Source: Bacteroidota bacterium (GTDB lineage Bacteria; Bacteroidota; Bacteroidia; NS11-12g; UBA955). From it: a stretch of 64,000 nt of DNA. Under the pieces are notes generated by a model, which worked only from the letters and a program-made list of their open reading frames with translations, did no database searches and was not told the origin of the DNA. Numbering within the stretch: the first letter of the stretch is position 1; each line of letters begins with the position of its first letter. The DNA lies in NCBI GenBank assembly GCA_016787485.1, contig JAEUUL010000008.1, positions 124,001 through 188,000 of the forward strand. The letters run 5' to 3'. The position numbers were made by a program, and so were the translations under genes. Of this stretch, positions 1 to 64,000 are shown one piece after another.

Positions 1-300
1 GTAGACCGCAGTCAGCTGGGTAACCGTGAAAGGGCCATGCAAATGCTCAAAAGCCGGTTGTATGAACTTGAAATCCAGAAACGCAATGCCGCGCGTGCAG
101 CCATAGAGGACAGCAAGATGAAAATCGAGTGGGGTTCCCAAATCCGCAACTACGTGTTTCACCCTTACAAATTGGTAAAAGACGTACGAACCGGTGAGGA
201 AACCAGCAATGTCCAAAACGTAATGGATGGTGACCTCTGGCCCTTTATCAAAAGTTATCTGCTGGAAAGCAGCGGTGCTAAAAAAACCGCAGCAAAGTAA
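1..300 (+). CDS. prfB: Peptide chain release factor 2, C-terminal part
   Basis: The reading frame is open from the first base of the window, so only the last 99 codons are present. Release factor 2 terminates translation at UGA and UAA codons. The visible part is the conserved C-terminal tail of the class-I release factor: an RLYELE helix, then IRNYVFHPY and LVKDVRTG, and the closing stretch VMDGDLWPFIKSYL, all in family order. The GGQ catalytic loop and the stop-codon recognition motif lie upstream of the window. The ATG at position 37 is an internal methionine, not the start. In many bacteria prfB carries a programmed frameshift near its 5' end, which cannot be examined here. Confidence 0.93.
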   Translation, partial: VDRSQLGNRERAMQMLKSRLYELEIQKRNAARAAIEDSKMKIEWGSQIRNYVFHPYKLVKDVRTGEETSNVQNVMDGDLWPFIKSYLLESSGAKKTAAK

Positions 301-396
301 TTCCTGCCGTTTGTGAACTGATATCCGCCATTGGTGAATCAAAGTGATTTACCTGCGCGCTGACGGACTTGTTTTGGAGCATAATAAAACCAAAAC

Positions 397-1311
397 ATGA
401 AAAAGATCAGTACATTTTTTTTAGTTGCAGTGCTGCTTGGAACTGCCATGGCGCAGGCCCCCCTGGCCTGCTACAGTTTCGATGGAAACTACAATGATGC
501 CCTCAACGGCCGCCACCTGAGCAATACCACCACTACACTGGTACCTGGCCCCTGGGGTGGGGTTGACTCGGTTTGCCAGTTCAACGCTACCCTCTCCAGC
601 ATCGTACGCCTGCCCAAAACGGCTGCCCTGAGGCCCGCCCTGCTCAGCATGAGTGTTTGGGTGAAACCCGAATCGACTGAACCCCAGTATATCATCTTTC
701 AGAAAAACAGACAGGCTGCCAACCATGAAGGCTTTGTACTTGCATTCATCGACACCGCCTTTAAATTCATTAAACTCAGCCCCGATTCTGGCAAATACAG
801 CAACTGCCAGTCGGGTAAAGTCGAATTAAACAACTGGTCTCATGTGGGCATGGTATTCACCGGAGACAGCATCCGGCTCTACGTAAACGCCGTGCGTGTA
901 GCGGCTGATAAATCTGCATTTCCTATAGAATACGACACCACCAGCATGATTCTTGGCGGTTCAGGTGTCTCATTCAATCTGCCTTTTCACGGGGCTCTCA
1001 ACAATTTAAAAATCTACGACCGGGTGCTTACCCCTGCAGAAATCAGCACCGACTATTTTCAGCATCCCGGTTGCGTAACCGCAGGGATTGCCCGACAGAA
1101 TGCTGTTTCCAATGCCATAAATATGTTCCCAAATCCTGCCAGAGATTTCCTGCATTTGTCAGCACCATCTCATGTTGACATATACTCGGTAAATGGCAAA
1201 AAACTCTACAGTCAGAACCAAATTCAAACCGTACCAGTTCATCATCTGCCCCGTGGGCTTTGCTTCGTGCGCATCAATTCAGGCAAAGCAAGGTCCCTGA
1301 TTCTTGAATAG
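397..1311 (+). CDS. Secreted LamG-domain protein with T9SS type A sorting domain
   Basis: A 304-residue protein. Residues 1-20 form a Sec signal peptide (MKK start, hydrophobic core, cleavage near AMAQ). Residues about 22-225 resemble a LamG/concanavalin A-like jelly roll: it opens with YSFDGNYNDALNG, contains the strand MSVWVKPE and closes with HGALNNLKIYDRVLTPAEI, a typical end of bacterial LamG domains. Residues about 240-304 are a T9SS type A C-terminal domain, starting at MFPNPARDFL and ending with a short GxxxxRSLILE strand. It is therefore probably exported through the outer membrane and attached to the surface or released. The carbohydrate or protein ligand cannot be predicted. It lies alone, 96 nt after prfB, with no clear promoter box. 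Confidence 0.82.
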   Translation: MKKISTFFLVAVLLGTAMAQAPLACYSFDGNYNDALNGRHLSNTTTTLVPGPWGGVDSVCQFNATLSSIVRLPKTAALRPALLSMSVWVKPESTEPQYIIFQKNRQAANHEGFVLAFIDTAFKFIKLSPDSGKYSNCQSGKVELNNWSHVGMVFTGDSIRLYVNAVRVAADKSAFPIEYDTTSMILGGSGVSFNLPFHGALNNLKIYDRVLTPAEISTDYFQHPGCVTAGIARQNAVSNAINMFPNPARDFLHLSAPSHVDIYSVNGKKLYSQNQIQTVPVHHLPRGLCFVRINSGKARSLILE

Positions 1312-1328
1312 GTCAGGGAAATTCTCCA

Positions 1329-1350
1329 TATTTGTTTGAACAAACAAATA
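1329..1350. promoter_or_regulatory. Perfect inverted repeat over the pirin promoter (probable operator)
   Basis: Arms TATTTGTTTG (1329-1338) and CAAACAAATA (1341-1350) are perfect 10-bp complements separated by AA. The repeat covers the -33 TTG and the start of the spacer. No T-tract follows it, so it fits a dimeric repressor site (TetR/MarR-like spacing) better than a terminator of the gene before it. No regulator gene is adjacent. Confidence 0.5.
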
Positions 1351-1365
1351 ATTGTACTAACTTCG
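1336..1365 (+). promoter_or_regulatory. Promoter of the Tat-pirin gene
   Basis: The -33 element TTG is at 1336-1338, followed by a 19-nt spacer and a -7 element TAACTTCG at 1358-1365 (one mismatch to TAnnTTTG). The start ATG at 1370 is only 4 nt after the -7 box, so the transcript should begin at or next to the start codon. Confidence 0.6.
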
Positions 1366-1369
1366 TGGT

Positions 1370-2512
1370 ATGAGTAAGCAAGTACCGCGTCGCAATTTTC
1401 TGGGTAAACTGGGAGCCGCGCTTGCGGCTTCCGTAGCTTTGCCCCTCATCTCCGCCAAACGCATTCTGCCAACTGACGACGAACCTATGACTGAGCCATT
1501 GATTAAAAACACCAAACCCCTGGGATTTATGTGGGAAACCATAGACCCATTTCTGTTCTGTGTTCACCATGAAGATTTTTTCCCAAAGGGGAATGCTGCC
1601 ATGGGTCCGGATCCTGAGTTATTCAAAGGCCGCCACATGGGTGACGACTTTATCATTAAGGATGGTTTCCGTATGTACCACGGTCGCACGGTTCCCGGTT
1701 TTCCCGGTCACCCACACAGGGGGTTCGAAACCATTACCGTGGTGAGAAAAGGGCTGGTGGACCATGCCGACAGTCTGGGTGCTGCAGGCCGCTATGGAGA
1801 GGGCGATGTGCAATGGATGACCGCAGGCAAAGGCGTTCAGCACAGCGAAATGTTCCCGCTGATCCATACAGACAAAGAAAACACCATGGAACTGTTTCAG
1901 ATCTGGCTCAATCTGCCGGCCAAGGACAAAATGACGGAACCCCATTTCAAAATGTTGTGGGCTGATACCATTCCCCATTTTACGCATACCGACAACAACA
2001 ACAAGAAGACCGAAGTAGAAGTCATTGCAGGCAAACTGGCCGACAAACAGGCTCCTGCGCCACCGCCAAACAGTTGGGCTGCAGATGCTGCCAATGAAGT
2101 AGCGGTATGGAATATTAAGATGGAAGCAGGTGCTGTATGGACTTTGCCAAAAGCAGCCAAAGGACTCAACCGGATGTTGTATTTTTATCAGGGGGAGAAC
2201 ATACAATTTGGTGGAACCCAGATTCCCAAATACACAGCCGTGGAGGTAACTTCAGACCAGGATATAGAAATTATCAATCCGGACCATGAGTCGCGGATAC
2301 TGATGTTGCAGGGCAAACCCATTGCAGAGCCTGTCATGCAATACGGACCGTTCGTCATGAACACAAAAGAAGAAATCATGAAGGCCTTTGACGATTATCA
2401 CGCAACCCAGTTTGGCGGCTGGCCCTGGCCCCGTACAGATCAGGTTCATGACCGGAGCAAAGGCCGCTTTGCAAAGCATGCTGATGGTCGTATTGAAGAG
2501 AAAAACGGATAA
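1370..2512 (+). CDS. Pirin family protein with twin-arginine signal
   Basis: A 380-residue bicupin. Residues 6-28 form a Tat signal peptide: PRRNFLGKLG followed by an alanine-rich hydrophobic stretch. The pirin fold follows: H114 and H116 in HPHRGFET, and H158 and E160 in QHSEM, match the four metal ligands of characterised pirins (two His, then His and Glu). The second cupin and a C-terminal FGGWPWPR segment are also present. Pirins bind Fe(II), and some act as quercetin dioxygenases or redox-sensitive cofactors; the substrate here is unknown. The Tat signal places it folded and metal-loaded in the periplasm, which is uncommon for the family. A 22-bp inverted repeat over its promoter suggests dedicated repression. 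Confidence 0.88.
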   Translation: MSKQVPRRNFLGKLGAALAASVALPLISAKRILPTDDEPMTEPLIKNTKPLGFMWETIDPFLFCVHHEDFFPKGNAAMGPDPELFKGRHMGDDFIIKDGFRMYHGRTVPGFPGHPHRGFETITVVRKGLVDHADSLGAAGRYGEGDVQWMTAGKGVQHSEMFPLIHTDKENTMELFQIWLNLPAKDKMTEPHFKMLWADTIPHFTHTDNNNKKTEVEVIAGKLADKQAPAPPPNSWAADAANEVAVWNIKMEAGAVWTLPKAAKGLNRMLYFYQGENIQFGGTQIPKYTAVEVTSDQDIEIINPDHESRILMLQGKPIAEPVMQYGPFVMNTKEEIMKAFDDYHATQFGGWPWPRTDQVHDRSKGRFAKHADGRIEEKNG

Positions 2513-2565
2513 CCTATTTTGGCCATATTGTTTCTGAATATGCAATTTCTATTGCACTCAGTCAA

Positions 2566-2573
2566 TATTTTTG
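2566..2573 (+). promoter_or_regulatory. -7 box before the BNR-repeat gene
   Basis: TATTTTTG matches TAnnTTTG exactly and ends 4 nt before the ATG at 2578. No TTG is seen at the expected upstream spacing. Confidence 0.45.
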
Positions 2574-2577
2574 CCGG

Positions 2578-4698
2578 ATGAACTTTTCCGTTTCTCATTC
2601 CTGTTCCAGATTCGCTTTCTTTTTTACATTGCTTGGTGCAATGTTTCCCCTTTCTGCACAGTGGACAAAACTGCCCAACATTGAAGGTGGTGATGTTATC
2701 AAATGGGCTTACGACAGCAATCAGATTGTTGCTTTAACCAATAACGGTGCATTTCATTGGGATGAAGCCAATACGACCTGGATTCGCAAAACAAACAATA
2801 TCACTTACCTTACAGGATTTTGCCGCATTGGCAATTCTTATTTCACTGCAGACAACAGCTTAATCCATCAAGGGAAAAATTACGGGCAATCATGGGAAAA
2901 CATAAGCGCCAATATCTATAAATATCTGCCACAGGGAAGTTTTTTTATTTCAGATTTCAAATCATACGGCAATACCATTTATCTCACCACTCAAACCCGC
3001 AATGCTGATTCATGCAATGCGCTGCTGGCTTCGGATGATTTGGGAAAAACCTGGAAAAAATTCCATGGGGTATTCGATTCTGCAAATCTTTTGCGAATGG
3101 TGAAAACAGACAATGCCCTGTTTGTACAAACGAACAACAAAGGAATTTACAGATCACAGAACGGAGGACAAACGTGGACAGCTGTGAATAAGGGATTGCC
3201 GCAGATTTATGCTTTTCTCAGCGATTTAAGAGCAGCCCGCAATATTCTGTTTACGCAATATCTTGATACACTTTTCTACAGTGTCAATCAGGGAGATCAA
3301 TGGCAACCCATTGTCCGCGACTACAACATTTACCCAATGGTTAAATGGGATGTTTCAGACTCAGTTATTGCCTACCTGAGCTATGACTCCCTGCTGCTGT
3401 CCACAGACACAGGAAAGACCTGGACTGCCTCTGCGGGCCCTTCTGTAAACGGAATTACCGATTTTGCCATCACTCCGGGTTATTTTCTCATGGGCTCTAA
3501 CAAAGGCATTACCGGTACAGCAAAAAGCACCATCAACTGGCAGCCCATGCAGAAAGATTATTACGGTGGAATCATTTACCCACTTGTAAAAAAGGATACC
3601 CTTATCTATTCCCTTTTCAGCGGGGAATTATATGCCAGTGCAGACAACGGAACTTCCTGGAAACCGGCTGGTAAAGGGTTAACTGGTTTGAGCCTGAGCC
3701 GGTTGAAAATGGGAAATAACAATTTATTTGTCACAAACAGTACCCGCCGGTTTTATCATACTCTGCCGGATTCTGATTCATTTATTATCAATCAACCCGC
3801 AGGCCTGGGCAACTCCAGCCTGCGCATATACGATATTGTTGCGAAGGACTCTATGATTGCACTCTGCACCAACCGCGGTATTGGGATTTCATCTGACACC
3901 GGGAAAACATGGAAATTCCGCAATAAGGGATTTACCGATACCACCCGCTTCCGTTCTCTTTTCATCGCTGGAAACATGCTGGTTGTTTCAGGCGCATCTG
4001 CCACATTCACTACAGTCAACTGGGGTTTAAACTGGAAAAAATTCACCTCCATTTCTGATACCATGAACGCCCGGAATGTGGCAGAAATTGACAATTATGT
4101 TTATCTGTTTGGCAATATAAACGGCCGCAATGGCGGCGCATACCGGTCCGACAATCAGGGACAAACCTGGACCAAAGTGAGTGCACTGGATAATTACGCG
4201 GTGCAACTGATGAAAATAAACGGAAAATATTATCAGTTTTCTCAGAATATTGGCGTTCAGGTTTCATCAGATTCTTTGAAAACATGGAAATCCGCCAATT
4301 TTGGTTTATTGCATACCTGGTTCAATGGAACAAAAGGCACTTTTGTTCTGTCCGCATACGCTTTTGATACAACCATTTTTGTCAATGATGGCGATGGTTT
4401 GCTTTGCAGATCAGACCTTTCCACCATCATCAGGGCTGCAGGTGTATCCCAAGCGAAAATCAGGACACAATGTATTGCTTTTCCCAATCCTGCCTCACAC
4501 ACAATAGAGGTACAGACCATTCAAAAAAACGGAACGGCGCTATTAATGGATTTGAACGGAAAAGAAATTCAGAAACAAAACATTTCTGCAGGCAGGGCCT
4601 TGTTTCATATTTCCCGCATTCCCGACGGAGTATACCTGATTGGTGTGGAACATCCCGGCAACCTGCAGGCATTCCGGAAAATACTGATTTGTAAATAA
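2578..4698 (+). CDS. Secreted BNR/Asp-box propeller protein with T9SS type A sorting domain
   Basis: A 706-residue protein with a signal peptide (cleavage near residue 27, PLSAQW). The body has at least nine Asp-box-like turns of form SxDxGxTW, such as SDDLGKTWKK, SQNGGQTWTA, STDTGKTWTA, SADNGTSWKP, SSDTGKTWKF and SDNQGQTWTK, as in sialidase and sortilin/Vps10 beta-propellers. No sialidase catalytic set (Arg triad, Tyr/Glu pair) was recognised, so binding or structural function is more likely than hydrolysis. The last ~75 residues are a T9SS type A domain (IAFPNPASHTIEV to the C-terminus). The stop codon abuts the stop codon of the convergent gene with no gap. Confidence 0.85.
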   Translation: MNFSVSHSCSRFAFFFTLLGAMFPLSAQWTKLPNIEGGDVIKWAYDSNQIVALTNNGAFHWDEANTTWIRKTNNITYLTGFCRIGNSYFTADNSLIHQGKNYGQSWENISANIYKYLPQGSFFISDFKSYGNTIYLTTQTRNADSCNALLASDDLGKTWKKFHGVFDSANLLRMVKTDNALFVQTNNKGIYRSQNGGQTWTAVNKGLPQIYAFLSDLRAARNILFTQYLDTLFYSVNQGDQWQPIVRDYNIYPMVKWDVSDSVIAYLSYDSLLLSTDTGKTWTASAGPSVNGITDFAITPGYFLMGSNKGITGTAKSTINWQPMQKDYYGGIIYPLVKKDTLIYSLFSGELYASADNGTSWKPAGKGLTGLSLSRLKMGNNNLFVTNSTRRFYHTLPDSDSFIINQPAGLGNSSLRIYDIVAKDSMIALCTNRGIGISSDTGKTWKFRNKGFTDTTRFRSLFIAGNMLVVSGASATFTTVNWGLNWKKFTSISDTMNARNVAEIDNYVYLFGNINGRNGGAYRSDNQGQTWTKVSALDNYAVQLMKINGKYYQFSQNIGVQVSSDSLKTWKSANFGLLHTWFNGTKGTFVLSAYAFDTTIFVNDGDGLLCRSDLSTIIRAAGVSQAKIRTQCIAFPNPASHTIEVQTIQKNGTALLMDLNGKEIQKQNISAGRALFHISRIPDGVYLIGVEHPGNLQAFRKILICK

Positions 4699-5640
4699 CT
4701 ATTTCCGGGGCAAAACCGGGAAATCATGCCGCAGTTCCCGCGGGATATCGGCTTCTGCAGGCGGGTTTTCCATTTTTATATCCGGCCACAAACCGGTTTG
4801 GTAACCCTCAAAATCACGTGCCCATTCCTTGTGGTTGTAAACGCATACAGGCAGGCAAATGCTGCAGTAATTGTGTTTTGCGAAGTAGGGAAAACACTTG
4901 CCGGTATCCACCACATACCGGTCATTGCCCAGGTGGTCCTTGCCTGCCTCCGGGCTGCGGTGATCAGGTATGGCTTTGGCCGGACAATACAGCCGGCAGG
5001 CCCTGCAATTGTCGCAGAACTTTGCGATTCCGGCATCAATGGGATGATCAATCGCCAAATCCATATTTGTGATGATGCTGCCCATCCGGAACAATGGCCC
5101 TATTTCCGGATTGATGATACTGCCATGTCTGCCCAGCTCACCAAAGCCTGCTTTTAAGCCAATGGGGATATGCAGAATATCGCTGTCACCAATGGGGTGC
5201 TCTACCCTGCAGGCATAGCCCAGGCTGCGGATATACTCAGCGAGTTTGATTACCGTTTCTCCCAGGGTATAATATACCCGCATGCATTCCACCGCTGAAT
5301 CGTGGGAGGGTACTGTTTGAAAAGCCCTCCAGCGCATGCGTTGACCCAGGGCTATGGCGTGGGATTCAGTAACTGTGCGCCCTTTGTATATGTCGGAGGG
5401 TTCTATGAGAGCTACACCCACCAGGTCTGCGCCAAATTCTTTTGCTTTCTCCTTCAGATGAGCAGAAGCAATCTCCGCGCTGTCAAATACATGTTTCTCC
5501 CCGGCAACCGGACCCTCAAAACGGGTATATTGGTCCTGATGAATCTCTTTAAGCAATTCATTCACCTCATCAATACTTATGCTGCGGCCTCCGACTGCGG
5601 CATACCAGTCGTCCCATTTAAATGCCGGTACTGTGGACAT
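4699..5640 (-). CDS. Cytoplasmic reductive dehalogenase/QueG-like 4Fe-4S protein
   Basis: A 313-residue protein starting at the ATG at 5640 (a GTG one codon upstream is possible). The central part contains LAEYIRSLGY and the stretch GFGELGRHGSIINPEIGP, typical of the corrinoid-binding fold shared by epoxyqueuosine reductase (QueG) and reductive dehalogenases. C209, C212, C215, C219 and C249, C259, C262, C266 form the ligands of two [4Fe-4S] clusters. There is no Tat signal, so it should act in the cytosol, presumably using cobalamin. The C-terminus lacks the HEAT repeats of long QueG proteins, and the helix before the clusters looks more RdhA-like than QueG-like. Substrate unknown. It is third in a minus-strand operon after the aminotransferase and omega-amidase, 37 nt downstream. 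Confidence 0.75.
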   Translation of the reverse strand: MSTVPAFKWDDWYAAVGGRSISIDEVNELLKEIHQDQYTRFEGPVAGEKHVFDSAEIASAHLKEKAKEFGADLVGVALIEPSDIYKGRTVTESHAIALGQRMRWRAFQTVPSHDSAVECMRVYYTLGETVIKLAEYIRSLGYACRVEHPIGDSDILHIPIGLKAGFGELGRHGSIINPEIGPLFRMGSIITNMDLAIDHPIDAGIAKFCDNCRACRLYCPAKAIPDHRSPEAGKDHLGNDRYVVDTGKCFPYFAKHNYCSICLPVCVYNHKEWARDFEGYQTGLWPDIKMENPPAEADIPRELRHDFPVLPRK

Positions 5641-5677
5641 CACTTTGCTCGCTTTCTTTAGTGTGAACTGAAATCGT

Positions 5678-6442
5678 TTACATCAGGTTAAATTCATCTG
5701 CATCGGACAGAAAAGGAAACCGGCTTCTGAACTCATCCAGCACTTCATAATCCAGTTCGGTTTCATATACCTGTTCTTCTTTTTCGAGCAGACAATGACG
5801 ATTCCCCGTAAAATCATACACCGAGCTGTGTCCGCAATGCCACAATTGATTTCCATCTTTTCCCACCCTGTTCACTCCAGCCACATAACACTGGTTTTCC
5901 ACGGCCCTTGCTGGCAATAATGTATCCCATGCCTGTATTCTTCTTTCCGGCCAATTGGCTACAAACAACATCAAATCCGCCTTTTCTGTATTTCTGCACC
6001 ACACAGGAAACCTCAGGTCGTAACAAATAAATGGCGCTATTTTCCACCCCAAATAGGAAATAAATACTTTTTCATCCCCTGCTGTATAGAACTGATTTTC
6101 ACCACTGTAACTGAACAGATGTCGTTTATTGTAAATATATTTTACTTCACCCTTTTCACACCAGATAAAACGATTATAAAACCTGTCGTTCTCCTTGATA
6201 CTCAAACTTCCGCAAATCACACGGTTCCTGCTCTGTGCAACCATCCACTGCACCGACGGGCCATCCATGGATTCTGCGATTATTTCCGGCCGCATGGAGA
6301 ATCCGCTGGAAAACATCTCCGGCAGAATCACAACTTCTCCCTTCACAGGCTTGCCCACCAATGTGGTCAGATGCTGCAGATTCGCCAGATGGTTTTCCCA
6401 TACCAGGTCCGCCTGAACCAGTTTTATTTTTAAATTTTGCAT
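5678..6442 (-). CDS. Omega-amidase / carbon-nitrogen hydrolase
   Basis: A 254-residue nitrilase-superfamily enzyme, YafV-like. The catalytic triad is visible: E42 (ILPEMF), K106 (YNKRH) and C140 (FICYDLRFP). Enzymes of this branch hydrolyse alpha-keto amides such as 2-oxoglutaramate and the amide analogue of ketomethiobutyrate. The ATG at 6442 gives the canonical N-terminus MQNLKIKLVQ; the frame is open further upstream but that part would lie inside the upstream gene. The start overlaps the end of the aminotransferase gene by 13 bp, indicating translational coupling. The pairing removes the keto acid amide product made by glutamine-dependent transamination, pulling the reaction forward, as known for glutamine transaminase/omega-amidase pairs. 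Confidence 0.87.
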   Translation of the reverse strand: MQNLKIKLVQADLVWENHLANLQHLTTLVGKPVKGEVVILPEMFSSGFSMRPEIIAESMDGPSVQWMVAQSRNRVICGSLSIKENDRFYNRFIWCEKGEVKYIYNKRHLFSYSGENQFYTAGDEKVFISYLGWKIAPFICYDLRFPVWCRNTEKADLMLFVANWPERRIQAWDTLLPARAVENQCYVAGVNRVGKDGNQLWHCGHSSVYDFTGNRHCLLEKEEQVYETELDYEVLDEFRSRFPFLSDADEFNLM

Positions 6443-7584
6443 AGAATTTCGGCTGCTTTTTGCAATGTTTCCTCTCCTTTTGCAAAACAAAAACGCAGTA
6501 CTTTGTTGTCGGTTTTATCGTGGTAAAATACACTTACCGGCACAGAGGCAATTCCCTGCTCCTTTGTAAGTCTTACCGCCATTTCGTAATCTCCATCCTG
6601 GCTTATTTTATCGTAACCCAGCAGTTGAAAATAACTACCTCTGCAATCCATAATTTTAAAGCGGCTGCCCTTTATCATTTGCTGAAATAAATCACGTTTT
6701 TGCTGATAAAAAGCCGATAGTGTGAGGTAATGTTCTTCGTTTTCCATAAAATCCGCATAGGCGTATTGAATGGGTGTATTGGCTGAAAAAGCCAGATACT
6801 GATATATTTTTCTGAATTCAGTGCTCAGCTTTTCGGGTGCCAGTACATAGCCCATTTTCCAACCGGTGGTATGGTAGGTTTTTCCAAAAGAGGAAATAAT
6901 AAAACTGCGGGAAGCCAGCTTGGGATAACGTGCTACACTCTGATGTTCCAATCCGTCGAACAGGATATGCTCATAGACCTCATCACTGATAATGACGATA
7001 TCTGTATTCTCGGTGAGTTTTTCAAGCATGGCCATATCCTGCGCACTCATGGCCATACCGGCAGGGTTGTGCGGTGTGTTGATGAGTATAGCCCGGGTGC
7101 GAAAATTAATCAGCTTTTTGATTTCCTGCCAGTCAATCTGAAAACCCGGATATTTCAACTTGCTGAATACCGGTTTCCCACCATTCAGTTCTATGGCAGG
7201 TATATAGCTGTCATAAGCCGGTTCTATAATGATAACCTCGTCATTTTCCCGTACGATGGCACTGATGGCGCAATACAGTGCCAGAGTGCCGCCTCCCACC
7301 ACCGTAACTTCGGTACCTGGATCATACGCTGCTGAATACAATTTTTCAGTCTTTTGGGCGATTTTCTCACGCAATACAGGCACTCCGGGCATAGGGGCAT
7401 ATTGGTTCATTCCTTTTTTCATCCAATGGTTTACCCTTTCCACCAACTCTGCCGGACAATTGAAATCCGGAAAACCCTGTGCCATGTTCAGCGCCTTATG
7501 CTCATTGGCAAGGGCTGTCATCACAGCAAATATGGTCGTTCCTGTACCCGGTAATTTAGAAATCAGATTTACGCTTTCCTTCAT
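6430..7584 (-). CDS. Methionine/glutamine-type aminotransferase (PLP, class I)
   Basis: A 384-residue fold-type I aminotransferase, YbdL/kynurenine aminotransferase-like. N173 in NTPHNPAG, D201 in SDEVYEH and the PLP lysine K235 in SSFGKTYHTTGWK are all present, and MAQGFPDF near the N-terminus is typical of this subgroup. It probably transaminates ketomethiobutyrate to methionine with glutamine as amino donor, and its product is handled by the overlapping omega-amidase. The ATG at 7584 was chosen over an in-frame upstream extension to 7677 because homologues begin close to this motif and the extension would run into the divergent membrane protein gene. It is first in a three-gene minus-strand operon. 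Confidence 0.88.
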   Translation of the reverse strand: MKESVNLISKLPGTGTTIFAVMTALANEHKALNMAQGFPDFNCPAELVERVNHWMKKGMNQYAPMPGVPVLREKIAQKTEKLYSAAYDPGTEVTVVGGGTLALYCAISAIVRENDEVIIIEPAYDSYIPAIELNGGKPVFSKLKYPGFQIDWQEIKKLINFRTRAILINTPHNPAGMAMSAQDMAMLEKLTENTDIVIISDEVYEHILFDGLEHQSVARYPKLASRSFIISSFGKTYHTTGWKMGYVLAPEKLSTEFRKIYQYLAFSANTPIQYAYADFMENEEHYLTLSAFYQQKRDLFQQMIKGSRFKIMDCRGSYFQLLGYDKISQDGDYEMAVRLTKEQGIASVPVSVFYHDKTDNKVLRFCFAKGEETLQKAAEILCKI

Positions 7585-7638
7585 ACAATCAATTCCACTT
7601 TCACAAATAAACAGCAAAAAGCCCCCCATTCCCTCAAA

Positions 7639-8466
7639 ATGTGGATTACTCCTGATGCAAACCTGCAAGCGATGCATTTGGAGAGTATTGCTGCTTCCAA
7701 TTACCTTTACCCTGTGATTTCACTGTTGCAAAGCGAAGCATTAACCCCGGTCATTCCCGGCTGGCAAACCCTTACGGCACCTCCTCTTCTGCCTCATCCG
7801 CTGGCTTTCGCATTCATGGCCACCACCCTGCTGGCTGCAGTGATCTTCAGTCGGGCAGCAGGCCTTAAAGCAAACATTGTTTCTTTCATCATCGGGTTCT
7901 GGTTGCTGGCAACCGCAGTCTGGGCCGGCACTTCATTTTTTCACGCAACAAACGCCGTTCCTCCCAGAATTGTATGGATCATTGCCCCGGTAATTCTGCT
8001 CATACTCCTGCTGTTTACCTTACCCGCAGGGAAAAACTGGGTTGCTTCTCTCAACTTATCCTACCTCACCTTGCTGCACACCGTGCGCATTCCGGTGGAA
8101 ATGGTACTCTACGGCCTCATGCTGCACAAATCCGTACCGGAATTGATGACTTTTACCGGCCGTAACTTCGATATCATTGCCGGAATCTCTGCACCTGTAA
8201 TCTGGTTCATTTGTTTTCGCAAGAAAGGTTTGCGGCGCAAAGACCTGCTTCTGGCCTGGAATCTGGTTTGCCTCGGCCTCCTGCTCAATGTGGTCATTCA
8301 TGGTGTGCTGTCTGCCCCGTCTGTCATACAGAAATTCGCCTTCGACCAACCCAATACCGCCGTGCTGCATATGCCCTATATCTGGTTACCTGCGGTTGTG
8401 GTTCCTCTGGTTTTTCTTTCCCATCTGGCGGCAATTTCACAGTTGCTGAAAAAGAAAATCCAATAA
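7639..8466 (+). CDS. Seven-helix integral membrane protein of unknown function
   Basis: A 275-residue hydrophobic protein with about seven predicted transmembrane segments, roughly at residues 52-74, 80-103, 110-130, 137-157, 175-193, 202-225 and 240-268. The central HTVRIPVEMVLYGLML and the following FTGRNFDIIAGISAP recur in Bacteroidota membrane proteins that have no assigned role; I know of no function. A second ATG at 7672 could be the true start, because the first 11 residues look unlike a membrane protein N-terminus. It is divergent from the aminotransferase gene (54 nt apart). It is followed by a 353-nt gap holding the SAM riboswitch. Confidence 0.7.
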   Translation: MWITPDANLQAMHLESIAASNYLYPVISLLQSEALTPVIPGWQTLTAPPLLPHPLAFAFMATTLLAAVIFSRAAGLKANIVSFIIGFWLLATAVWAGTSFFHATNAVPPRIVWIIAPVILLILLLFTLPAGKNWVASLNLSYLTLLHTVRIPVEMVLYGLMLHKSVPELMTFTGRNFDIIAGISAPVIWFICFRKKGLRRKDLLLAWNLVCLGLLLNVVIHGVLSAPSVIQKFAFDQPNTAVLHMPYIWLPAVVVPLVFLSHLAAISQLLKKKIQ

Positions 8467-8530
8467 TTTTTCCTGCGCGGTAATACTAAGGTGCAGCCTC
8501 CTTTTCAGGGGAGGAATTCAAAAAAAATAC

Positions 8531-8562
8531 TTGACATGCGGTTGCAAACACAATTACCTTTG
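8531..8562 (+). promoter_or_regulatory. Promoter of the SAM riboswitch operon
   Basis: TTG at 8531-8533, a 21-nt spacer, then TACCTTTG at 8555-8562, an exact match to the -7 consensus. It gives a transcript starting just before the riboswitch. The stretch 8467-8530 before it shows nothing notable. Confidence 0.7.
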
Positions 8563-8583
8563 CAGCAGTTCTTATCCATTTCG

Positions 8584-8680
8584 CTTATCAAGACAGACCG
8601 AGGGACTGGCCCGTTGACGTCTGAGCAACCAATCTGAAAAGATGAGGTGCTAAATCCAGCTCCGAAAGGAGAAAGATGAG
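8584..8680 (+). promoter_or_regulatory. SAM-I (S-box) riboswitch
   Basis: The core is recognisable: CTTATCAAGA at 8584, GAGGGACTGGCCC at 8600-8612, GAGCAACC near 8623-8630, GGTGCTAAATCC at 8646-8657, and AAAGATGAG at the 3' end. Helix P1 pairs 8584-8589 (CTTATC) with 8675-8680 (GATGAG), with one G-U pair. It is followed by a terminator hairpin at 8721-8754. High S-adenosylmethionine should stabilise P1 and stop transcription before the metB-type and hom genes. Confidence 0.92.
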
Positions 8681-8720
8681 CAGAAACAGCAATTGATATG
8701 GCAGGACATCCTGCATCAGC

Positions 8721-8754
8721 GGCTCTTCTGACTTGTCGGGAGGGCTTTTTTTTT
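8721..8754 (+). terminator. Intrinsic terminator of the SAM riboswitch
   Basis: GGCTCTTCTGAC (8721-8732) pairs with GTCGGGAGGGCT (8735-8746), including a few G-U pairs, and runs straight into nine T residues (8746-8754). Just upstream, 8701-8714 (GCAGGACATCCTGC) is a second short self-complementary element that may take part in the alternative fold. Confidence 0.8.
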
Positions 8755-8819
8755 GCCTTTTCCCGGTACTGTCCTGGTATGCGTATGGGTTTGTCAAACC
8801 TAAAAAAACAAAAAAACGC

Positions 8820-10025
8820 ATGAACAAGAGCACACAGATTCTCCACTCCATCCCCACAGATCCGCTTACCGGATCCATTTCAGTTCCCGTTTATCAAACC
8901 GCGACCTACGTGCAGCAAAGCCCCGGGGTGCACAAGGGTTATGATTATGCCCGCAGCAACAATCCCACCCGCAAAGTGCTGGAAGACCTCATCGCCACCC
9001 TGGAAGAGGGAGATGCAGGATTTGCCTTCGCCACAGGACTTGCAGCCATTGATGCGGTGCTCAAACTATTGTCGGCTGGCGATGAAATCATTGCGGTAGA
9101 TGACATTTACGGCGGTGCTTACCGTCTGTTCACCCATGTGTATTCCCGTTTTGGCATCAAAGTCCATTATTGCGATACAACCCATGCTGAAAACATTCTG
9201 CAATACATCAACCCGAATACCCGTTTCATCTGGCTCGAATCACCCACAAATCCCACACTTAAAATCAGCGATATCAAAAAAATCTGCGCCCTTGCCCATG
9301 CACACAATATTCAGGTCGTGGTCGACAATACGTTTGCTTCGCCACTGTTGCAGCAACCCCTCAATCTGGGCGCTGACATTGTTCTTCACAGCGCAACCAA
9401 ATATCTGGCAGGACATTCCGACCTTGTGGCAGGACTGGTGGTTTGCAAAACACCGGTTGATTCTGAAAAAATCAGATTTATTCAAAATGCATCCGGCGGA
9501 ATACTGGGACCACAGGATTGCTGGCTCACCATTCGCGGTATAGAAACTGCACAACTGCGGGTAGAACGGCAATGTGAAAATGCACTGAAAGTGGCGCGGT
9601 TTCTGGAACATCACCCGGCAGTTCGTTCCGTGTATTACCCTGGTCTGGTTTCACACAAAAACCATTCAATAGCAGCCCTGCAGCAACAGGGTAAATTTGG
9701 CGGAGTGGTTTCATTTGACCTGAAAAAAAATACCACAGAAGCTGCAACCCGGGTTGTAACATCCACTCAATATTTCAAACTGGCCGAAAGCCTTGGAGGA
9801 GTAAAGAGTTTATGCTGCCTGCCGGCAGAAATGACCCACAAGTCCGTACCGGCCGAAAAACGCCATGGCAGCGGCATCAGTGATTCTCTGATCCGTCTCA
9901 GTTGCGGAATCGAAGATGCCGGAGACCTGATTGCAGATTTGCAGCAGGCTCTCGACGGAATCCTTCATGCAGAAGTCTTACATTTAAAAAGTCAACAACA
10001 ACAAACCCAAACTGTATTATCATGA
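8820..10025 (+). CDS. metB: Cystathionine gamma-synthase family PLP enzyme
   Basis: A 401-residue trans-sulfuration enzyme (Cys/Met metabolism PLP family). The PLP lysine is K194 in HSATKYLAGHSD, D169 in VVVDNTF contacts the pyridine nitrogen, and YDYARSNNPTR near residue 41 is the family signature. It probably joins an activated homoserine with cysteine to make cystathionine, or acts as the lyase; sequence alone does not separate these. The ATG at 8820 follows an A-rich stretch; the longer frame from 8733 would start inside the terminator hairpin and is rejected. Control by the SAM riboswitch, and a 4-bp overlap with homoserine dehydrogenase, support a role in methionine synthesis. Confidence 0.88.
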   Translation: MNKSTQILHSIPTDPLTGSISVPVYQTATYVQQSPGVHKGYDYARSNNPTRKVLEDLIATLEEGDAGFAFATGLAAIDAVLKLLSAGDEIIAVDDIYGGAYRLFTHVYSRFGIKVHYCDTTHAENILQYINPNTRFIWLESPTNPTLKISDIKKICALAHAHNIQVVVDNTFASPLLQQPLNLGADIVLHSATKYLAGHSDLVAGLVVCKTPVDSEKIRFIQNASGGILGPQDCWLTIRGIETAQLRVERQCENALKVARFLEHHPAVRSVYYPGLVSHKNHSIAALQQQGKFGGVVSFDLKKNTTEAATRVVTSTQYFKLAESLGGVKSLCCLPAEMTHKSVPAEKRHGSGISDSLIRLSCGIEDAGDLIADLQQALDGILHAEVLHLKSQQQQTQTVLS

Positions 10026-11209
10026 ATACCGATAAAAGAACATTGAATATCGGCCTATTTGGCTTTGGTTGTGTTGGCTACGGGTTGTACAGCGTGATAG
10101 GCAAAACACCCGGTTTAAAAGTCAATATAAAGCGAATTTGCATAAGGGATGAAAGTAAAGAACGGCCTGTAAAATTGCCGTTATTTACTGCCGACAAGTA
10201 TAAAATACTGGATGACCCGGATATTCAGGTGGTGGTAGAATTGATAGACGATGCCGATGCTGCCTGGGAAATCACACAGCTTGCGCTGAGAAAAGGGAAA
10301 GCCGTGGTCACTGCGAATAAAAAAATGCTGGCCGAACATATGGAGGAAATTCTTGAATTGCAGAAAATACACGGAAGACCGGTATTGTATGAAGGAGCAG
10401 TATGCGCAAGTATACCCATCATCCGGAATCTGGAGGAATATTATGACAATGATTTATTGCAAAAAATAGAAGGCATCGTAAACGGAAGTACAAATTATAT
10501 TCTCAGCAAAATAAACAAGGACAATACCACTTATCTGAATGCCCTGCAGGAAGCGCAGGAACTGGGTTACGCAGAGAGCAACCCATTGCTGGATACCGGT
10601 GGGTTTGATGCCAAATACAAATTGCTCATTTTACTGGCCCATGCTTTTGGCACCATTGTCAAACCCGAAGAGATTCTGAATATTGGCATACAGAATCTGG
10701 GGGATCTTGAAATACAATTTGCCAGAGAAAAAGGCTACAAAATCAAATTGATTGCGCAGGCTTACCGGAACGAAGACGAAACTGTTACTGCTTTTGTGGC
10801 ACCGCAGTTTGTAAAACCCCATCAGCAGTTGTATGCCGTAGATGATGTCTATAATGGTGTGATAGCCGAATCTGCATTTTCAGAAAATCAATTCTTCTAT
10901 GGCAGGGGCGCAGGTGCCTTTCCCACTGCATCGGCCGTATTAAGCGACATTTCTGCCCTTACCTATCAATACAAATATGAATACAAAAAAATGAAACAAA
11001 TCCATTATCCAATCAGTACGGATGTAACCCTCACCCTTTTTGTGCGGTTCTCCCAGGAACATGAAAAATCCATAGCAGGATATTTTGAAAAAATTGAAGA
11101 AACGTACAGCAATAGAAATTCACAATTTATTATTGGGAAAATGCAGTTGGGAAAATTAAAACAGTTGAAAGAAACTTATCCCGAACTCTCTGTGATTGTA
11201 GCCAATTAA
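10022..11209 (+). CDS. hom: Homoserine dehydrogenase
   Basis: A 395-residue NAD(P)-dependent enzyme reducing aspartate semialdehyde to homoserine. It has the Rossmann motif GLFGFGCVGYG (residues 11-21), VTANKKMLAEH, the catalytic-domain signature VNGSTNYIL, and LDTGGFDAKYKL around the substrate site. It is not fused to aspartate kinase. The C-terminal ~75 residues are a short, diverged extension rather than a clear ACT domain. Its ATG overlaps the stop of the metB-type gene in ATGA, so the two are translationally coupled and share SAM riboswitch control. This ties supply of homoserine to methionine demand. Confidence 0.93.
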   Translation: MNTDKRTLNIGLFGFGCVGYGLYSVIGKTPGLKVNIKRICIRDESKERPVKLPLFTADKYKILDDPDIQVVVELIDDADAAWEITQLALRKGKAVVTANKKMLAEHMEEILELQKIHGRPVLYEGAVCASIPIIRNLEEYYDNDLLQKIEGIVNGSTNYILSKINKDNTTYLNALQEAQELGYAESNPLLDTGGFDAKYKLLILLAHAFGTIVKPEEILNIGIQNLGDLEIQFAREKGYKIKLIAQAYRNEDETVTAFVAPQFVKPHQQLYAVDDVYNGVIAESAFSENQFFYGRGAGAFPTASAVLSDISALTYQYKYEYKKMKQIHYPISTDVTLTLFVRFSQEHEKSIAGYFEKIEETYSNRNSQFIIGKMQLGKLKQLKETYPELSVIVAN

Positions 11210-11244
11210 AAAAACAGTGAAAAACCACCCGCAGACAGAATTGT

Positions 11245-11252
11245 TACTTTTG
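11245..11252 (+). promoter_or_regulatory. -7 box before cinA
   Basis: TACTTTTG matches TAnnTTTG and ends 8 nt before the cinA ATG at 11261. No TTG lies at the usual spacing. The gap to hom is only 51 nt, so cinA may be transcribed both from here and by read-through. Confidence 0.4.
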
Positions 11253-11260
11253 CAGAAGAA

Positions 11261-12523
11261 ATGAAGGTTGAGATAATCACCATTGGTGATGAGTTGCTGA
11301 TAGGGCAAACCATAGATACCAACAGCGCATGGATGGGAAGGGAACTCAGCAATCTGGGATTTGCACTGAACCGCAGAACGGCGGTAGCTGATGCTGCGGA
11401 GGATATCAAATCAGCCATTGGCGAAGCCTTTGGCAGGGTTGATCTGGTCATACTCACAGGGGGGCTGGGTCCAACCAAAGACGATATCACAAAAAAGACT
11501 TTGTGCGAGTTGTATGGCTGTGGATTGCGCAGAGATGAGCATGTGCTTGCACACCTGAGCAGGTTGTTTGAAAAACGCGGAAGACAGTTGCTGGAAATCA
11601 ACAAAATTCAGGCCGACCTGCCGGAGTTGTGCGAAACCCTGACCAATGAGGTGGGAACGGCACCCGGAATGTGGTTCGACCAAAATGGAAAAGTGCTGGT
11701 GAGTATGCCTGGGGTGCCCAACGAGATGATGCATATCATGACCGAAAGGGTTTTTCCCCGGCTGAAAAACCGGTTTTCAACAGGCACTATTCTCCACCGC
11801 ACCCTTCTTACTATCAACATCGCAGAAAGCCTGCTCAGCAATCACCTGGAATCTTTTGAAAGTGCACTGCCGGATGGATTTACCCTGGCCTATCTGCCTG
11901 CTTTGAATACGGTAAAGCTAAGGCTTACCAGCCGCAGCGAAGGCGCAGAACCGGATGCACAGATGGATAAACTGTTTCATACGCTGTGTGAATTATGCAG
12001 GGAATGGATGTTTGCACCAGAGGATGTAGTGCCTGCGAGGTATATGGCGCGCATGTTTCTGGAAAACAATCTGCGTTTTACCCTCGCGGAGAGTTGCACC
12101 GGCGGTTACATTGCCAATCAGTTGTTGCTGGAGCCCGGCGTGTCTGCGATTTGTGATGGCGCACAGATTACATATTCCAATGCCGTAAAGATGCGCGAAC
12201 TGGGGGTGCCTGAATCCATTTTCAGTACAGTAGGTGCAGTAAGTGAAGAATGTGCCCGGTATATGGCTGATGGTATCCGCAAAAAAATGGGGGCCGACGT
12301 GGCCATCAGCACCACAGGCATTGCCGGTCCGGGTGGAGCCACACCAGAGAAACCCGTGGGATTGATTTACATCGGGGTTTCCACTGCACAACAAACGGTG
12401 GTAAAAAAATACAAATTGTTTGGCACACGCGAACAATTTATGCAACGTGCCTGCAATTGCGCCATGCAGCTAACCATGCAGGTATTAAAAGGGGAAGCGG
12501 CTATGATTTCTGACTCCATCTGA
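11261..12523 (+). CDS. cinA: CinA family protein (nicotinamide mononucleotide deamidase)
   Basis: A 420-residue two-domain protein of full family length. Residues 1-170 form the MoaB/MogA-like domain with GDELLIGQTIDTNS and LTGGLGPTKDDIT (COG1058 pyrophosphatase). Residues about 255-415 form the CinA C-terminal amidase domain with AESCTGGYIANQLL, holding the active-site serine, and STTGIAGPGGATPEKPVG. The C domain converts NMN to nicotinic acid mononucleotide in pyridine nucleotide recycling. It follows the methionine operon by 51 nt with its own promoter box. The old name competence/damage-inducible protein is not supported by context. Confidence 0.93.
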   Translation: MKVEIITIGDELLIGQTIDTNSAWMGRELSNLGFALNRRTAVADAAEDIKSAIGEAFGRVDLVILTGGLGPTKDDITKKTLCELYGCGLRRDEHVLAHLSRLFEKRGRQLLEINKIQADLPELCETLTNEVGTAPGMWFDQNGKVLVSMPGVPNEMMHIMTERVFPRLKNRFSTGTILHRTLLTINIAESLLSNHLESFESALPDGFTLAYLPALNTVKLRLTSRSEGAEPDAQMDKLFHTLCELCREWMFAPEDVVPARYMARMFLENNLRFTLAESCTGGYIANQLLLEPGVSAICDGAQITYSNAVKMRELGVPESIFSTVGAVSEECARYMADGIRKKMGADVAISTTGIAGPGGATPEKPVGLIYIGVSTAQQTVVKKYKLFGTREQFMQRACNCAMQLTMQVLKGEAAMISDSI

Positions 12524-12629
12524 GGCTTTTTACAGATGAAGTCTGAAACATCTTATGCACGGTACTTGGTAATTTCACGGCAATTCCATTATTTGCCCTC
12601 GGAGGCCCTGAATGGGCTGAAGCTAACCG

Positions 12630-14423
12630 ATGGAACCCACCAATGTGAAAAATCCGGAATACTACCACAAGGTAGTAGATTGCCAGTATGCCTGCCCTGC
12701 CCACACACCGGTACCTGAGTACATTCGCCTCATTGCCGCGGAGAAATATACCGAGGCTTATCTGGTAAACTGGGAAAGCAATGTGTTTCCGGGGGTGTTG
12801 GGCCGCACCTGCGACCGTCCCTGTGAACCAGCTTGTCGCCGCGGCCGTGTTGAAGAAGAACCGGTTGCCATTTGCAGACTCAAACGGGTAGCGGCGGACA
12901 ATAAAGAAGACATTACCCGCTTTATCCCCCGGGGGCCCTTCCCTCCCAATGGCAAAAAAATTGCATTGATCGGTGGGGGACCCGCTTCGCTGACTGTTGC
13001 CCGTGATCTGGCACCACTGGGTTATGAAATTCATTTGTTTGATGAGCAGAAAGCCGGAGGAGGCATGATGCGCAGTCAGATTCCCAGCTTCAGGCTGCCG
13101 GATGCTGTGCTCAATGAAGAAGTGGGCTTTATTCTCAACATGGGAATACATGCTGTTTTCAACAAACGCGTAGAAAGTCTGAAAGCCGTGGCCGATGAAA
13201 AATACGATGCCATATTTGTAGGAACCGGAGCCCCCAGAGGCCGCGACCTGTCAGATTTGCCCGGCCGGTCGGAAGGAGCTGCCAATATCCATATTGGTAT
13301 TGAGTGGCTGGCAAATGTCGCTTTTGAACATACACATGCCATAGGCAAAAAAGTCATTGTGCTGGGAGGGGGCAATACCGCCATGGATTGCTGCCGCACA
13401 TCACGCAGGCTTGGGGGAGAGCAGGTAAAAGTTGTTGTGCGCAGTCCTTTTTCGGATATGAAAGCATCACCATGGGAAAAAGAGGATGCCATGCATGAGG
13501 ATATTCCCATACTGGATAACCATGTGCCTCTCTCCTTTGAAGTAAAGAATGGCCGGCTCACCGGAATGACCTTTGACAAGGTGCATCCTGTGTATGATGA
13601 AAACGGAAAACGCAAACTGGTTTCTACAGGTGAAGCTCCTGTATTTATAGAGGCTGATGACGTGTTGATTGCCATAGGACAGGAAAACAGTTTTCCATGG
13701 ATTGAACGCGATCTGGGCCTTGAATTTGACAAATGGGGAATGCCGGTGGTGGATGCCCTCACATTTCAGAGCACAATGCCCAACGTGTTTTTTGGCGGAG
13801 ATGCTGCCTTTGGTCCGAAAAATGTAATTACCGCAGTAGCTCAGGGTCATCAGGCTGCAGTAAGCATTGATCTATACTGCAATCAGAAATCACTCACAGA
13901 AAGGCCATCTCCGTTTACAAACCTCATGAGCACCAAAATGGGCATTCACGAATGGAGTTATGACAGTTTGGTCGTGAATGACCAGCGATTTGCGGTGCCT
14001 CAGGCGCCTAAATCGGAAACCTTGCGCGACCGTAAAAAGGAAGTGGAATTGGGATTTGATGTAAAAACCGCTTTTCAGGAAGCACAGCGATGCCTGAATT
14101 GCGATGTACAAACTGTTTTTACCGAGGACCGCTGCATAGAATGCGATGCATGCATGGATATCTGTCCTACAAATTGCATCACCTTTACCACAAACGGGGA
14201 TGAAGCAGATTTGCGCACCCGCCTTATTGCTCCGGCGGAAAATATGAGTCAGGATTTATTGGTCTCCGCAACCCTGAAAACAGGCAAAGTAATGGTAAAA
14301 GACGAGGATGTATGCCTGCACTGCGGACTCTGTGCTGAACGCTGCCCCACAAGCGCCTGGGACATGCAGAAGTTTCTGTACAATATGGCAAAACCGGCCA
14401 GCTATCTGCCATCCAAATTGTAA
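12630..14423 (+). CDS. GltD-like FAD/NADPH oxidoreductase fused to ferredoxin domains
   Basis: A 597-residue iron-sulfur flavoprotein. The N-terminal part has the GltD-type [4Fe-4S] cysteines (CQYACP and TCDRPCEPACRRG). The FAD Rossmann motif is IALIGGGPASLTVARDL, and the NAD(P)H motif is VIVLGGGNTAMDCCRTSRRLG. Unlike GltD, the C-terminus adds a double-cluster ferredoxin: CIECDACMDICP and CLHCGLCAERCP. It is the first gene of an operon with the alpha and beta subunits of a 2-oxoacid:ferredoxin oxidoreductase. This suggests it passes electrons from that enzyme to NAD(P)+, or the reverse, with the C-terminal clusters as built-in ferredoxin. No clear promoter was found in the 106-nt gap after cinA. 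Confidence 0.88.
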   Translation: MEPTNVKNPEYYHKVVDCQYACPAHTPVPEYIRLIAAEKYTEAYLVNWESNVFPGVLGRTCDRPCEPACRRGRVEEEPVAICRLKRVAADNKEDITRFIPRGPFPPNGKKIALIGGGPASLTVARDLAPLGYEIHLFDEQKAGGGMMRSQIPSFRLPDAVLNEEVGFILNMGIHAVFNKRVESLKAVADEKYDAIFVGTGAPRGRDLSDLPGRSEGAANIHIGIEWLANVAFEHTHAIGKKVIVLGGGNTAMDCCRTSRRLGGEQVKVVVRSPFSDMKASPWEKEDAMHEDIPILDNHVPLSFEVKNGRLTGMTFDKVHPVYDENGKRKLVSTGEAPVFIEADDVLIAIGQENSFPWIERDLGLEFDKWGMPVVDALTFQSTMPNVFFGGDAAFGPKNVITAVAQGHQAAVSIDLYCNQKSLTERPSPFTNLMSTKMGIHEWSYDSLVVNDQRFAVPQAPKSETLRDRKKEVELGFDVKTAFQEAQRCLNCDVQTVFTEDRCIECDACMDICPTNCITFTTNGDEADLRTRLIAPAENMSQDLLVSATLKTGKVMVKDEDVCLHCGLCAERCPTSAWDMQKFLYNMAKPASYLPSKL

Positions 14424-14444
14424 TTTCCAGCAAAAAGAAAAATA

Positions 14445-16229
14445 ATGATTAACGATTTCGTCATACGTTTTGCCAATGTAAATGGAACCGGTTCTGCCAG
14501 TGCAAATTTTCTGTTTGCCAAATCCATCTTCCGGATGGGAATTCCTGTATCACCCAAGAACATTTTTCCATCCAACATACAGGGATTGCCCACATGGTAC
14601 GAAGTAAGGGTCAGTGAAAAAGGGTACCTGGGCCGTCGTGAGGGAATAGATATCATGGTTTGCGTAAATCCGCAGAGCATGATGCAGGATGTAAAGAGTG
14701 TAAAACCCGGAGGATACTTCATATACGATTCCACCAAACCTCTGCATCCGGATTTTATCCGTACAGACATCACCTACCTGGGTATACCCCTTATGGAAAT
14801 GTGCAACCGGGAATACACGGATCCGCGGCAGCGGCAATTGTTCAAAAACATCATCTATGTGGGAGCACTCAGTTGTCTGCTGCAAATAGAATTTGAGGTA
14901 CTGAAACAACTTCTGGCCGAGCAGTTCAAAGGCAAGGAAAAACTGGTAGCGCCCAACGTAAAAGCTTTGCAACTGGGTGCAGATTATGTAAAAGAACATT
15001 TCTCATGGCCGCTGCCTATGCGGCTGGAACGCCGGGACCTGGTAAAGGACAATATACTTACCACCGGGAATTCGGCCTGCGGACTGGGTGCCGTTTACGG
15101 CGGAGCCACCGTTTGTGCCTGGTATCCCATCACACCATCCACATCGGTTGCCGAAGCCTTTGAAGAATGGTGTGAAGCATTCAGAAAAGAAGAAGACGGA
15201 AGCAATAAATATGCAATTGTACAGGCAGAAGACGAACTGGCAGCCATAGGTATGGTAATCGGTGCCAACTGGAACGGGGCACGTGCATTTACGAGCACAA
15301 GCGGACCAGGGGTATCTCTTATGAATGAATTTCTGGGTCTGGCATACTTTGCAGAAGTCCCCGCCGTGCTCATAGATGTGCAGAGAACCGGACCCAGTAC
15401 CGGTATGCCAACACGAACCCAACAATCGGACATACTTGAAGCCGCATATGCAGCACATGGCGATACAAAACATGTTCTTCTCCTTCCTCAGGACCCGAAG
15501 GAGTGTTTTGAAATGACCGCTGACAGCTTTGACCTGGCAGAGCAATTGCAAACCCCTGTCATTATGCTCACAGACCTTGACCTGGGGATGAATGACCACA
15601 TGTGCGAACCCTTTGTGTGGGACGATTCCAGAATTTACAAACGGGGTAAGGTTTACACAGCAGAGCAACTGGAATCCATGACCGACAAATTTGGCCGCTA
15701 CCTGGATAAAGACGGAGACGGTATACCCTGGAGAACCATACCGGGCACCCACCCAACCAAAGGTGCCTATTTCACCCGCGGCTCATCCAAAGACGAATAT
15801 GCGGCCTATACCGAAAGCAGCGAAGCGTATAAACGCAACATGGACCGACTGAATAAGAAATGGAACACGGCGAAAACACTTGTGCCCAAACCGTTTGTTA
15901 AAACATGGCCTCACAAGCCTGATACGGGTTTGCTGTATTTCGGAACCAGCAGTCATGCTGCGCGTGAGGCCAGAGATATACTGGCTGAAAAAGGGCTGCA
16001 CTACGATACCATGCGCCTGCGTTCTTTTCCGTTCACAAAAGAGGTGGAAGAGTTCATTGACAGTCATGACCGGATATTTGTTATAGAACAAAACCGGGAT
16101 GCCCAAATGCGCAGTCTGATGATGATGGAACTGAACACCCATCCGGCCAAACTGATTTCAGTTTTAAACTACGATGGCATGCCCATAACTGCAGATGCAA
16201 TTGTATCGCAGATTGAAAGCCATAAATGA
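14445..16229 (+). CDS. korA: 2-oxoacid:ferredoxin oxidoreductase, fused gamma-alpha subunit
   Basis: A 594-residue subunit. Residues 1-190 are the gamma domain (FVIRFANVNGTGSASANFLF at the start). Residues about 200-594 are the pyrophosphate-binding alpha domain, with YPITPSTSVAEAFEEW, TSTSGPGVSLMNEFLGLA and a C-terminal transketolase-like domain (RLRSFPF, FVIEQNRDAQMRSLM). The gamma-alpha fusion and the paired small beta subunit match 2-oxoglutarate:ferredoxin oxidoreductases of Bacteroidota, Actinobacteria and Aquificales. It decarboxylates 2-oxoglutarate to succinyl-CoA, or carboxylates in reverse, but pyruvate or another keto acid is not excluded. It starts 21 nt after the flavoprotein gene and 40 nt before the beta gene. 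Confidence 0.9.
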   Translation: MINDFVIRFANVNGTGSASANFLFAKSIFRMGIPVSPKNIFPSNIQGLPTWYEVRVSEKGYLGRREGIDIMVCVNPQSMMQDVKSVKPGGYFIYDSTKPLHPDFIRTDITYLGIPLMEMCNREYTDPRQRQLFKNIIYVGALSCLLQIEFEVLKQLLAEQFKGKEKLVAPNVKALQLGADYVKEHFSWPLPMRLERRDLVKDNILTTGNSACGLGAVYGGATVCAWYPITPSTSVAEAFEEWCEAFRKEEDGSNKYAIVQAEDELAAIGMVIGANWNGARAFTSTSGPGVSLMNEFLGLAYFAEVPAVLIDVQRTGPSTGMPTRTQQSDILEAAYAAHGDTKHVLLLPQDPKECFEMTADSFDLAEQLQTPVIMLTDLDLGMNDHMCEPFVWDDSRIYKRGKVYTAEQLESMTDKFGRYLDKDGDGIPWRTIPGTHPTKGAYFTRGSSKDEYAAYTESSEAYKRNMDRLNKKWNTAKTLVPKPFVKTWPHKPDTGLLYFGTSSHAAREARDILAEKGLHYDTMRLRSFPFTKEVEEFIDSHDRIFVIEQNRDAQMRSLMMMELNTHPAKLISVLNYDGMPITADAIVSQIESHK

Positions 16230-16269
16230 AAAAAACTTCCATAATTAAAAGACCAAACCGTTAACAAAA

Positions 16270-17322
16270 ATGACATACATACGTCCGGCATTTAAGCACC
16301 CGCATCTGCCTAAAAACCAGATAGGATATACGGCCAAGGATTATGAAGGCTCTCTGAGCACACTATGCGCCGGCTGCGGCCACGACAGCATTACCGCAGC
16401 CATTGCACGCGCCTGTTTTGAAATGAATGTGCAGCCACACAAGGTGGCCAAACTAAGTGGCATAGGCTGCAGTAGCAAAACCCCTGCTTATTTTCTTGGA
16501 AACAGCCATGGATTCAATTCTGTGCACGGCCGGATGCCCAGTGTTGCAACAGGTGCTAATATGGCAAACAGAGACCTCGTGTATTTTGGTGTCAGTGGCG
16601 ACGGGGACTCGGCAAGTATTGGCATGGGTCAGTTTGTGCATGCGATACGCAGAAACCTGAATATGGTGTATGTGGTGATGAACAATGGCTGCTACGGACT
16701 TACCAAAGGACAAGACAGCGCCACAGCCGATCTGGGAAGCAAGAGCAAAGCAGGCAGCATCAACCCTTTCCAGGCGATAGACCTTGCCAGTCTGGCAGTA
16801 GAACTGGGTGCCACTTTTGTAGCCCAAAGTTTCAGCGGAGACAAACAACAACTCATTCCACTGTTAAAAGCCGCCATGAACCACAAAGGGTTTGCATTGT
16901 TAAATGTCATTTCACCCTGTGTAACGTTTAACAACAATCCGGGCAGCACCAAGAGTTATGATTACGTGCGCGAACACGTGGAAGCCACCGGCACGGTTGA
17001 TTTTGTACCTGAAAAATCGGAGATACTGCATAGCCAGGAGGAAGGAACCGATAAATATGTGGAAATGCATGACGGTACTTATCTGAAGTTGCACAAACTG
17101 GACCAGCACTGGGACCCTGAAGACCGCATTTCTGCTGCCAGTGCGCTGCAACATGCCCGTGCCAAAGGCGAAATCCTCACCGGATTGCTTTATGTACATA
17201 CCGGACATCCGGATCTGCATGACGTGCTGGGCACCGCTGGCAAACCCCTGAATGCGATGCTGGAAAAGGAATTGTGCCCCGGGAATGAGGCCCTGCAGGA
17301 AGTGAATGCGGGGTTGAGGTAA
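16270..17322 (+). CDS. korB: 2-oxoacid:ferredoxin oxidoreductase, beta subunit
   Basis: A 350-residue thiamine-diphosphate-binding subunit. LCAGCGHDSI near residue 33 supplies cysteines of the proximal [4Fe-4S] cluster, GIGCSSKTPAYF follows, and the ThDP/Mg motif is SGDGDSASIGMGQF with the distal asparagine in VVMNNGCYGLTKGQ. The C-terminal part (about 240-350) is a KorB-type extension. It works with the upstream gamma-alpha subunit. The three-gene layout, with an electron-transfer flavoprotein first, suggests a self-contained module able to couple keto acid oxidation to NAD(P)H. Confidence 0.92.
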   Translation: MTYIRPAFKHPHLPKNQIGYTAKDYEGSLSTLCAGCGHDSITAAIARACFEMNVQPHKVAKLSGIGCSSKTPAYFLGNSHGFNSVHGRMPSVATGANMANRDLVYFGVSGDGDSASIGMGQFVHAIRRNLNMVYVVMNNGCYGLTKGQDSATADLGSKSKAGSINPFQAIDLASLAVELGATFVAQSFSGDKQQLIPLLKAAMNHKGFALLNVISPCVTFNNNPGSTKSYDYVREHVEATGTVDFVPEKSEILHSQEEGTDKYVEMHDGTYLKLHKLDQHWDPEDRISAASALQHARAKGEILTGLLYVHTGHPDLHDVLGTAGKPLNAMLEKELCPGNEALQEVNAGLR

Positions 17323-17416
17323 CGTATTTTGCGGACCCACTGATGGCTGTCTCTCACAGACATTAGGGTGACCAAAGAATATAATTCCAGTGACAATTCT
17401 ATTGCAAAAGTAATTC

Positions 17417-17423
17417 TACTTTG
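17417..17423 (+). promoter_or_regulatory. -7 box before the AT-rich T9SS gene
   Basis: TACTTTG, one base shorter than TAnnTTTG, ends 4 nt before the ATG at 17428. This is the same distance as at 2578 and 25089. Confidence 0.4.
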
Positions 17424-17427
17424 TATC

Positions 17428-20085
17428 ATGAGGAAGTTAAAACCCTGCCTGTTGATGTTTTATTCATTATTATTAATGAATTCATATGCCATGGACTCAT
17501 TGCGCATTAAAAACAACATATACATTGATAATTCAGAAGGAATAATGTATTTGAAATATCATGGCGCAGATTATATATCCTATGGCACCAGATATTTCAG
17601 AAAACATTCTGCCGCCAGATATGGTCTAATAAGAATAATCAGCCGGAACACAATGCAGATCATTGACAATACAAAAGGTTTTCCGGATGACATGTACATA
17701 ACTTCAATGGCTGTATACAGAGATACCTTGCTGGCTGCAACAACCAAAGGCATTTATTTCATCACAGACAGTACCGCACAACCCTGGTGGTTAAGTGGAG
17801 TAATTTCAGCAACTGAGTATTATTCATTATCCGTACAGAAAAATTATTTGTTAGTGGGTTGCGACACGGGTATAGTGCTTGCTGGTCCAAACTCTATTGA
17901 GAGGATTTCAGATTTTATAGCAATTCCTAAATCGGATTTTATACAATGTGCATTTGCCAAATCCTTTTTAACTGCAATAATCAATGATACGCTTTACCAA
18001 TATGAACCATTAAAACGAAAACTATCAAAATATAAAATAGAGCCCGGGTGGAATGTCAGTATTATTACTTTGGGAGATAGACAGTATATCCATAAAATAT
18101 CCAGCATTGATTATTTCATGGTTTTAGACAATAAAGGGTTAAGACCTTTAATGCAATCAATAAACAGGTGTGACTTCACCGGAGAAACCCAATATAAGAC
18201 CAGTAATTTTGTTACTATCAACACTTGTTCGCGCATCATAGGATATAATGACACCGAATTTATCTTTCGCCAACAATGGGACTGTCCGAATACCAGCTAT
18301 ATTCCAATGTGGGGGATTATGAACGACCATGGCATGGAATATCTGATCGATGACAGGCTTGGATATTTAGGACCTTATGACATAGAAAATGCTATAATTG
18401 GAATTAACAATGACACTTTTTTATCTATATCAAAAAACTATATTTACTATATCAACAAAAATGATATTTTCAATGAGATAAGAAATAAAAACAGAAGAAT
18501 CCCGAAACTTGATATCGGACAGCTCAGGATGAGTTTAAATCCAGTGAACTTTCATCAAAGGGATTTGAGTACCGCCGGAATTGTCAGGGATGAAGATTGT
18601 TTATCTACCATTTTTGGAAGATCACTGTGGTTTGGTGGAAAAGATTCAGAGGATTCTATTCATTTTGCCGCTACAACCTACCTTCAAAATGGAAATGATT
18701 ATTTGCCCGGACCGCTTCTTTCAAATGGCACCACAAATGATCAATTACAGTCATTGTTCAAAAAAGTTTGGAGTATTTCCAGGGATGTGATTGAAGCACA
18801 TCAGGCTGAATTCAATTTAAAGGGTAAGGTTACTCATGTTCATCCAGATATTTCGGACTGGCCTGCATATTATGCAGACAAAGGAGATACCATACAAATT
18901 GCTCCCTGGGAAGATGTGAATAAAAATGGAATTTATGATCCTGAAAATGGAGATTTTCCCAAAATAAAGGGCAACATGGCCTTGTTTGCAGTGTATAATG
19001 ATATGGCAGGCGCACCCCAGGAGTGTATTGCCCCGAGATCTGGTATACAGGTGAATGCGATGTTGTATGGATATCATTGTCCTCTTGCAACCGACGACAG
19101 CATTTCCTGGATTTTAGACCACACGGTTTTCGTTGAATCTTCAATCACGCTAAAAGGAAAGGAGGAATTGCATGATGCCATTGTTGCAGAATGGTCTGAT
19201 ATGGACATTGGAATGTATAATGATGACTATATTGGATCTGCTCCGACCTATAATTTTGGGTTTACCTATAACTCAGATACCGAAGACGAGGGTTATTTGG
19301 GATCTGGCCACAATCCGGGGTCTCAGAACCTGATTGTTCTCAAAGGCCCCAGGCCCCAACCCAATGATGGAATTGACAACAACAACAATGGCATAACTGA
19401 TGAATCCGATGAACAATGCCTGATGTCCTATTTTGGTTCATACTTAAACAATTTTAATCCTTTGAATGGAAATCCCCATAATGCAAGTGCTTTTTACAAT
19501 ATTTGTTTTAACCGCTTGAACAATGGCAATGCTAAATTCGTTGGATCAGATTCCATACGGTTTCTTTATTCACATGGATTGGATCCGGATCACCCAATGC
19601 TGAATTACAATCAAAAAACCAGTAATGAAAACGGGAATAATCAGCGCATGGTTGTGTCTTCGGGTCCATTTTCAATAAAACCCGGTCAAACCATTCCCTT
19701 TCATATTGCTTACTTTTATACAAGAAATTATTCTGATTCAAATCAGTTGCCCTTTGCGTTGAAAGCGTCTGCTTTAATTAAGAATATCTACGAAAAATCA
19801 GGAATGATTGACTGTTGGCAATTGAATACAATCAATGCAAAGTTGAATCAAAATACAGTTGAACTTTATCCAAATCCTGGTAATAATTTGTGTCATTTAA
19901 CATCAGAACGCAATTTGTTTTTGATTCGCGTATATGATTTGCTTGGAAATCAGGTGCCATCAACGATTGAATACAATGGAAAAAATGTCACCATTCGCTT
20001 GAATTCAGCCCTGCCCGGCATTTATATCGTTCAAGGCTTTAACGACGACAAACCATTCAATATTAAATGGTTAATTCAAGAATAA
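17428..20085 (+). CDS. Large secreted protein, T9SS type A sorting domain, function unknown
   Basis: An 885-residue protein. The ATG at 17428 gives a good signal peptide (MRKLKPCLLMFYSLLLMNSY); an in-frame extension to 17368 has no such character and would start before the promoter box. The N-terminal ~330 residues hold propeller-like strand repeats (ISSIDYFMVLDNKG, YLIDDRLGYLG). The middle has Asp-rich turns (DVNKNGIYDPENGD, DNNNNGITDESDE) that resemble calcium-binding loops. The C-terminus is a T9SS type A domain starting at VELYPNPGNN. Codon use is visibly more AT-rich than in the flanking genes (many AAT, ATA, TTA), so it may be a recent arrival or simply a fast-evolving surface protein. 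No enzymatic motif was recognised. Confidence 0.78.
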   Translation: MRKLKPCLLMFYSLLLMNSYAMDSLRIKNNIYIDNSEGIMYLKYHGADYISYGTRYFRKHSAARYGLIRIISRNTMQIIDNTKGFPDDMYITSMAVYRDTLLAATTKGIYFITDSTAQPWWLSGVISATEYYSLSVQKNYLLVGCDTGIVLAGPNSIERISDFIAIPKSDFIQCAFAKSFLTAIINDTLYQYEPLKRKLSKYKIEPGWNVSIITLGDRQYIHKISSIDYFMVLDNKGLRPLMQSINRCDFTGETQYKTSNFVTINTCSRIIGYNDTEFIFRQQWDCPNTSYIPMWGIMNDHGMEYLIDDRLGYLGPYDIENAIIGINNDTFLSISKNYIYYINKNDIFNEIRNKNRRIPKLDIGQLRMSLNPVNFHQRDLSTAGIVRDEDCLSTIFGRSLWFGGKDSEDSIHFAATTYLQNGNDYLPGPLLSNGTTNDQLQSLFKKVWSISRDVIEAHQAEFNLKGKVTHVHPDISDWPAYYADKGDTIQIAPWEDVNKNGIYDPENGDFPKIKGNMALFAVYNDMAGAPQECIAPRSGIQVNAMLYGYHCPLATDDSISWILDHTVFVESSITLKGKEELHDAIVAEWSDMDIGMYNDDYIGSAPTYNFGFTYNSDTEDEGYLGSGHNPGSQNLIVLKGPRPQPNDGIDNNNNGITDESDEQCLMSYFGSYLNNFNPLNGNPHNASAFYNICFNRLNNGNAKFVGSDSIRFLYSHGLDPDHPMLNYNQKTSNENGNNQRMVVSSGPFSIKPGQTIPFHIAYFYTRNYSDSNQLPFALKASALIKNIYEKSGMIDCWQLNTINAKLNQNTVELYPNPGNNLCHLTSERNLFLIRVYDLLGNQVPSTIEYNGKNVTIRLNSALPGIYIVQGFNDDKPFNIKWLIQE

Positions 20086-20111
20086 ATAATTTGTAAGCTC
20101 AATAAAACGTT

Positions 20112-20579
20112 TTGCGCACCCACTCCTATACCTCCCAAATCACCTGGACCGGCAACCGCGGAACCGGCACCAGCCGGTACGATGCATACGACCGAAGCCA
20201 TCTGTGGGAAGTGGAAGGCAAACAGCCGGTGCAATGTTCCTCAGACACCCCGTTTCGCGGAGATGGCAGCCTGCACAACCCTGAAGACATGCTGCTGGCA
20301 TCCCTCAGCAGTTGCCATATGCTTTGGTATCTGCATCTGTGCGCCGATGCAGGAATTGTGGTTACATATTACCAGGACCGGGCCAGTGGAGATATGACGG
20401 AAGTACCGGGTGGTGGCGGATATTTTGAAAAGGTGATTTTACACCCCGTGGTTACAATTACTGACCCCGGAAGAATTGCTGATGCGTTGGCCCTGCACGA
20501 TGCTGCACACAGCAAATGTTTTATTGCAAATTCAGTGAAGTTCCCCGTATTGCACGTACCGGAGGTTCGTATCGCCTGA
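20112..20579 (+). CDS. OsmC family protein
   Basis: A 155-residue protein of the OsmC/Ohr fold. It has the early strand YTSQITWTGN, the helix PEDMLLASLSSCHMLWYLHLC with the first redox cysteine, and HSKCFIANSV with the second. These two cysteines reduce organic hydroperoxides in characterised members; the subgroup here is YhfA/OsmC-like rather than Ohr. The only start codon that covers the first strand is TTG at 20112; the next in-frame ATGs would remove half of the fold. It lies 26 nt after the T9SS gene, and its stop is separated by a single base from the stop of the convergent cyclase gene. Confidence 0.85.
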   Translation: MRTHSYTSQITWTGNRGTGTSRYDAYDRSHLWEVEGKQPVQCSSDTPFRGDGSLHNPEDMLLASLSSCHMLWYLHLCADAGIVVTYYQDRASGDMTEVPGGGGYFEKVILHPVVTITDPGRIADALALHDAAHSKCFIANSVKFPVLHVPEVRIA

Positions 20580-20580
20580 G

Positions 20581-22599
20581 TCAGGCTTTTCCACTGCGGC
20601 CAAGAACAAAATACATATCCACTGCACCTTTGTTTTTTGCTTCGATTTTGCCCCGGTATTCCAGTTCGAAGTGGTCAGTCAATAAAGCCCGGGTACTGCC
20701 GGAAATATTGATTTTGCCCGGTTCGCTGTTTTGTTCCATTCGTGCAGCCAGATTGACCGTATCACCCCAGATATCATAGGCAAATTTCTTGATACCCACT
20801 ATGCCGGCCACTACACTGCCACTGTTGATACCAATGCGGAAATCGAAAAATGAACGCCCGGCCTGTTCCCGTTGTTGGCGGTATTGAATCATAAACTGCT
20901 GAATTTCGAGGGCAGCAATTACAACCCGGATGGCATGGTCTGCTTGTGGTTCAGGCAGGCCACCCGCTGTAATGTATGCATCTCCTACTGTTTTTATTTT
21001 TTCCAGTCCCAACCCTGTTACAATGCGGTCAAATGCAGCAAAACAATAATCCAGTTCGGAGACCAGATCTGCCGGGGTCATTTTCTCTGTAATGTTTGTA
21101 AAGCCCACAAAGTCGATGAACAAAACGGTTACATCGCTGTGAAAACGAGCATCAGATGCTCCCTTTTCCTTGAGTTCCTCAGCGACTTGCCCGGGCAGAA
21201 TATTCAATAAAAGCGAGTCGGATTTTTCTTTTTCCAGTGCCAGATCATGGTGTGCTTTTTTCTCCCTCCGCAAACTGCGCCATATCAAAAACAATACGAC
21301 GATGAGTACGAGAATACCGGCAATAAAAAAGAGTTCCCGCTGTCTTTTCTTTTCAACTTCAAGCCTGTCAATAATGATTTGTTTGTCTTTGAGTGCAAGC
21401 TCCCGTTCTGTTGTGAGTTGCTCTACTTTTACCTGACTTTCAATGGAAAAAATAGAATCTTTTAAATGATTGTATTCCTTTATATCCTGGAGTGCTCCTT
21501 TGAAATCTCCGGTTTCTTCCTTCACCATGGTGAGAAATTCCAGAAAGTAATAAAGTTGTCCGGGGTCCTGAGCCAAACGACCAGTGTCCGCACAACGCTG
21601 AAGATAATCCCTTGATAATGCCAGACATTGGGATTTATTCATGGGCATATATTTACCGGGAGGAATGATTTTAAAATCCTGATATATGCGATAATAGTAT
21701 AGCCCGATGTTGCCACAGGCTATAGAAATACCAGAAAGACTTCCCATTTTTCTGTACGTTTCAAGTGCCTGAAACTGGTAAGAAAAAGCAGTAGGGAAAT
21801 CTTTTCTGATTTGATATATCACAGCAATACTGTTCAGATTTCGTGCAATTCCTTCCGGCATTTCAAGTTTGCGGAACTGCTCAAGAGCCTGCTCATAAAA
21901 ACCCAGCGCCCGGTCATATTGTTCCAGATCAGACCATGCATTTCCCAGATTTCCCAGCTGAATAGCCACACCTTCAAGGTCATTGTTCTCGCGGTGTCTG
22001 ACCAACGCCAGGGAATCATAATAAATGGTTTGCCGGTAATTGTGCATGCGGGAATAAATATTGCCAATGTTTCCATATTGATTGGCGATACCCGTTTTGT
22101 CATTGATGGCTTCAAAAATCTTTAGGGCTTTAAAAAGATAATCAAGACTCTTGGGATAGTCTCCCATTTGGTCATACACCAGCCCCATATTACCCAGATT
22201 CTGGGCCAGATATAAGCGGTTACCTGATGTTTCATTGATGCTCTTTGCCTGATTCAGCGCATGCAGGGCTTTCAAATTGTTGCCACTGTTTATATAATTC
22301 ACAGCCAGTGCATTCCACAAACGGGCGGTACCGGTCGTATATGCCAGTTGCCGGGACAGTGCCAGTCCCTCTTCTGCCCTTTTCAATCCCAGCCCGGCGT
22401 CGTAATCGCTGTAACCCATGCTCAGAGAAGCCAGAATGCGCACACGGTGCGTATCCTTGCCCGTTCTTTTCAGCGCGTTCTCCAGCGAATCCAGCCTTTC
22501 CCTTCCCTGCAATTGGGCCTGAAGACCAGACTGTGTGCAAAAAACAACAACAATACACACACCCCAAATCAGGAATTGAGGAATTTTTATTCTGTGCAT
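20581..22599 (-). CDS. TPR-containing class III adenylate cyclase
   Basis: A 672-residue membrane protein. Residues 1-28 form a signal peptide. TPR-like helical repeats fill about 90-400, placed in the periplasm. A coiled-coil lead-in and a single membrane helix follow (about 424-441). The cytosolic catalytic domain spans about 485-668. Metal-binding D496 and D540, adenine-specifying K536 and D609, and transition-state N616 and R620 are all present, so the enzyme should be active and specific for ATP. It probably turns a periplasmic protein-binding event into cAMP. It is the last gene of a minus-strand group with a beta-barrel protein (14 nt upstream) and a papain-like peptidase. Confidence 0.88.
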   Translation of the reverse strand: MHRIKIPQFLIWGVCIVVVFCTQSGLQAQLQGRERLDSLENALKRTGKDTHRVRILASLSMGYSDYDAGLGLKRAEEGLALSRQLAYTTGTARLWNALAVNYINSGNNLKALHALNQAKSINETSGNRLYLAQNLGNMGLVYDQMGDYPKSLDYLFKALKIFEAINDKTGIANQYGNIGNIYSRMHNYRQTIYYDSLALVRHRENNDLEGVAIQLGNLGNAWSDLEQYDRALGFYEQALEQFRKLEMPEGIARNLNSIAVIYQIRKDFPTAFSYQFQALETYRKMGSLSGISIACGNIGLYYYRIYQDFKIIPPGKYMPMNKSQCLALSRDYLQRCADTGRLAQDPGQLYYFLEFLTMVKEETGDFKGALQDIKEYNHLKDSIFSIESQVKVEQLTTERELALKDKQIIIDRLEVEKKRQRELFFIAGILVLIVVLFLIWRSLRREKKAHHDLALEKEKSDSLLLNILPGQVAEELKEKGASDARFHSDVTVLFIDFVGFTNITEKMTPADLVSELDYCFAAFDRIVTGLGLEKIKTVGDAYITAGGLPEPQADHAIRVVIAALEIQQFMIQYRQQREQAGRSFFDFRIGINSGSVVAGIVGIKKFAYDIWGDTVNLAARMEQNSEPGKINISGSTRALLTDHFELEYRGKIEAKNKGAVDMYFVLGRSGKA

Positions 22600-22613
22600 T
22601 GTTCCTGTATCAA

Positions 22614-23489
22614 TCAGAAGGTAAACCGGGTGCGAATGGTGCCTATAACTGAATTGAATGGGTATCTGGGCGACAGAACTTCCCGCGGTTTGGAATTGTC
22701 ATAACCTGAATTTCCAGGGGTGTTTGTATTTTCATTCAGCTCTTTCAGATACTCAAATTGTTTATCTGCCACTTTCATCGATTGAAGATTGTCATTTCCC
22801 TTGTCGTCAAATCGGGTGTATTCCCATGACTTGCCGGTCGCAGAATAAAACTGTGTGCGGATATCAAATCCGATATTGAAGCCGCTGCTTACCTGATAAT
22901 CGCCACCAAATCCGGCATTGAATCCGAATCCCGGGCGCAGCCTGGTTGTGCTCTGAATGTCGTAATCCACTGCACCATTTGTTCCTCTGGTTTCATAGTA
23001 TCTGATATTTCCTCCCGGATAGAATGTGGTGCCGAACCTGGCTTCGCCGTGCCAGTCTCCTTCGCAGCAGGTGCGGGTTACGGCTTCCATACTCAGGCCT
23101 GTAAGTCCGGATTTCAACTCCGATTTTTCCAAATAACCGGTGTTGAGTGAATACTGGTCTTCCAGTTGACGTGCCCCGAAAGTGTGCTGCACACCCGCTG
23201 ATAATCCAAAGCAGGGATCGAAAAAATAGTTTGCCCGGGCAGAAACAGTGGCTCCTGTTCCATAAGAGCCATACACATTTTCACGCGATTCAAGTTTGGC
23301 TCCATTCCAGCTGGTTTTGTCGCCAAAATCGGTGCGCTGGCTGGGAAATGAATAACCAATGCCAAAATCATAGCGCCAGGGCGTTGCCGGTGGAGGGTTG
23401 GTTTTGATTTTCAGCGGCTGCACCGGTCCGGCCAGCAATAAGGTCTGTGTAAACACAGAAAGTGCAATGGTGAATGATACTGTTTTCAT
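22614..23489 (-). CDS. Outer-membrane beta-barrel protein, unknown function
   Basis: A 291-residue protein beginning at the ATG at 23489, which opens a signal peptide (KTVSFTIALSVFTQTLLLAG). The frame extends to 23543 without signal-peptide character. The body alternates aromatic and polar residues in short strands (WRYDFGIGYSF, ATVSARANYFFD, GFGFNAGFGGDYQ) and ends in phenylalanine (RTRFTF), as outer-membrane barrels do. I estimate 8-12 strands. Two adjacent cysteines (TRTCCEGDW) may form a periplasmic disulfide. It lies between a membrane-tethered protease and a sensor cyclase with short gaps (37 and 14 nt), so the three are likely co-transcribed. No ligand or partner can be named. Confidence 0.72.
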   Translation of the reverse strand: MKTVSFTIALSVFTQTLLLAGPVQPLKIKTNPPPATPWRYDFGIGYSFPSQRTDFGDKTSWNGAKLESRENVYGSYGTGATVSARANYFFDPCFGLSAGVQHTFGARQLEDQYSLNTGYLEKSELKSGLTGLSMEAVTRTCCEGDWHGEARFGTTFYPGGNIRYYETRGTNGAVDYDIQSTTRLRPGFGFNAGFGGDYQVSSGFNIGFDIRTQFYSATGKSWEYTRFDDKGNDNLQSMKVADKQFEYLKELNENTNTPGNSGYDNSKPREVLSPRYPFNSVIGTIRTRFTF

Positions 23490-23526
23490 GGGTATGTTTT
23501 GGTTGGTTTTGGTCAGAAGGAAGAAC

Positions 23527-25089
23527 CTATTTATCGACTGCAATGGTTACCAATATCGCGGCTTCATCAGATGCAGGGGCAGAAACAGCAACCTTTTTGC
23601 CATCGGTAAATTTTGCGCTGCTGCTCAGATTACCAACCATTGCCAACCGGAATGCTGCTGCAAAATCTGCATCAGGACGGCTGTTCACCGCATCGCGTAT
23701 TTTTTCATAATTGATGGGTTTGCGTGTGATAAGCACAGCCATAAAATCGCGTTTGCCCTTATCGTCCGGCACCATATTAAAGCCGCGGGGAAATACCCGG
23801 GTGCCCGTTACTCCGCAGTAAGGTGAATGTTTGGCAGTATATGGATACAGTACATAACATGTATTGTCCGTTTCCTGACCAAACACGTAGGTATAACACT
23901 CCAGGTTGTTTTTAATGTGAATTTTAAACGGTGTTCCTTTTGTCACAGGTTTTTCTGTGCTGTACATGCCTTTTCCATTGTGTACCAGTGCAATTTCTTC
24001 TTTGGTGGAGGAATTCACCAGCCCGAATTCTGCTTCGAATTTTTCCGGCATCACCTCGCCGGCTTTGCCCATGGGAGCATAAGCATATGCCTCGCGGGTA
24101 AAGTGCACAAAGTCTTTGTACCTCACCCATGCAATGCCATCTTTGCCCCATTCGGTTCCCCAACTGTTCATAATCTGCAGCGCCCCGCCTTCCAGATTGT
24201 CGTCGTACCCGATGATGGTCATGGCATGGCCGCCAAAACCGGACATGTCGTAGTCTTCTGATGTGGGATGCCATACTTTTTGCCCTACCATATCCTGCAT
24301 AAAGCTGCCACCCACCATCATACCAATGGCCACCGGTGAACCTGCAGCTACGGCATGTTTAATCTGCAGAATATCCTGAAGTTTCAACCCCTGCTGTGGG
24401 TTTTCACCAAGTCGCTGTGCGCCCTTGATGGTGAAATTGGTAGCCATGTCCCGCAGGTTGCCGGGCACCTGTCTGCTGCATGTATTGGGATCATAGGGAA
24501 ATTCACTCAGCGGCACAGCTCCGTTTTTCTGCATCCAGTCCACAGCCCGTTGAATGTAGCTGCCCTGGCAGTTTTCATCAATTTTTATGTTGTTATACAG
24601 ATAGGAAGGACTGAATGCCACATCATCGGGATTTTTACCGGTTTGCCTTGCATACAAAATGGTGCGGATGGCATATGCATTGCTCCAGGCCACGCAGCTT
24701 CCCTGTGCACCCTGGTTGCCCCGTTTGGGAGCATATTCCGCCAGCGTTACCGCTTCAGGCAATGGATTCGCCTTATTGTCTTCGTACAGAAAATTGAAGA
24801 TATCTGACTTTGCATATTCCTTTGGGTCAAGCACATCGCCGGTGGCAAAGGCTGCCTTTTGAGAATCGTCTCCTCCCGAAGGCAGCATGTTACAACCACC
24901 CTTCCAGAAGAAAAGGACACCTCCCACAATGAGTGCTGGAATGATTAGTTTCGGATAGCGGAAAATCAGCCCGAAAAGCATGGGCAACAGGCTGCCCAGT
25001 CCACCACGGCCACCGCCGCCGCCACCCCCTCCGGGGCCATTGTCTGCCGGATCCTGATCGTTCGGATCCTCTACCATTCTTATAGGCAT
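23527..25089 (-). CDS. Membrane-anchored papain-like (C1) cysteine peptidase
   Basis: A 520-residue protein. Residues 1-30 are acidic and then glycine-rich. A transmembrane helix follows at about 39-62. The C1A peptidase domain covers about 100-340, with catalytic C132 (GAQGSCVAWS), H288 (GGHAMTIIGYDD) and N308 (IMNSWGTEWG). The last ~170 residues form an immunoglobulin-like domain similar to DUF4384 domains that often accompany Bacteroidota peptidases (strands CYTYVFGQ, CYVLYPY). There is no cleavable signal peptide; the helix should leave the protease in the periplasm. It is the first gene of the peptidase-barrel-cyclase group, with a promoter box 4 nt before its ATG. Confidence 0.85.
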   Translation of the reverse strand: MPIRMVEDPNDQDPADNGPGGGGGGGGRGGLGSLLPMLFGLIFRYPKLIIPALIVGGVLFFWKGGCNMLPSGGDDSQKAAFATGDVLDPKEYAKSDIFNFLYEDNKANPLPEAVTLAEYAPKRGNQGAQGSCVAWSNAYAIRTILYARQTGKNPDDVAFSPSYLYNNIKIDENCQGSYIQRAVDWMQKNGAVPLSEFPYDPNTCSRQVPGNLRDMATNFTIKGAQRLGENPQQGLKLQDILQIKHAVAAGSPVAIGMMVGGSFMQDMVGQKVWHPTSEDYDMSGFGGHAMTIIGYDDNLEGGALQIMNSWGTEWGKDGIAWVRYKDFVHFTREAYAYAPMGKAGEVMPEKFEAEFGLVNSSTKEEIALVHNGKGMYSTEKPVTKGTPFKIHIKNNLECYTYVFGQETDNTCYVLYPYTAKHSPYCGVTGTRVFPRGFNMVPDDKGKRDFMAVLITRKPINYEKIRDAVNSRPDADFAAAFRLAMVGNLSSSAKFTDGKKVAVSAPASDEAAILVTIAVDK

Positions 25090-25093
25090 GCTG

Positions 25094-25127
25094 CGAATTT
25101 AAGCGGTTGATGCATACAGGAAAACAA
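25094..25127 (-). promoter_or_regulatory. Promoter of the peptidase-barrel-cyclase group
   Basis: Reading the minus strand: TTG at 25127-25125, a 23-nt spacer, then TAAATTCG at 25101-25094. The start ATG (25089) follows after exactly 4 nt. Confidence 0.5.
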
Positions 25128-25279
25128 TATCTTCCGTTCTGCATAGGAATGGGCTGTTATTTTTTTCTGTGACAGACAACGAACGGACAGATCCAATACA
25201 CTTTCATACAGGATGCAAATCATCATGCCAATTTACCGGGTATTATCCACCGCAGTCCGGGGTTGTGAACCGAAATGCG

Positions 25280-25287
25280 TAACTTTG
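25280..25287 (+). promoter_or_regulatory. -7 box of lpxD
   Basis: TAACTTTG matches the consensus exactly. It lies downstream of the ATG at 25275, so if used it rules out that ATG and favours the GTG at 25299. Confidence 0.5.
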
Positions 25288-25298
25288 CCCGTTTAAGG

Positions 25299-26345
25299 GT
25301 GCTTACTGCAGAAGAAATAGCGAGGGTAACCGGTGGTACGGTGGTGGGCGATGCCCGTGTGGCCATAGACCGCCCGTCGAAATTGGAAGATGCCATTGAA
25401 AACAGTCTTTGCTTTTTCTCAAATCCCAAATATGAGCATGCCCTGTATGAATCAGCAGCCGGCATCGTTCTCGTGCCCACAGGATTTTCACCTTCCCGGG
25501 AATTGAAGTGCACCCTGATAGAGCACGATAACCCCTATTATGCATTTTGTATCATTCTCACCCGCTACTTCGACCCGAATATCCATAAAACCGGAATTGA
25601 AGCGGGCAGTTATATTTCCGCTTCCGCACAAACGGGAGAAGGTGTTTACATCGGCACAGGCAGTTATATAGATGATGAAGCCATCGTTGAAGACGGCGCT
25701 GTAATATACCCCCAGGTTTTTGTGGGCAGGGGTGCAAAAATCGGCAAAGACACCATTTTGTATCCCGGAGTAAAGGTATACGCCGGCTGTATTATCGGGC
25801 AGTCATGCATCATCCATAGCGGTACGGTCATTGGCAGTGACGGCTTTGGCTTTGCACCGGTAGCCGGCAGGTATGTAAAAATACCCCAGATAGGCAATGT
25901 TGTGATAGAAGACCACGTGGAAATAGGCAGCAATTGCAGCATAGACAGGGCTACCATGGGCAGCACCATTATCCGCACAGGCACCAAGCTGGACAATCTG
26001 ATACAGGTGGCCCACAATGTTGAAATTGGCGCACACACTGTAATTGCTGCTCAGGCCGGAATCAGCGGGAGCACCCGCATAGGCGCCCACAACCAGATCG
26101 GTGGTCAGGTGGGCATTGTAGGGCATATTACCATCGCAGACAATACCGGGATTGGTGCACAGGCCGGAGTGAGCAAAAGCATAGAACATCCGGGTACCCA
26201 GTGGATTGGCTCACCTGCCAGTCCGTTGAAAGAGCAATTCAGAGCCTGGGCTGCCTTCAAAAACCTCCCAAACCTGGTGCAGGAAATACAACAATTGAAA
26301 AAAGAACTGGAGTTATTAAAAAGCGAGTCTACCGAACGCCAATAA
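25299..26345 (+). CDS. lpxD: UDP-3-O-acylglucosamine N-acyltransferase
   Basis: A 348-residue enzyme that adds the second hydroxyacyl chain in lipid A synthesis. The N-terminal uridine-binding domain starts [13 protein letters not shown] left-handed beta-helix of hexapeptide repeats follows ([27 protein letters not shown]), including the catalytic histidine in VAHNVEIG, and a C-terminal helix of [11 protein letters not shown] type. The frame is open from an ATG at 25275, but the GTG at 25299 fits homologues better and lies after the -7 box. It is the first gene of the lipid A cluster, 4 nt before lpxC-fabZ. Confidence 0.92.
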
Positions 26346-26349
26346 GCGT

Positions 26350-27801
26350 ATGAGCAAACTGAATCCAAAACAAACCACATTAAAAAGCAGCTTCTCCATG
26401 AGTGGAGTGGGTCTGCACACAGGTGCTGAAGTGAACCTCACCTTTCATCCCGCACCAGAAAACCACGGGTATAAATTTCGCAGAACCGATTTGCCGGGTC
26501 AACCCATTATTGAAGCAGACTGTGACCTGGTAACAGATACAAGCCGCGGTACAACTCTGGAAAAAAAGGGTGCCAGTGTAAGCACAATAGAACATGTGCT
26601 GGCCTCACTGGTAGGAATGGAAGTGGACAATGTACTGCTGGATATAGACGGCCCTGAAATGCCCATCATGGATGGCAGCAGCAGTCCGTTTGTGGAGGCC
26701 ATAAAAAAAGTGGGAACCATTGAACTGGAAGCGGAACGGGAATATTTTGAAATCCCCTATAACATCCATTTCAAAGACGAAGAAAGCGGCGTGGAAATTA
26801 TCGCCATGCCAGTGGATGAATACCGCCTGACGGTAATGGTAGACTACAATAGTGCAGTGCTGGGAAGCCAGCATGCAGGCATTACAAGTCTGGCTGAATT
26901 CCGGGAACAAATTGCACCCTGTCGTACATTTTGTTTCCTGCATGAACTGGAATACCTTCTTGACAACAACCTGATCAAAGGCGGCGATCTGAACAATGCC
27001 ATTGTGGTGGTGGACAAACCCGTGGAGCAGGCTGAACTTGACAGACTGGCCAGGGTATTCAACAAACCATCGGTGGCTGTGAAAAAGGAAGGCATTCTGA
27101 ATAATCTGGACCTGCGTTTTCAAAACGAACCTGCCAGACACAAATTGCTGGATATGATTGGCGATCTGGCGCTGGTAGGCATGCCGTTGAAGGGTCAGAT
27201 TATGGCTGCCCGCCCGGGACATGCCAGCAACGTGGCCTTTGCCAAAAAGATAAAACAGGTGATGAAAAAAGAACTCCGTCGCAAACAGGAAGGCATTCCG
27301 CATTACGACCCCAATCAAAAACCCTTATATACCACTGCAGAAATTATGCGCATGTTGCCGCATAAGCACCCGTTTCTGCTCGTAGATAAAATCCTGAGTA
27401 AAACGGAAACAAGTATTGTTGCGGTTAAAAACATCACTTACGACCAGCCCTTTTTCAGCGGACACTTTCCCGGTGACCCCATTATGCCCGGTGTACTTCA
27501 ACTGGAAGCCATGGCGCAAGCCGGTGGTGTTTTGATACTCAGTACTGTGCCAGACCCCGAAAACTACGGCACCCTGTTCCTGAAAATTGACAATGCCAAA
27601 TTCAAGGACAAGGTTGTACCCGGCGATACGCTGGTAATGAAAATGGAACTGATTGAGCCCATTCGACGAGGTATCTGTGTAATGCGCGCCCGAGCCTGGG
27701 TGGGAGATAAACTCGTGAGTGAGGCAGAAATGATGGCTTCCATCGTGAGAATAAAGGGCGACAAAAACATAGAATTGCCTAAACCGGCAACGGAATCCTG
27801 A
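26350..27801 (+). CDS. lpxC/fabZ: LpxC-FabZ fusion (UDP-3-O-acyl-GlcNAc deacetylase / 3-hydroxyacyl-ACP dehydratase)
   Basis: A 483-residue bifunctional enzyme. Residues 1-310 are LpxC, the zinc deacetylase committing step of lipid A synthesis, with the zinc-site histidine in STIEHVLASL and the second His plus Asp in RHKLLDMIGDLALVG. Residues about 325-475 are FabZ, with the catalytic His in LPHKHPFLLVDK and the Glu in GVLQLEAMAQAGG. The fusion links the two enzymes that compete for 3-hydroxyacyl-ACP and is a known trait of Bacteroidota. Its stop codon overlaps the ATG of the next gene by one base (TGATG). Confidence 0.95.
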   Translation: MSKLNPKQTTLKSSFSMSGVGLHTGAEVNLTFHPAPENHGYKFRRTDLPGQPIIEADCDLVTDTSRGTTLEKKGASVSTIEHVLASLVGMEVDNVLLDIDGPEMPIMDGSSSPFVEAIKKVGTIELEAEREYFEIPYNIHFKDEESGVEIIAMPVDEYRLTVMVDYNSAVLGSQHAGITSLAEFREQIAPCRTFCFLHELEYLLDNNLIKGGDLNNAIVVVDKPVEQAELDRLARVFNKPSVAVKKEGILNNLDLRFQNEPARHKLLDMIGDLALVGMPLKGQIMAARPGHASNVAFAKKIKQVMKKELRRKQEGIPHYDPNQKPLYTTAEIMRMLPHKHPFLLVDKILSKTETSIVAVKNITYDQPFFSGHFPGDPIMPGVLQLEAMAQAGGVLILSTVPDPENYGTLFLKIDNAKFKDKVVPGDTLVMKMELIEPIRRGICVMRARAWVGDKLVSEAEMMASIVRIKGDKNIELPKPATES

Positions 27802-30023
27802 TGATGATGCGGGTATTCTGCCTGCACATCTTTCTGGGACTTGTTTGGATGCCTGGTGGATTTGTGCATGCACAAACCGGCCCAAAACCCTACCCTTCCC
27901 TGTTTAAACTGTACAAGCAGGGCAAGTACGAAAAATGCCATGAAAAAGTTGCCAAAAAAGTTGGCAAGAGCAAGTCTTCATCCCGTTTAATCTGGTTGCA
28001 TGCCCTTGACATGCGTTGTTACAACGCGGAATACAAGAGCAAATCCACTTTTTCCAATCTGCGGAAAGCCTGGAACGCCGGAAAAAGAATGACGAAAAAC
28101 CAATCGGGGCCCTGGGATGATTTTGTGCGCCGGGGGATGATGGAGTTTTTTGAAAACCTGCGCACCGAATCTGAAAAAGGAGAAACAAAAAACGAACAGG
28201 TTTTGGCAGATTATCAGAAAAATCTGTTTGTGGTTTTTAAGGATCCTGCATCAGCCTGGGAAAGCTACCGGTATCTGATGTCGGGCGACAACCATTATCT
28301 GGCTTATCAGGTGCTGAAAGAGGGACTGGCTCTACAGCGGGACTGGAATAAATCCTATCCGGAGCTTACACCGGCATGGCAGGAATTCCTGAAAACAGCA
28401 GTGGACAATAACGATGCGCAAACCTTGTGCCTTTGGTTTCCTGCAGCCATGCGGCTTAATCCTGCAAACGACAGTTTTTGTACTCAGGCATTAAGAGGAT
28501 TTACAGGGAACTCCATCGCCGCATCTGTGTGGAATACCGGTGATGTAAACCGATTTCTTGATACGGCTGAAAAATATAGTTGCAACATCCATGCCGCGCG
28601 GGAAAACTGGGAAATCGCGCTGCTGAACGAATATGCAGGACAGGGTGAATTGGATAAAGCCCTGGAATATGCAGAGAAATTGGAAAAGCGTATTCCTCAA
28701 ACCTTCGATTCCGGCTGGTGCGCACATTGGGTTCAGGATCAAACCGGACAAACCCGTGCCGATTCGGTGAGATTGCGGGTATACTGGCAGCGTTGCGGCA
28801 AAAAAACGACTCCGGGAAAATGGGCCTCTGCTAAAAATCTGATTGCCGGTTTACAGGCTGGCGGAAGATTTGGTCAGGCACTGTCTCTGGCGGAAACACT
28901 TCAACTTATGTTTCCATCTGAAAAAGCAGAATCAAAAATGCTGATGGAAGAAATCAAAAAAGGAATGGCCGCTTTTCTCAAAAAGAATATAGCGGTAAAC
29001 CGAAACAGTATTCTTGATTTTTACAGGTTGAATGCAAAAACAACCGCAAATAAGGCACTGTTTGTTCAATACACTGTGCGGTATGTGCAGGCTCAAATGA
29101 TGGTTGAAAACTTCAGTGAATGCATGCGCATGATGAAAACAGCACTGAAACTTTTTCCGGAAGAACCACAACTCTTAAAAGTACAGAAAGAATGGGTATG
29201 GGCTGATTACAAAAAACATTTTGGCGCAGGTTATAAATCCTTTGCTGCCCGCGTTGTGGGCATGGATTCCAAAACCTGCAGGGAAGGCAAAGTTGCAGAC
29301 AGTTCCATGGCTCAGTTTCTTTCTATACTCAATTATGTGCGAAGATTGGCCGGCTTGTATGACAGCTGTGAACTGGATAAAAAAATGAACTTCTACGCCC
29401 AGAAAGCCGCATTGATTATGCATGCAAACAGTTATCTCACGCACAGTCCGGAGAAAACGGCACTTTGCTGGTCTGAAGAAGGGGCCAAAGGGGCTGGAAG
29501 TTCAAATCTCTCATTGGGGCATAATGGCACAAATGCGCTGCTGGGACAAGTGGATGACGATGGTGGCAACAATTCTGCAGTAGGGCACCGCCGCTGGATT
29601 TTGAATCCGTCGAATTCCGTTTTCGGCACAGGCAGTGGTCCGGCTACCATGGCGCTGTATGTGTTTGGCCGGCAGAAATCAGGAATAGACAATCCCTATT
29701 CAGACACCGCAGATTTTGTAGCCTGGCCTGCGCCCGTTGCATTTCCGCAGGCACTGGTACCAGCCCGGTGGAGTTTTTCACTTCGTGGAGCAGATTTTAC
29801 AAATGCTGTGGTAAGTATGACCTGCGATGGTAAACCTGTAACCCTGAATATAGAACACAGAAATGGCGGCTACGGATTGCCGGCCATTGTGTGGAGCCCG
29901 GTTCTGCCAGCCGGTTGTACCCGGATAGAAGTAACTGTTTCCGGCGTAAATGTGCTGAAAAAAGGCAGCTGGAGTGAAAGGGAAACAACCAGATTCCGGT
30001 ACCCGATTACCCTTTTGAAGTAG
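27801..30023 (+). CDS. Secreted helical-repeat protein with CAP (SCP/PR1) domain
   Basis: A 740-residue protein. A signal peptide ends near residue 26 (GGFVHAQ). Residues about 30-480 are Lys/Trp-rich helices resembling degenerate TPR repeats. Residues about 490-640 are a CAP domain: ILNYVRRLAGL, YAQKAALIMHAN, CWSEEGAKGAGSSNLSLG, NNSAVGHRRWILNP. The C-terminal ~90 residues form a beta-rich domain. There is no T9SS sorting domain, so it probably stays in the periplasm or outer membrane. CAP proteins bind sterols or lipids or act as proteases elsewhere; the activity here is unknown. It overlaps the lpxC-fabZ stop by 1 bp and precedes lpxA, placing it within a lipid A operon. Confidence 0.8.
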   Translation: MMMRVFCLHIFLGLVWMPGGFVHAQTGPKPYPSLFKLYKQGKYEKCHEKVAKKVGKSKSSSRLIWLHALDMRCYNAEYKSKSTFSNLRKAWNAGKRMTKNQSGPWDDFVRRGMMEFFENLRTESEKGETKNEQVLADYQKNLFVVFKDPASAWESYRYLMSGDNHYLAYQVLKEGLALQRDWNKSYPELTPAWQEFLKTAVDNNDAQTLCLWFPAAMRLNPANDSFCTQALRGFTGNSIAASVWNTGDVNRFLDTAEKYSCNIHAARENWEIALLNEYAGQGELDKALEYAEKLEKRIPQTFDSGWCAHWVQDQTGQTRADSVRLRVYWQRCGKKTTPGKWASAKNLIAGLQAGGRFGQALSLAETLQLMFPSEKAESKMLMEEIKKGMAAFLKKNIAVNRNSILDFYRLNAKTTANKALFVQYTVRYVQAQMMVENFSECMRMMKTALKLFPEEPQLLKVQKEWVWADYKKHFGAGYKSFAARVVGMDSKTCREGKVADSSMAQFLSILNYVRRLAGLYDSCELDKKMNFYAQKAALIMHANSYLTHSPEKTALCWSEEGAKGAGSSNLSLGHNGTNALLGQVDDDGGNNSAVGHRRWILNPSNSVFGTGSGPATMALYVFGRQKSGIDNPYSDTADFVAWPAPVAFPQALVPARWSFSLRGADFTNAVVSMTCDGKPVTLNIEHRNGGYGLPAIVWSPVLPAGCTRIEVTVSGVNVLKKGSWSERETTRFRYPITLLK

Positions 30024-30043
30024 GGTATGAATCAGGTAAGGTT

Positions 30044-30073
30044 TTGTGGGTTGGCCTAAACCCTGTATTTTTG
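30044..30073 (+). promoter_or_regulatory. Promoter before lpxA
   Basis: TTG at 30044-30046, a 19-nt spacer, then TATTTTTG at 30066-30073, both exact. The lpxA ATG is 15 nt further on. It gives lpxA a source of transcription separate from the upstream lpx genes. Confidence 0.65.
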
Positions 30074-30088
30074 ACGCTGTAAGCCTGC

Positions 30089-30871
30089 ATGATTCAACCT
30101 CTTGCGTATGTACATCCGTCGGCCAGAATCGCTGACAATGTGGTGATTGACCCATTTGTTACCATTCATGCCGATGTAGAAATTGGTGAAGGAACCCATG
30201 TAATGTCAGGGGCCACCATTTTTAAAGGGGCACGTATTGGCCGCAACTGCCGTATTTTTCCAGGTGCCTCCATCGGTGCCATTCCTCAGGACCTTAAATT
30301 TGACGGGGAGGAAACCCTCACCATCATAGGTGACAACACCACTGTACGGGAATATGTTACCATTAACAAGGGAACCAAAGCTCTTGGGTATACCAAGGTG
30401 GGAAGTCAAGTATTGTTAATGGCCTACGTGCATCTGGCGCACGATGTGGTGGTGGAAGACAATTGCATACTGGCCAACAGTGTGCAGGTGGCCGGTCATG
30501 TGCACATCGGAGAATACGCCATTTTGGGCGGGGCTGCACTTGTACATCAGTTTGTAAAAATAGGAAGGCACTCCATGATCAGTGGTGGTTCGCTGGTGCG
30601 CAAGGATGTGCCACCCTATACCAAAAGTGCGCGTGAACCCCTGAGTTATGAGGGCGTAAACAGTATAGGTCTGCGCCGGCGCAACTTTACCACTGAAAAG
30701 ATTGGTGAAATCCAGGATATTTACCGCACCCTGTTTGTAAAAGGGTATAACACGGCTAAAGCCATTAAAATAATTGAAACTGAATTCTCCCCTACCACAG
30801 AGAGGGACGAAATCCTGCAATTCCTGAAAGAATCGGACCGCGGGATTATGAAGGGCTACACAACCAAATAA
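30089..30871 (+). CDS. lpxA: UDP-N-acetylglucosamine O-acyltransferase
   Basis: A 260-residue left-handed beta-helix enzyme of normal length, performing the first acylation of lipid A synthesis. The N-terminal hexapeptide coils (ARIADNVVIDPFVTIHADVE), GAIPQDLKFDGE with the nucleotide-contacting loop, the catalytic histidine in MAYVHLAHDV, and GGAALVHQFVKIG are all present, followed by the C-terminal helical domain (FVKGYNTAKAIKIIE). It is followed after 12 nt by an ABC-type ATPase gene, probably co-transcribed. Together with lpxD and lpxC-fabZ it completes the early Raetz pathway acyltransferases here; lpxB is not in the window. Confidence 0.95.
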   Translation: MIQPLAYVHPSARIADNVVIDPFVTIHADVEIGEGTHVMSGATIFKGARIGRNCRIFPGASIGAIPQDLKFDGEETLTIIGDNTTVREYVTINKGTKALGYTKVGSQVLLMAYVHLAHDVVVEDNCILANSVQVAGHVHIGEYAILGGAALVHQFVKIGRHSMISGGSLVRKDVPPYTKSAREPLSYEGVNSIGLRRRNFTTEKIGEIQDIYRTLFVKGYNTAKAIKIIETEFSPTTERDEILQFLKESDRGIMKGYTTK

Positions 30872-30883
30872 ACGGGGGGCCCC

Positions 30884-31525
30884 GTGCTGGAGATACAACT
30901 TGAAAATTGCGGCAAATCCTGGAACCGCAACTGGCTGTACCGAAATCTGAATGTAACCTTACAAACCGGAGAGAAATGGGCCTTGCTGGGAGCAAATGGC
31001 GCAGGAAAAAGCACACTCAGTCTTATGCTCGCTTCGCAGGTCTTTCCTACTGAAGGTCAGATTCTCTGGAGCCTGAATGGCAAACAGGTGCCCGAACACA
31101 AGCGGCATGCCTGCGTTGCATTGGCTTCTCCCGCTATGGAATTGCCCGAGGAATTCAATATCCCTGAAATTGTTCAATTCCAGAGCAGGATGCGGACTTT
31201 CAAGGTGCCAAACGCAAGCCAGGCCATTGCGGACATTTGCGCATTCTCTTCAACCACCATGAAAAAACCGGTGAGTACATTTTCCAGCGGAATGAAACAA
31301 AGGATGAAATTGTGTCTGGCGGCAATGGCAGATACACCTCTCCTCATTCTGGACGAGCCCCTCACCAACCTGGATGAAGCCGGGACGCGTGTATTCCACT
31401 CCCTGCTGGAGAACTATACGGGTGAACGCCTTTTGGTGATTGCAAGCAACCGGGCCGAGGAGTACAGCATGTGTACCCGCACTATAACCCTGCAGCCCGG
31501 CGGATCAGCGGTTTTGAATCAATAG
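30884..31525 (+). CDS. Atypical ABC-type ATPase, orphan
   Basis: A 213-residue ATP-binding protein starting at GTG 30884. Walker A is GANGAGKST (36-44), the signature is FSSGMKQR (133-140), and Walker B is LLILDEP with E158. The expected switch histidine after Walker B is replaced by N189 (VIASNRAEE), and no Q-loop glutamine is visible near residues 77-83 (CVALASP). ATP binding should remain, but coupling to a permease may differ. The signature resembles CcmA-like exporters. No permease gene is adjacent, so it may work with a distant partner or in a non-transport role. The last 21 bp overlap the end of the convergent FG-GAP gene. Confidence 0.8.
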   Translation: MLEIQLENCGKSWNRNWLYRNLNVTLQTGEKWALLGANGAGKSTLSLMLASQVFPTEGQILWSLNGKQVPEHKRHACVALASPAMELPEEFNIPEIVQFQSRMRTFKVPNASQAIADICAFSSTTMKKPVSTFSSGMKQRMKLCLAAMADTPLLILDEPLTNLDEAGTRVFHSLLENYTGERLLVIASNRAEEYSMCTRTITLQPGGSAVLNQ

Positions 31526-33799
31526 TTTCCTGCAGCTTTGAGCTTCCCCGTTGGCAACGGTGACGGTGTATACCCCGGATTTAAGTCTGGCCACTGAAAG
31601 CCCCAGTGCGTGCTCTCCCGGCAGCAGTTTGCTCTTTTGAACTTCCCTGCCTGTGGCATCATAAATGGTTATCTGCCATTGCTCCGAGCCATTTGGTCTG
31701 CGTATGGTAACCAGCTCTCCTGCCGGATTAGGGAAAAGGCTCCAGGTGAACTGATGGGAAAGTTTCTTTACCCCAATTCCTGTCTGACTGTTGCGTGAAG
31801 TAAGCAAAACCAATCCTCCCCGCGACAATCCAAAGACCAGTTCCGGAATGGAATCACCGTCGATATCTGCTGCTGCGGGTATAATTCTGCTGCCAAAATC
31901 CGGCTCTACAGAATCACCGAATGACATCTGCCAGGCCCAATCTTTTTCTGCACTCAGACTATCGTAAATGGAACGACCGGTGGGTTTATACAACCTGGGT
32001 ACACCGTGCGCAGTACCCAGTAAAATCTCCTGACTGCCGTCATTGTCAATATCTACAATCTCCGGTGAGGCATAGCCATAAGACATAAAACCTTCGGGAT
32101 TGGTATTTTCCCTCCATTCATTGGCTTTCATTTGCCAGGGCCTGCGTTCCACCAGCCTGAATTTGGGATTGCCCACAGAACCTTCATTCACATACAGCGA
32201 TAAATGACCATTGTAGCGCCCAACCAACATGTCTGGCAAAGAATCCCCATTGTAATTATATACTGCAGGAGCAGAATGATCTTCCAATGGCCTCAGGGTG
32301 TCATGCATCAGGTTGGAATCTGCCAATTCAAACTGGAACAAATTACCTGCACCGGCAGTATTTCTGTACCAGAGGACCCTGCCATTGATTTCACCTATCA
32401 GTAAATCCTGGTCTTTGTCTCCGTCAACATCGCCAAACCGGATGGTCATATCCTGAATATGCTTTTGACTGAGGTTCAGATAATCGGAATCGGTGATTTC
32501 AAACACAGGTTTTTTGGGGGTGCCGGTGTTTTTAAGCAAAGTAATACGGTCACTGATACCGCCTGTTACTTCAAAATCGCCGTTGGATGCAACAAACAAA
32601 TCGTAATCCCCGTCTGCATCGTAATCGCAAAATGCCGGGGCCGTGCGTGCTCCAAAATCTATGTTCTTTTCAGCCAGAAAATTGTCCTTCACAAAGCGGA
32701 AATCCGGCTTGTTGTTTTTACCGTGATTTTTATACAACCAGCACTGATTGGCTTCTTTCACGTCGGAAAATCCATTGGGGGCCAGCATGAGATCCTGAAT
32801 GGAATCGCCGTCTATATCAGCAAGGTAGCCGGCAGGGAAAAAATAATCAGCCCCGCGCCGGGTATTGCGCGGAAAAATACTGTCCCACTGAATCATGGTG
32901 TCCCAATATCCCTGATACTGCGCCTTGCCATTTTGCAACATGTACATATGCTTGAATCCCACGTTGGCAATCACCATTTCCTTGTCGCCGTCCTCATCCG
33001 CATCAAACATGAGTAATGAAGCGCCGCCTGTGTGCCGTGGCCGCAGCTTGTCCTTGTACACGCATTTACCAAGCTCTATCTGATTGTTGAACCCTTCGTT
33101 GAAATACCCGAAGCAATAATCCATAATCTGGAACTCAAAGGTGTCTTTGTTCCACCCCTTTTCTGCCCGCACATCCCGGTGAGAAGAATAACTCAGGTTG
33201 AGAGCATCATAAAAAACAATATCCAGGTCTCCGTCTCCGTCTATGTCTGAAATTTCAGGCAAATCGGTTTTGCTTAGTCCCAGGGGATTGTACAAGTTGA
33301 AAAAAGTGGTATCATACTGGTTTCTATAGATTTGAGAACCCAAATCCCTGAATCTCGCAAAACTGTCTGTTGGCTCAGTTATGTTTTTATGGATGACCAG
33401 ATTACCAATTTCATTCAGGGTAAAAATATCCAGTTTGCCATCGCTGTTCAGGTCGGCTGTTTTGTACCAGTAATTTCCTTTGGGCAATTTGGGCTCAAAC
33501 TGAGGTGCATAATCAAATTTTTCTCCCTTTCCGCGGCGGACAAATGGCAACAGTTTGTTGTCATTCCGGTCAAAAATCAGCAAATCCATGAGGGAATCAT
33601 TGTTCAGATTAATCACCTGAAACTGGGGAGAATTGAAACCTCCTAAAAAGGGTTGCGCCATCGTAAACGGCCCCGACTTCATGTCAAAATAGCCCCGCAG
33701 ATAAAATTTCTGCTGTTTCTCGTTGAACTGCGCATTTGCAGCAGAGAAACTGAATAAGGAGCCCAATACAGCCCATTTGAATCTGGAAAACATGCGCAT
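31505..33799 (-). CDS. Secreted FG-GAP/VCBS-repeat protein with T9SS type A sorting domain
   Basis: A 764-residue protein from the ATG at 33799 (a second ATG at 33793 is possible). A signal peptide ends near SAANAQF. The body has about nine Asp-rich calcium-type loops of a beta-propeller, for example DLNSDGKLDIF, DIDGDGDLDIV, DADEDGDKEMV, DYDADGDYDLF, DVDGDKDQDLL, DIDNDGSQEIL and DIDGDSIPELV, like integrin alpha FG-GAP repeats. The last ~80 residues are a T9SS type A domain beginning at SLFPNPAGEL. It should be exported and folded with calcium at the cell surface, probably for adhesion or ligand binding. A -7 box lies just before the start, and murF is divergent. Confidence 0.86.
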   Translation of the reverse strand: MRMFSRFKWAVLGSLFSFSAANAQFNEKQQKFYLRGYFDMKSGPFTMAQPFLGGFNSPQFQVINLNNDSLMDLLIFDRNDNKLLPFVRRGKGEKFDYAPQFEPKLPKGNYWYKTADLNSDGKLDIFTLNEIGNLVIHKNITEPTDSFARFRDLGSQIYRNQYDTTFFNLYNPLGLSKTDLPEISDIDGDGDLDIVFYDALNLSYSSHRDVRAEKGWNKDTFEFQIMDYCFGYFNEGFNNQIELGKCVYKDKLRPRHTGGASLLMFDADEDGDKEMVIANVGFKHMYMLQNGKAQYQGYWDTMIQWDSIFPRNTRRGADYFFPAGYLADIDGDSIQDLMLAPNGFSDVKEANQCWLYKNHGKNNKPDFRFVKDNFLAEKNIDFGARTAPAFCDYDADGDYDLFVASNGDFEVTGGISDRITLLKNTGTPKKPVFEITDSDYLNLSQKHIQDMTIRFGDVDGDKDQDLLIGEINGRVLWYRNTAGAGNLFQFELADSNLMHDTLRPLEDHSAPAVYNYNGDSLPDMLVGRYNGHLSLYVNEGSVGNPKFRLVERRPWQMKANEWRENTNPEGFMSYGYASPEIVDIDNDGSQEILLGTAHGVPRLYKPTGRSIYDSLSAEKDWAWQMSFGDSVEPDFGSRIIPAAADIDGDSIPELVFGLSRGGLVLLTSRNSQTGIGVKKLSHQFTWSLFPNPAGELVTIRRPNGSEQWQITIYDATGREVQKSKLLPGEHALGLSVARLKSGVYTVTVANGEAQSCRKLLIQNR

Positions 33800-33801
33800 G
33801 A

Positions 33802-33809
33802 CAAATATA
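33802..33809 (-). promoter_or_regulatory. -7 box of the FG-GAP gene
   Basis: On the minus strand TATATTTG matches TAnnTTTG and ends 2 nt before the ATG at 33799 and 8 nt before the ATG at 33793. If transcription starts about 4 nt after the box, the second ATG may be the real start. Confidence 0.45.
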
Positions 33810-33830
33810 CAATCCACCCTGTGTCGGTTG

Positions 33831-33838
33831 TACTTTTG
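33831..33838 (+). promoter_or_regulatory. -7 box of murF
   Basis: TACTTTTG, exact consensus, 18 nt before the ATG at 33857. It is divergent from the box at 33802-33809, leaving 21 bp between them. Confidence 0.45.
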
Positions 33839-33856
33839 ACGTGAATTTTGACCGAT

Positions 33857-35158
33857 ATGTTGCCTGTTAGTACAGAAATTCTACATTCGTATTACAAATC
33901 CTGTGGCGGAGTTGTATGCACGGATACCCGCAATCTTCAGCCGGGTTGCATGTTTTTTTGCTTACACGGCCCCAGGTTTAATGGCAACCAGTTTGCACAC
34001 AAAGCCCTGGAATTGGGCGCTGCCGCAGTGGTGGTGGATGATACCACCCTGTGCACCGACAGCCGTATTCATTTTGTAGCGGATACATTGCAGGCACTGC
34101 AGGACCTGGCACGATTTCACAGGCATGCCCTGGACACGACCATACTGGCCATAGGTGGCAGCAATGGCAAAACCACAACCAAAGAACTGTGCAGCCTTGT
34201 ATTGGGAACTGCGCTGAAGGTAAAAGCCACGCGTGGAAACCTGAATAACCATATCGGTTTGCCCCTGACACTGCTTGAACTTACCGGAGAGGAAGATGTA
34301 GCGGTGGTGGAAATGGGAACCAACCATCCCGGTGAGATGAAAGTGCTTTGCGACATAGCCTGTGCCGATTTGGGCATCGTTACCAACATCGGGAAAGAAC
34401 ATCTGGAAGGATTCGGAGATCTGGAAGCGGTGGCAAAAGAAGAAAGTGAATTGTATCTGGCCCTTGAAAATTATGGGGGTGAAGCCCTGGTGAATACCGA
34501 TGACCCATGGCTGGCAAACATGAGCAAGCGACTGCACGAAAAACGGAGTTACGGAACCACCGGCAATCCGGATTTGAAGGGGGTGATCCGCAACTCCATG
34601 CCTCACCTGGAGTTTGACCTGTATTATCTGGAGGAATATATTGGAAGCTACAAAGCACAAATTGGCGGTGCATATAACTTGCTGAACATGATGGCTGCTG
34701 TTTCAGCAGGTATGGCACTGGGGTTAGATGCCGATCCCTGTGCAAAAGCAGCATGCTCCTATATTCCCGGCAACAACCGCAGTGAATGGCGGGAACTAAA
34801 CGGACGCAGTATTTTGCTGGACGCTTATAATGCCAACCCCAGCAGTATGGAACTGGCCCTGAGGGAATTTGAAAAAATACCGGGCAGCAAGGCCGTGTTC
34901 CTCGGTGATATGCTCGAAATGGGCGATTCTTCAGCATCTGAACATGCTTCAATCTTCAAATTGTGCAAACAACTGGGATTTGATGAAATATACTTAAGCG
35001 GAGAAGCCTTCCAAACTGCTGCAGGCAATTACCCACTTGCATTTGCAAACACCCCTGCCCTGCTGGACTGGTTAAAGGCACACCCACCCAAATCCGGAAC
35101 ACTGCTGATTAAAGGCAGCCGTGGAATGAAAATGGAATCGGTGCTGGAAATGCTCTAA
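33857..35158 (+). CDS. murF: UDP-N-acetylmuramoyl-tripeptide--D-alanyl-D-alanine ligase
   Basis: A 433-residue Mur ligase that adds D-Ala-D-Ala in peptidoglycan precursor synthesis. The N-terminal MurF domain carries CTDTRNLQPGCMFFCLHG and FNGNQFAHKALELGA, the ATP P-loop is GGSNGKTTTKEL, then EMGTNHPGEM and NIGKEHLEGFG. The C-terminal domain holds LLDAYNANPSSM and LGDMLEMG. The ATG at 33857 is preferred; the in-frame TTG at 33848 is possible. No other mur or division genes are adjacent, so murF is separated from the usual dcw cluster here. Confidence 0.94.
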   Translation: MLPVSTEILHSYYKSCGGVVCTDTRNLQPGCMFFCLHGPRFNGNQFAHKALELGAAAVVVDDTTLCTDSRIHFVADTLQALQDLARFHRHALDTTILAIGGSNGKTTTKELCSLVLGTALKVKATRGNLNNHIGLPLTLLELTGEEDVAVVEMGTNHPGEMKVLCDIACADLGIVTNIGKEHLEGFGDLEAVAKEESELYLALENYGGEALVNTDDPWLANMSKRLHEKRSYGTTGNPDLKGVIRNSMPHLEFDLYYLEEYIGSYKAQIGGAYNLLNMMAAVSAGMALGLDADPCAKAACSYIPGNNRSEWRELNGRSILLDAYNANPSSMELALREFEKIPGSKAVFLGDMLEMGDSSASEHASIFKLCKQLGFDEIYLSGEAFQTAAGNYPLAFANTPALLDWLKAHPPKSGTLLIKGSRGMKMESVLEML

Positions 35159-35174
35159 ATTCACAAACCTTTTC

Positions 35175-35198
35175 TGCCTGTTCAGGCAACTTACTTTG
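35175..35198 (+). promoter_or_regulatory. Short inverted repeat and -7 box before the PKD gene
   Basis: TGCCTG (35175-35180) and CAGGCA (35183-35188) form a 6-bp inverted repeat with a 2-nt centre, directly followed by TTACTTTG (35191-35198), a near-consensus -7 box. The repeat could be an operator or part of a weak murF terminator. Confidence 0.35.
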
Positions 35199-35237
35199 TC
35201 ACAAACCTGTCTCACATTCACCCACCCCTTCCACAAC

Positions 35238-38200
35238 TTGAAAAAATGTTGTCTCCTTTTGCTTTGTCTTGTTGTCTCGGGCAGAGGTATGGGGCAGGCT
35301 GCATTTACCGCAGGGCCTGTTAAAGGTTGTGTTCCCCTTACCGTGCAGTTTACCGACCAAAGCACCGGTGCGGTCTCCTGGGACTGGGACTTCGGCAACG
35401 GAAACAAGAGTACATTGCAGAATCCTTCTGCCATTTACTATGCCGGCGGCCGGTACACAGTGAGCCTAACCATCAGGAATGCTGCAGGGCAAACCTATTC
35501 TGTAAGTAAATCACAATATATCAGAGCATATAAAAATCCGGTGGCCGGTTTAACAGCCAGTCCGCTGAAAGCCTGTACCGGAAATCCGGTTTCCTTTTCT
35601 GATGCCTGCACTCCGGGCGACACAACCATTACAAAATACAGCTGGGATTTTGGAAACGGACAGGTTTCATCTGCCAAAGCTCCCACCTATAGCTACCCGA
35701 ATGCGGGGATGTATTCCATTTCACTGGTTGTAACAGATGCCAATGGTTGCCAGGATAAAACTCTCATAAACAGCTATGTTCAGGTTTTGCAAAGCCCGAA
35801 AGCAGCTTTCAGTTATGATTCATCCTACAATTGCAAGGCACCCACTGCCATTCCGTTTTTCGATGCAAGTACAGGCAACTCTCTTTCCTATTTCTGGGAG
35901 TTCGGAGATGGAGGCAGCAGCACTGCAAAGAACCCAAGGTACACGTACAACAATCTGGGTGTGTATTCACCTTCGCTTACAGTAACCGATGCAAATGGTT
36001 GTAAGCATAAAGCTACTGCCACATCTGCAGTGGTATTAGCGCCCATGACTGCCGACTTCAGCGCCAATACGCGCACACTTTGCGGCAGTGGACAGATATC
36101 TTTTACCAACCAAAGTCTGAAAGGCTCTGGTATCAAACATGACTGGGATTTTGGTGATGGAACCACAAGTTCTGTTTCAGACCCTGTAAAATCCTATAAA
36201 ACACCGGGCCGATACACAGTAACACTGACGGCCTCCTCCATATACCGCCCCTGTTCGGCTGTTACTCAGAAAAAACAATACATAAGCGTAAATGCAAAAC
36301 CAGCGGGTAAAATTCTGCTGAGTGACAGTTTCCCATGTAAACCACCTGCTGCAATTGCTTTAACTTATAAGGACACAGGCTCGGTCAGTTCTGTTAACTG
36401 GTATTACACCCGGCTTGCTGCCACACTGTATGCAGGCTCTGGCAGTCCGCTTACGGTTGTTGTGAAAGACCGGGAGAAAAGAGTCTTTAAAGCCCTGGTT
36501 TCCTATACAAACGGATGTTCGGATACCATTACCATGCCATTTACCCTGAAAATTGACTCCATCAAGGCCAATTTCAAGGGTGACACTTCGGGATGCACAC
36601 CCTTACTGGCAAGATTCAGAAACAGAAGTATTTCAGATCACAACCTCAAATCCAATCTCTGGCAACTGGAAAAAAGCAAAACCCTGAATACAAAGCATGC
36701 AGAAAATCTTTACCTGGATACAGGCATTTATCCGGTACAGTTGAAAATTACCAGCATCCACGGTTGCACAGACAGTATCACCAAATATGTGTTCGTGGGT
36801 CAGAAGACGAATCCTCTGTTTTATATGCAGGGATTAAAATATATCTGCAATAATTCAGACGAAATCCGGTTTTTCAATGCCACAAAATACCCGGGATTCA
36901 GAATTGATAGTTTTCGCTGGATTTTTGATGATCAGGGAAAATTTGAGAAGAAAATACCTGTAACCCAGAAGAACTATATCAGCACCAACACAAAACACAG
37001 GTGGGACCGCGATACCGGAATGGTTGTACCCGCGCTGGTTTCTTACCACAAAGGATGTCCGGATACGATAAAGAAACCCGATTCCCTGTTTATCAAACCT
37101 CCGTTTGCAAAAATTGAAATGATTGCAGACCCTTGCATCAATGATGCGCTTACAGTGGTGAACCGATCTACGCTTGCCACAAAGCATGAATGGGTAGTGA
37201 ATGGAATAACAGTAAAGGATGACACTCTGAAACTGCATGCGCGCATGGGTTATGAAATCATTCTCAGGGTTTGGAATGATACCGCAGGTTGTGCGGATAC
37301 AGTGCTTCAATATTATTACCCTCCCGGGTCCAGTTTGACGTTTTGCAGTCCCAAACTGAGCAATCCATGCACACCGGCCAAATTGTCTATGTGCATGAGT
37401 GGCAATACGGGTAAATTTTACTGGACGCTGTCAGGCAAAGATACCCTGCGCAATCAGCCCAGCATCGAATATCTGTTGGATACCCCGGGAACCTATACTT
37501 TGAGATACACGGAATTCATTACCAAATCGTGCCTTGATATCCGTGAATGGAAGATTACCGTGGGTAATGGGCTATTGAAGGGTAATGTATCCAAACCCGC
37601 AGGCTGCATGCCGGTTCAGTTGGAATTGACCGACAGCAGTTGGTCTCCGGGTGCCAAACACGCCTGGTACATGAGCAACGGAGAAACCCTGAAAAGTACC
37701 GGTTTTAAAACTTCCTACACCCTAAAAAACTACTATGCCGATTCATTGGTCATCAGGCTGGCCAATGACCCGGATGTGGGCGCCTGCCGGCCATTCAAAC
37801 AATTTGTAATCCGCACAGACGGGCCCGGAGTCAGGCTCAATGCCGTTTGGAACCACACATGCACCAGCAGTACTTACCAGACCTATGCACAGATAAACCC
37901 GGATAAAGGCACAGGACCCTATAACATACTATGGAATATGGGAGACGGTAAAACGTATTCATCCCAGTTCGTATCGCACAGTTATGCCACGCCAGGCATT
38001 TATCCCGTTGTGCTTACTGTAACAGATGCAAAAGGTTGCGTTGCCACAGATACTGTTTCTGCCCATTACCCGGCAGAACGCATTCAGGTGAAAATAGAAG
38101 GCGATACCATTCAAAAGAACTGTCCTCCCCTGCTGGTGCGGTTTGCCGATAAAACCACAGCAGGTGGAACCGCCATTCAGTCCTGGTTCTGGGAGTTTGG

Positions 38201-40502
38201 CGATGGTTCCACCTCCTCAAAGCGCAACCCGGACCACCAATACACCAAAGCCGGCAGATACACCGTTACACTTACGGTTACAGATGCCCTGGGTTGTAAG
38301 AAAACAAAGGTATTTCCTGATTTTGTTCTGGTGGATGGTCCGTTTGGCAAATTCCATTTCAAGGGACTCCATGGTTGCTGGCCGGTAAGCATACCGTTTA
38401 CCGACAGTATCAGCCCGAACACCCACAAACTGGACTGGGATTTTGGGGATGGAGTGGTACAAAACCAGCGCAACCCGGTACATACCTATACCAAGCCTGG
38501 CCGCTACATACCATCACTCGTTCTTTCCGATTCACTGGGTTGTAAATTCACCCTGCCACCCATAGATACCGTTTTTGTACATGAATATCCGGTTGCAGAA
38601 TTCACATCTTCAGGCATCTGCCTGCGAGACACTGTACGATTCAGCAGCCAATCCTACAGCACAGATCAGCCGCTGGCAAGCATGCATTGGGTGTGGCCAG
38701 ACGGCACCATTTCGTATGGGAATCGTGCAGATTACCTTTTCCGGGACAAAGATTCGCAAATCGTTAAGCATATCGTAACTACCACTGTCGGGTGCAAAGA
38801 CACAGCAGAAGGCATACTTCAATTGAAGCAACCGGAAATCAGTATAACCCGCAGCAGAGATACACTTTGCCTGGGTGCCACCTGGCAGGGAAAAGCCGTT
38901 ATACATACCGATACCACACTGGCTGAGAATTACTGGACCCTGAACGGAACCAGAATATCTACCCTGAATCATTTGCTATTTAAACCCACAATCCCCGGAA
39001 AGTACTGGGTATCTCACTTTGTGCGGGATAATGCAGGATGCTGGGACACTGCCAGGCTGGGTCACCCTGTTCTGTTTGGCGACACAACAGACCCCAAACC
39101 GGTGGATATGCTGCGCACCAGCGTGGAAAACGATTTTACCCACGAAGTCAAATTCCGTAAGTTCAACCCGTTTGATTTTCGTGAATATGTGCTGTACAGC
39201 AATGCAAACGGGAGTTACAGTGAGATCAGACAAGTGGCAATTGCCGCCGATACCCTTCAATTTATTCAGGGAGTGGATGCATTACACAAAAGCTATTGCT
39301 ACAAAACAGGAACACGGAACCTGTGTGGTTTTACGCAGGATACAGCATTGCTGTTGCCCCACTGTACTGTTGAATTGCATGGAAGTCCGGCACTGAATGC
39401 GGCATTGTTGTTTTGGAATCCATACACCGGTTGGCCCGTAAAAAGGTACACCGTATATCGCCAAAATCTGCAGACGAAATCATTTGACAGCATAGGAACC
39501 ACTGCCCCCGGCATCACCCGGTTTACCGACAGCCATATCATTTGCAAAGTAAACCACGTGTACCGGGTAAAAGCGCATGAACTCAATGGCAACCAGGAAT
39601 GGAGCTGGAGTGATACCTGCCATGTAAAACCCTTGTATTACAATGAAGTGCCTGCTCCGGAAATCCGCCGGGCTACCGTGGTGGCCGATTCTTTTGTACG
39701 GTTGGAATGGCAGGTGGTGAGACCCAACAGGCAACCCCTGGATTATTTTGTTATAGAAAAGAAAAATCCGGCCGGCCAGTTCCAACCATTTGGCACTTTC
39801 CCCGCCATAGACAGTTTTGCCCTGCATGATCTTAAAACACAGGTTCACGAATCAAGTTACACCTACCGCAGCGCAGTTGTGGATGTATGCAAAGACCGCA
39901 GCCCTTTTTCCAATGTGGGGAAAAGCATACTGCTCAACACCACACTGAATGCAGCGCAAAGGCCTGTGTTGCGCTGGACCGCCTACAAAGAATGGGCAGA
40001 AGGGGTAAAGGAATACGTGGTGGAAAAACAGATTGCCCATGGAACATTTGCAGAAATAGGCAGAACCAAAACGGGTGCAGATACGGGATATACCGACGAA
40101 GGCAGTTCGCTGAATTGTGCACCGCTTGTTGCCTATCGTGTTTATGCCATTCGCAACCAGCCAGCCAGTTACCCCGACAGCAGCTGGAACATCGTAAGTT
40201 ACAGCAACGTAGATGCACCACCCGTAAAAACCCGGGTCTACATTCCCAACGCATTCACGCCCAATGGCAATAACCTGAACGAGGTGTTTAAACCCGAAGG
40301 AATTTATATAGCCGGTTACACACTGCGCATTTACACCCGCTGGGGTGAAAAAATCTATGAAGGAACCGAATGCGGCAATGCCTGGAATGGAACCTATCAG
40401 GGAGCTCCCGCCCAACATGGAGTATATATTTATACGGCTGAAGTAAAAGGCAGCGACGGTAAGAATTACTTTTTCAAAGGGGATGTAACTTTGTTGCGTT
40501 AA
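35238..40502 (+). CDS. Giant PKD-domain surface protein with T9SS type B (CHU_C) sorting domain
   Basis: A 1754-residue protein. The start is taken as TTG 35238, because it opens a proper signal peptide (KKCCLLLLCLVV, cleavage near GMGQ); the TTG at 35196 is part of the promoter box. Four clear PKD domains occupy about residues 20-360 (WDWDFGNGN, YSWDFGNGQ, YFWEFGDGG, HDWDFGDGT), several diverged Ig-like domains follow, then three more PKD domains about 880-1130 (FWEFGDGSTSSKRNP, LDWDFGDGVVQNQRNP), then fibronectin-like domains. The last ~90 residues are the gliding-motility-associated type B domain (IPNAFTPNGNNLNEVF to the C-terminus). It is probably an adhesin or large secreted structural protein. 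Confidence 0.85.
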   Translation: MKKCCLLLLCLVVSGRGMGQAAFTAGPVKGCVPLTVQFTDQSTGAVSWDWDFGNGNKSTLQNPSAIYYAGGRYTVSLTIRNAAGQTYSVSKSQYIRAYKNPVAGLTASPLKACTGNPVSFSDACTPGDTTITKYSWDFGNGQVSSAKAPTYSYPNAGMYSISLVVTDANGCQDKTLINSYVQVLQSPKAAFSYDSSYNCKAPTAIPFFDASTGNSLSYFWEFGDGGSSTAKNPRYTYNNLGVYSPSLTVTDANGCKHKATATSAVVLAPMTADFSANTRTLCGSGQISFTNQSLKGSGIKHDWDFGDGTTSSVSDPVKSYKTPGRYTVTLTASSIYRPCSAVTQKKQYISVNAKPAGKILLSDSFPCKPPAAIALTYKDTGSVSSVNWYYTRLAATLYAGSGSPLTVVVKDREKRVFKALVSYTNGCSDTITMPFTLKIDSIKANFKGDTSGCTPLLARFRNRSISDHNLKSNLWQLEKSKTLNTKHAENLYLDTGIYPVQLKITSIHGCTDSITKYVFVGQKTNPLFYMQGLKYICNNSDEIRFFNATKYPGFRIDSFRWIFDDQGKFEKKIPVTQKNYISTNTKHRWDRDTGMVVPALVSYHKGCPDTIKKPDSLFIKPPFAKIEMIADPCINDALTVVNRSTLATKHEWVVNGITVKDDTLKLHARMGYEIILRVWNDTAGCADTVLQYYYPPGSSLTFCSPKLSNPCTPAKLSMCMSGNTGKFYWTLSGKDTLRNQPSIEYLLDTPGTYTLRYTEFITKSCLDIREWKITVGNGLLKGNVSKPAGCMPVQLELTDSSWSPGAKHAWYMSNGETLKSTGFKTSYTLKNYYADSLVIRLANDPDVGACRPFKQFVIRTDGPGVRLNAVWNHTCTSSTYQTYAQINPDKGTGPYNILWNMGDGKTYSSQFVSHSYATPGIYPVVLTVTDAKGCVATDTVSAHYPAERIQVKIEGDTIQKNCPPLLVRFADKTTAGGTAIQSWFWEFGDGSTSSKRNPDHQYTKAGRYTVTLTVTDALGCKKTKVFPDFVLVDGPFGKFHFKGLHGCWPVSIPFTDSISPNTHKLDWDFGDGVVQNQRNPVHTYTKPGRYIPSLVLSDSLGCKFTLPPIDTVFVHEYPVAEFTSSGICLRDTVRFSSQSYSTDQPLASMHWVWPDGTISYGNRADYLFRDKDSQIVKHIVTTTVGCKDTAEGILQLKQPEISITRSRDTLCLGATWQGKAVIHTDTTLAENYWTLNGTRISTLNHLLFKPTIPGKYWVSHFVRDNAGCWDTARLGHPVLFGDTTDPKPVDMLRTSVENDFTHEVKFRKFNPFDFREYVLYSNANGSYSEIRQVAIAADTLQFIQGVDALHKSYCYKTGTRNLCGFTQDTALLLPHCTVELHGSPALNAALLFWNPYTGWPVKRYTVYRQNLQTKSFDSIGTTAPGITRFTDSHIICKVNHVYRVKAHELNGNQEWSWSDTCHVKPLYYNEVPAPEIRRATVVADSFVRLEWQVVRPNRQPLDYFVIEKKNPAGQFQPFGTFPAIDSFALHDLKTQVHESSYTYRSAVVDVCKDRSPFSNVGKSILLNTTLNAAQRPVLRWTAYKEWAEGVKEYVVEKQIAHGTFAEIGRTKTGADTGYTDEGSSLNCAPLVAYRVYAIRNQPASYPDSSWNIVSYSNVDAPPVKTRVYIPNAFTPNGNNLNEVFKPEGIYIAGYTLRIYTRWGEKIYEGTECGNAWNGTYQGAPAQHGVYIYTAEVKGSDGKNYFFKGDVTLLR

Positions 40503-40555
40503 CCAAAAGTTTGACTGCACCCGGAATATTCTTCCCTTTTTGCCGTTGTAAAACC

Positions 40556-42199
40556 GTGCATCCCATCCGAACCCTGTTTCTGTGCCTTGCAACCCTTTTC
40601 ACATTTGCTGTGCAGGCTCAGGAACCGGAAGGTAAGGGAAAACTGAAATGGATTACTGAAAGAAACAGTTTTGGTCTGAAAAGCAAACTTCAGGTGCCCA
40701 ACGGCTATTGGGAATATACCAATGATGAGGGCCAGCTTTGCCGCAAAGGCAACTGGAAGGTAAAAAAGAATCAGTCCCTGCGCGAAGGGGAATGGGTTTA
40801 TTACAATACAGAAGGCAACATTTTCTACCGGATAAATTATATAAAAGGATACCCATCGACGTTTGTAATTGAGGATACAGGAGAAAATACCTGCGGGCGG
40901 GAATTTGTAAAAATCCTGGCCCAACCAGACGGATCCTATTATGTATCCAGTTTTTTATATCCATCCATTTCTGGCTTTACCCAAAAAGAGGCCCATGTGC
41001 AGGTGCCATTGCAAAAAGTGTTTGATTATCAAAAGCAATTTGTCAAACTCCGGCCCGGGATGCGGATGGAAATGCCACCCATTCAGGTACCTGGCAGTGG
41101 CCCTGTGGATGCCAATGTTTACAAACCCCGCTATTTTACTGACGCTGAAATTCTTCAGCGGTTTCCTACGGTTGGACAGGCTATGATTCCGGTTCCTGCT
41201 GTGACTGATGAACAAAATCTGGTCATCAATCCGCACTTCGACCAAAATCCGAAACATGTGCGAAGCATGAAACCCGGTGAAATTGCACCCTACTGGGGTT
41301 CTGCCAGTGAAACCCCTGATCTGAATTGGGTAAACGGAAATTCCTGTGGCGGTTTCCGGGTACTGGGGGTGAATTACGAAGTGTTGCGGGGTGAATTGAA
41401 AACCCCTCTTGAGGCTGGCGCAGAATATTGCTTCAGCATGAAACTGCGCATGCGCAAAACCAACCATGTGGCTGTAAACAATCTTGGGGCGCTGTTTTTG
41501 CCTGATGCAAGAGCCGTGCGAGACCCGAACAAGGCATGGAACATGGAGCCCAAAGTGGTCTCTGCCACTCCGGTCTATATTGCCCTGCGGGATACCTGGC
41601 AAACCGTGACCGGCAGAATCACAGCCAAAGGCGGTGAAAAATATGTGTACATAGGCCAGTTTTCCGATGACCGCATGTTCAAGGCCATTCTCATCGACAG
41701 CATGCATTGGTTTGAATGCTATTATCTGGTGGATGATGTAACCCTCACCCCAACAGATACGGCTGATTGTCCCTGCAACAGCACAGACTGCAATGTGCCG
41801 GCAGTTGTGGTGGCAGCCAACAAACCCAAATTGCCCGAAAAACCCAAAGAAGGCGCCCAGCTGGTGTTCCGCAACATACAGTTTGAAACCGGAAGCGCAG
41901 AACTGCTGCCTTCCGCCTACCCTTCGCTGGACAGCCTGCTGCGGCTGCTGAATGTGTACCCCGACCTGCACATCCGGATTGAAGGGCATACCGACAACAT
42001 GGGCGACCCCACCAAAAACCAGACCCTTAGTGAGGAAAGGGCGCGGGTGGTGTATGAATACATTCGCGACCACGGCATCGGGGCTTACCGGCTCAGTCAT
42101 GCCGGATTTGGCGCCAGCCGGCCCGTGGCGGACAACAGCACACCCGGAGGCAGGGCCATCAACCGCAGGGTGGCTTTTGTGGTGGGCAACAACCCCTGA
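40556..42199 (+). CDS. OmpA family protein with MORN-like N-terminal part
   Basis: A 547-residue protein if started at GTG 40556, which gives a compact signal peptide (HPIRTLFLCLATLFTFAVQAQ); an in-frame TTG at 40511 is a weaker choice. Residues about 30-85 resemble MORN/toxin-antitoxin-like repeats (GYWEYTNDEG, GEWVYYNTEGN). The middle (about 215-405) looks like a carbohydrate-binding jelly roll (NLVINPHFD to YYLVDDVTLTP). The last ~110 residues are an OmpA peptidoglycan-binding domain: FETGSAELLPSAYPSLD, RIEGHTDNMGD, LSEERARVVYEYI, GRAINRRVAF. It is likely bound to peptidoglycan in the periplasm. A -7 box (TAACTTTG, 40486-40493) lies inside the end of the previous gene. Confidence 0.85.
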   Translation: MHPIRTLFLCLATLFTFAVQAQEPEGKGKLKWITERNSFGLKSKLQVPNGYWEYTNDEGQLCRKGNWKVKKNQSLREGEWVYYNTEGNIFYRINYIKGYPSTFVIEDTGENTCGREFVKILAQPDGSYYVSSFLYPSISGFTQKEAHVQVPLQKVFDYQKQFVKLRPGMRMEMPPIQVPGSGPVDANVYKPRYFTDAEILQRFPTVGQAMIPVPAVTDEQNLVINPHFDQNPKHVRSMKPGEIAPYWGSASETPDLNWVNGNSCGGFRVLGVNYEVLRGELKTPLEAGAEYCFSMKLRMRKTNHVAVNNLGALFLPDARAVRDPNKAWNMEPKVVSATPVYIALRDTWQTVTGRITAKGGEKYVYIGQFSDDRMFKAILIDSMHWFECYYLVDDVTLTPTDTADCPCNSTDCNVPAVVVAANKPKLPEKPKEGAQLVFRNIQFETGSAELLPSAYPSLDSLLRLLNVYPDLHIRIEGHTDNMGDPTKNQTLSEERARVVYEYIRDHGIGAYRLSHAGFGASRPVADNSTPGGRAINRRVAFVVGNNP

Positions 42200-42205
42200 G
42201 GACCG

Positions 42206-42793
42206 TCAACTTCGCAAGGCTTTGCGCAGCGCCTTTCTGCGCCAGCACTGAATTTGCATAACCGCCACTCGTTTGTCAAACCCCAGGGTGAGGCGGTGTT
42301 GCCAGCGCACACTGGTTTGCCTGTGACCCAGTTCCCGAATTTGCCAGGCCACCACCCGACGGAACGCTGGGCGCAGGCGCAGAAATTCCCGTTTGTATTG
42401 TCGCAGTTCTTTTGAATGAAAGGTATGAATGAGGACCGGTGACAGATCACCACGGATATGAGCCCGCAAACCCATACGCAATTGCCTTTGAAAACGGTTT
42501 CCGCAGTGCGCAAAATATGGTTGCCAGTGGGCTGGCACCAAACCATATTGTGCATGGCTGTCGGCCGCAGCAATGTAAAGGTCTGCAAAAGGATCGGTCA
42601 GACGCAGGCAGAAATTCCGAAATCCGCTGTCTTTGTCCGCCAGTTCCCGGTCCAGCTCACGAAAGGTTTGCACATACACCCGGGCAAACGGACCGGTGAT
42701 TGAATCCCCCGCATGCTGCTTAAGCCAGGCAAACCGCGCGGAACTGCGCAGCAGGGAATCCGCAGGCTGTGCATGCAGAAGGCCTGACGCCAC
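42206..42793 (-). CDS. Small secreted protein, DUF5995-like, with disrupted 5' end
   Basis: The continuous frame from GTG 42793 encodes 195 residues, with GPFARVYVQTF, FADLYIAAA and MGLRAHIRGDLSPVLIHTF, a pattern like the DUF5995 family (tentative). The start is odd: MASGLLHAQ is only the end of a signal peptide. A better N-terminus lies upstream in another frame, from a GTG at 42855 that overlaps the stop of the 1637-residue gene (GTGA), and joins this frame if the 7-base homopolymer at 42794-42800 had one more base. Alternatively translation begins at an in-frame ATC at 42823. The C-terminus is unusually Arg-rich (RRKALRKALRS). Function unknown. Confidence 0.6.
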   Translation of the reverse strand: MASGLLHAQPADSLLRSSARFAWLKQHAGDSITGPFARVYVQTFRELDRELADKDSGFRNFCLRLTDPFADLYIAAADSHAQYGLVPAHWQPYFAHCGNRFQRQLRMGLRAHIRGDLSPVLIHTFHSKELRQYKREFLRLRPAFRRVVAWQIRELGHRQTSVRWQHRLTLGFDKRVAVMQIQCWRRKALRKALRS

Positions 42794-42828
42794 AAAAAAA
42801 CCAATGATAAAACAAGCCCGGATAGGTT

Positions 42829-42836
42829 CAAATATA
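42829..42836 (-). promoter_or_regulatory. Possible -7 box upstream of the small secreted gene
   Basis: TATATTTG on the minus strand, inside a partial direct repeat (TTGAACCTAT twice). It ends 5 nt before the in-frame ATC at 42823. It may be fortuitous if the gene is translated from GTG 42855 on a shared transcript. Confidence 0.25.
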
Positions 42837-42851
42837 GGTTCAATCCATCAT

Positions 42852-45800
42852 TCACTCCAGCACCAACACAGCCCGCTTCTCCCCTTTCTCTGTTTGTATG
42901 CGCAGGGTGTAAATTCCCCGGGCCAGGTTTTGCACAGGTACAGACCCATGTCTTACAGCGGGCAGGGGATATTCAAGCACCTGCCTGCCGGTAGCATCGG
43001 ACACAAGCACCCGGGTCATCTTTTCTGTTGAGGAAATGAATACTTCGGTTTGCGCTGGGTTCGGATAGATCTGGATTTGAGAAAGGATTGAGTCTCTTGT
43101 TGGATTCCGGGTGGTGGTTTTATCTGTAACCAAAGGTGCCACAGATTCTTCATCCTCCCATTCTGTGTAGTTAAAAGTATCCTCAACAGGTACATCGTAT
43201 TCACAAAGACAAACAGGCCGAAGTTGCATACTGTCATAAGGTATAAGACTGTCTATATAAAGCTTTTCGCGGGTTAGCAGGCATTTCCAGGCATGCAGGG
43301 CGTGTAATTCTGCTGTGTCTGTAAATTCGGTAAGTATGTCCGTTATGTGGTCAATTCCTTCGCTGTAATTGTGAAATGCCCGGTGAATGAGTGCCATATC
43401 TCTGTGCAGTTCAAAACGGTAGTTGTACCATATATCTTCCTCATTTTCAGCGCGGTTGATAAGGGTCTCCTGCAAGTCCACAGATGCCTCATATAAATCG
43501 GGAATGATGGCATTTCTGGCACTGTCCGTTAGCAGCGTATCGGCAAACACTTCGTAATAATAAGACTGAAAGTCGCCATAAATGGCATGCAACTGTTCAG
43601 CCAGCGTATCTGGCCACTGCCGGGTAAGAATGTCTTTAAAATCTGCTGTGTTGCCTGTATAATCCGTGGGATTGTAGTGGTAAACATTGTCATACAAATC
43701 CTGTACGGCTGTTTTTTCACCGTCGGCCTCATTGTTGCTCATACCCCCTTTGCTTATCAATATAAGCTTCATGGTATCCATTTGCACCGGTAGTGCAGAA
43801 AACGGCCAGATACTTCCCAAATTGGTGCAGTAATTATTTCTTGTATTCAGCCACCCTGCAGTGTTACTGAAATAGGGTATGCGGTTTATATCAAACAATG
43901 CACCCGGTGGCCGCTGATCCCACAGGGAATAGTTATGCTGTGCCGCCGGGGCTGCCAGAAGGGTATTTCCATTGCCATAGCTTATAGCCCATTCATTGCC
44001 GCTGGCTACTATGGCAGTGTTGTTGATTGCAGTGGGTGTATTACTCACTGCTTTGGCCTGTGTGGCATCAATGGATGCATTGATAAACTGGTATGAGCCA
44101 TAATTATGTGCACTGATGTAGTTGTTCCCGTTTTGCAGATACAAAAAGGTGTTGTTTCTGCCCCTGAAAAACAGGTGGTCGGATGTAATGGTGGGTGGGG
44201 TTGTATTTCCGTATTCAAACGTAAAACTGTTGTACCCGTTTATGGCATTCAGGGTGGCTTTGTTCCACATAGAAACCTGGGTAATGTTTTTTTCAAACCA
44301 GGTGCAGGTAGCCAACAACCAGCCCTGGTTAGCCCGCACACATTCTGTGGCATTGTTTAAAGAACACTTGTAAAAATAATGCCTGCCGGCAGATAGGTAA
44401 TCTGCATTTATGCTGCCCGTAATCTGGTGTGGTGAGGCAAAAGCCCCGCTTTTACCATAGGGTATTTCTATTGTTACATTCTCGAACATACTGGTACCCT
44501 GAAGGCCGGTTCCTTCTATGCCCTTCTCCAGTTGCCACAGGTTTACACCGTGTGAATTTGACTCTGGGAATGCAAGCACTTCCCCGTTTTTGAAATGTAC
44601 TCTGTTTCCATTGTTTACCAGGCCTTTCAGGCAGTTTTGAATTTTTACATTGTTCAATATCAGCGGCTTGTGACCGCCTTCGGTAAAGCTTGTGATGCCG
44701 GTGGCGCAGCGGTATACAGTTACGTCGTTCAGTGTGGCCGGATTGTCTATAATATGCAGCCCGCCACTGCACAGGCGGTAGTTAAACTCATTGTTTGGGT
44801 GGGGGTCGTAAAAGCCTTTTATGGTTACATGATCCATACGCAGGTTTTGTGCTCGACTTACCACGCGGCTGTTTTCTTGCAACACTATTTTACAATCATG
44901 GATTTTTACAGAAACCAGTTGGGGTGGCAGCCACATACCCCAGCCGCCGGTGCATACCAGGGCAGTTTGTGACTTATTGGTTTGATATAGTTCCAGCTTG
45001 CTGCCCGGCCCGGCCAGCAGGGTTCCGCTGCCGAAATGCGGGCTGCCCCCTCCGTTTTCCCAAATAATATACCCCTTGCCAGCAGGTCCGCCCTCTATGG
45101 TAAAGGTTGCACCGGCTTCCAATTGAAGTGTCCCTTTTACATGCAATACCGCGTTGGGGCCATTCAATATGATACGGGCCCCTTTTCTGTAATACAATGT
45201 ACCCCCATCATTAATTACCAATCTTGTATTGTTATTCACATAAAATATTCCGGCTTTATGGATATCAATTAACCCATTTCTTCTTACAATTACCTCATTG
45301 AGTGACTTTATGTTCGCAGAGGTATCAATCCTCACTGTTCCGCCACTATCAATATTCAAAGTGGCACCGCATACAACCAAATCCCGTGTGACTTGAAATG
45401 TCTGACCCTGATTGGAGTCTGTTACAACCACTTTGTAATTGTGATTTAATATTTCTGGCTGCCTGATACCCGCTAACGCATGTGAAGGGTTTGCATCTTT
45501 GGTTTTTACAAATTGAGTAGTCTGTTTTTTGTTCCGGTCATAATAATAATAGTCTTCATTCCATGTTTCATTTACCTGAATAACAGAATCTACAAATCTG
45601 CCAATTGTATCACCCTGCAAAACCATATGCTCTTTTATCTTAATGACTTTTGAGTGCATACCGGATTTTTCAATTGTTTTCTTTGTGGGTTCTATGGCTG
45701 AGACCGGCAATCTGGTGCCTGCTTTAAAAGAATCTACAAAACAAGGGCAACTCTCGTCTGAATAGTGTTTTACCGTATCTCCCCAATTTTTTATTTTCGC

Positions 45801-47765
45801 AATGCGGTACAGATTGTAATAAATCATATAAGGTGTTTGAGAGTACAATGTGCCATCATAGGTTAAATCCAAACCTCTCCTGCTGGGTTTCATATGTGCA
45901 CCGCTTATGGCATCCCTGTCAAAGGGCCAACCTATGCCAGAACTACCCTGGCAATCCAGTGTCTGCAATACAGTTTTCATTTGAGCTTCAGAATAATACG
46001 GTGTTTTGTCATTCAGAATATCATAATCAAAACTCATCAAGGGAAAACCGCAGGCGCTTGCAAAGACCGCAAAATCCGTTTGATTCCAGGTGCCAGAGGC
46101 AGCAGCCATTTTTGCTGCCATAATGTTTACCGAACCTGCATTTTTATGAAATCTGCGCCATAAACGGTTTAGCTTCGAATGCCTGTTTCCGAGTTTTGAC
46201 CATAAAGAATCCCAGAACTCCGCTTTTTCTGGTTTCGCCCGCATATCAACCAAACAGTTGCATACTTTGTCTACATTGATAATTTCTGTAGTATTAAAAT
46301 TGCAATTTGATCTCAGAAATTCTATTTCATCGGCCAATGAAGTATTTGTGTCATCAAACATAGAAGACACTATTACTGAGAAATTCAGCAATGGGGATTT
46401 GGAAAATCTGGCTGTTAATTTGCCGGCAAGTATCAATTTCTTCGCCTGAGAAGAAAATTCAAGTGTGGTGCTGTCATAGTTTCTCTTTTGAGACGGGCTA
46501 CTGGCCAATTCTTCACCGAGTTTTTCCAGTGCCTTGCCAAATATGAATGCATTTAGCCCCCTGCTTACTACAGAGTCTGACCGCATGGGATTGTACAGCA
46601 CGTAATTTCCTTTTTTAAACAAGGGTATATTAAATCTGGCATCTGAAGGAGCCGCAAAGGGCTCAAATAAAGGAATGTCATTTACCTGTTTGGTAAGATA
46701 AGTCATCATTCTGTGGGCTATATCCCGCGTCCATTGCACCAGATATTTACTACTATCTGTAATAAGGGGCTTAGCCGTTGCACCTTCATCCACAAATTTC
46801 TGAACATATTTCAACCCGATAAAAAGGCCTACATATTCATCTATACTGGGCTCGTTGCTTCGTCTGCCACTGCCATGGTTCTCCAGCCCGTCTTTGCGCA
46901 GGGGGTGGGCATTGGTTTCATAATTTATTTTGTAATTGTTTTTGTAATACACCTGCCCTGAATCTGTTACGGTTATTATGGAATCGTGGCCCATATCTTC
47001 AAAAAAAGAATCTGCTGCAGTAATATTATTTGCAGAATCTATATAAGGAACCAAATGCGGAACCCAGATATGCCGTATTTGCTCCGCCAATCCCATATAA
47101 GTCGTATCCGGCATTATCCCTGCTGTATTATTCATTTTCATCACAGGTATATCCCCCAGCTTGCGACCAAAAAACCCATAATAGTTGTTTATGAGGTTGC
47201 CTCTGTCCCAGTCGCTGTCGTCCCGCCGAAGGAAGCCGTTGAATTGGCTTGTTGGTGCAAGGGGTTTAAAGTATTTTTCAGCACTACCATCCAGCCTGTC
47301 CAATGCCTGCAACACATAATACATTTCATTCTTACAGGCTGTAAATTCTTCGGTTCCGGTTTTTCCATAGTATTTCAGAAGCCAATATTCAGTAGAAAGT
47401 AGCTGCAGGTATTGCCCGGCCATTATCAATGGATTGTCAAACTGGCTGAAACCGATAATATCTGTGTACTCCTTATTTGTACTCAGGTTTGAATTCCAGG
47501 CACTGGAATTGATCAAACTATCCGTACCATTTGGCTTGCGGTAGTAATGGTTAAACCCATAACCTTCCATTTCCCAGCTTTGCGGGTAAAATTTGATATT
47601 ATCAGTTAACAGGCCATTGCCTGGCTGTTTACCTGCGGTTACAAACCATTTCTTTAGGCGGTTGCGTGCCAGGAAATATTTATTCTCCAACTCCGAGTCC
47701 ACAGATTGTGCGATGGCTTGAAGGCTGCAAATCGCAACCAGCATTAGGGTAACAATGGTTTTCAT
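42852..47765 (-). CDS. Very large secreted protein with beta-helix region and T9SS type A sorting domain
   Basis: A 1637-residue protein with a signal peptide (KTIVTLMLVAICSLQAIAQ). Residues about 20-750 form an alpha-rich domain with the segment EPSIDEYVGLFIGLKYVQKF (about residue 307), similar in layout to alpha/alpha-toroid proteins; the enzyme class is not clear. Residues about 830-1250 consist of short strand repeats typical of a right-handed parallel beta-helix (GTLYYRKGARIILNG, VHFKNGEVLAF). The C-terminal ~80 residues are a T9SS type A domain from IYPNPAQTEVF. It follows a lipoprotein gene by 9 nt, and a decayed fragment of a related gene lies upstream of that lipoprotein. Polysaccharide binding or degradation is possible but unproven. 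Confidence 0.8.
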   Translation of the reverse strand: MKTIVTLMLVAICSLQAIAQSVDSELENKYFLARNRLKKWFVTAGKQPGNGLLTDNIKFYPQSWEMEGYGFNHYYRKPNGTDSLINSSAWNSNLSTNKEYTDIIGFSQFDNPLIMAGQYLQLLSTEYWLLKYYGKTGTEEFTACKNEMYYVLQALDRLDGSAEKYFKPLAPTSQFNGFLRRDDSDWDRGNLINNYYGFFGRKLGDIPVMKMNNTAGIMPDTTYMGLAEQIRHIWVPHLVPYIDSANNITAADSFFEDMGHDSIITVTDSGQVYYKNNYKINYETNAHPLRKDGLENHGSGRRSNEPSIDEYVGLFIGLKYVQKFVDEGATAKPLITDSSKYLVQWTRDIAHRMMTYLTKQVNDIPLFEPFAAPSDARFNIPLFKKGNYVLYNPMRSDSVVSRGLNAFIFGKALEKLGEELASSPSQKRNYDSTTLEFSSQAKKLILAGKLTARFSKSPLLNFSVIVSSMFDDTNTSLADEIEFLRSNCNFNTTEIINVDKVCNCLVDMRAKPEKAEFWDSLWSKLGNRHSKLNRLWRRFHKNAGSVNIMAAKMAAASGTWNQTDFAVFASACGFPLMSFDYDILNDKTPYYSEAQMKTVLQTLDCQGSSGIGWPFDRDAISGAHMKPSRRGLDLTYDGTLYSQTPYMIYYNLYRIAKIKNWGDTVKHYSDESCPCFVDSFKAGTRLPVSAIEPTKKTIEKSGMHSKVIKIKEHMVLQGDTIGRFVDSVIQVNETWNEDYYYYDRNKKQTTQFVKTKDANPSHALAGIRQPEILNHNYKVVVTDSNQGQTFQVTRDLVVCGATLNIDSGGTVRIDTSANIKSLNEVIVRRNGLIDIHKAGIFYVNNNTRLVINDGGTLYYRKGARIILNGPNAVLHVKGTLQLEAGATFTIEGGPAGKGYIIWENGGGSPHFGSGTLLAGPGSKLELYQTNKSQTALVCTGGWGMWLPPQLVSVKIHDCKIVLQENSRVVSRAQNLRMDHVTIKGFYDPHPNNEFNYRLCSGGLHIIDNPATLNDVTVYRCATGITSFTEGGHKPLILNNVKIQNCLKGLVNNGNRVHFKNGEVLAFPESNSHGVNLWQLEKGIEGTGLQGTSMFENVTIEIPYGKSGAFASPHQITGSINADYLSAGRHYFYKCSLNNATECVRANQGWLLATCTWFEKNITQVSMWNKATLNAINGYNSFTFEYGNTTPPTITSDHLFFRGRNNTFLYLQNGNNYISAHNYGSYQFINASIDATQAKAVSNTPTAINNTAIVASGNEWAISYGNGNTLLAAPAAQHNYSLWDQRPPGALFDINRIPYFSNTAGWLNTRNNYCTNLGSIWPFSALPVQMDTMKLILISKGGMSNNEADGEKTAVQDLYDNVYHYNPTDYTGNTADFKDILTRQWPDTLAEQLHAIYGDFQSYYYEVFADTLLTDSARNAIIPDLYEASVDLQETLINRAENEEDIWYNYRFELHRDMALIHRAFHNYSEGIDHITDILTEFTDTAELHALHAWKCLLTREKLYIDSLIPYDSMQLRPVCLCEYDVPVEDTFNYTEWEDEESVAPLVTDKTTTRNPTRDSILSQIQIYPNPAQTEVFISSTEKMTRVLVSDATGRQVLEYPLPAVRHGSVPVQNLARGIYTLRIQTEKGEKRAVLVLE

Positions 47766-47774
47766 TGCTATTTA

Positions 47775-48521
47775 TTATTGTACAATTTTCTTTCTGATTA
47801 AACTCCAGGTTTGATTCCAAACAGCATCATCCAAAGCCCGATATCCCTGATTGTAAATTTTAATAATTCCGAAACCTTTAGCAAAATAATAATCCGACCT
47901 GCCTCCCGGAACAGTTGGTGTTTTTGATTCCGGAAAGACCCCGTCATTTTCTACCCTGAAAACCCGCACAGAGTCGTATTCCACACCGCTTACGGTATAT
48001 TTGGGGTAGAATGCCAATTGGTAGGGGGTGTAATTAGACGTTGTGAAGTATGGCTTTACAAAAATATCATTATAAGTTCCCCCACTTTTCCAGACTTTTC
48101 TGCCTGTTACTACAAAGCCTTGAGATGGTGGGCCTGGATAAACATCAATATATTCACCAGTTGTATAATACTCCCAATAGCATTTATTCCCCAATCCATC
48201 TGTAAAATTGGTTTTCACTACCATATCAAACAATTCCTGCACCAGGGTTACATGTTTGCTCCAGCTTTCAGTGCCATGTTCTGTGCTTTTCCACACCTGG
48301 CAACTGGCCACCCAGTGGCTGTCTATATCGCCGGTAAGGTCATTCTGGTACACCCACCAGGTACCAGGCTTAAATACACAGTAGTCTTTTACTTCTCCCA
48401 GGTTGTTGTATATCGTTACCGGATCTTTGGGCTTTGGAGGATCGGGTTTGCAACTACTTGCCAGCAGCAGCGCGGTGCACAGGGCTGCCAATGCAATATG
48501 TATCCATTGGGTGTTTTTCAT
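47775..48521 (-). CDS. Lipoprotein of unknown function
   Basis: A 248-residue protein with a lipoprotein signal peptide: hydrophobic segment then lipobox LASSCKPD, lipidated at Cys24. The residues after the cysteine (KPDPPKPKDP) form a proline-rich linker, with no obvious retention signal. The remainder is beta-rich with many aromatic residues (CVFKPGTWWVYQNDLTGD, YYTTGEYIDVYP, LAFYPKYTVSG) and resembles a single all-beta domain. It is first in a minus-strand group with the 1637-residue T9SS protein (9 nt apart), so the two may act together at the outer membrane. No enzymatic motif seen. Confidence 0.75.
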   Translation of the reverse strand: MKNTQWIHIALAALCTALLLASSCKPDPPKPKDPVTIYNNLGEVKDYCVFKPGTWWVYQNDLTGDIDSHWVASCQVWKSTEHGTESWSKHVTLVQELFDMVVKTNFTDGLGNKCYWEYYTTGEYIDVYPGPPSQGFVVTGRKVWKSGGTYNDIFVKPYFTTSNYTPYQLAFYPKYTVSGVEYDSVRVFRVENDGVFPESKTPTVPGGRSDYYFAKGFGIIKIYNQGYRALDDAVWNQTWSLIRKKIVQ

Positions 48522-48535
48522 TGGATCAGGTTATA

Positions 48536-48566
48536 CGAAGTAATGTTGGACATTTGTCATTTACAA
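48536..48566 (-). promoter_or_regulatory. Promoter candidate of the lipoprotein group
   Basis: On the minus strand, TTG at 48566-48564, 21-nt spacer, then TACTTCG at 48542-48536, one base shorter than and slightly diverged from the consensus. The ATG at 48521 is 14 nt downstream. Confidence 0.4.
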
Positions 48567-48594
48567 TAGGTATAAAATACTAAAATACAAGAAA

Positions 48595-48690
48595 TTACGC
48601 GTTTACCACCAAATCTTCACCCACCCACTGTTTTATACACATAAAACCCATAAGCAGGCCATACACCTGGTCCTGGCTCATTTCATTGCC
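48595..48690 (-). pseudogene. Fragment of a paralogue of the 1637-residue T9SS protein
   Basis: On the minus strand a short frame of about 30 codons reads GNEMSQDQVYGLLMGFMCIK and ends in TAA at 48597-48595. It aligns without gaps to the neighbouring 1637-residue protein around residue 307 (NEPSIDEYVGLFIGLKYVQK): N, E, S, D, G, L and G are identical, and further V and E residues match just beyond. The same frame continues upstream past two stop codons (MCSPTDNRQYSKKPKFAS). It looks like the remains of a duplicated gene whose other parts are gone. An ATG at 48681 could still give a 28-residue peptide. Confidence 0.5.
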
Positions 48691-48864
48691 AAGACACTAA
48701 TTTTATGATGCAAATTTTGGCTTTTTTGAGTATTGGCGGTTGTCTGTAGGTGAACACATAAAAAACATATGGTGCACGGTAGGTGCACCGTAAGTACACG
48801 GACTACGTAAGGAATAGTTAGGCAAACAGCCTAATAGAAGGCCTTATAATAGCCATTGGGCTGC

Positions 48865-49908
48865 TTACTTACCCCAAAGCAACATACCCAGCCCTGTAAG
48901 CAGCATGTTGATCAGGGCCAGGGGAATGAGGCTTTTCCAGCCCAGGTGCATCAGCTGGTCGTAACGGAAACGGGGCAGTGTCCAGCGGATCCACATGAAC
49001 AGGAAGATGAAGAAGCTCACTTTGGCGAACATCACCGCTACACTGATGGCTCCCAGCCAGTTGGGGTGGGTGCTGAACCAGGCGGCGTCCATGAAGGGGA
49101 AATTGTATCCGCCCAGGTACACAATGCTCATCACTGCGCTGGACACAAACATGTTGATGTATTCCGCAAAGAGGTAAAAGCCCAGCTTCATACTGCTGTA
49201 TTCCGTATGGTAACCACCGATGAGTTCGGTTTCGCACTCCGGCAGGTCAAAAGGTGCACGGTTGGTTTCGGCCAGTGCGCAGGTGAAGAACAGAATGAAG
49301 CCCAGTGGCTGAAAAAGGATGTTCCATTTCATGCCATGCCAGCCGCTTTGCTGGTCTACAATTTCCCGCAGGCTCAGGCTGCCACTCATCATGATGATGG
49401 CAATCAACGCCAGGCCCATGCTCAGTTCATAGCTGATCATCTGCGAACTGGCGCGGATGGCACCGTACAGGGAGTATTTGTTGTTGCTGGCCCAGCCACC
49501 AATCATAATTCCATACACCCCCACACTCACAATGCCCATGATATACAGGATTCCGATATCCACATCGGCAACCTGCAGGCTGATGTTGCGGCCAAACAGA
49601 ACCAGATCTGTACCCCATGGAATTACAGCACTGGTGATACAGGCGGTAACCATGGCGAGTCCCGGCCCCATAATGAACAGCCATTTTTCTGCATTGCGGG
49701 GTATCAGTTCTTCTTTGAAGAACATTTTACCTGCATCGGCCAGGGGTTGAAATATGCCATAAATACCCGCACGGTTAGGCCCCAAACGGTCCTGAAGGAA
49801 GGCGGCCACCTTGCGTTCTCCGTAGGTGAGGTAAGTGGCTATCCCCAGCGTAATGGCGGTGAGGATAAGGATCAGTACACTTTTTTCAAATAACAGGCTC
49901 AGTTCCAT
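48865..49908 (-). CDS. nuoH: NADH-quinone oxidoreductase subunit H
   Basis: A 347-residue membrane subunit of complex I with about eight helices. It contains GERKVAAFLQDRLGPNRAG near the N-terminus, ADAGKMFFKEE, the acidic quinone-channel stretch AETNRAPFDLPECETELIGGYHTEYSSMK, and WTLPRFRYDQLM near the C-terminus. It links the quinone site at the matrix arm to the proton-pumping modules. It follows nuoG by 2 nt. nuoI and the other membrane subunits are not in the window, and nuoH is followed by a 343-bp gap rather than nuoI, so the operon is broken on this side too. Confidence 0.95.
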   Translation of the reverse strand: MELSLLFEKSVLILILTAITLGIATYLTYGERKVAAFLQDRLGPNRAGIYGIFQPLADAGKMFFKEELIPRNAEKWLFIMGPGLAMVTACITSAVIPWGTDLVLFGRNISLQVADVDIGILYIMGIVSVGVYGIMIGGWASNNKYSLYGAIRASSQMISYELSMGLALIAIIMMSGSLSLREIVDQQSGWHGMKWNILFQPLGFILFFTCALAETNRAPFDLPECETELIGGYHTEYSSMKLGFYLFAEYINMFVSSAVMSIVYLGGYNFPFMDAAWFSTHPNWLGAISVAVMFAKVSFFIFLFMWIRWTLPRFRYDQLMHLGWKSLIPLALINMLLTGLGMLLWGK

Positions 49909-49910
49909 GC

Positions 49911-50861
49911 TCAGGCTTTATTCAGTAAGGGGGTATGCTCGGGGATAGGGTCTTCGTATTTGTTGGCAGAGATAACGCTGTGCCTGTCTATGTGGCGGGG
50001 ACCTTCCACAACCCAGTCGCCTTTTTCCTTTTTATGGAAGCGGCAATCGTTGCAAATGAATTCTTTCACTTCTCCAAACTGGTCTTTACGGGCGGTGATG
50101 CGGGCGATTTCATCCCCTATCATCCAGGCTACGGCTTTGCCGCTGCATTTGGGGCAATCGCGGTGCACATCCATGGGCTTGGTATACCATACCCGGCTGC
50201 GGAAACGGAAGGTCTTGTCGGTCAGCGCACCTACAGGACAAACATCAATCACATTACCGATGAATTCATGGTCCAGGTTTTCCTGTATGTAGGTGCTGAT
50301 TTCGGCGGCATCCCCGCGTTTCATCACTCCATGTTCGCGTTTATCGGTTAGCTGGTCTGCGGTATATACGCAGCGGTAACACAAAATGCACCGGGTCATG
50401 TGCAGTTTGATGTATTCGCCAATGTCTATTTTGTCAAATTCGCGGCGTTTGAATTCGTAACGGGTACGCTGCAGACCATGTTCATAAGCCAGGTCCTGCA
50501 GGTGGCATTCACCAGCCTGGTCACAAATGGGACAATCCAGCGGGTGGTTGATGAGGAGAAATTCCACAACCCCGTTGCGGGCATCCACTACCCTTTCGCT
50601 GCTGCGGTTTTTCACTTCCATGCCGTCCATGACAGGGGTGCTGCAGCTGGCCACCAGTTTGGGCATGGGGCGCGGGTCCTTTTCGCTGCCTTTGCTCACC
50701 TCCACCAGGCAGGTGCGGCATTTGCCACCGCTGCCTTTCAGGCTTGAGTAATAGCACATGGCAGGGGGAACTGCGTCTCCGCCTATCATGCGTGCTGCAT
50801 TCAGAATGGTGGTACCATCCGGCACCTCAATGGTGTGTCCGTCAATTGTTACTTTGGCCAT
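49911..50861 (-). CDS. nuoG: NADH-quinone oxidoreductase subunit G, short form
   Basis: A 316-residue iron-sulfur subunit. [2Fe-2S] ligands are in GGKCRTCLVEV and its flanks, the His-Cys3 cluster is HPLDCPICDQAGEC, and a [4Fe-4S] cluster is bound by RCILCYRC with CPVGA. The protein ends soon after CPKCSG and CNDC, so the large molybdopterin-type domain of standard NuoG (~900 residues) is absent; short forms are usual in Bacteroidota. It carries electrons from NuoEF towards the quinone site. It lies 119 nt after the fibronectin-type gene, with its own -7 box, whereas nuoF is 11 kb upstream. Confidence 0.93.
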   Translation of the reverse strand: MAKVTIDGHTIEVPDGTTILNAARMIGGDAVPPAMCYYSSLKGSGGKCRTCLVEVSKGSEKDPRPMPKLVASCSTPVMDGMEVKNRSSERVVDARNGVVEFLLINHPLDCPICDQAGECHLQDLAYEHGLQRTRYEFKRREFDKIDIGEYIKLHMTRCILCYRCVYTADQLTDKREHGVMKRGDAAEISTYIQENLDHEFIGNVIDVCPVGALTDKTFRFRSRVWYTKPMDVHRDCPKCSGKAVAWMIGDEIARITARKDQFGEVKEFICNDCRFHKKEKGDWVVEGPRHIDRHSVISANKYEDPIPEHTPLLNKA

Positions 50862-50907
50862 AATTCACAACGGATTTCAGCAATTGCCTCAAACCGCACA
50901 ACGGGCG

Positions 50908-50915
50908 CAAAAATA
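50908..50915 (-). promoter_or_regulatory. -7 box upstream of nuoG
   Basis: On the minus strand TATTTTTG, an exact match, 46 nt before the nuoG ATG. It lies in the 119-nt gap after the fibronectin-type gene. No TTG at standard spacing. Confidence 0.45.
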
Positions 50916-50980
50916 CACAAGGGAAGCCACCTTTTCGGGCTTTTTTTACACAGGATTTTGTGTGCTTTCCATTTCCTGCC

Positions 50981-52966
50981 TCAGCGCAGGTGAACCCCCA
51001 CCGGACCTGCTGTTCTGCCCTCTTTACCCCCTTTGAATACAGTGGTAATGTAATAGAAATACTGCTTACCTGCTGCAACCTTTGTGTCTGTCCAGGATTC
51101 CCCATCCGATTCCAATTCTGTTATCTGCGCAGGCTCCTTGCCGGGTTCTGCCCGCAACACCCTTATGGATGACAATGAAACGCCTGCCGGATTGGACCAT
51201 TGCAATTCCACACCTGCGGCAGAGGCAAAGACCTTGAGGTCCGAAACGCCGGCCAATGCCTGCAAGGGGTAGTCATATATCCCTTCCATACCAGCTTTGC
51301 CGGGTTCTCCCTTCATCTGGTCCAGTGCTGACAGACTGTATAAATACTGACTGCCGGCCTGAATTCCACTGTCCAGCCAGGTGTTAATTTCTGCTGGTAC
51401 ACGGCCGATTTCCTTTCTGGCTGAAACTTCATTTCCTTCCGCATCCACCGCACGCCGGTAAACAACGTATCCTGCCACCGCCGGGTTGCCGGCCGACTGA
51501 TCGGCCCAGATCAACTGCACCACCCCGGGTCTGAGTACCCTTACTCCGGGCTGATTGGGTGCTTCCAGGTGCCTGCCGCCCTTGCCATACGCATTCACCC
51601 GGTCGGAGAAGGGCCCCAATGCGTAAGAAGTGTTTTCATCGCGTATAGCATAGCTGTAAACCTGATCGTCATCCGTTTCTGGCAATGTATCCAGTGCAGA
51701 AACCCTGCCTGAATCCGACACCACAATCTGTTTCAGCTTGCGGAGTTCTCCGGTAAATCCGTTTGCGCGGTAGATATGGTAGGCCCGGGTGTCTTTTTCT
51801 GCCCGGTCCCAACTCAGCGAAACCACATTTCCATTTTGTCCGGCCAGCAGATTGTTTACCGGAAACAGATTGGGCTGATTTGCCCTCAGCATACCACTTA
51901 CGCGCACTGAGTTCGGGCTTTGTTCATAAGCTCCGTTCAACTGGACTGTGTAAAAGTAGGTTTCCACAGGTTGCACATCATAGTCCCACCAGGCTGTATC
52001 GCTGGGCGGTAAACTCGCAACCCTGTAGTATTTCCCGTTGTGCACGCGACTGCGGTACACCTCTATCGAAACGATGTCTCGCACCTCCTTAAGAATCCAG
52101 GATACCCGAATGGCATTTTCCTTTTCTTCTGAAGCAGTCATCAGGCGGTCTACTGAGGGTGCAATGCTTTTTTCTTTTCTCGAAAACAAAGACAATTCCG
52201 GAGAGGGATTTCCGGTATTGCCGGCCAGATCCACCGGAACGATGCGGTAAATGTAAGGTACCTTTTCCTGTGCAGTTTTGTCCATAACCGACACCATGAG
52301 TGCCTCATTCTGAGTGTAGAAAATCACGTTGGGCCGGATTTCTTCATACCCGCTGCGCATATAGTAGGCTCTGTATACTTTCACCCTTGCAAGTCCTGCC
52401 CTTTCAGCCACCTTGTAAACAAGTGTAACACCTCCGGCCCCGCCTGTGGCCGATACCGGCACAAATGAGCTGGCGGGTTTATTGCCCGGGAATTCAGCAT
52501 TGAAAGACACAGCAGGAGCAGAAGCATCGCTGCGCACAATCTGATATTTGTACGAAATTCCAGCCGAGGCTTTTGCATCGTACCAGGCCAGACCCACTGA
52601 ATACAAAACCGGTAAATTTTCCATGAAGAACAAGAGTGAATCGTTGCGTCCTGCCCGGCATTCTTTAAACAGAAAGCGGGCTTCACGGTCGGTAATGCTT
52701 TCACTGAAACCAATGTTTAACCCCATGATTTCGAAAATTCTGCCCTGAAGTTCTTCCTGAGAGGCAGGAATCTTTACCCGGCCCACTTCTTCGGTTTCAC
52801 GTACATTGTCTGCTTCGCTGCGCAGTATTTTGTATTCAAATCCGCGGGGCAAGTCTTTGCCCAGCGTAATCCATATTCCTTTGGGCCCGGCTATGGCTTT
52901 TACCGTTTGTGCGTGTGCACTCGCCCAACTGCCTATCAGGAGCAGTAATCCCGTTACAATTCTCAT
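50981..52966 (-). CDS. Secreted fibronectin type III repeat protein
   Basis: A 661-residue protein with a signal peptide (RIVTGLLLLIGSWASAHAQ). The rest is a chain of fibronectin type III-like domains, seen in repeated strand pairs such as GVTLVYKVAE and ARVKVYRAYY, IRVSWILKEVRDIVSIEVYR, VVSLSWDRAEKDTRAYHIYR, VQLIWADQ and VAGYVVYRRA, and VELQWSNPAG. There is no T9SS sorting domain or lipobox, so its final location is periplasm, outer membrane or exported by an unknown route. The ATG at 52966 overlaps the stop of the 2422-residue gene in ATGA, indicating tight coupling. It is the last gene of the cassette inside the nuo operon. Confidence 0.8.
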   Translation of the reverse strand: MRIVTGLLLLIGSWASAHAQTVKAIAGPKGIWITLGKDLPRGFEYKILRSEADNVRETEEVGRVKIPASQEELQGRIFEIMGLNIGFSESITDREARFLFKECRAGRNDSLLFFMENLPVLYSVGLAWYDAKASAGISYKYQIVRSDASAPAVSFNAEFPGNKPASSFVPVSATGGAGGVTLVYKVAERAGLARVKVYRAYYMRSGYEEIRPNVIFYTQNEALMVSVMDKTAQEKVPYIYRIVPVDLAGNTGNPSPELSLFSRKEKSIAPSVDRLMTASEEKENAIRVSWILKEVRDIVSIEVYRSRVHNGKYYRVASLPPSDTAWWDYDVQPVETYFYTVQLNGAYEQSPNSVRVSGMLRANQPNLFPVNNLLAGQNGNVVSLSWDRAEKDTRAYHIYRANGFTGELRKLKQIVVSDSGRVSALDTLPETDDDQVYSYAIRDENTSYALGPFSDRVNAYGKGGRHLEAPNQPGVRVLRPGVVQLIWADQSAGNPAVAGYVVYRRAVDAEGNEVSARKEIGRVPAEINTWLDSGIQAGSQYLYSLSALDQMKGEPGKAGMEGIYDYPLQALAGVSDLKVFASAAGVELQWSNPAGVSLSSIRVLRAEPGKEPAQITELESDGESWTDTKVAAGKQYFYYITTVFKGGKEGRTAGPVGVHLR

Positions 52967-55900
52967 TTCACACATCCTTTCTGTGTACCTGCTTTGCCCA
53001 GGCTGAAATCAAAATAGGTACCACCGGAACCGGTACCGAAGTCGAGACTTGCGCCCTGGGTTTCGCTGTAACAAATCTCATCCAGAACCAAACTCTGGCA
53101 AACTTTATAACCGCAGGAGAAATTGCCATGCGCATCGAAATTCATCCCGTTTTTATAAGAAATGCGGGCGGTAATATCCGCATCGGCATAGCCGGAAATG
53201 GAAGTACCGGTGATGGCACTCATACCGGCTTTTACATGTCCAAAAGCACCCACATTCACTTCATAACTGCCTTTGGCCAGATTTGCACCCAGACTGGCTT
53301 CCAGCGTTGCATCGGCATGCAGGTAGGCAGAAGCCACCACGGCATAAAAATCATAATGCTCATTGATAAACTGATTGCTGCCACAGAACCAGAATCCCTT
53401 GAAGTCGTCCTTGTTCTCATTCAGCCAGCAGGCATTGGCGGGATTTACGGCATAGGTTGTGGCCTTGGTTATCAGTTCCGGGGTGAGCTTGTACCCTCCC
53501 AACACAAAGCCTACCTTAAACAGACCGTATCCTTCCTTAAACAGGGTTCCTGTATTGGCCTGAGCCAGACCTACAACAAGAAAGCCTCCGGGGTCCACAT
53601 AACATTCTACCTGTCCGGACATTTGCCAGGCACCTATCTGCGTCCATTCTTTGATAACCAGATTGCCGTACAGTTGTTTTTTGGCAAAATCATAGCTGAA
53701 ACTCATTTGCCCGAATGGGGTATTGATTTCATTCATCTGCACACCGCTGCTGTTGGCGGTAATTTCTCCATGCACCGCAAAATCCATTTCGGGCGGTGTT
53801 TTTATGGTACCGGAACCGTCGTAGTATTTACCTCCGAATTTGAGCAGATTCCAGTCGTTATTTCCCTCCACCTTCATGCCATTGCGGGTATCGTCGTTGG
53901 CCAGTACCAGCTTGGGTCCGCTGCTGCCTACCAGATAATGGTTGTATGAAGCGGGCAAATAAATCTGTCCGGGCTTGCCGGTGCCAAACACCAGTGTGCA
54001 GGGAATGGGGTTGAATTTGCCCGGTTCTACCACACTTCCCTTCAGTGTCATCAAGCCGGTGGTTGTATTCACGATGGGCGAAGTATCTGCGGTTTTATAC
54101 ACCACATAGCCGGGTGCTTCAAAACTCATTTTCAGGGGTTCTACCTCTGCTTTCAATGTGCCGCCGGGCTTTACAAAGCGTATGGCCATGCTGGTAGTGG
54201 GTACCCTGGGCACTGCAATATCTGCATCGCCTATCAGTTTAAAGAAGTTGCCGCCACTTACAATTTGCTTGGGTATATAAGACAACTTGTCGTTGCCAAA
54301 CATGTTCTTCAATGCCCCCATATTGGCCATGGACAATATATTTTCGTTGCCATAACTGATGAGCTGAATATACTCAAGGGGCAAATCCTGCTTGATAAAC
54401 GGACTGAGTCCTGTGATCACAGCTGCCGGCAAATTCCCGTTTTTGGCAATGACAAAACGCCAGTGCTTGCCCATGTCGCTGCCGCAGCTTTCGTCAAATA
54501 CCAGTTTGGCATTGGGTGAGATCTGACTCAGGTTGAGAACCCCGCCACCCAGGGTGAGTTTACTCAGGTCGAAATTATCCAGAAAGAAGAAATCATTGCG
54601 CAGGTTGAATTTATAAGCCGGTATATCCACCACTCCGGTTTTGATCAGACAATTGGATGAAATCAATCCCCCTTCTTTGGGGTCTACACTCCAGTCTTTC
54701 ACCTCCAGTTTCCAGGATTGCAAATCCAGCACCATGGGCTCGGTGCCTGTGGCTTTTTCTATTTTGTTGTTATTCAGCACCAGATCCGGTACTTTAAATT
54801 TCACTTTATCCAGTTTCTGGCTGGGAGATTTTCCCTCTACCAATACATCCAGATGAATTTTTCCATCGTCTGAGATGAAGGAATTGGCAGGATTGGCAGT
54901 GGCCGTAAATCCGATAAAGGCAAAAACCAGCCCGCTGCCATTCTGCTGAGACAGGAAGTATTTGGCAGGAATGCTGCCCCCTTTACTCACAATTACATCC
55001 ACTTTGGTGGTATAGCCCCCACCCTGGGGAACCGCGAAGTAAAAGGTACCTGTCTTGTCAAAATTGATGTAGGTGGAGGGGAAATTGAAAGAGTTATCTG
55101 CGATATGGGCATGGGCATTCAGCCTGCCGTAAGCGCCGGACTTTTCAATCACCAGATTCTGTGGTTTTTTAGTTTTCCCTCCGTCCCATGCAGGTTCCAC
55201 ATCTACATTGTACCGTTCCATGTATTTCATTTTCAGCACAGCCGTGGCATCCAGCTGGGTGCTGTTCTGCTCCGGATTGGCCATACCTCCGGCAATTTTA
55301 TAGGGCACATCCACCACACGCACTTTGGTATTCGGGTCAAGCCAGCCAAATCGTGTAGCCCCTTTGGATAAGTCCACCATACCCGTAACCAGATAGGAGC
55401 CCTTCTCTTTTCTGATATTCTCTACACTCAGCGGGAAACCATACAGATTGTCTACCTTGCCTTCAGCAAATTTTTTCAGTTCCAGTACAATTTCCGGCAT
55501 ACTGCTGCCGGTTGTTACTTCTTTCATGTCTCCTGTAACCGTGAAACTGGTATCCATGGTAGCATACACTTTCAGTTTCTGTCCCACTTTGGGAATACCA
55601 TGTATGGTGAATGAACCGTTGGCAGCGGTTCTTGCCTCCATCTCAGAAAAGGCAGTGGTGCTGTTTGTCTGAATTATTCCACCGGATTTGTAATCAACAT
55701 ACACTCTTGCATTCTTTATGGGTGTACCGTCCAGCGTAACCTTACCCGAAATTTCATAACCGCGTTTTACAGTAACAGTATAGTCTACCCAATCCCGGGT
55801 TTCCTCATTGCTCAATTCCAGTTTCACGGGTATAAAGTTCCCGTCTTTATTATCCTCCACCAGCAAACTATATTGGGTGGAACTCACATTCTCAAAAGGT

Positions 55901-58900
55901 GGAATAAGGATGGTTGTAGCCGATACCGAATTCACACCTGATTTTACCGATTCATTGTTCAGTGTGGCTTTGATTGTGTTTTTTGGATAACCCGCTGCTG
56001 GCATTGGCAATACAGAACCATCCGCAGTGCGGAACTTCAGATTGAGTCTTATGCGATGCTTGCGGCGGATGACCACGATTTTTCCCAGATTTTTTCCTGA
56101 GCCGGAAACGTAAACCGTAAATGTGGTATCGAAATATCCCACGTCTTTGGGAATAATTTTAAGTTTATGTACCGTACTGCTCGTAGCCGGCACTGTAAAA
56201 TCACCACCGGTTTTGGTTTCAGTAAAATATCCGGAAGGTGTTTTTTTGTATGATGTTTTCACTACATTCTCAAACACCGTACTGTCATCCCGCATGATGT
56301 ATGCTTCTACTGGTACCCCGGCTTCATCCACAATCACACCGGTCACTTTTCCGCCCGGATCGAGAGCAGTTGCATAAAAATATTGTGAACCTTCTGCATT
56401 GAGAGTAAAAGATGGAATTACTTTGCCTTTATATCCATAACTGCTGGCTATAAAAAACATTTTTGCATTGTCTTTCCAGGTAAAATAGTTCCATCCTGCT
56501 GCAAACCGGTGATTGATGATTTCCCAATAACCGGATGAATCCAGTGTCAGAACTTTCTTTACCTCTTCATCGTTCAGATATACATTTACATACCCAGTTT
56601 TTATGCCCTTTCCGCTGCTGTTGTCCATCAACCTTCCGGCCACCCGGCTCGGAGTTAATGTCACACCGGTTGCATCGGTTTCATAGGGAATAATAACAGG
56701 TTGGAAGCTATTTCCCGGGTTTTGGGGGTCGGGGCAAATCTGAATAAAATATCTTCCAACGTAATCTGGTTTCAGAATTTTCTTACCACCCAATTTAATA
56801 TAATTGAAATTTCCCTCGTAATACATGGGCAGGGTTTCTTCCAGTATCCATTCCACTTCGGTATTTTTCCAGTCCAGCCCCTTGGAGGTATTATCGTCTA
56901 CAGTAAAATTGTTATTGAAAGAAGGACGCAACAATTTCTTTTTCGGGTGATTCGGACTTCCCTCCCCTTCAGGTTTGTACTGGGTTTTGGTACCAATCAC
57001 ACGAAAGACAACCACTTTTGCATTGGCCAGTCCTATCTTTAAATCTTTGTTCCCTTTTGGGTCTGAAGACATCACTTTTACTTTGATCTTTTTGTCATCC
57101 AGATTTTTTATTTCGCTGACCCATGCAGTGAATGTACCCAGATCCTTTTTATCAAAAGCCTGTACAACAAAATCATTGGAGATGGCACTGCCCGCGCTGG
57201 AAGGATTTGTGATGGAACCATAATATTTTGCCCATGCCGGGCTGAGTGCCAGGGAAAATACCCGCTTCAACGTATGGTTCTCACCTGTCTCATCTGTGAA
57301 AGCAATTTCATCCGGGGAAGCATCCGGACCAAAGGATTTTCCTGCACCTATATCTTTATTCATTCCTCCTCCCATTCCGCCGGCCATTCCTTTGTCCAGC
57401 GCGTTTCCAAATCCCGCGGCACCGGCCATTTTACCCGCCATATCCGATGCATTGAGCCCATCATTACTGAAATCCAGGGTATTCTCATTTTGTCCGAATT
57501 TATTCATCTGGTTGCCCCACATGTCATCCATTTTCCACTTCATTTTATCCATGGGATTTTCATCGGCCGGCTTTGTTTTATCACATGACGGGTCTTTGAT
57601 GGACTGGGTAACCACTTCTGCATTGGAAGAAATTTCTCCTTTGGTATTGTGGTTAATGATATTGAGTGAGAAAAATCCCTGTGCATCGGTATACCCTGTA
57701 CCCACGGTCAATTTATTATCGGCATCTTCCAGCATATTGTCCCAACCGTTTTTGTCTCCCATTTTCACGCTGGTCAATATCATTTTACAAGCTTCTTTTT
57801 GCAATTTCTGTGGCAAAGGATACCCATCCAGCAAGTACGTCATGTACACATAAAACTGGGCATTGGCCAGCGGGCGAATGGTATTGGGATCGGTGGGCCA
57901 GGCGTAAACCAAACGGCCACTTACGGCAGACATGGGAGGCAACTGTGATATAAGTTTGTACTCCATCTGATGCTGATAATGCACCGATTTTTTATTGAAT
58001 TTTCCCAACGGAAAAACAACTTCCATTTCTGCAGCAACCAGGTCTTCATCTTCCTCATCCCCTTGAGTAATTTCAGCATCTTCCACTTCCGGATCCGGCA
58101 GTGCAGGACCATACCATTTTGGCTCTTTATAACCACCTGCAGGTTTGTATCCGCCGGCAGGATTGCTGTTGTAAACACCAAAGGGTGATTTATAACCAGA
58201 CTTTGACTTGTCCGGCAAAATGGCTTTCACATAATACACATCATCCGCAGCATGATTTACCAGTAAATCGCTGAAAGCAACAACTGTTCTGTCTTTTCCA
58301 TCCGGACCTTTTTCATAAAATGTTTTGGCTTCAGCCACCAGCAATTCCGCCGGTTTTAATCCTTGTTTCACCAGCTTACCGGCTTCAAAAAACGGAATAA
58401 AATCCGCTTTGTTTTTGCGGTATAACCGAAATGTAATTCCGGATTTTACCTTTGATTTGCTGTTGATGGTAAGGGTATCCACAGCAAATGATTTGGTGCT
58501 CCAGCTCTTGGTGGCAGAATCGATAAAATAGGACGGAAATCCTTTTCCCACAACAAGTTTCAAATCATAGCTGTATACCGTTAATACAATTTCTCCCAGG
58601 TTTAACGTATCCCGCTGTCCGTAATTCAGTATCTTTCCACCCGGACCCGGTTTCTGGTAGCTCAGATTGATAACTATATTGTTTTGTAAATCCTGATAAT
58701 ACGGATTTTTTAATTTGATTTTCAGAAACTTTTTTGCTGTATCTGATGCAGACAATGCCAGTCTTCCACTGAATTTCCCATCAGCCCCGGTTTTGAGTGT
58801 TGTAAAATCCTTGGTGGCATTCATATCGGAGAACTGCCCTTCGACAATCTGAGCCTGAAAAATGGAATTGTTGGCCGGATTTTTCTCTGTTCCGTTGCTG

Positions 58901-60231
58901 AATTTGTAAACCAGATTCCCTGTAAGAACCATGGAAGGTTTCTCGCTGGTCTTTATCAACTGCAATACCACCGGGCAACTGGTTACGCTGCCCAAAGTTC
59001 CGCCACTGCTGTCAAATGCGGTTACCTCAATTCTGAATCTGCCGGTGAATAAATCCAGATCTTTTGCAGCCTGTAAACCAAGGTCAAAATATTGTTTACT
59101 TACCCTGAACGTGTTTTTTAACTTGGTGGATATTTTTCCGCCTTTTGCAGTTGCCAGTTCATCGGTTTTAAACCGCACTTCATATTCTTTCACCCCTTTG
59201 CCATTGATACGCAATTTGGAAGGGTTTTTCAGTGTTGATGTATCACTCAACTGCGATTGCCAAAGCCAGCTCATCGCAGCATCCTGATCTGCAGAAATCT
59301 TTAATGTATCCGTAGATTTTTTACAAAGTGGCCTGCTAAACTGAAGATTATCCGTTCCTGCCGCACCACCCGTTTCGGGCAATGCAGAAGTCCATATAAA
59401 ACTGCAGGCGGCACTCATACCATTGTTGCGGAATACGGTTTTCTTATCAGGGTCATAAGCCGTAACCCTCCAGGCATACGTCTTGCCCGGTGTAAGTTTT
59501 GGGTCCGACAGTTTGTACAGATATGTAAAAATGGACAATTCTGTCTCGAAAAACGGCGGAGTGGTAAGTGTATTCATGGCATCATTCGGATCCTGCGCCG
59601 GATTGATTAATTCTGCCATACTGAGTACATATTTTGTTGTGATGGGCGCACCCGGGGCCGGACTCCAGTTAAAAACGACCGTTTGTGCAGGGTTGATCCA
59701 TACCTTGCTGCCGCAGGCCGGCGATATCAATACAGGCGGCTCTACATTCTTAATCTGAATCACCGCGCATGCTTCTGCACCCGCCGGCTGATCCGTGTTC
59801 CAGTTCATGGGTGTCAGACACACCTTGTAATTCCCTTCGGGCAGACCATTGTTCTGTATGAGCTGCTGTGAAGTAATACCGGTAAGGGTAGTATTTGCCC
59901 ATGTAAAATATTCACTGATGTCATTGCCCTTGATTACGGTTACCGTAGATACCAATTCAAGGGGTACTCCGGGTTTGTAATTCCCTTTTGTACTCAGACT
60001 CACCCCGTTGTCGCCGGTGATGGAGCCTTTAAAATACACCTTGTCTATGCCGGCGGCACCCGTTTTAATCACCGAAATCACAACCTTATTTTCATAGCTG
60101 AGGTAATCAGAGAAATAAGGTGAATAAGGCGGTTGCAATACCAGATTTACCGTTACCTGTGCTTGCACACAGGGTGCAAACAACAAGAGAAAGGGCAAAG
60201 TCCATTTGGTATATCGCTGCAAATTCTTCAT
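52963..60231 (-). CDS. 2422-residue multidomain secreted protein, possible TANFOR-type N-terminus
   Basis: A giant protein with a Sec signal peptide (cleavage near CVQAQ, residue 25). Residues about 25-165 form an all-beta domain beginning VTVNLVLQPPYSPYFSDYLS, which may be the TANFOR domain (tentative). About 170-290 is fibronectin-like (VFNWSPAPGAP). Further on are several carboxypeptidase-regulatory-like domains (VAGRLMDNSSGKG, VTGVIVDEAGVPVEA, YEISGKVTLDGTPIKNARVY). A Gly/Met/Asn/Ala-rich linker lies near residues 920-975. The C-terminal ~230 residues are Gly-rich alternating strands with cysteines (CGYKVC, EICYSE, GCVK end). No T9SS signal is present. It sits between an outer-membrane barrel (11 nt upstream) and the fibronectin protein. 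Function unknown. Confidence 0.82.
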   Translation of the reverse strand: MKNLQRYTKWTLPFLLLFAPCVQAQVTVNLVLQPPYSPYFSDYLSYENKVVISVIKTGAAGIDKVYFKGSITGDNGVSLSTKGNYKPGVPLELVSTVTVIKGNDISEYFTWANTTLTGITSQQLIQNNGLPEGNYKVCLTPMNWNTDQPAGAEACAVIQIKNVEPPVLISPACGSKVWINPAQTVVFNWSPAPGAPITTKYVLSMAELINPAQDPNDAMNTLTTPPFFETELSIFTYLYKLSDPKLTPGKTYAWRVTAYDPDKKTVFRNNGMSAACSFIWTSALPETGGAAGTDNLQFSRPLCKKSTDTLKISADQDAAMSWLWQSQLSDTSTLKNPSKLRINGKGVKEYEVRFKTDELATAKGGKISTKLKNTFRVSKQYFDLGLQAAKDLDLFTGRFRIEVTAFDSSGGTLGSVTSCPVVLQLIKTSEKPSMVLTGNLVYKFSNGTEKNPANNSIFQAQIVEGQFSDMNATKDFTTLKTGADGKFSGRLALSASDTAKKFLKIKLKNPYYQDLQNNIVINLSYQKPGPGGKILNYGQRDTLNLGEIVLTVYSYDLKLVVGKGFPSYFIDSATKSWSTKSFAVDTLTINSKSKVKSGITFRLYRKNKADFIPFFEAGKLVKQGLKPAELLVAEAKTFYEKGPDGKDRTVVAFSDLLVNHAADDVYYVKAILPDKSKSGYKSPFGVYNSNPAGGYKPAGGYKEPKWYGPALPDPEVEDAEITQGDEEDEDLVAAEMEVVFPLGKFNKKSVHYQHQMEYKLISQLPPMSAVSGRLVYAWPTDPNTIRPLANAQFYVYMTYLLDGYPLPQKLQKEACKMILTSVKMGDKNGWDNMLEDADNKLTVGTGYTDAQGFFSLNIINHNTKGEISSNAEVVTQSIKDPSCDKTKPADENPMDKMKWKMDDMWGNQMNKFGQNENTLDFSNDGLNASDMAGKMAGAAGFGNALDKGMAGGMGGGMNKDIGAGKSFGPDASPDEIAFTDETGENHTLKRVFSLALSPAWAKYYGSITNPSSAGSAISNDFVVQAFDKKDLGTFTAWVSEIKNLDDKKIKVKVMSSDPKGNKDLKIGLANAKVVVFRVIGTKTQYKPEGEGSPNHPKKKLLRPSFNNNFTVDDNTSKGLDWKNTEVEWILEETLPMYYEGNFNYIKLGGKKILKPDYVGRYFIQICPDPQNPGNSFQPVIIPYETDATGVTLTPSRVAGRLMDNSSGKGIKTGYVNVYLNDEEVKKVLTLDSSGYWEIINHRFAAGWNYFTWKDNAKMFFIASSYGYKGKVIPSFTLNAEGSQYFYATALDPGGKVTGVIVDEAGVPVEAYIMRDDSTVFENVVKTSYKKTPSGYFTETKTGGDFTVPATSSTVHKLKIIPKDVGYFDTTFTVYVSGSGKNLGKIVVIRRKHRIRLNLKFRTADGSVLPMPAAGYPKNTIKATLNNESVKSGVNSVSATTILIPPFENVSSTQYSLLVEDNKDGNFIPVKLELSNEETRDWVDYTVTVKRGYEISGKVTLDGTPIKNARVYVDYKSGGIIQTNSTTAFSEMEARTAANGSFTIHGIPKVGQKLKVYATMDTSFTVTGDMKEVTTGSSMPEIVLELKKFAEGKVDNLYGFPLSVENIRKEKGSYLVTGMVDLSKGATRFGWLDPNTKVRVVDVPYKIAGGMANPEQNSTQLDATAVLKMKYMERYNVDVEPAWDGGKTKKPQNLVIEKSGAYGRLNAHAHIADNSFNFPSTYINFDKTGTFYFAVPQGGGYTTKVDVIVSKGGSIPAKYFLSQQNGSGLVFAFIGFTATANPANSFISDDGKIHLDVLVEGKSPSQKLDKVKFKVPDLVLNNNKIEKATGTEPMVLDLQSWKLEVKDWSVDPKEGGLISSNCLIKTGVVDIPAYKFNLRNDFFFLDNFDLSKLTLGGGVLNLSQISPNAKLVFDESCGSDMGKHWRFVIAKNGNLPAAVITGLSPFIKQDLPLEYIQLISYGNENILSMANMGALKNMFGNDKLSYIPKQIVSGGNFFKLIGDADIAVPRVPTTSMAIRFVKPGGTLKAEVEPLKMSFEAPGYVVYKTADTSPIVNTTTGLMTLKGSVVEPGKFNPIPCTLVFGTGKPGQIYLPASYNHYLVGSSGPKLVLANDDTRNGMKVEGNNDWNLLKFGGKYYDGSGTIKTPPEMDFAVHGEITANSSGVQMNEINTPFGQMSFSYDFAKKQLYGNLVIKEWTQIGAWQMSGQVECYVDPGGFLVVGLAQANTGTLFKEGYGLFKVGFVLGGYKLTPELITKATTYAVNPANACWLNENKDDFKGFWFCGSNQFINEHYDFYAVVASAYLHADATLEASLGANLAKGSYEVNVGAFGHVKAGMSAITGTSISGYADADITARISYKNGMNFDAHGNFSCGYKVCQSLVLDEICYSETQGASLDFGTGSGGTYFDFSLGKAGTQKGCVK

Positions 60232-60242
60232 GGTTTTGTTTA

Positions 60243-61958
60243 TTAAAATATATGATTGAATCCGATGGTGGCCAGGTATTCCTGAAAGGTCTTGGACAGC
60301 ACACCGGTTTTACTGTTGTTGTTCGTGAATGTGAGGTTTGCACTCAATACATTTTTCCTGGTTATTTTCCAGGTGGTATTCCAGCGTGATTGCAGGGTGT
60401 TGCCATCTTTGCTGCCGTTAAATTCGTTCATACTATAGGTGACTGACAAATACGTATTCACGGTATTTTTTCTGTATCCCCTTCCCAAACCCATCGTAGC
60501 ACCGTTGTTCGTTCCATTGCCCGCAGTCAGTTTGCTCTTTACAGTAAATACAGAAATATCCGCTTTGAACCCATTGGTATTGTTGTTCAAACTATAACTG
60601 ATGCTGTGGTTGATCACAGTCATACTAAAATTCTGGCTGTTGATTTTGTTTTTATCATTCAGGGTTTGATTCAGAAAATTGTAGAGAAATGCGTGGTTGA
60701 ATTGTTTGCCCAGAATCATGTAATACGGAGACAAAATGATGCTGTTATTTACCTGATTGAGAATAACTGTGTCGCTGATGGATTTGGAACCGGGACGCTG
60801 TGTGGTTCCGTAATTGCTGTAGGTAGCCGTAATACCCGCGTTGCTTACAGGGCGATAACTGATGGTGGCACTGCCAATGGTGCGACGGGTTTGTGCCAGT
60901 TTTTTCTTTGCCAGGTTATCATGTTCGGTACCTATACTGGCATTTAAAAACAGATTTCCTTTTTTCGTATAATACTGCGGGGCAAGGGTTAATCGCTGCA
61001 CATCGGTTTGAAAATAATAACTGCCAAAACTCCGGTAATCCGGCATAAGCCGCTGAAACTTGAGAGAGGTACTGAAGCGCTGCAGCTGATAAGTGAGAGA
61101 AGCATCGCCGGCATAATACACCTGAGTGCTGAGGTGCGGGACCAGTATAAACCGGGCAAGTTTGTAGTATTTATTTTCCAGTTCCAGGGTATCGGCCCGG
61201 AGATCACGGGTAAGTACACTCATGGCAGCGTCGCTTTCCAGTGTAAAATGTTTCAGAAAACGGAATCGGGTTTTATAGCCCAATGTGGCATTTTCGCCTG
61301 GTGTGGTCTGTTGAATTCCTGGATTTTCCTTCACGCTGGCCATCTCGTCTTTGGCATGAAAATAAATCACATCCACAAATCCGGCATCGGTGCCATACCC
61401 CAGCTTAAATCCATAACCAAAGCGGTTATAAGCAGCAACAGGATATTGCGAAACTTTTGTATAAACCTGCTGTGCACTGTCTTCCTGTACTGCCTTTAAA
61501 AACCGTCCATACATGGCTCCAAACCTGATTTTTTTTGGATTCAATTCCACTGCGGCACCCAGAAAAACGTGATTGTTCAGTGTATAATTGGACCAGGAAA
61601 GATTGCGCCAGCCCAGGTGTAGTTTCAGCCATTTATAGGTGGGAGATAAACCAAACTGATTGAAAGGCTGGCGAAAATCCCGCTGTTGTTCGCTGTACTG
61701 AAATGAAAAAGGGAGTGCCACTCCTTTCAGAAACAGGGTTGCGTTTCCGTAGGCCGACCATTGAAAGGGAACCCTTCTGGGGGCAATGCCTTCCGCATGG
61801 TACAAATTGGCCATGGCACCAATGTTTCCTGTGGCGCGCACCCACTTTTCCTGCCGGATATTTTCAACATCCTGTGCAAATAACTGAGCAGGAATACTGC
61901 ATCCCGCAACAACGTATAAGCACCAATACCTCAGATTACGGAATACAGATATCTGCAC
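60243..61958 (-). CDS. Outer-membrane beta-barrel protein, 571 residues, function unknown
   Basis: It starts at GTG 61958 and has a signal peptide ending near AQLFAQ (about residue 29). A short N-terminal segment is followed by a chain of amphipathic strands separated by polar turns (FQWSAYGNATLFLKG, KWLKLHLGWRNLSWS, NATLGYKTRFRFL, NTYLSVTYSMNEFNG), ending in TIGFNHIF with a C-terminal phenylalanine. I estimate 22-26 strands, large enough for a pore. There is no plug or TonB box. It is first in the three-gene cassette and has a promoter just before its start. It may anchor or export the 2422-residue protein encoded next, but that is inference from position only. Confidence 0.78.
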   Translation of the reverse strand: MQISVFRNLRYWCLYVVAGCSIPAQLFAQDVENIRQEKWVRATGNIGAMANLYHAEGIAPRRVPFQWSAYGNATLFLKGVALPFSFQYSEQQRDFRQPFNQFGLSPTYKWLKLHLGWRNLSWSNYTLNNHVFLGAAVELNPKKIRFGAMYGRFLKAVQEDSAQQVYTKVSQYPVAAYNRFGYGFKLGYGTDAGFVDVIYFHAKDEMASVKENPGIQQTTPGENATLGYKTRFRFLKHFTLESDAAMSVLTRDLRADTLELENKYYKLARFILVPHLSTQVYYAGDASLTYQLQRFSTSLKFQRLMPDYRSFGSYYFQTDVQRLTLAPQYYTKKGNLFLNASIGTEHDNLAKKKLAQTRRTIGSATISYRPVSNAGITATYSNYGTTQRPGSKSISDTVILNQVNNSIILSPYYMILGKQFNHAFLYNFLNQTLNDKNKINSQNFSMTVINHSISYSLNNNTNGFKADISVFTVKSKLTAGNGTNNGATMGLGRGYRKNTVNTYLSVTYSMNEFNGSKDGNTLQSRWNTTWKITRKNVLSANLTFTNNNSKTGVLSKTFQEYLATIGFNHIF

Positions 61959-61962
61959 AAAA

Positions 61963-61993
61963 CAAAGTTGCAGAAAAAAGACCGCAGTTCCAA
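61963..61993 (-). promoter_or_regulatory. Promoter of the three-gene cassette
   Basis: On the minus strand TTG at 61993-61991, 20-nt spacer, then CAACTTTG at 61970-61963 (one mismatch). The GTG start at 61958 follows after 4 nt. Confidence 0.55.
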
Positions 61994-62018
61994 AAACAGA
62001 AGTGCAAAATCAGATAAT

Positions 62019-62047
62019 TTATATGGATTCTAATTGAATCCATATAA
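62019..62047. repeat. 12-bp perfect inverted repeat after nuoF
   Basis: TTATATGGATTC (62019-62030) and GAATCCATATAA (62036-62047) with loop TAATT. It lies 19 nt after the nuoF stop and before the cassette promoter. The stem is AT-rich and followed on the minus strand by a mixed AT stretch, not a clean T-tract, so it may be a weak terminator, an mRNA-end stabiliser or a protein site. Confidence 0.6.
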
Positions 62048-62066
62048 CAGGAATTAATGCAATATT

Positions 62067-63419
62067 TTAAACAGAAGCCGGAGCAAATACTTTCTCTGCA
62101 ACCAGGCCATAATTCCGCTGCATGCAGGCCTGTGGCTCATTTACATGCCATTCGAATTCCTCGCGGAAATGACGTATTGCGGCAGCTACCGGCCAGGCTG
62201 CGGCATCTCCCAGCGGACAAATGGTATTGCCTTCGATTTTGCGCTGAATATCCCAGAGTAAATCTATGTCTTCCATTTTTCCATGACCGTATTCCAGGCG
62301 GTGCAATACTTTTTCCATCCAGCCTGTGCCTTCGCGGCAGGGACTGCATTGACCACAACTTTCATGGTGATAAAAGCGGGTAAAATTCCATGTATTGCGC
62401 ACAATACACTGGTCCTCATCGTACACAATAAACCCGCCACTGCCCAGCATACTACCAGTGGCAAATCCACCGTCGGCAAGGCTTTCGTAACTCATCAGCC
62501 GGTCTTCGCCTGCTGCAGTTTTTGTAACCAGAAAATGCGGCAAAATGGGAACAGATGATCCACCGGGCACACAGGCTTTCAGGCGTTTGCCATTTTTCAT
62601 GCCTCCGCACCATTCTTCACTGTTTAAAAATTCGTCTACAGAAATTCCCAGTTCAATTTCATAAACTCCCGGTTTCCGGATATTTCCGCTGGCCGAAATC
62701 AGTTTTGTTCCGGTGCTTTTGCCAATTCCGATTTTAGCATATTCATCTCCTCCATCGTTCACAATGGGTACAACCGCGGCAATGGTCTCCACATTGTTTA
62801 CCACAGTAGGACAGCCCCACAAACCCTTTACAGCCGGGAAAGGCGGCTTAATACGCGGATTGCCCCGTTTGCCCTCCAGACTTTCAATAAGGGCGGTTTC
62901 TTCTCCGCAGATATATGCGCCTGCACCAGGGCTTACTGCCAAATCCAGATTGTAACCGCTGCCCAGTATGTTTTTGCCGAGCCAGCCGTTAGCGTATGCT
63001 TCTGCAATGGCTTTCTCCAGGATGCGCAATACATACATATATTCGCCACGGATATAGATATAACTCTGATTTGCCCCCAATGCGAAGGAAGAAGTAATCA
63101 TACCCTCGATAAGCAAATGGGGAATTTTTTCCATGAGATAGCGGTCTTTGAAAGTACCTGGTTCACTCTCATCTGCATTGCACAGAAGGTAACGGGGCAC
63201 ACCCTCAGGTTTTGCCAGAAAACTCCACTTCATGCCGGTAGGAAATCCGGCTCCGCCACGGCCGCGCAAACCTGATTTTTTTACTTCTTCCACCACCTCA
63301 TCCGGGGTCATGGTTTTCAAGGCTTTCTCTACAGACCTGTAACCACCGTTTTTGCGATAGACGTCGTAGGATGCAATTCCTTCAATATTTGCGTGCTCAA
63401 GCAGAAGTTTTCTTCCCAT
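62067..63419 (-). CDS. nuoF: NADH-quinone oxidoreductase subunit F
   Basis: A 450-residue NADH-oxidising subunit of complex I. The NADH/FMN region has GLRGRGGAGFPTGMKW and the FMN stretch RYLLCNADESEPGTFKDR. The N3 [4Fe-4S] cluster is bound by SCGQCSPCREG plus the later cysteine in TICPLGDAAAWP. All catalytic residues are present. It starts 5 nt after the small gene upstream, continuing the nuoE transcript. It is followed by an inverted repeat and the 11-kb cassette before nuoG resumes, which is an unusual gap for subunits of one complex. Confidence 0.95.
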   Translation of the reverse strand: MGRKLLLEHANIEGIASYDVYRKNGGYRSVEKALKTMTPDEVVEEVKKSGLRGRGGAGFPTGMKWSFLAKPEGVPRYLLCNADESEPGTFKDRYLMEKIPHLLIEGMITSSFALGANQSYIYIRGEYMYVLRILEKAIAEAYANGWLGKNILGSGYNLDLAVSPGAGAYICGEETALIESLEGKRGNPRIKPPFPAVKGLWGCPTVVNNVETIAAVVPIVNDGGDEYAKIGIGKSTGTKLISASGNIRKPGVYEIELGISVDEFLNSEEWCGGMKNGKRLKACVPGGSSVPILPHFLVTKTAAGEDRLMSYESLADGGFATGSMLGSGGFIVYDEDQCIVRNTWNFTRFYHHESCGQCSPCREGTGWMEKVLHRLEYGHGKMEDIDLLWDIQRKIEGNTICPLGDAAAWPVAAAIRHFREEFEWHVNEPQACMQRNYGLVAEKVFAPASV

Positions 63420-63424
63420 TTTTA

Positions 63425-63928
63425 TTACTTCAAAAATCCAAAACTTATTTCGTGTATTCCATCGGTACGAATATCAAAGGATAACACAGTTCCTGTTTCC
63501 CGGTTGATATACCGCATACCGTTTTCGCCGAACAATTTCAAATTCGGACTGTTATAGAGTGCTTTTTTTATATCCTCTTTGGTGCTTCCTGCACCCAGTG
63601 AAGTGCCATTCAACAGCAGCGTGCCGCTGAACGAGTTTCGGGTCATAAATGCAGTATCGGATTGAAACGCCAGACGATATGCCATTTTACCGCCTGTTGC
63701 CTGTTCGGCCATAATTCCCAGGCTATCATAATAATACCGCTGCACCGAACCCATGTCTTTGTTCCTGTTGAATGCGCCAAACACAACTTTCAGCCCTTCA
63801 GTACTTTTCACAGCACTCACATCGGTTCCGTTGACAGCAATGGTGTGCTGCATTGTAGACACCACAAAGGCAGGCCCTTTTGCAGGTGGCGCAGTGAACA
63901 TCGATATGGCAAGGCCCATCCAGAACAT
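63425..63928 (-). CDS. Small exported protein between nuoE and nuoF
   Basis: A 167-residue protein. The first ~18 residues (MFWMGLAISMFTAPPAKG) may be a short signal peptide or membrane segment. The rest has two related halves of about 65-70 residues: the first with IAVNGTDVS, then YYYDSLGIMA, then KMAYRLAFQ; the second with LLLNGTSLGAGS, then MRYINRETGTVLSFDI, then IHEISFGF. This suggests an internal duplication of a small beta domain. It overlaps the nuoE stop by one base (TAATG) and precedes nuoF by 5 nt, so it is translated with complex I subunits. I do not know a complex I accessory subunit of this kind. Confidence 0.7.
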   Translation of the reverse strand: MFWMGLAISMFTAPPAKGPAFVVSTMQHTIAVNGTDVSAVKSTEGLKVVFGAFNRNKDMGSVQRYYYDSLGIMAEQATGGKMAYRLAFQSDTAFMTRNSFSGTLLLNGTSLGAGSTKEDIKKALYNSPNLKLFGENGMRYINRETGTVLSFDIRTDGIHEISFGFLK

Positions 63929-64000
63929 TACATGCCCATATAATTGGCTCTGGGGTTTGCCCTGTACTTCTCTATCAGGGCATCTACTTTCTCTTCGGTC
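63928..64000 (-). CDS. nuoE: NADH-quinone oxidoreductase subunit E, C-terminal end
   Basis: Only the last 23 codons are inside the window: TEEKVDALIEKYRANPRANY and three more residues before TAA. The TEEKVDALIEKY helix is like the tail of NuoE proteins, and position directly before nuoF supports the call. The [2Fe-2S] motif lies outside. The identification relies mainly on context. The stop shares one base with the ATG of the small gene that follows. Confidence 0.65.
   Translation of the reverse strand, partial: TEEKVDALIEKYRANPRANYMGM

What the first reader, a model, noticed from the sequence alone, without database searches (positions are those of the whole stretch)
50981..61993. An 11-kb three-gene cassette splits the complex I operon between nuoF and nuoG
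nuoE, a small gene and nuoF are tightly spaced, and so are nuoG and nuoH, but between nuoF and nuoG lie a 571-residue outer-membrane barrel, a 2422-residue multidomain protein and a fibronectin-repeat protein on the same strand. All three have Sec signals, gaps are 11 nt and a 4-bp ATGA overlap, and none carries a T9SS domain. The cassette has its own promoter, nuoG has a separate -7 box, and an inverted repeat sits after nuoF. This looks like a self-contained envelope system, perhaps a barrel that anchors or exports the giant protein, which I do not recognise from any described system.
Basis: partly seen in the sequence, partly recalled or inferred. Interest (0 to 1): 0.72.

Follow-up and report, generated by a model that had tools for sequence, protein, structure and literature searches.

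The report
Outer-membrane barrel paired with giant protein
Three genes wedged inside a respiratory-chain operon turn out to be one copy of a widespread, previously unlabelled kit of many Bacteroidota (a new outer-membrane pore, a giant surface-type protein and a helper) that probably delivers or holds large proteins, sometimes toxins, at the cell surface.

Summary
In detail: on the minus strand a 571-aa barrel, a 2422-aa giant and a ~661-aa FnIII protein sit between nuoF and nuoG. The nuo location is incidental. 28 of 29 relatives have nuoF and nuoG adjacent, and none of 124 barrel-searched loci elsewhere lies near nuo.

The cassette itself is a real conserved unit. Its barrel family matches no Pfam or NCBIfam model, occurs in 113 of 395 sampled Bacteroidota genomes, and in 77 of 80 named loci is followed directly by a giant; 69 of 70 complete giants are followed by an FnIII gene. 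This genome carries four such cassettes. The giant begins with a TANFOR-like module, known from polymorphic toxins. In some relatives the same barrel precedes TANFOR toxins with swappable tips and immunity genes.

Across loci, giant residues 1-300 co-vary with the barrel and the rest with the FnIII protein, switching sharply near residue 300. AlphaFold gives a ~24-26-strand barrel without plug or POTRA. Best reading: a dedicated outer-membrane partner recognises the TANFOR address module and exports or anchors the giant, working like two-partner secretion or PorP/SprF pairing but belonging to neither family by the tests made. Transport itself is inferred.

The parts
60243..61958 (-). Outer-membrane beta-barrel, 571 aa, member of a family without a Pfam/NCBIfam model; predicted 24-26 strands, no plug, no POTRA, C-terminal Phe
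   Evidence: ORF; no family model in 59 members; AlphaFold pLDDT 86.8; best PDB matches MtrB and porins
52963..60231 (-). Giant protein, 2422 aa: signal peptide, TANFOR-like module (about residues 25-160), Fn3-like stretch, carboxypeptidase-regulatory/CNA-B-like domains, conserved beta-rich C-terminal region
   Evidence: C-terminal model pLDDT 81; transthyretin-like domain Z 12.1, rmsd 1.1 over 77 residues to 5aq0
59332..60231 (-). N-terminal ~300 residues of the giant: the address-like module that co-varies with the barrel
50981..52966 (-). FnIII-repeat protein with signal peptide, 661 aa; co-varies with the giant downstream of residue 300
62021..62045 (.). Perfect inverted repeat ATATGGATTC-N5-GAATCCATAT between nuoF and the barrel
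50908..50915 (-). Bacteroidota-type -7 box TATTTTTG before nuoG
62067..63419 (-). nuoF, left flank of the insertion
   Evidence: TIGR01959 600 bits; adjacent to nuoG in relatives
49911..50861 (-). nuoG (short form), right flank
   Evidence: TIGR01973 286 bits over positions 1-260 of 606

Best explanation
The cassette is a dedicated outer-membrane delivery or display unit. All three proteins enter the periplasm through Sec (inferred from signal peptides). The large unplugged barrel sits in the outer membrane (inferred from fold and C-terminal Phe), recognises the first ~300 residues of the giant, the TANFOR-like address module, and exports the giant or holds it at the surface (inferred). Everything after residue 300 is payload, and the FnIII protein is the payload's own partner. 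In relatives the payload can be a polymorphic toxin with an immunity gene in place of FnIII. In the window it is a conserved beta-rich, probably structural or adhesive, C-terminal part. Placement inside nuo is an incidental insertion between two genes. Shown: the conserved gene set, the module-wise co-variation, the predicted fold, the toxin-type relatives. Inferred: localisation, recognition, transport, surface function.
For: 80 named loci fetched by barrel similarity alone: 77 have the giant immediately downstream (median gap 1 nt), and all 77 match the N-module profile; 69 of 70 complete giants are followed by FnIII. Background of ORFs of 1300 aa or more in the flanks: 0.7%. Four cassettes in this genome. 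Co-variation: barrel with giant N-terminus rho 0.73 (permutation maximum 0.35), giant remainder with FnIII rho 0.61 (maximum 0.09), the cross-pairs 0.01-0.12. The switch falls sharply near residue 300: windows 0-200, 100-300 and 200-400 give 0.71, 0.65 and 0.58 with the barrel, and 300-500 gives 0.14. Barrel gene directly upstream of TANFOR toxin-type giants: L048, L049, L051, L155. Giants of L049 and L051 are 57% identical to residue ~1606 and then diverge; L049 carries two orphan tips 59-65% identical to the L051 tip, with matching immunity-type genes. A TANFOR giant with a colicin/pyocin-type DNase tip lies beside a barrel fragment in L153. Barrel fold.
Against: No experiment. Giant N-terminus and barrel gene are neighbours, so linkage could produce part of the co-variation, although linkage predicts a gradual decay, not a switch within ~1 kb. 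The middle windows rest on weak similarity. All 113 barrel-positive genomes also have the T9SS translocon SprA, so the giant might leave through T9SS. The TANFOR match of the window giant (28 bits) is below the curated cut-off of 67. The C22- and C14-type giants of this genome have no recognisable TANFOR match.
Confidence: 0.5

Rival explanations
1. T9SS shuttle or anchor: the giant crosses the outer membrane through SprA, and the barrel only collects or anchors it on the surface, as PorP/SprF does for type B substrates.
For: All 113 barrel-positive genomes have SprA, 0 of 91 SprA-negative genomes have the barrel (hypergeometric 3e-16). The published TANFOR study found >95% of TANFOR genomes carry T9SS (PMC7073777). 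PorP/SprF genes also pair with giant-adhesin genes (PMC9143113; PMC12618676).
Against: The SprA-negative genomes that are listed are largely one family (f20), so the association is confounded by phylogeny. 0 of 96 giant C-termini carry a T9SS sorting domain. The barrel is not in the PorP family and is predicted to have 24-26 strands, not 14. The conserved part is N-terminal.
Confidence: 0.3
2. The three genes are conserved together but the giant is not exported: barrel and FnIII protein form an envelope scaffold or uptake pore, and the giant is a periplasmic structural protein.
For: Barrel fold scores are similar for porins of the OprD type and for MtrB; the window giant has no toxin or enzyme domain.
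Against: Toxin-tipped giants with immunity genes downstream of the same barrel family imply delivery out of the cell.
Confidence: 0.15
3. The co-variation reflects only physical linkage plus recombination inside the giant gene, with no functional pairing between barrel and N-module or between FnIII protein and payload (this can be true together with any of the transport models).
For: The pairs that co-vary are the ones next to each other on DNA.
Against: The signal changes within ~1 kb at the end of the N-module instead of decaying with distance; sequence 5-7 kb from FnIII already follows FnIII.
Confidence: 0.25
4. The cassette belongs functionally to complex I or is co-regulated with it.
For: Position between nuoF and nuoG on the same strand.
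Against: 28 of 29 relatives have nuoF-nuoG adjacent, 25-57 nt apart; no barrel cassette elsewhere lies near nuo; nuoL, M and N of this genome lie on another contig.
Confidence: 0.02

Closest known systems
TANFOR-domain polymorphic toxins of Bacteroidetes (Jana, Salomon, Bosis 2020, PMC7073777; TIGR02542)
   Same: Giant Sec-exported proteins with the N-terminal TANFOR module, Fn3 genes nearby, swappable tips and immunity genes in some relatives
   Different: A barrel partner is not described in the parts of that paper read here; most barrel-linked giants, including the window's, show no toxin domain; the window's TANFOR match is below the curated cut-off
Two-partner secretion / CDI (type Vb, CdiB-CdiA-CdiI)
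   Same: Barrel gene next to a giant gene, N-terminal part follows the barrel, tip and immunity cassettes incl. orphans in relatives
   Different: No POTRA, 24-26 predicted strands, no sequence match, TANFOR in place of the TPS domain, an FnIII third gene
T9SS type B substrate with cognate PorP/SprF barrel (and PorE-like protein)
   Same: Bacteroidota, giant protein plus dedicated barrel plus accessory protein in one operon
   Different: No PorP-family match, no C-terminal sorting domain, barrel larger than 14 strands, recognition part apparently N-terminal
MtrB of the Mtr complex and chaperone-usher FimD/PapC
   Same: Large outer-membrane barrels; MtrB is the best structural match (Z 18.8, 441 aligned, rmsd 7.0)
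   Different: No sequence relation; porins of OprD type score within 1 Z unit, so the match is of size and fold class only

Membership tests
TANFOR domain (TIGR02542) | Score above curated cut-off of 67 bits | tested here: not met
   28.3 bits in the window giant, full-length alignment 3-144 of 145; none of the 395 genomes reaches the cut-off, so it is described only as TANFOR-like
TANFOR domain (TIGR02542) | N-terminal position after a Sec signal in a giant protein | tested here: met
   residues 25-160, signal peptide by eye
Polymorphic toxin | Variable C-terminal toxin domain and downstream immunity gene in the window's own cassette | tested here: not met
   no toxin domain; C-terminal 1100 residues conserved in ~24 relatives; FnIII gene, not immunity, downstream
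Two-partner secretion (type Vb) | POTRA domains and 16-strand TpsB/FhaC-type barrel | tested here: not met
   no Pfam match of that kind in 59 members; model is barrel from residue 40 with about 25 long strands
Two-partner secretion (type Vb) | Barrel gene adjacent to giant substrate gene; conserved N-terminus, variable tip, immunity in relatives | tested here: met
PorP/SprF T9SS shuttle | Match to TIGR03519 | tested here: not met
   four PorP genes in this genome, none is a cassette barrel; no member of A7 matches
PorP/SprF T9SS shuttle | Cognate substrate with type B C-terminal domain | tested here: not met
   0 of 96 giant C-termini; 0 of 45 FnIII proteins
PorP/SprF T9SS shuttle | Transport depends on SprA | not testable with these tools
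   only co-occurrence could be measured
MtrB | Multihaem cytochrome partner and sequence relation | tested here: not met
   no cytochrome gene in the cassette, no Pfam match

The most novel reading that the evidence does not exclude
The barrel family is the translocon or anchor of a so far unnamed outer-membrane secretion route of Bacteroidota and neighbours, in which an N-terminal TANFOR address selects the barrel and interchangeable payloads (structural giants with an FnIII partner, or toxins with an immunity partner) are delivered without a T9SS C-terminal signal.
Probability: 0.35. Interest if true: 0.9.

Novelty: new variant of a known kind. Interest (0 to 1): 0.75.

Why it matters
How TANFOR toxins leave the cell is an open question; the 2020 paper could only hypothesise T9SS. 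A dedicated barrel next to the giant gives a concrete candidate for the missing outer-membrane partner, present in about a quarter of sampled Bacteroidota genomes, without any family model. It makes the question testable by single gene deletions, and it suggests what many unexplained giant proteins with FnIII neighbours in these genomes belong to.

Tried and rejected
Complex I linkage: rejected by comparison with 29 relatives. Own promoter of the cassette: no -7 box found, consensus scan not above shuffles. PorP/SprF, TpsB and MtrB membership: failed by sequence or domain layout. Window giant as a polymorphic toxin: no toxin domain and a conserved C-terminus. Transposon explanation: no direct or inverted repeat at the ends beyond an 11-bp match (my estimate of chance about 1.5%). 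Fold of the giant C-terminus: the TM-scores to LptD, porins and ApoB are low and the model is moderate, so no fold was assigned beyond transthyretin-like and CNA-B-like domains. Further literature searches for TANFOR, TIGR02542 or a barrel with polymorphic toxins brought nothing beyond PMC7073777 on this system.
Full report
OBSERVATION. The window is G000:C29:124001-188000 of a 3.4-Mb Bacteroidota genome. Reading the minus strand, nuoA to nuoE, a 167-aa gene and nuoF are followed by the barrel gene (60243-61958), the giant (52963-60231), the FnIII gene (50981-52966) and nuoG-nuoH. No T9SS domain was found. The claimed promoter of the cassette was not found, whereas nuoG has a perfect -7 box. 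The inverted repeat after nuoF is real.

THE nuo CONTEXT IS INCIDENTAL. In 28 of 29 relatives of the same family that could be read, nuoF and nuoG are 25-57 nt apart. The one exception (L182) carries a different, unrelated gene there. Among 124 loci brought in by barrel searches, none has nuo genes nearby. nuoL, nuoM and nuoN of this genome lie on another contig. The nearest orthologous cassette (L070, 53% identity in the barrel) has no nuo gene in its flanks.

THE CASSETTE IS A CONSERVED UNIT. The same genome has three further cassettes: C16 and C14 with the same order, C22 with order giant-FnIII-barrel. It also has a solitary TANFOR-like giant on C34. A profile of three barrels found 21 of 108 genomes in the order, and a profile of 59 barrels found 113 of 395 genomes of the phylum. 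The weakest of those matches, to ORFs of about 800 aa, may be a different family. A scan of named genomes gave 244 relatives, of which the best 80 were kept: Pedobacter, Mucilaginibacter, Spirosoma, Dyadobacter, Larkinella, Runella, Emticicia, Siphonobacter, Filimonas, Saprospiraceae and Bacteroidales bins, and a few bins labelled Chlorobiota, Ignavibacteria or Armatimonadetes (bin labels not verified). In 77 of 80 the next gene is a giant, and all 77 match the N-module profile. The other three are cut by the contig end or broken into pieces. Of 70 complete giants, 69 are followed by an FnIII gene within two genes. Only 3 of 411 flanking ORFs in the same loci reach 1300 aa. Neighbouring species are not independent, so these are not 77 separate events, but several orders are represented. 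In the more distant samples the picture is the same with more variation: a giant directly downstream in 13 of 24 order-level loci and 12 of 18 phylum-level loci, upstream in 4 and 3, the rest cut short, split or without a giant.

WHAT THE PARTS ARE. The barrel matches nothing in Pfam or NCBIfam in any of 59 members beyond three single weak hits. AlphaFold with 59 sequences gives pLDDT 86.8 and pTM 0.75. About 25 long strands start at residue 40; there is no plug and no periplasmic domain, and the C-terminal residue is a conserved Phe. The best structural match is MtrB (6r2q_B, Z 18.8, 441 aligned, rmsd 7.0), tied with OprD-type porins; ushers are among the better Foldseek matches. That supports a large outer-membrane barrel, not a function. 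The giant carries a TANFOR-like module (28 bits, full length, below cut-off), an Fn3-like stretch and carboxypeptidase-regulatory-like domains. Its C-terminal 1100 residues are shared with some 24 giants of other genera. A model of that part (pLDDT 81) has transthyretin-like and CNA-B-like domains and ends in very long strands that resemble part of a porin barrel; I do not assign that last piece. The FnIII protein has no informative family match; the weak matches are to proteins that carry FnIII-like repeats.

TWO MODULES IN ONE GIANT. For 51 non-redundant loci I compared pairwise similarity of barrel, giant residues 1-380, giant from 450 on, and FnIII protein. Barrel and giant N-terminus rank pairs of loci alike (rho 0.73, permutation maximum 0.35). 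The giant remainder and the FnIII protein do so too (0.61, maximum 0.09). The four cross-combinations are between 0.01 and 0.12. Partial correlations leave both unchanged. Sliding along the giant, the signal with the barrel is 0.71, 0.65 and 0.58 for windows up to residue 400 and falls to 0.14 in window 300-500, from where FnIII takes over (0.32-0.48). The end of the conserved N-module is at a median of 296. Linkage alone predicts a slope rather than a step; I count it as a live rival because the co-varying parts are also the adjacent ones.

TOXIN-TYPE RELATIVES. In L048, L049, L051 and L155 the same barrel family directly precedes a TANFOR-type giant of 1766-1957 aa, and no FnIII gene was seen behind it. 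The giants of L049 and L051 are 57% identical over residues 10-1606 and then have different tips. Downstream of L049 lie two 70-aa orphan pieces, 65% and 59% identical to the tip of L051, and immunity-type genes 51% identical to the one after L051. In L153 a TANFOR giant ends in a colicin/pyocin DNase domain (E 5e-42), with a small gene and a barrel fragment next to it. This is the organisation of polymorphic toxins with orphan tip-immunity pairs, with a barrel in the place that CdiB has in contact-dependent inhibition. The toxin role of the untested tips is by organisation only.

MECHANISM. I propose that the barrel and the N-module are the transport pair, and that the rest of the giant and the third gene are payload and payload partner, the latter being FnIII in structural giants and immunity in toxins. 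An unplugged pore of 24-26 strands would leak, so I expect it to be filled by the giant or the FnIII protein (inference). Whether the giant goes through the barrel or is handed to it by T9SS is open. All 113 barrel-positive genomes have SprA and none of the 91 SprA-negative genomes has the barrel. The SprA-negative genomes shown are mostly one family, so this is confounded. 0 of 96 giants carry a T9SS sorting domain.

KNOWN OR NEW. TANFOR proteins were described as polymorphic toxins, hypothetically T9SS substrates, with Fn3 genes enriched nearby (PMC7073777; I read the abstract, results and discussion). That text does not mention a barrel, which has no domain model and so would not show in a domain-based neighbourhood test. 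PorP/SprF barrels anchor type B substrates (PMC9143113, PMC12618676) and are 14-stranded; TIGR03519 finds four such genes here, none in a cassette. I therefore file the cassette as a new variant: it works like two-partner secretion or PorP/SprF pairing and is a member of neither by the tests made. The literature search covers open-access papers only.

Noticed in passing
63425-63928 (-): 167-aa gene between nuoE and nuoF; in most relatives read, nuoE and nuoF are adjacent, so this is a second small insertion into the same operon.
   Followed up: partly
L182:2549-3358 (-): In one relative (G062) an unrelated 269-aa gene, methyltransferase-like by eye, sits at the same nuoF-nuoG junction, an independent insertion at the same place.
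   Followed up: partly
62105-62115 and 50856-50866: 11-bp direct repeat GAATTATGGCC in the end of nuoF and at the start of nuoG, on either side of the cassette; chance about 1.5%, meaning unknown.
   Followed up: partly
49911-50861 (-): NuoG is only 316 aa and matches only the first 260 of 606 positions of the NuoG model; the relatives share the short form.
   Followed up: no
L049:12912-14929: Array of immunity-type genes and orphan 70-aa toxin tips behind a TANFOR giant, tips 59-65% identical to the tip of the giant in L051.
   Followed up: yes
L057, L058, L060, L061: C22-type operons have a fourth gene of ~710 aa between FnIII and barrel whose end looks like a T9SS type A sorting domain (by eye, not tested).
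   Followed up: no
L155:9895-12351, L151:3544-6000, L152:14197-16653: Barrels of ~818 aa, about 250 aa longer than the window's, in loci with TANFOR-type giants; in L151 and L152 a large gene nearby ends like a T9SS substrate (by eye).
   Followed up: no
L170:8380-10785: A wider set of ~800-aa proteins matches the barrel profile weakly; possibly a sister barrel family with a 754-aa neighbour.
   Followed up: no
35196-42199 (+): PKD-repeat giant with a CHU_C type T9SS domain directly followed by an OmpA-domain protein, in the same window.
   Followed up: no
L015:10509-17898: Solitary TANFOR-like giant of this genome (1894 aa) with unique C-terminus and two small downstream genes, no barrel beside it; possible polymorphic toxin.
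   Followed up: partly
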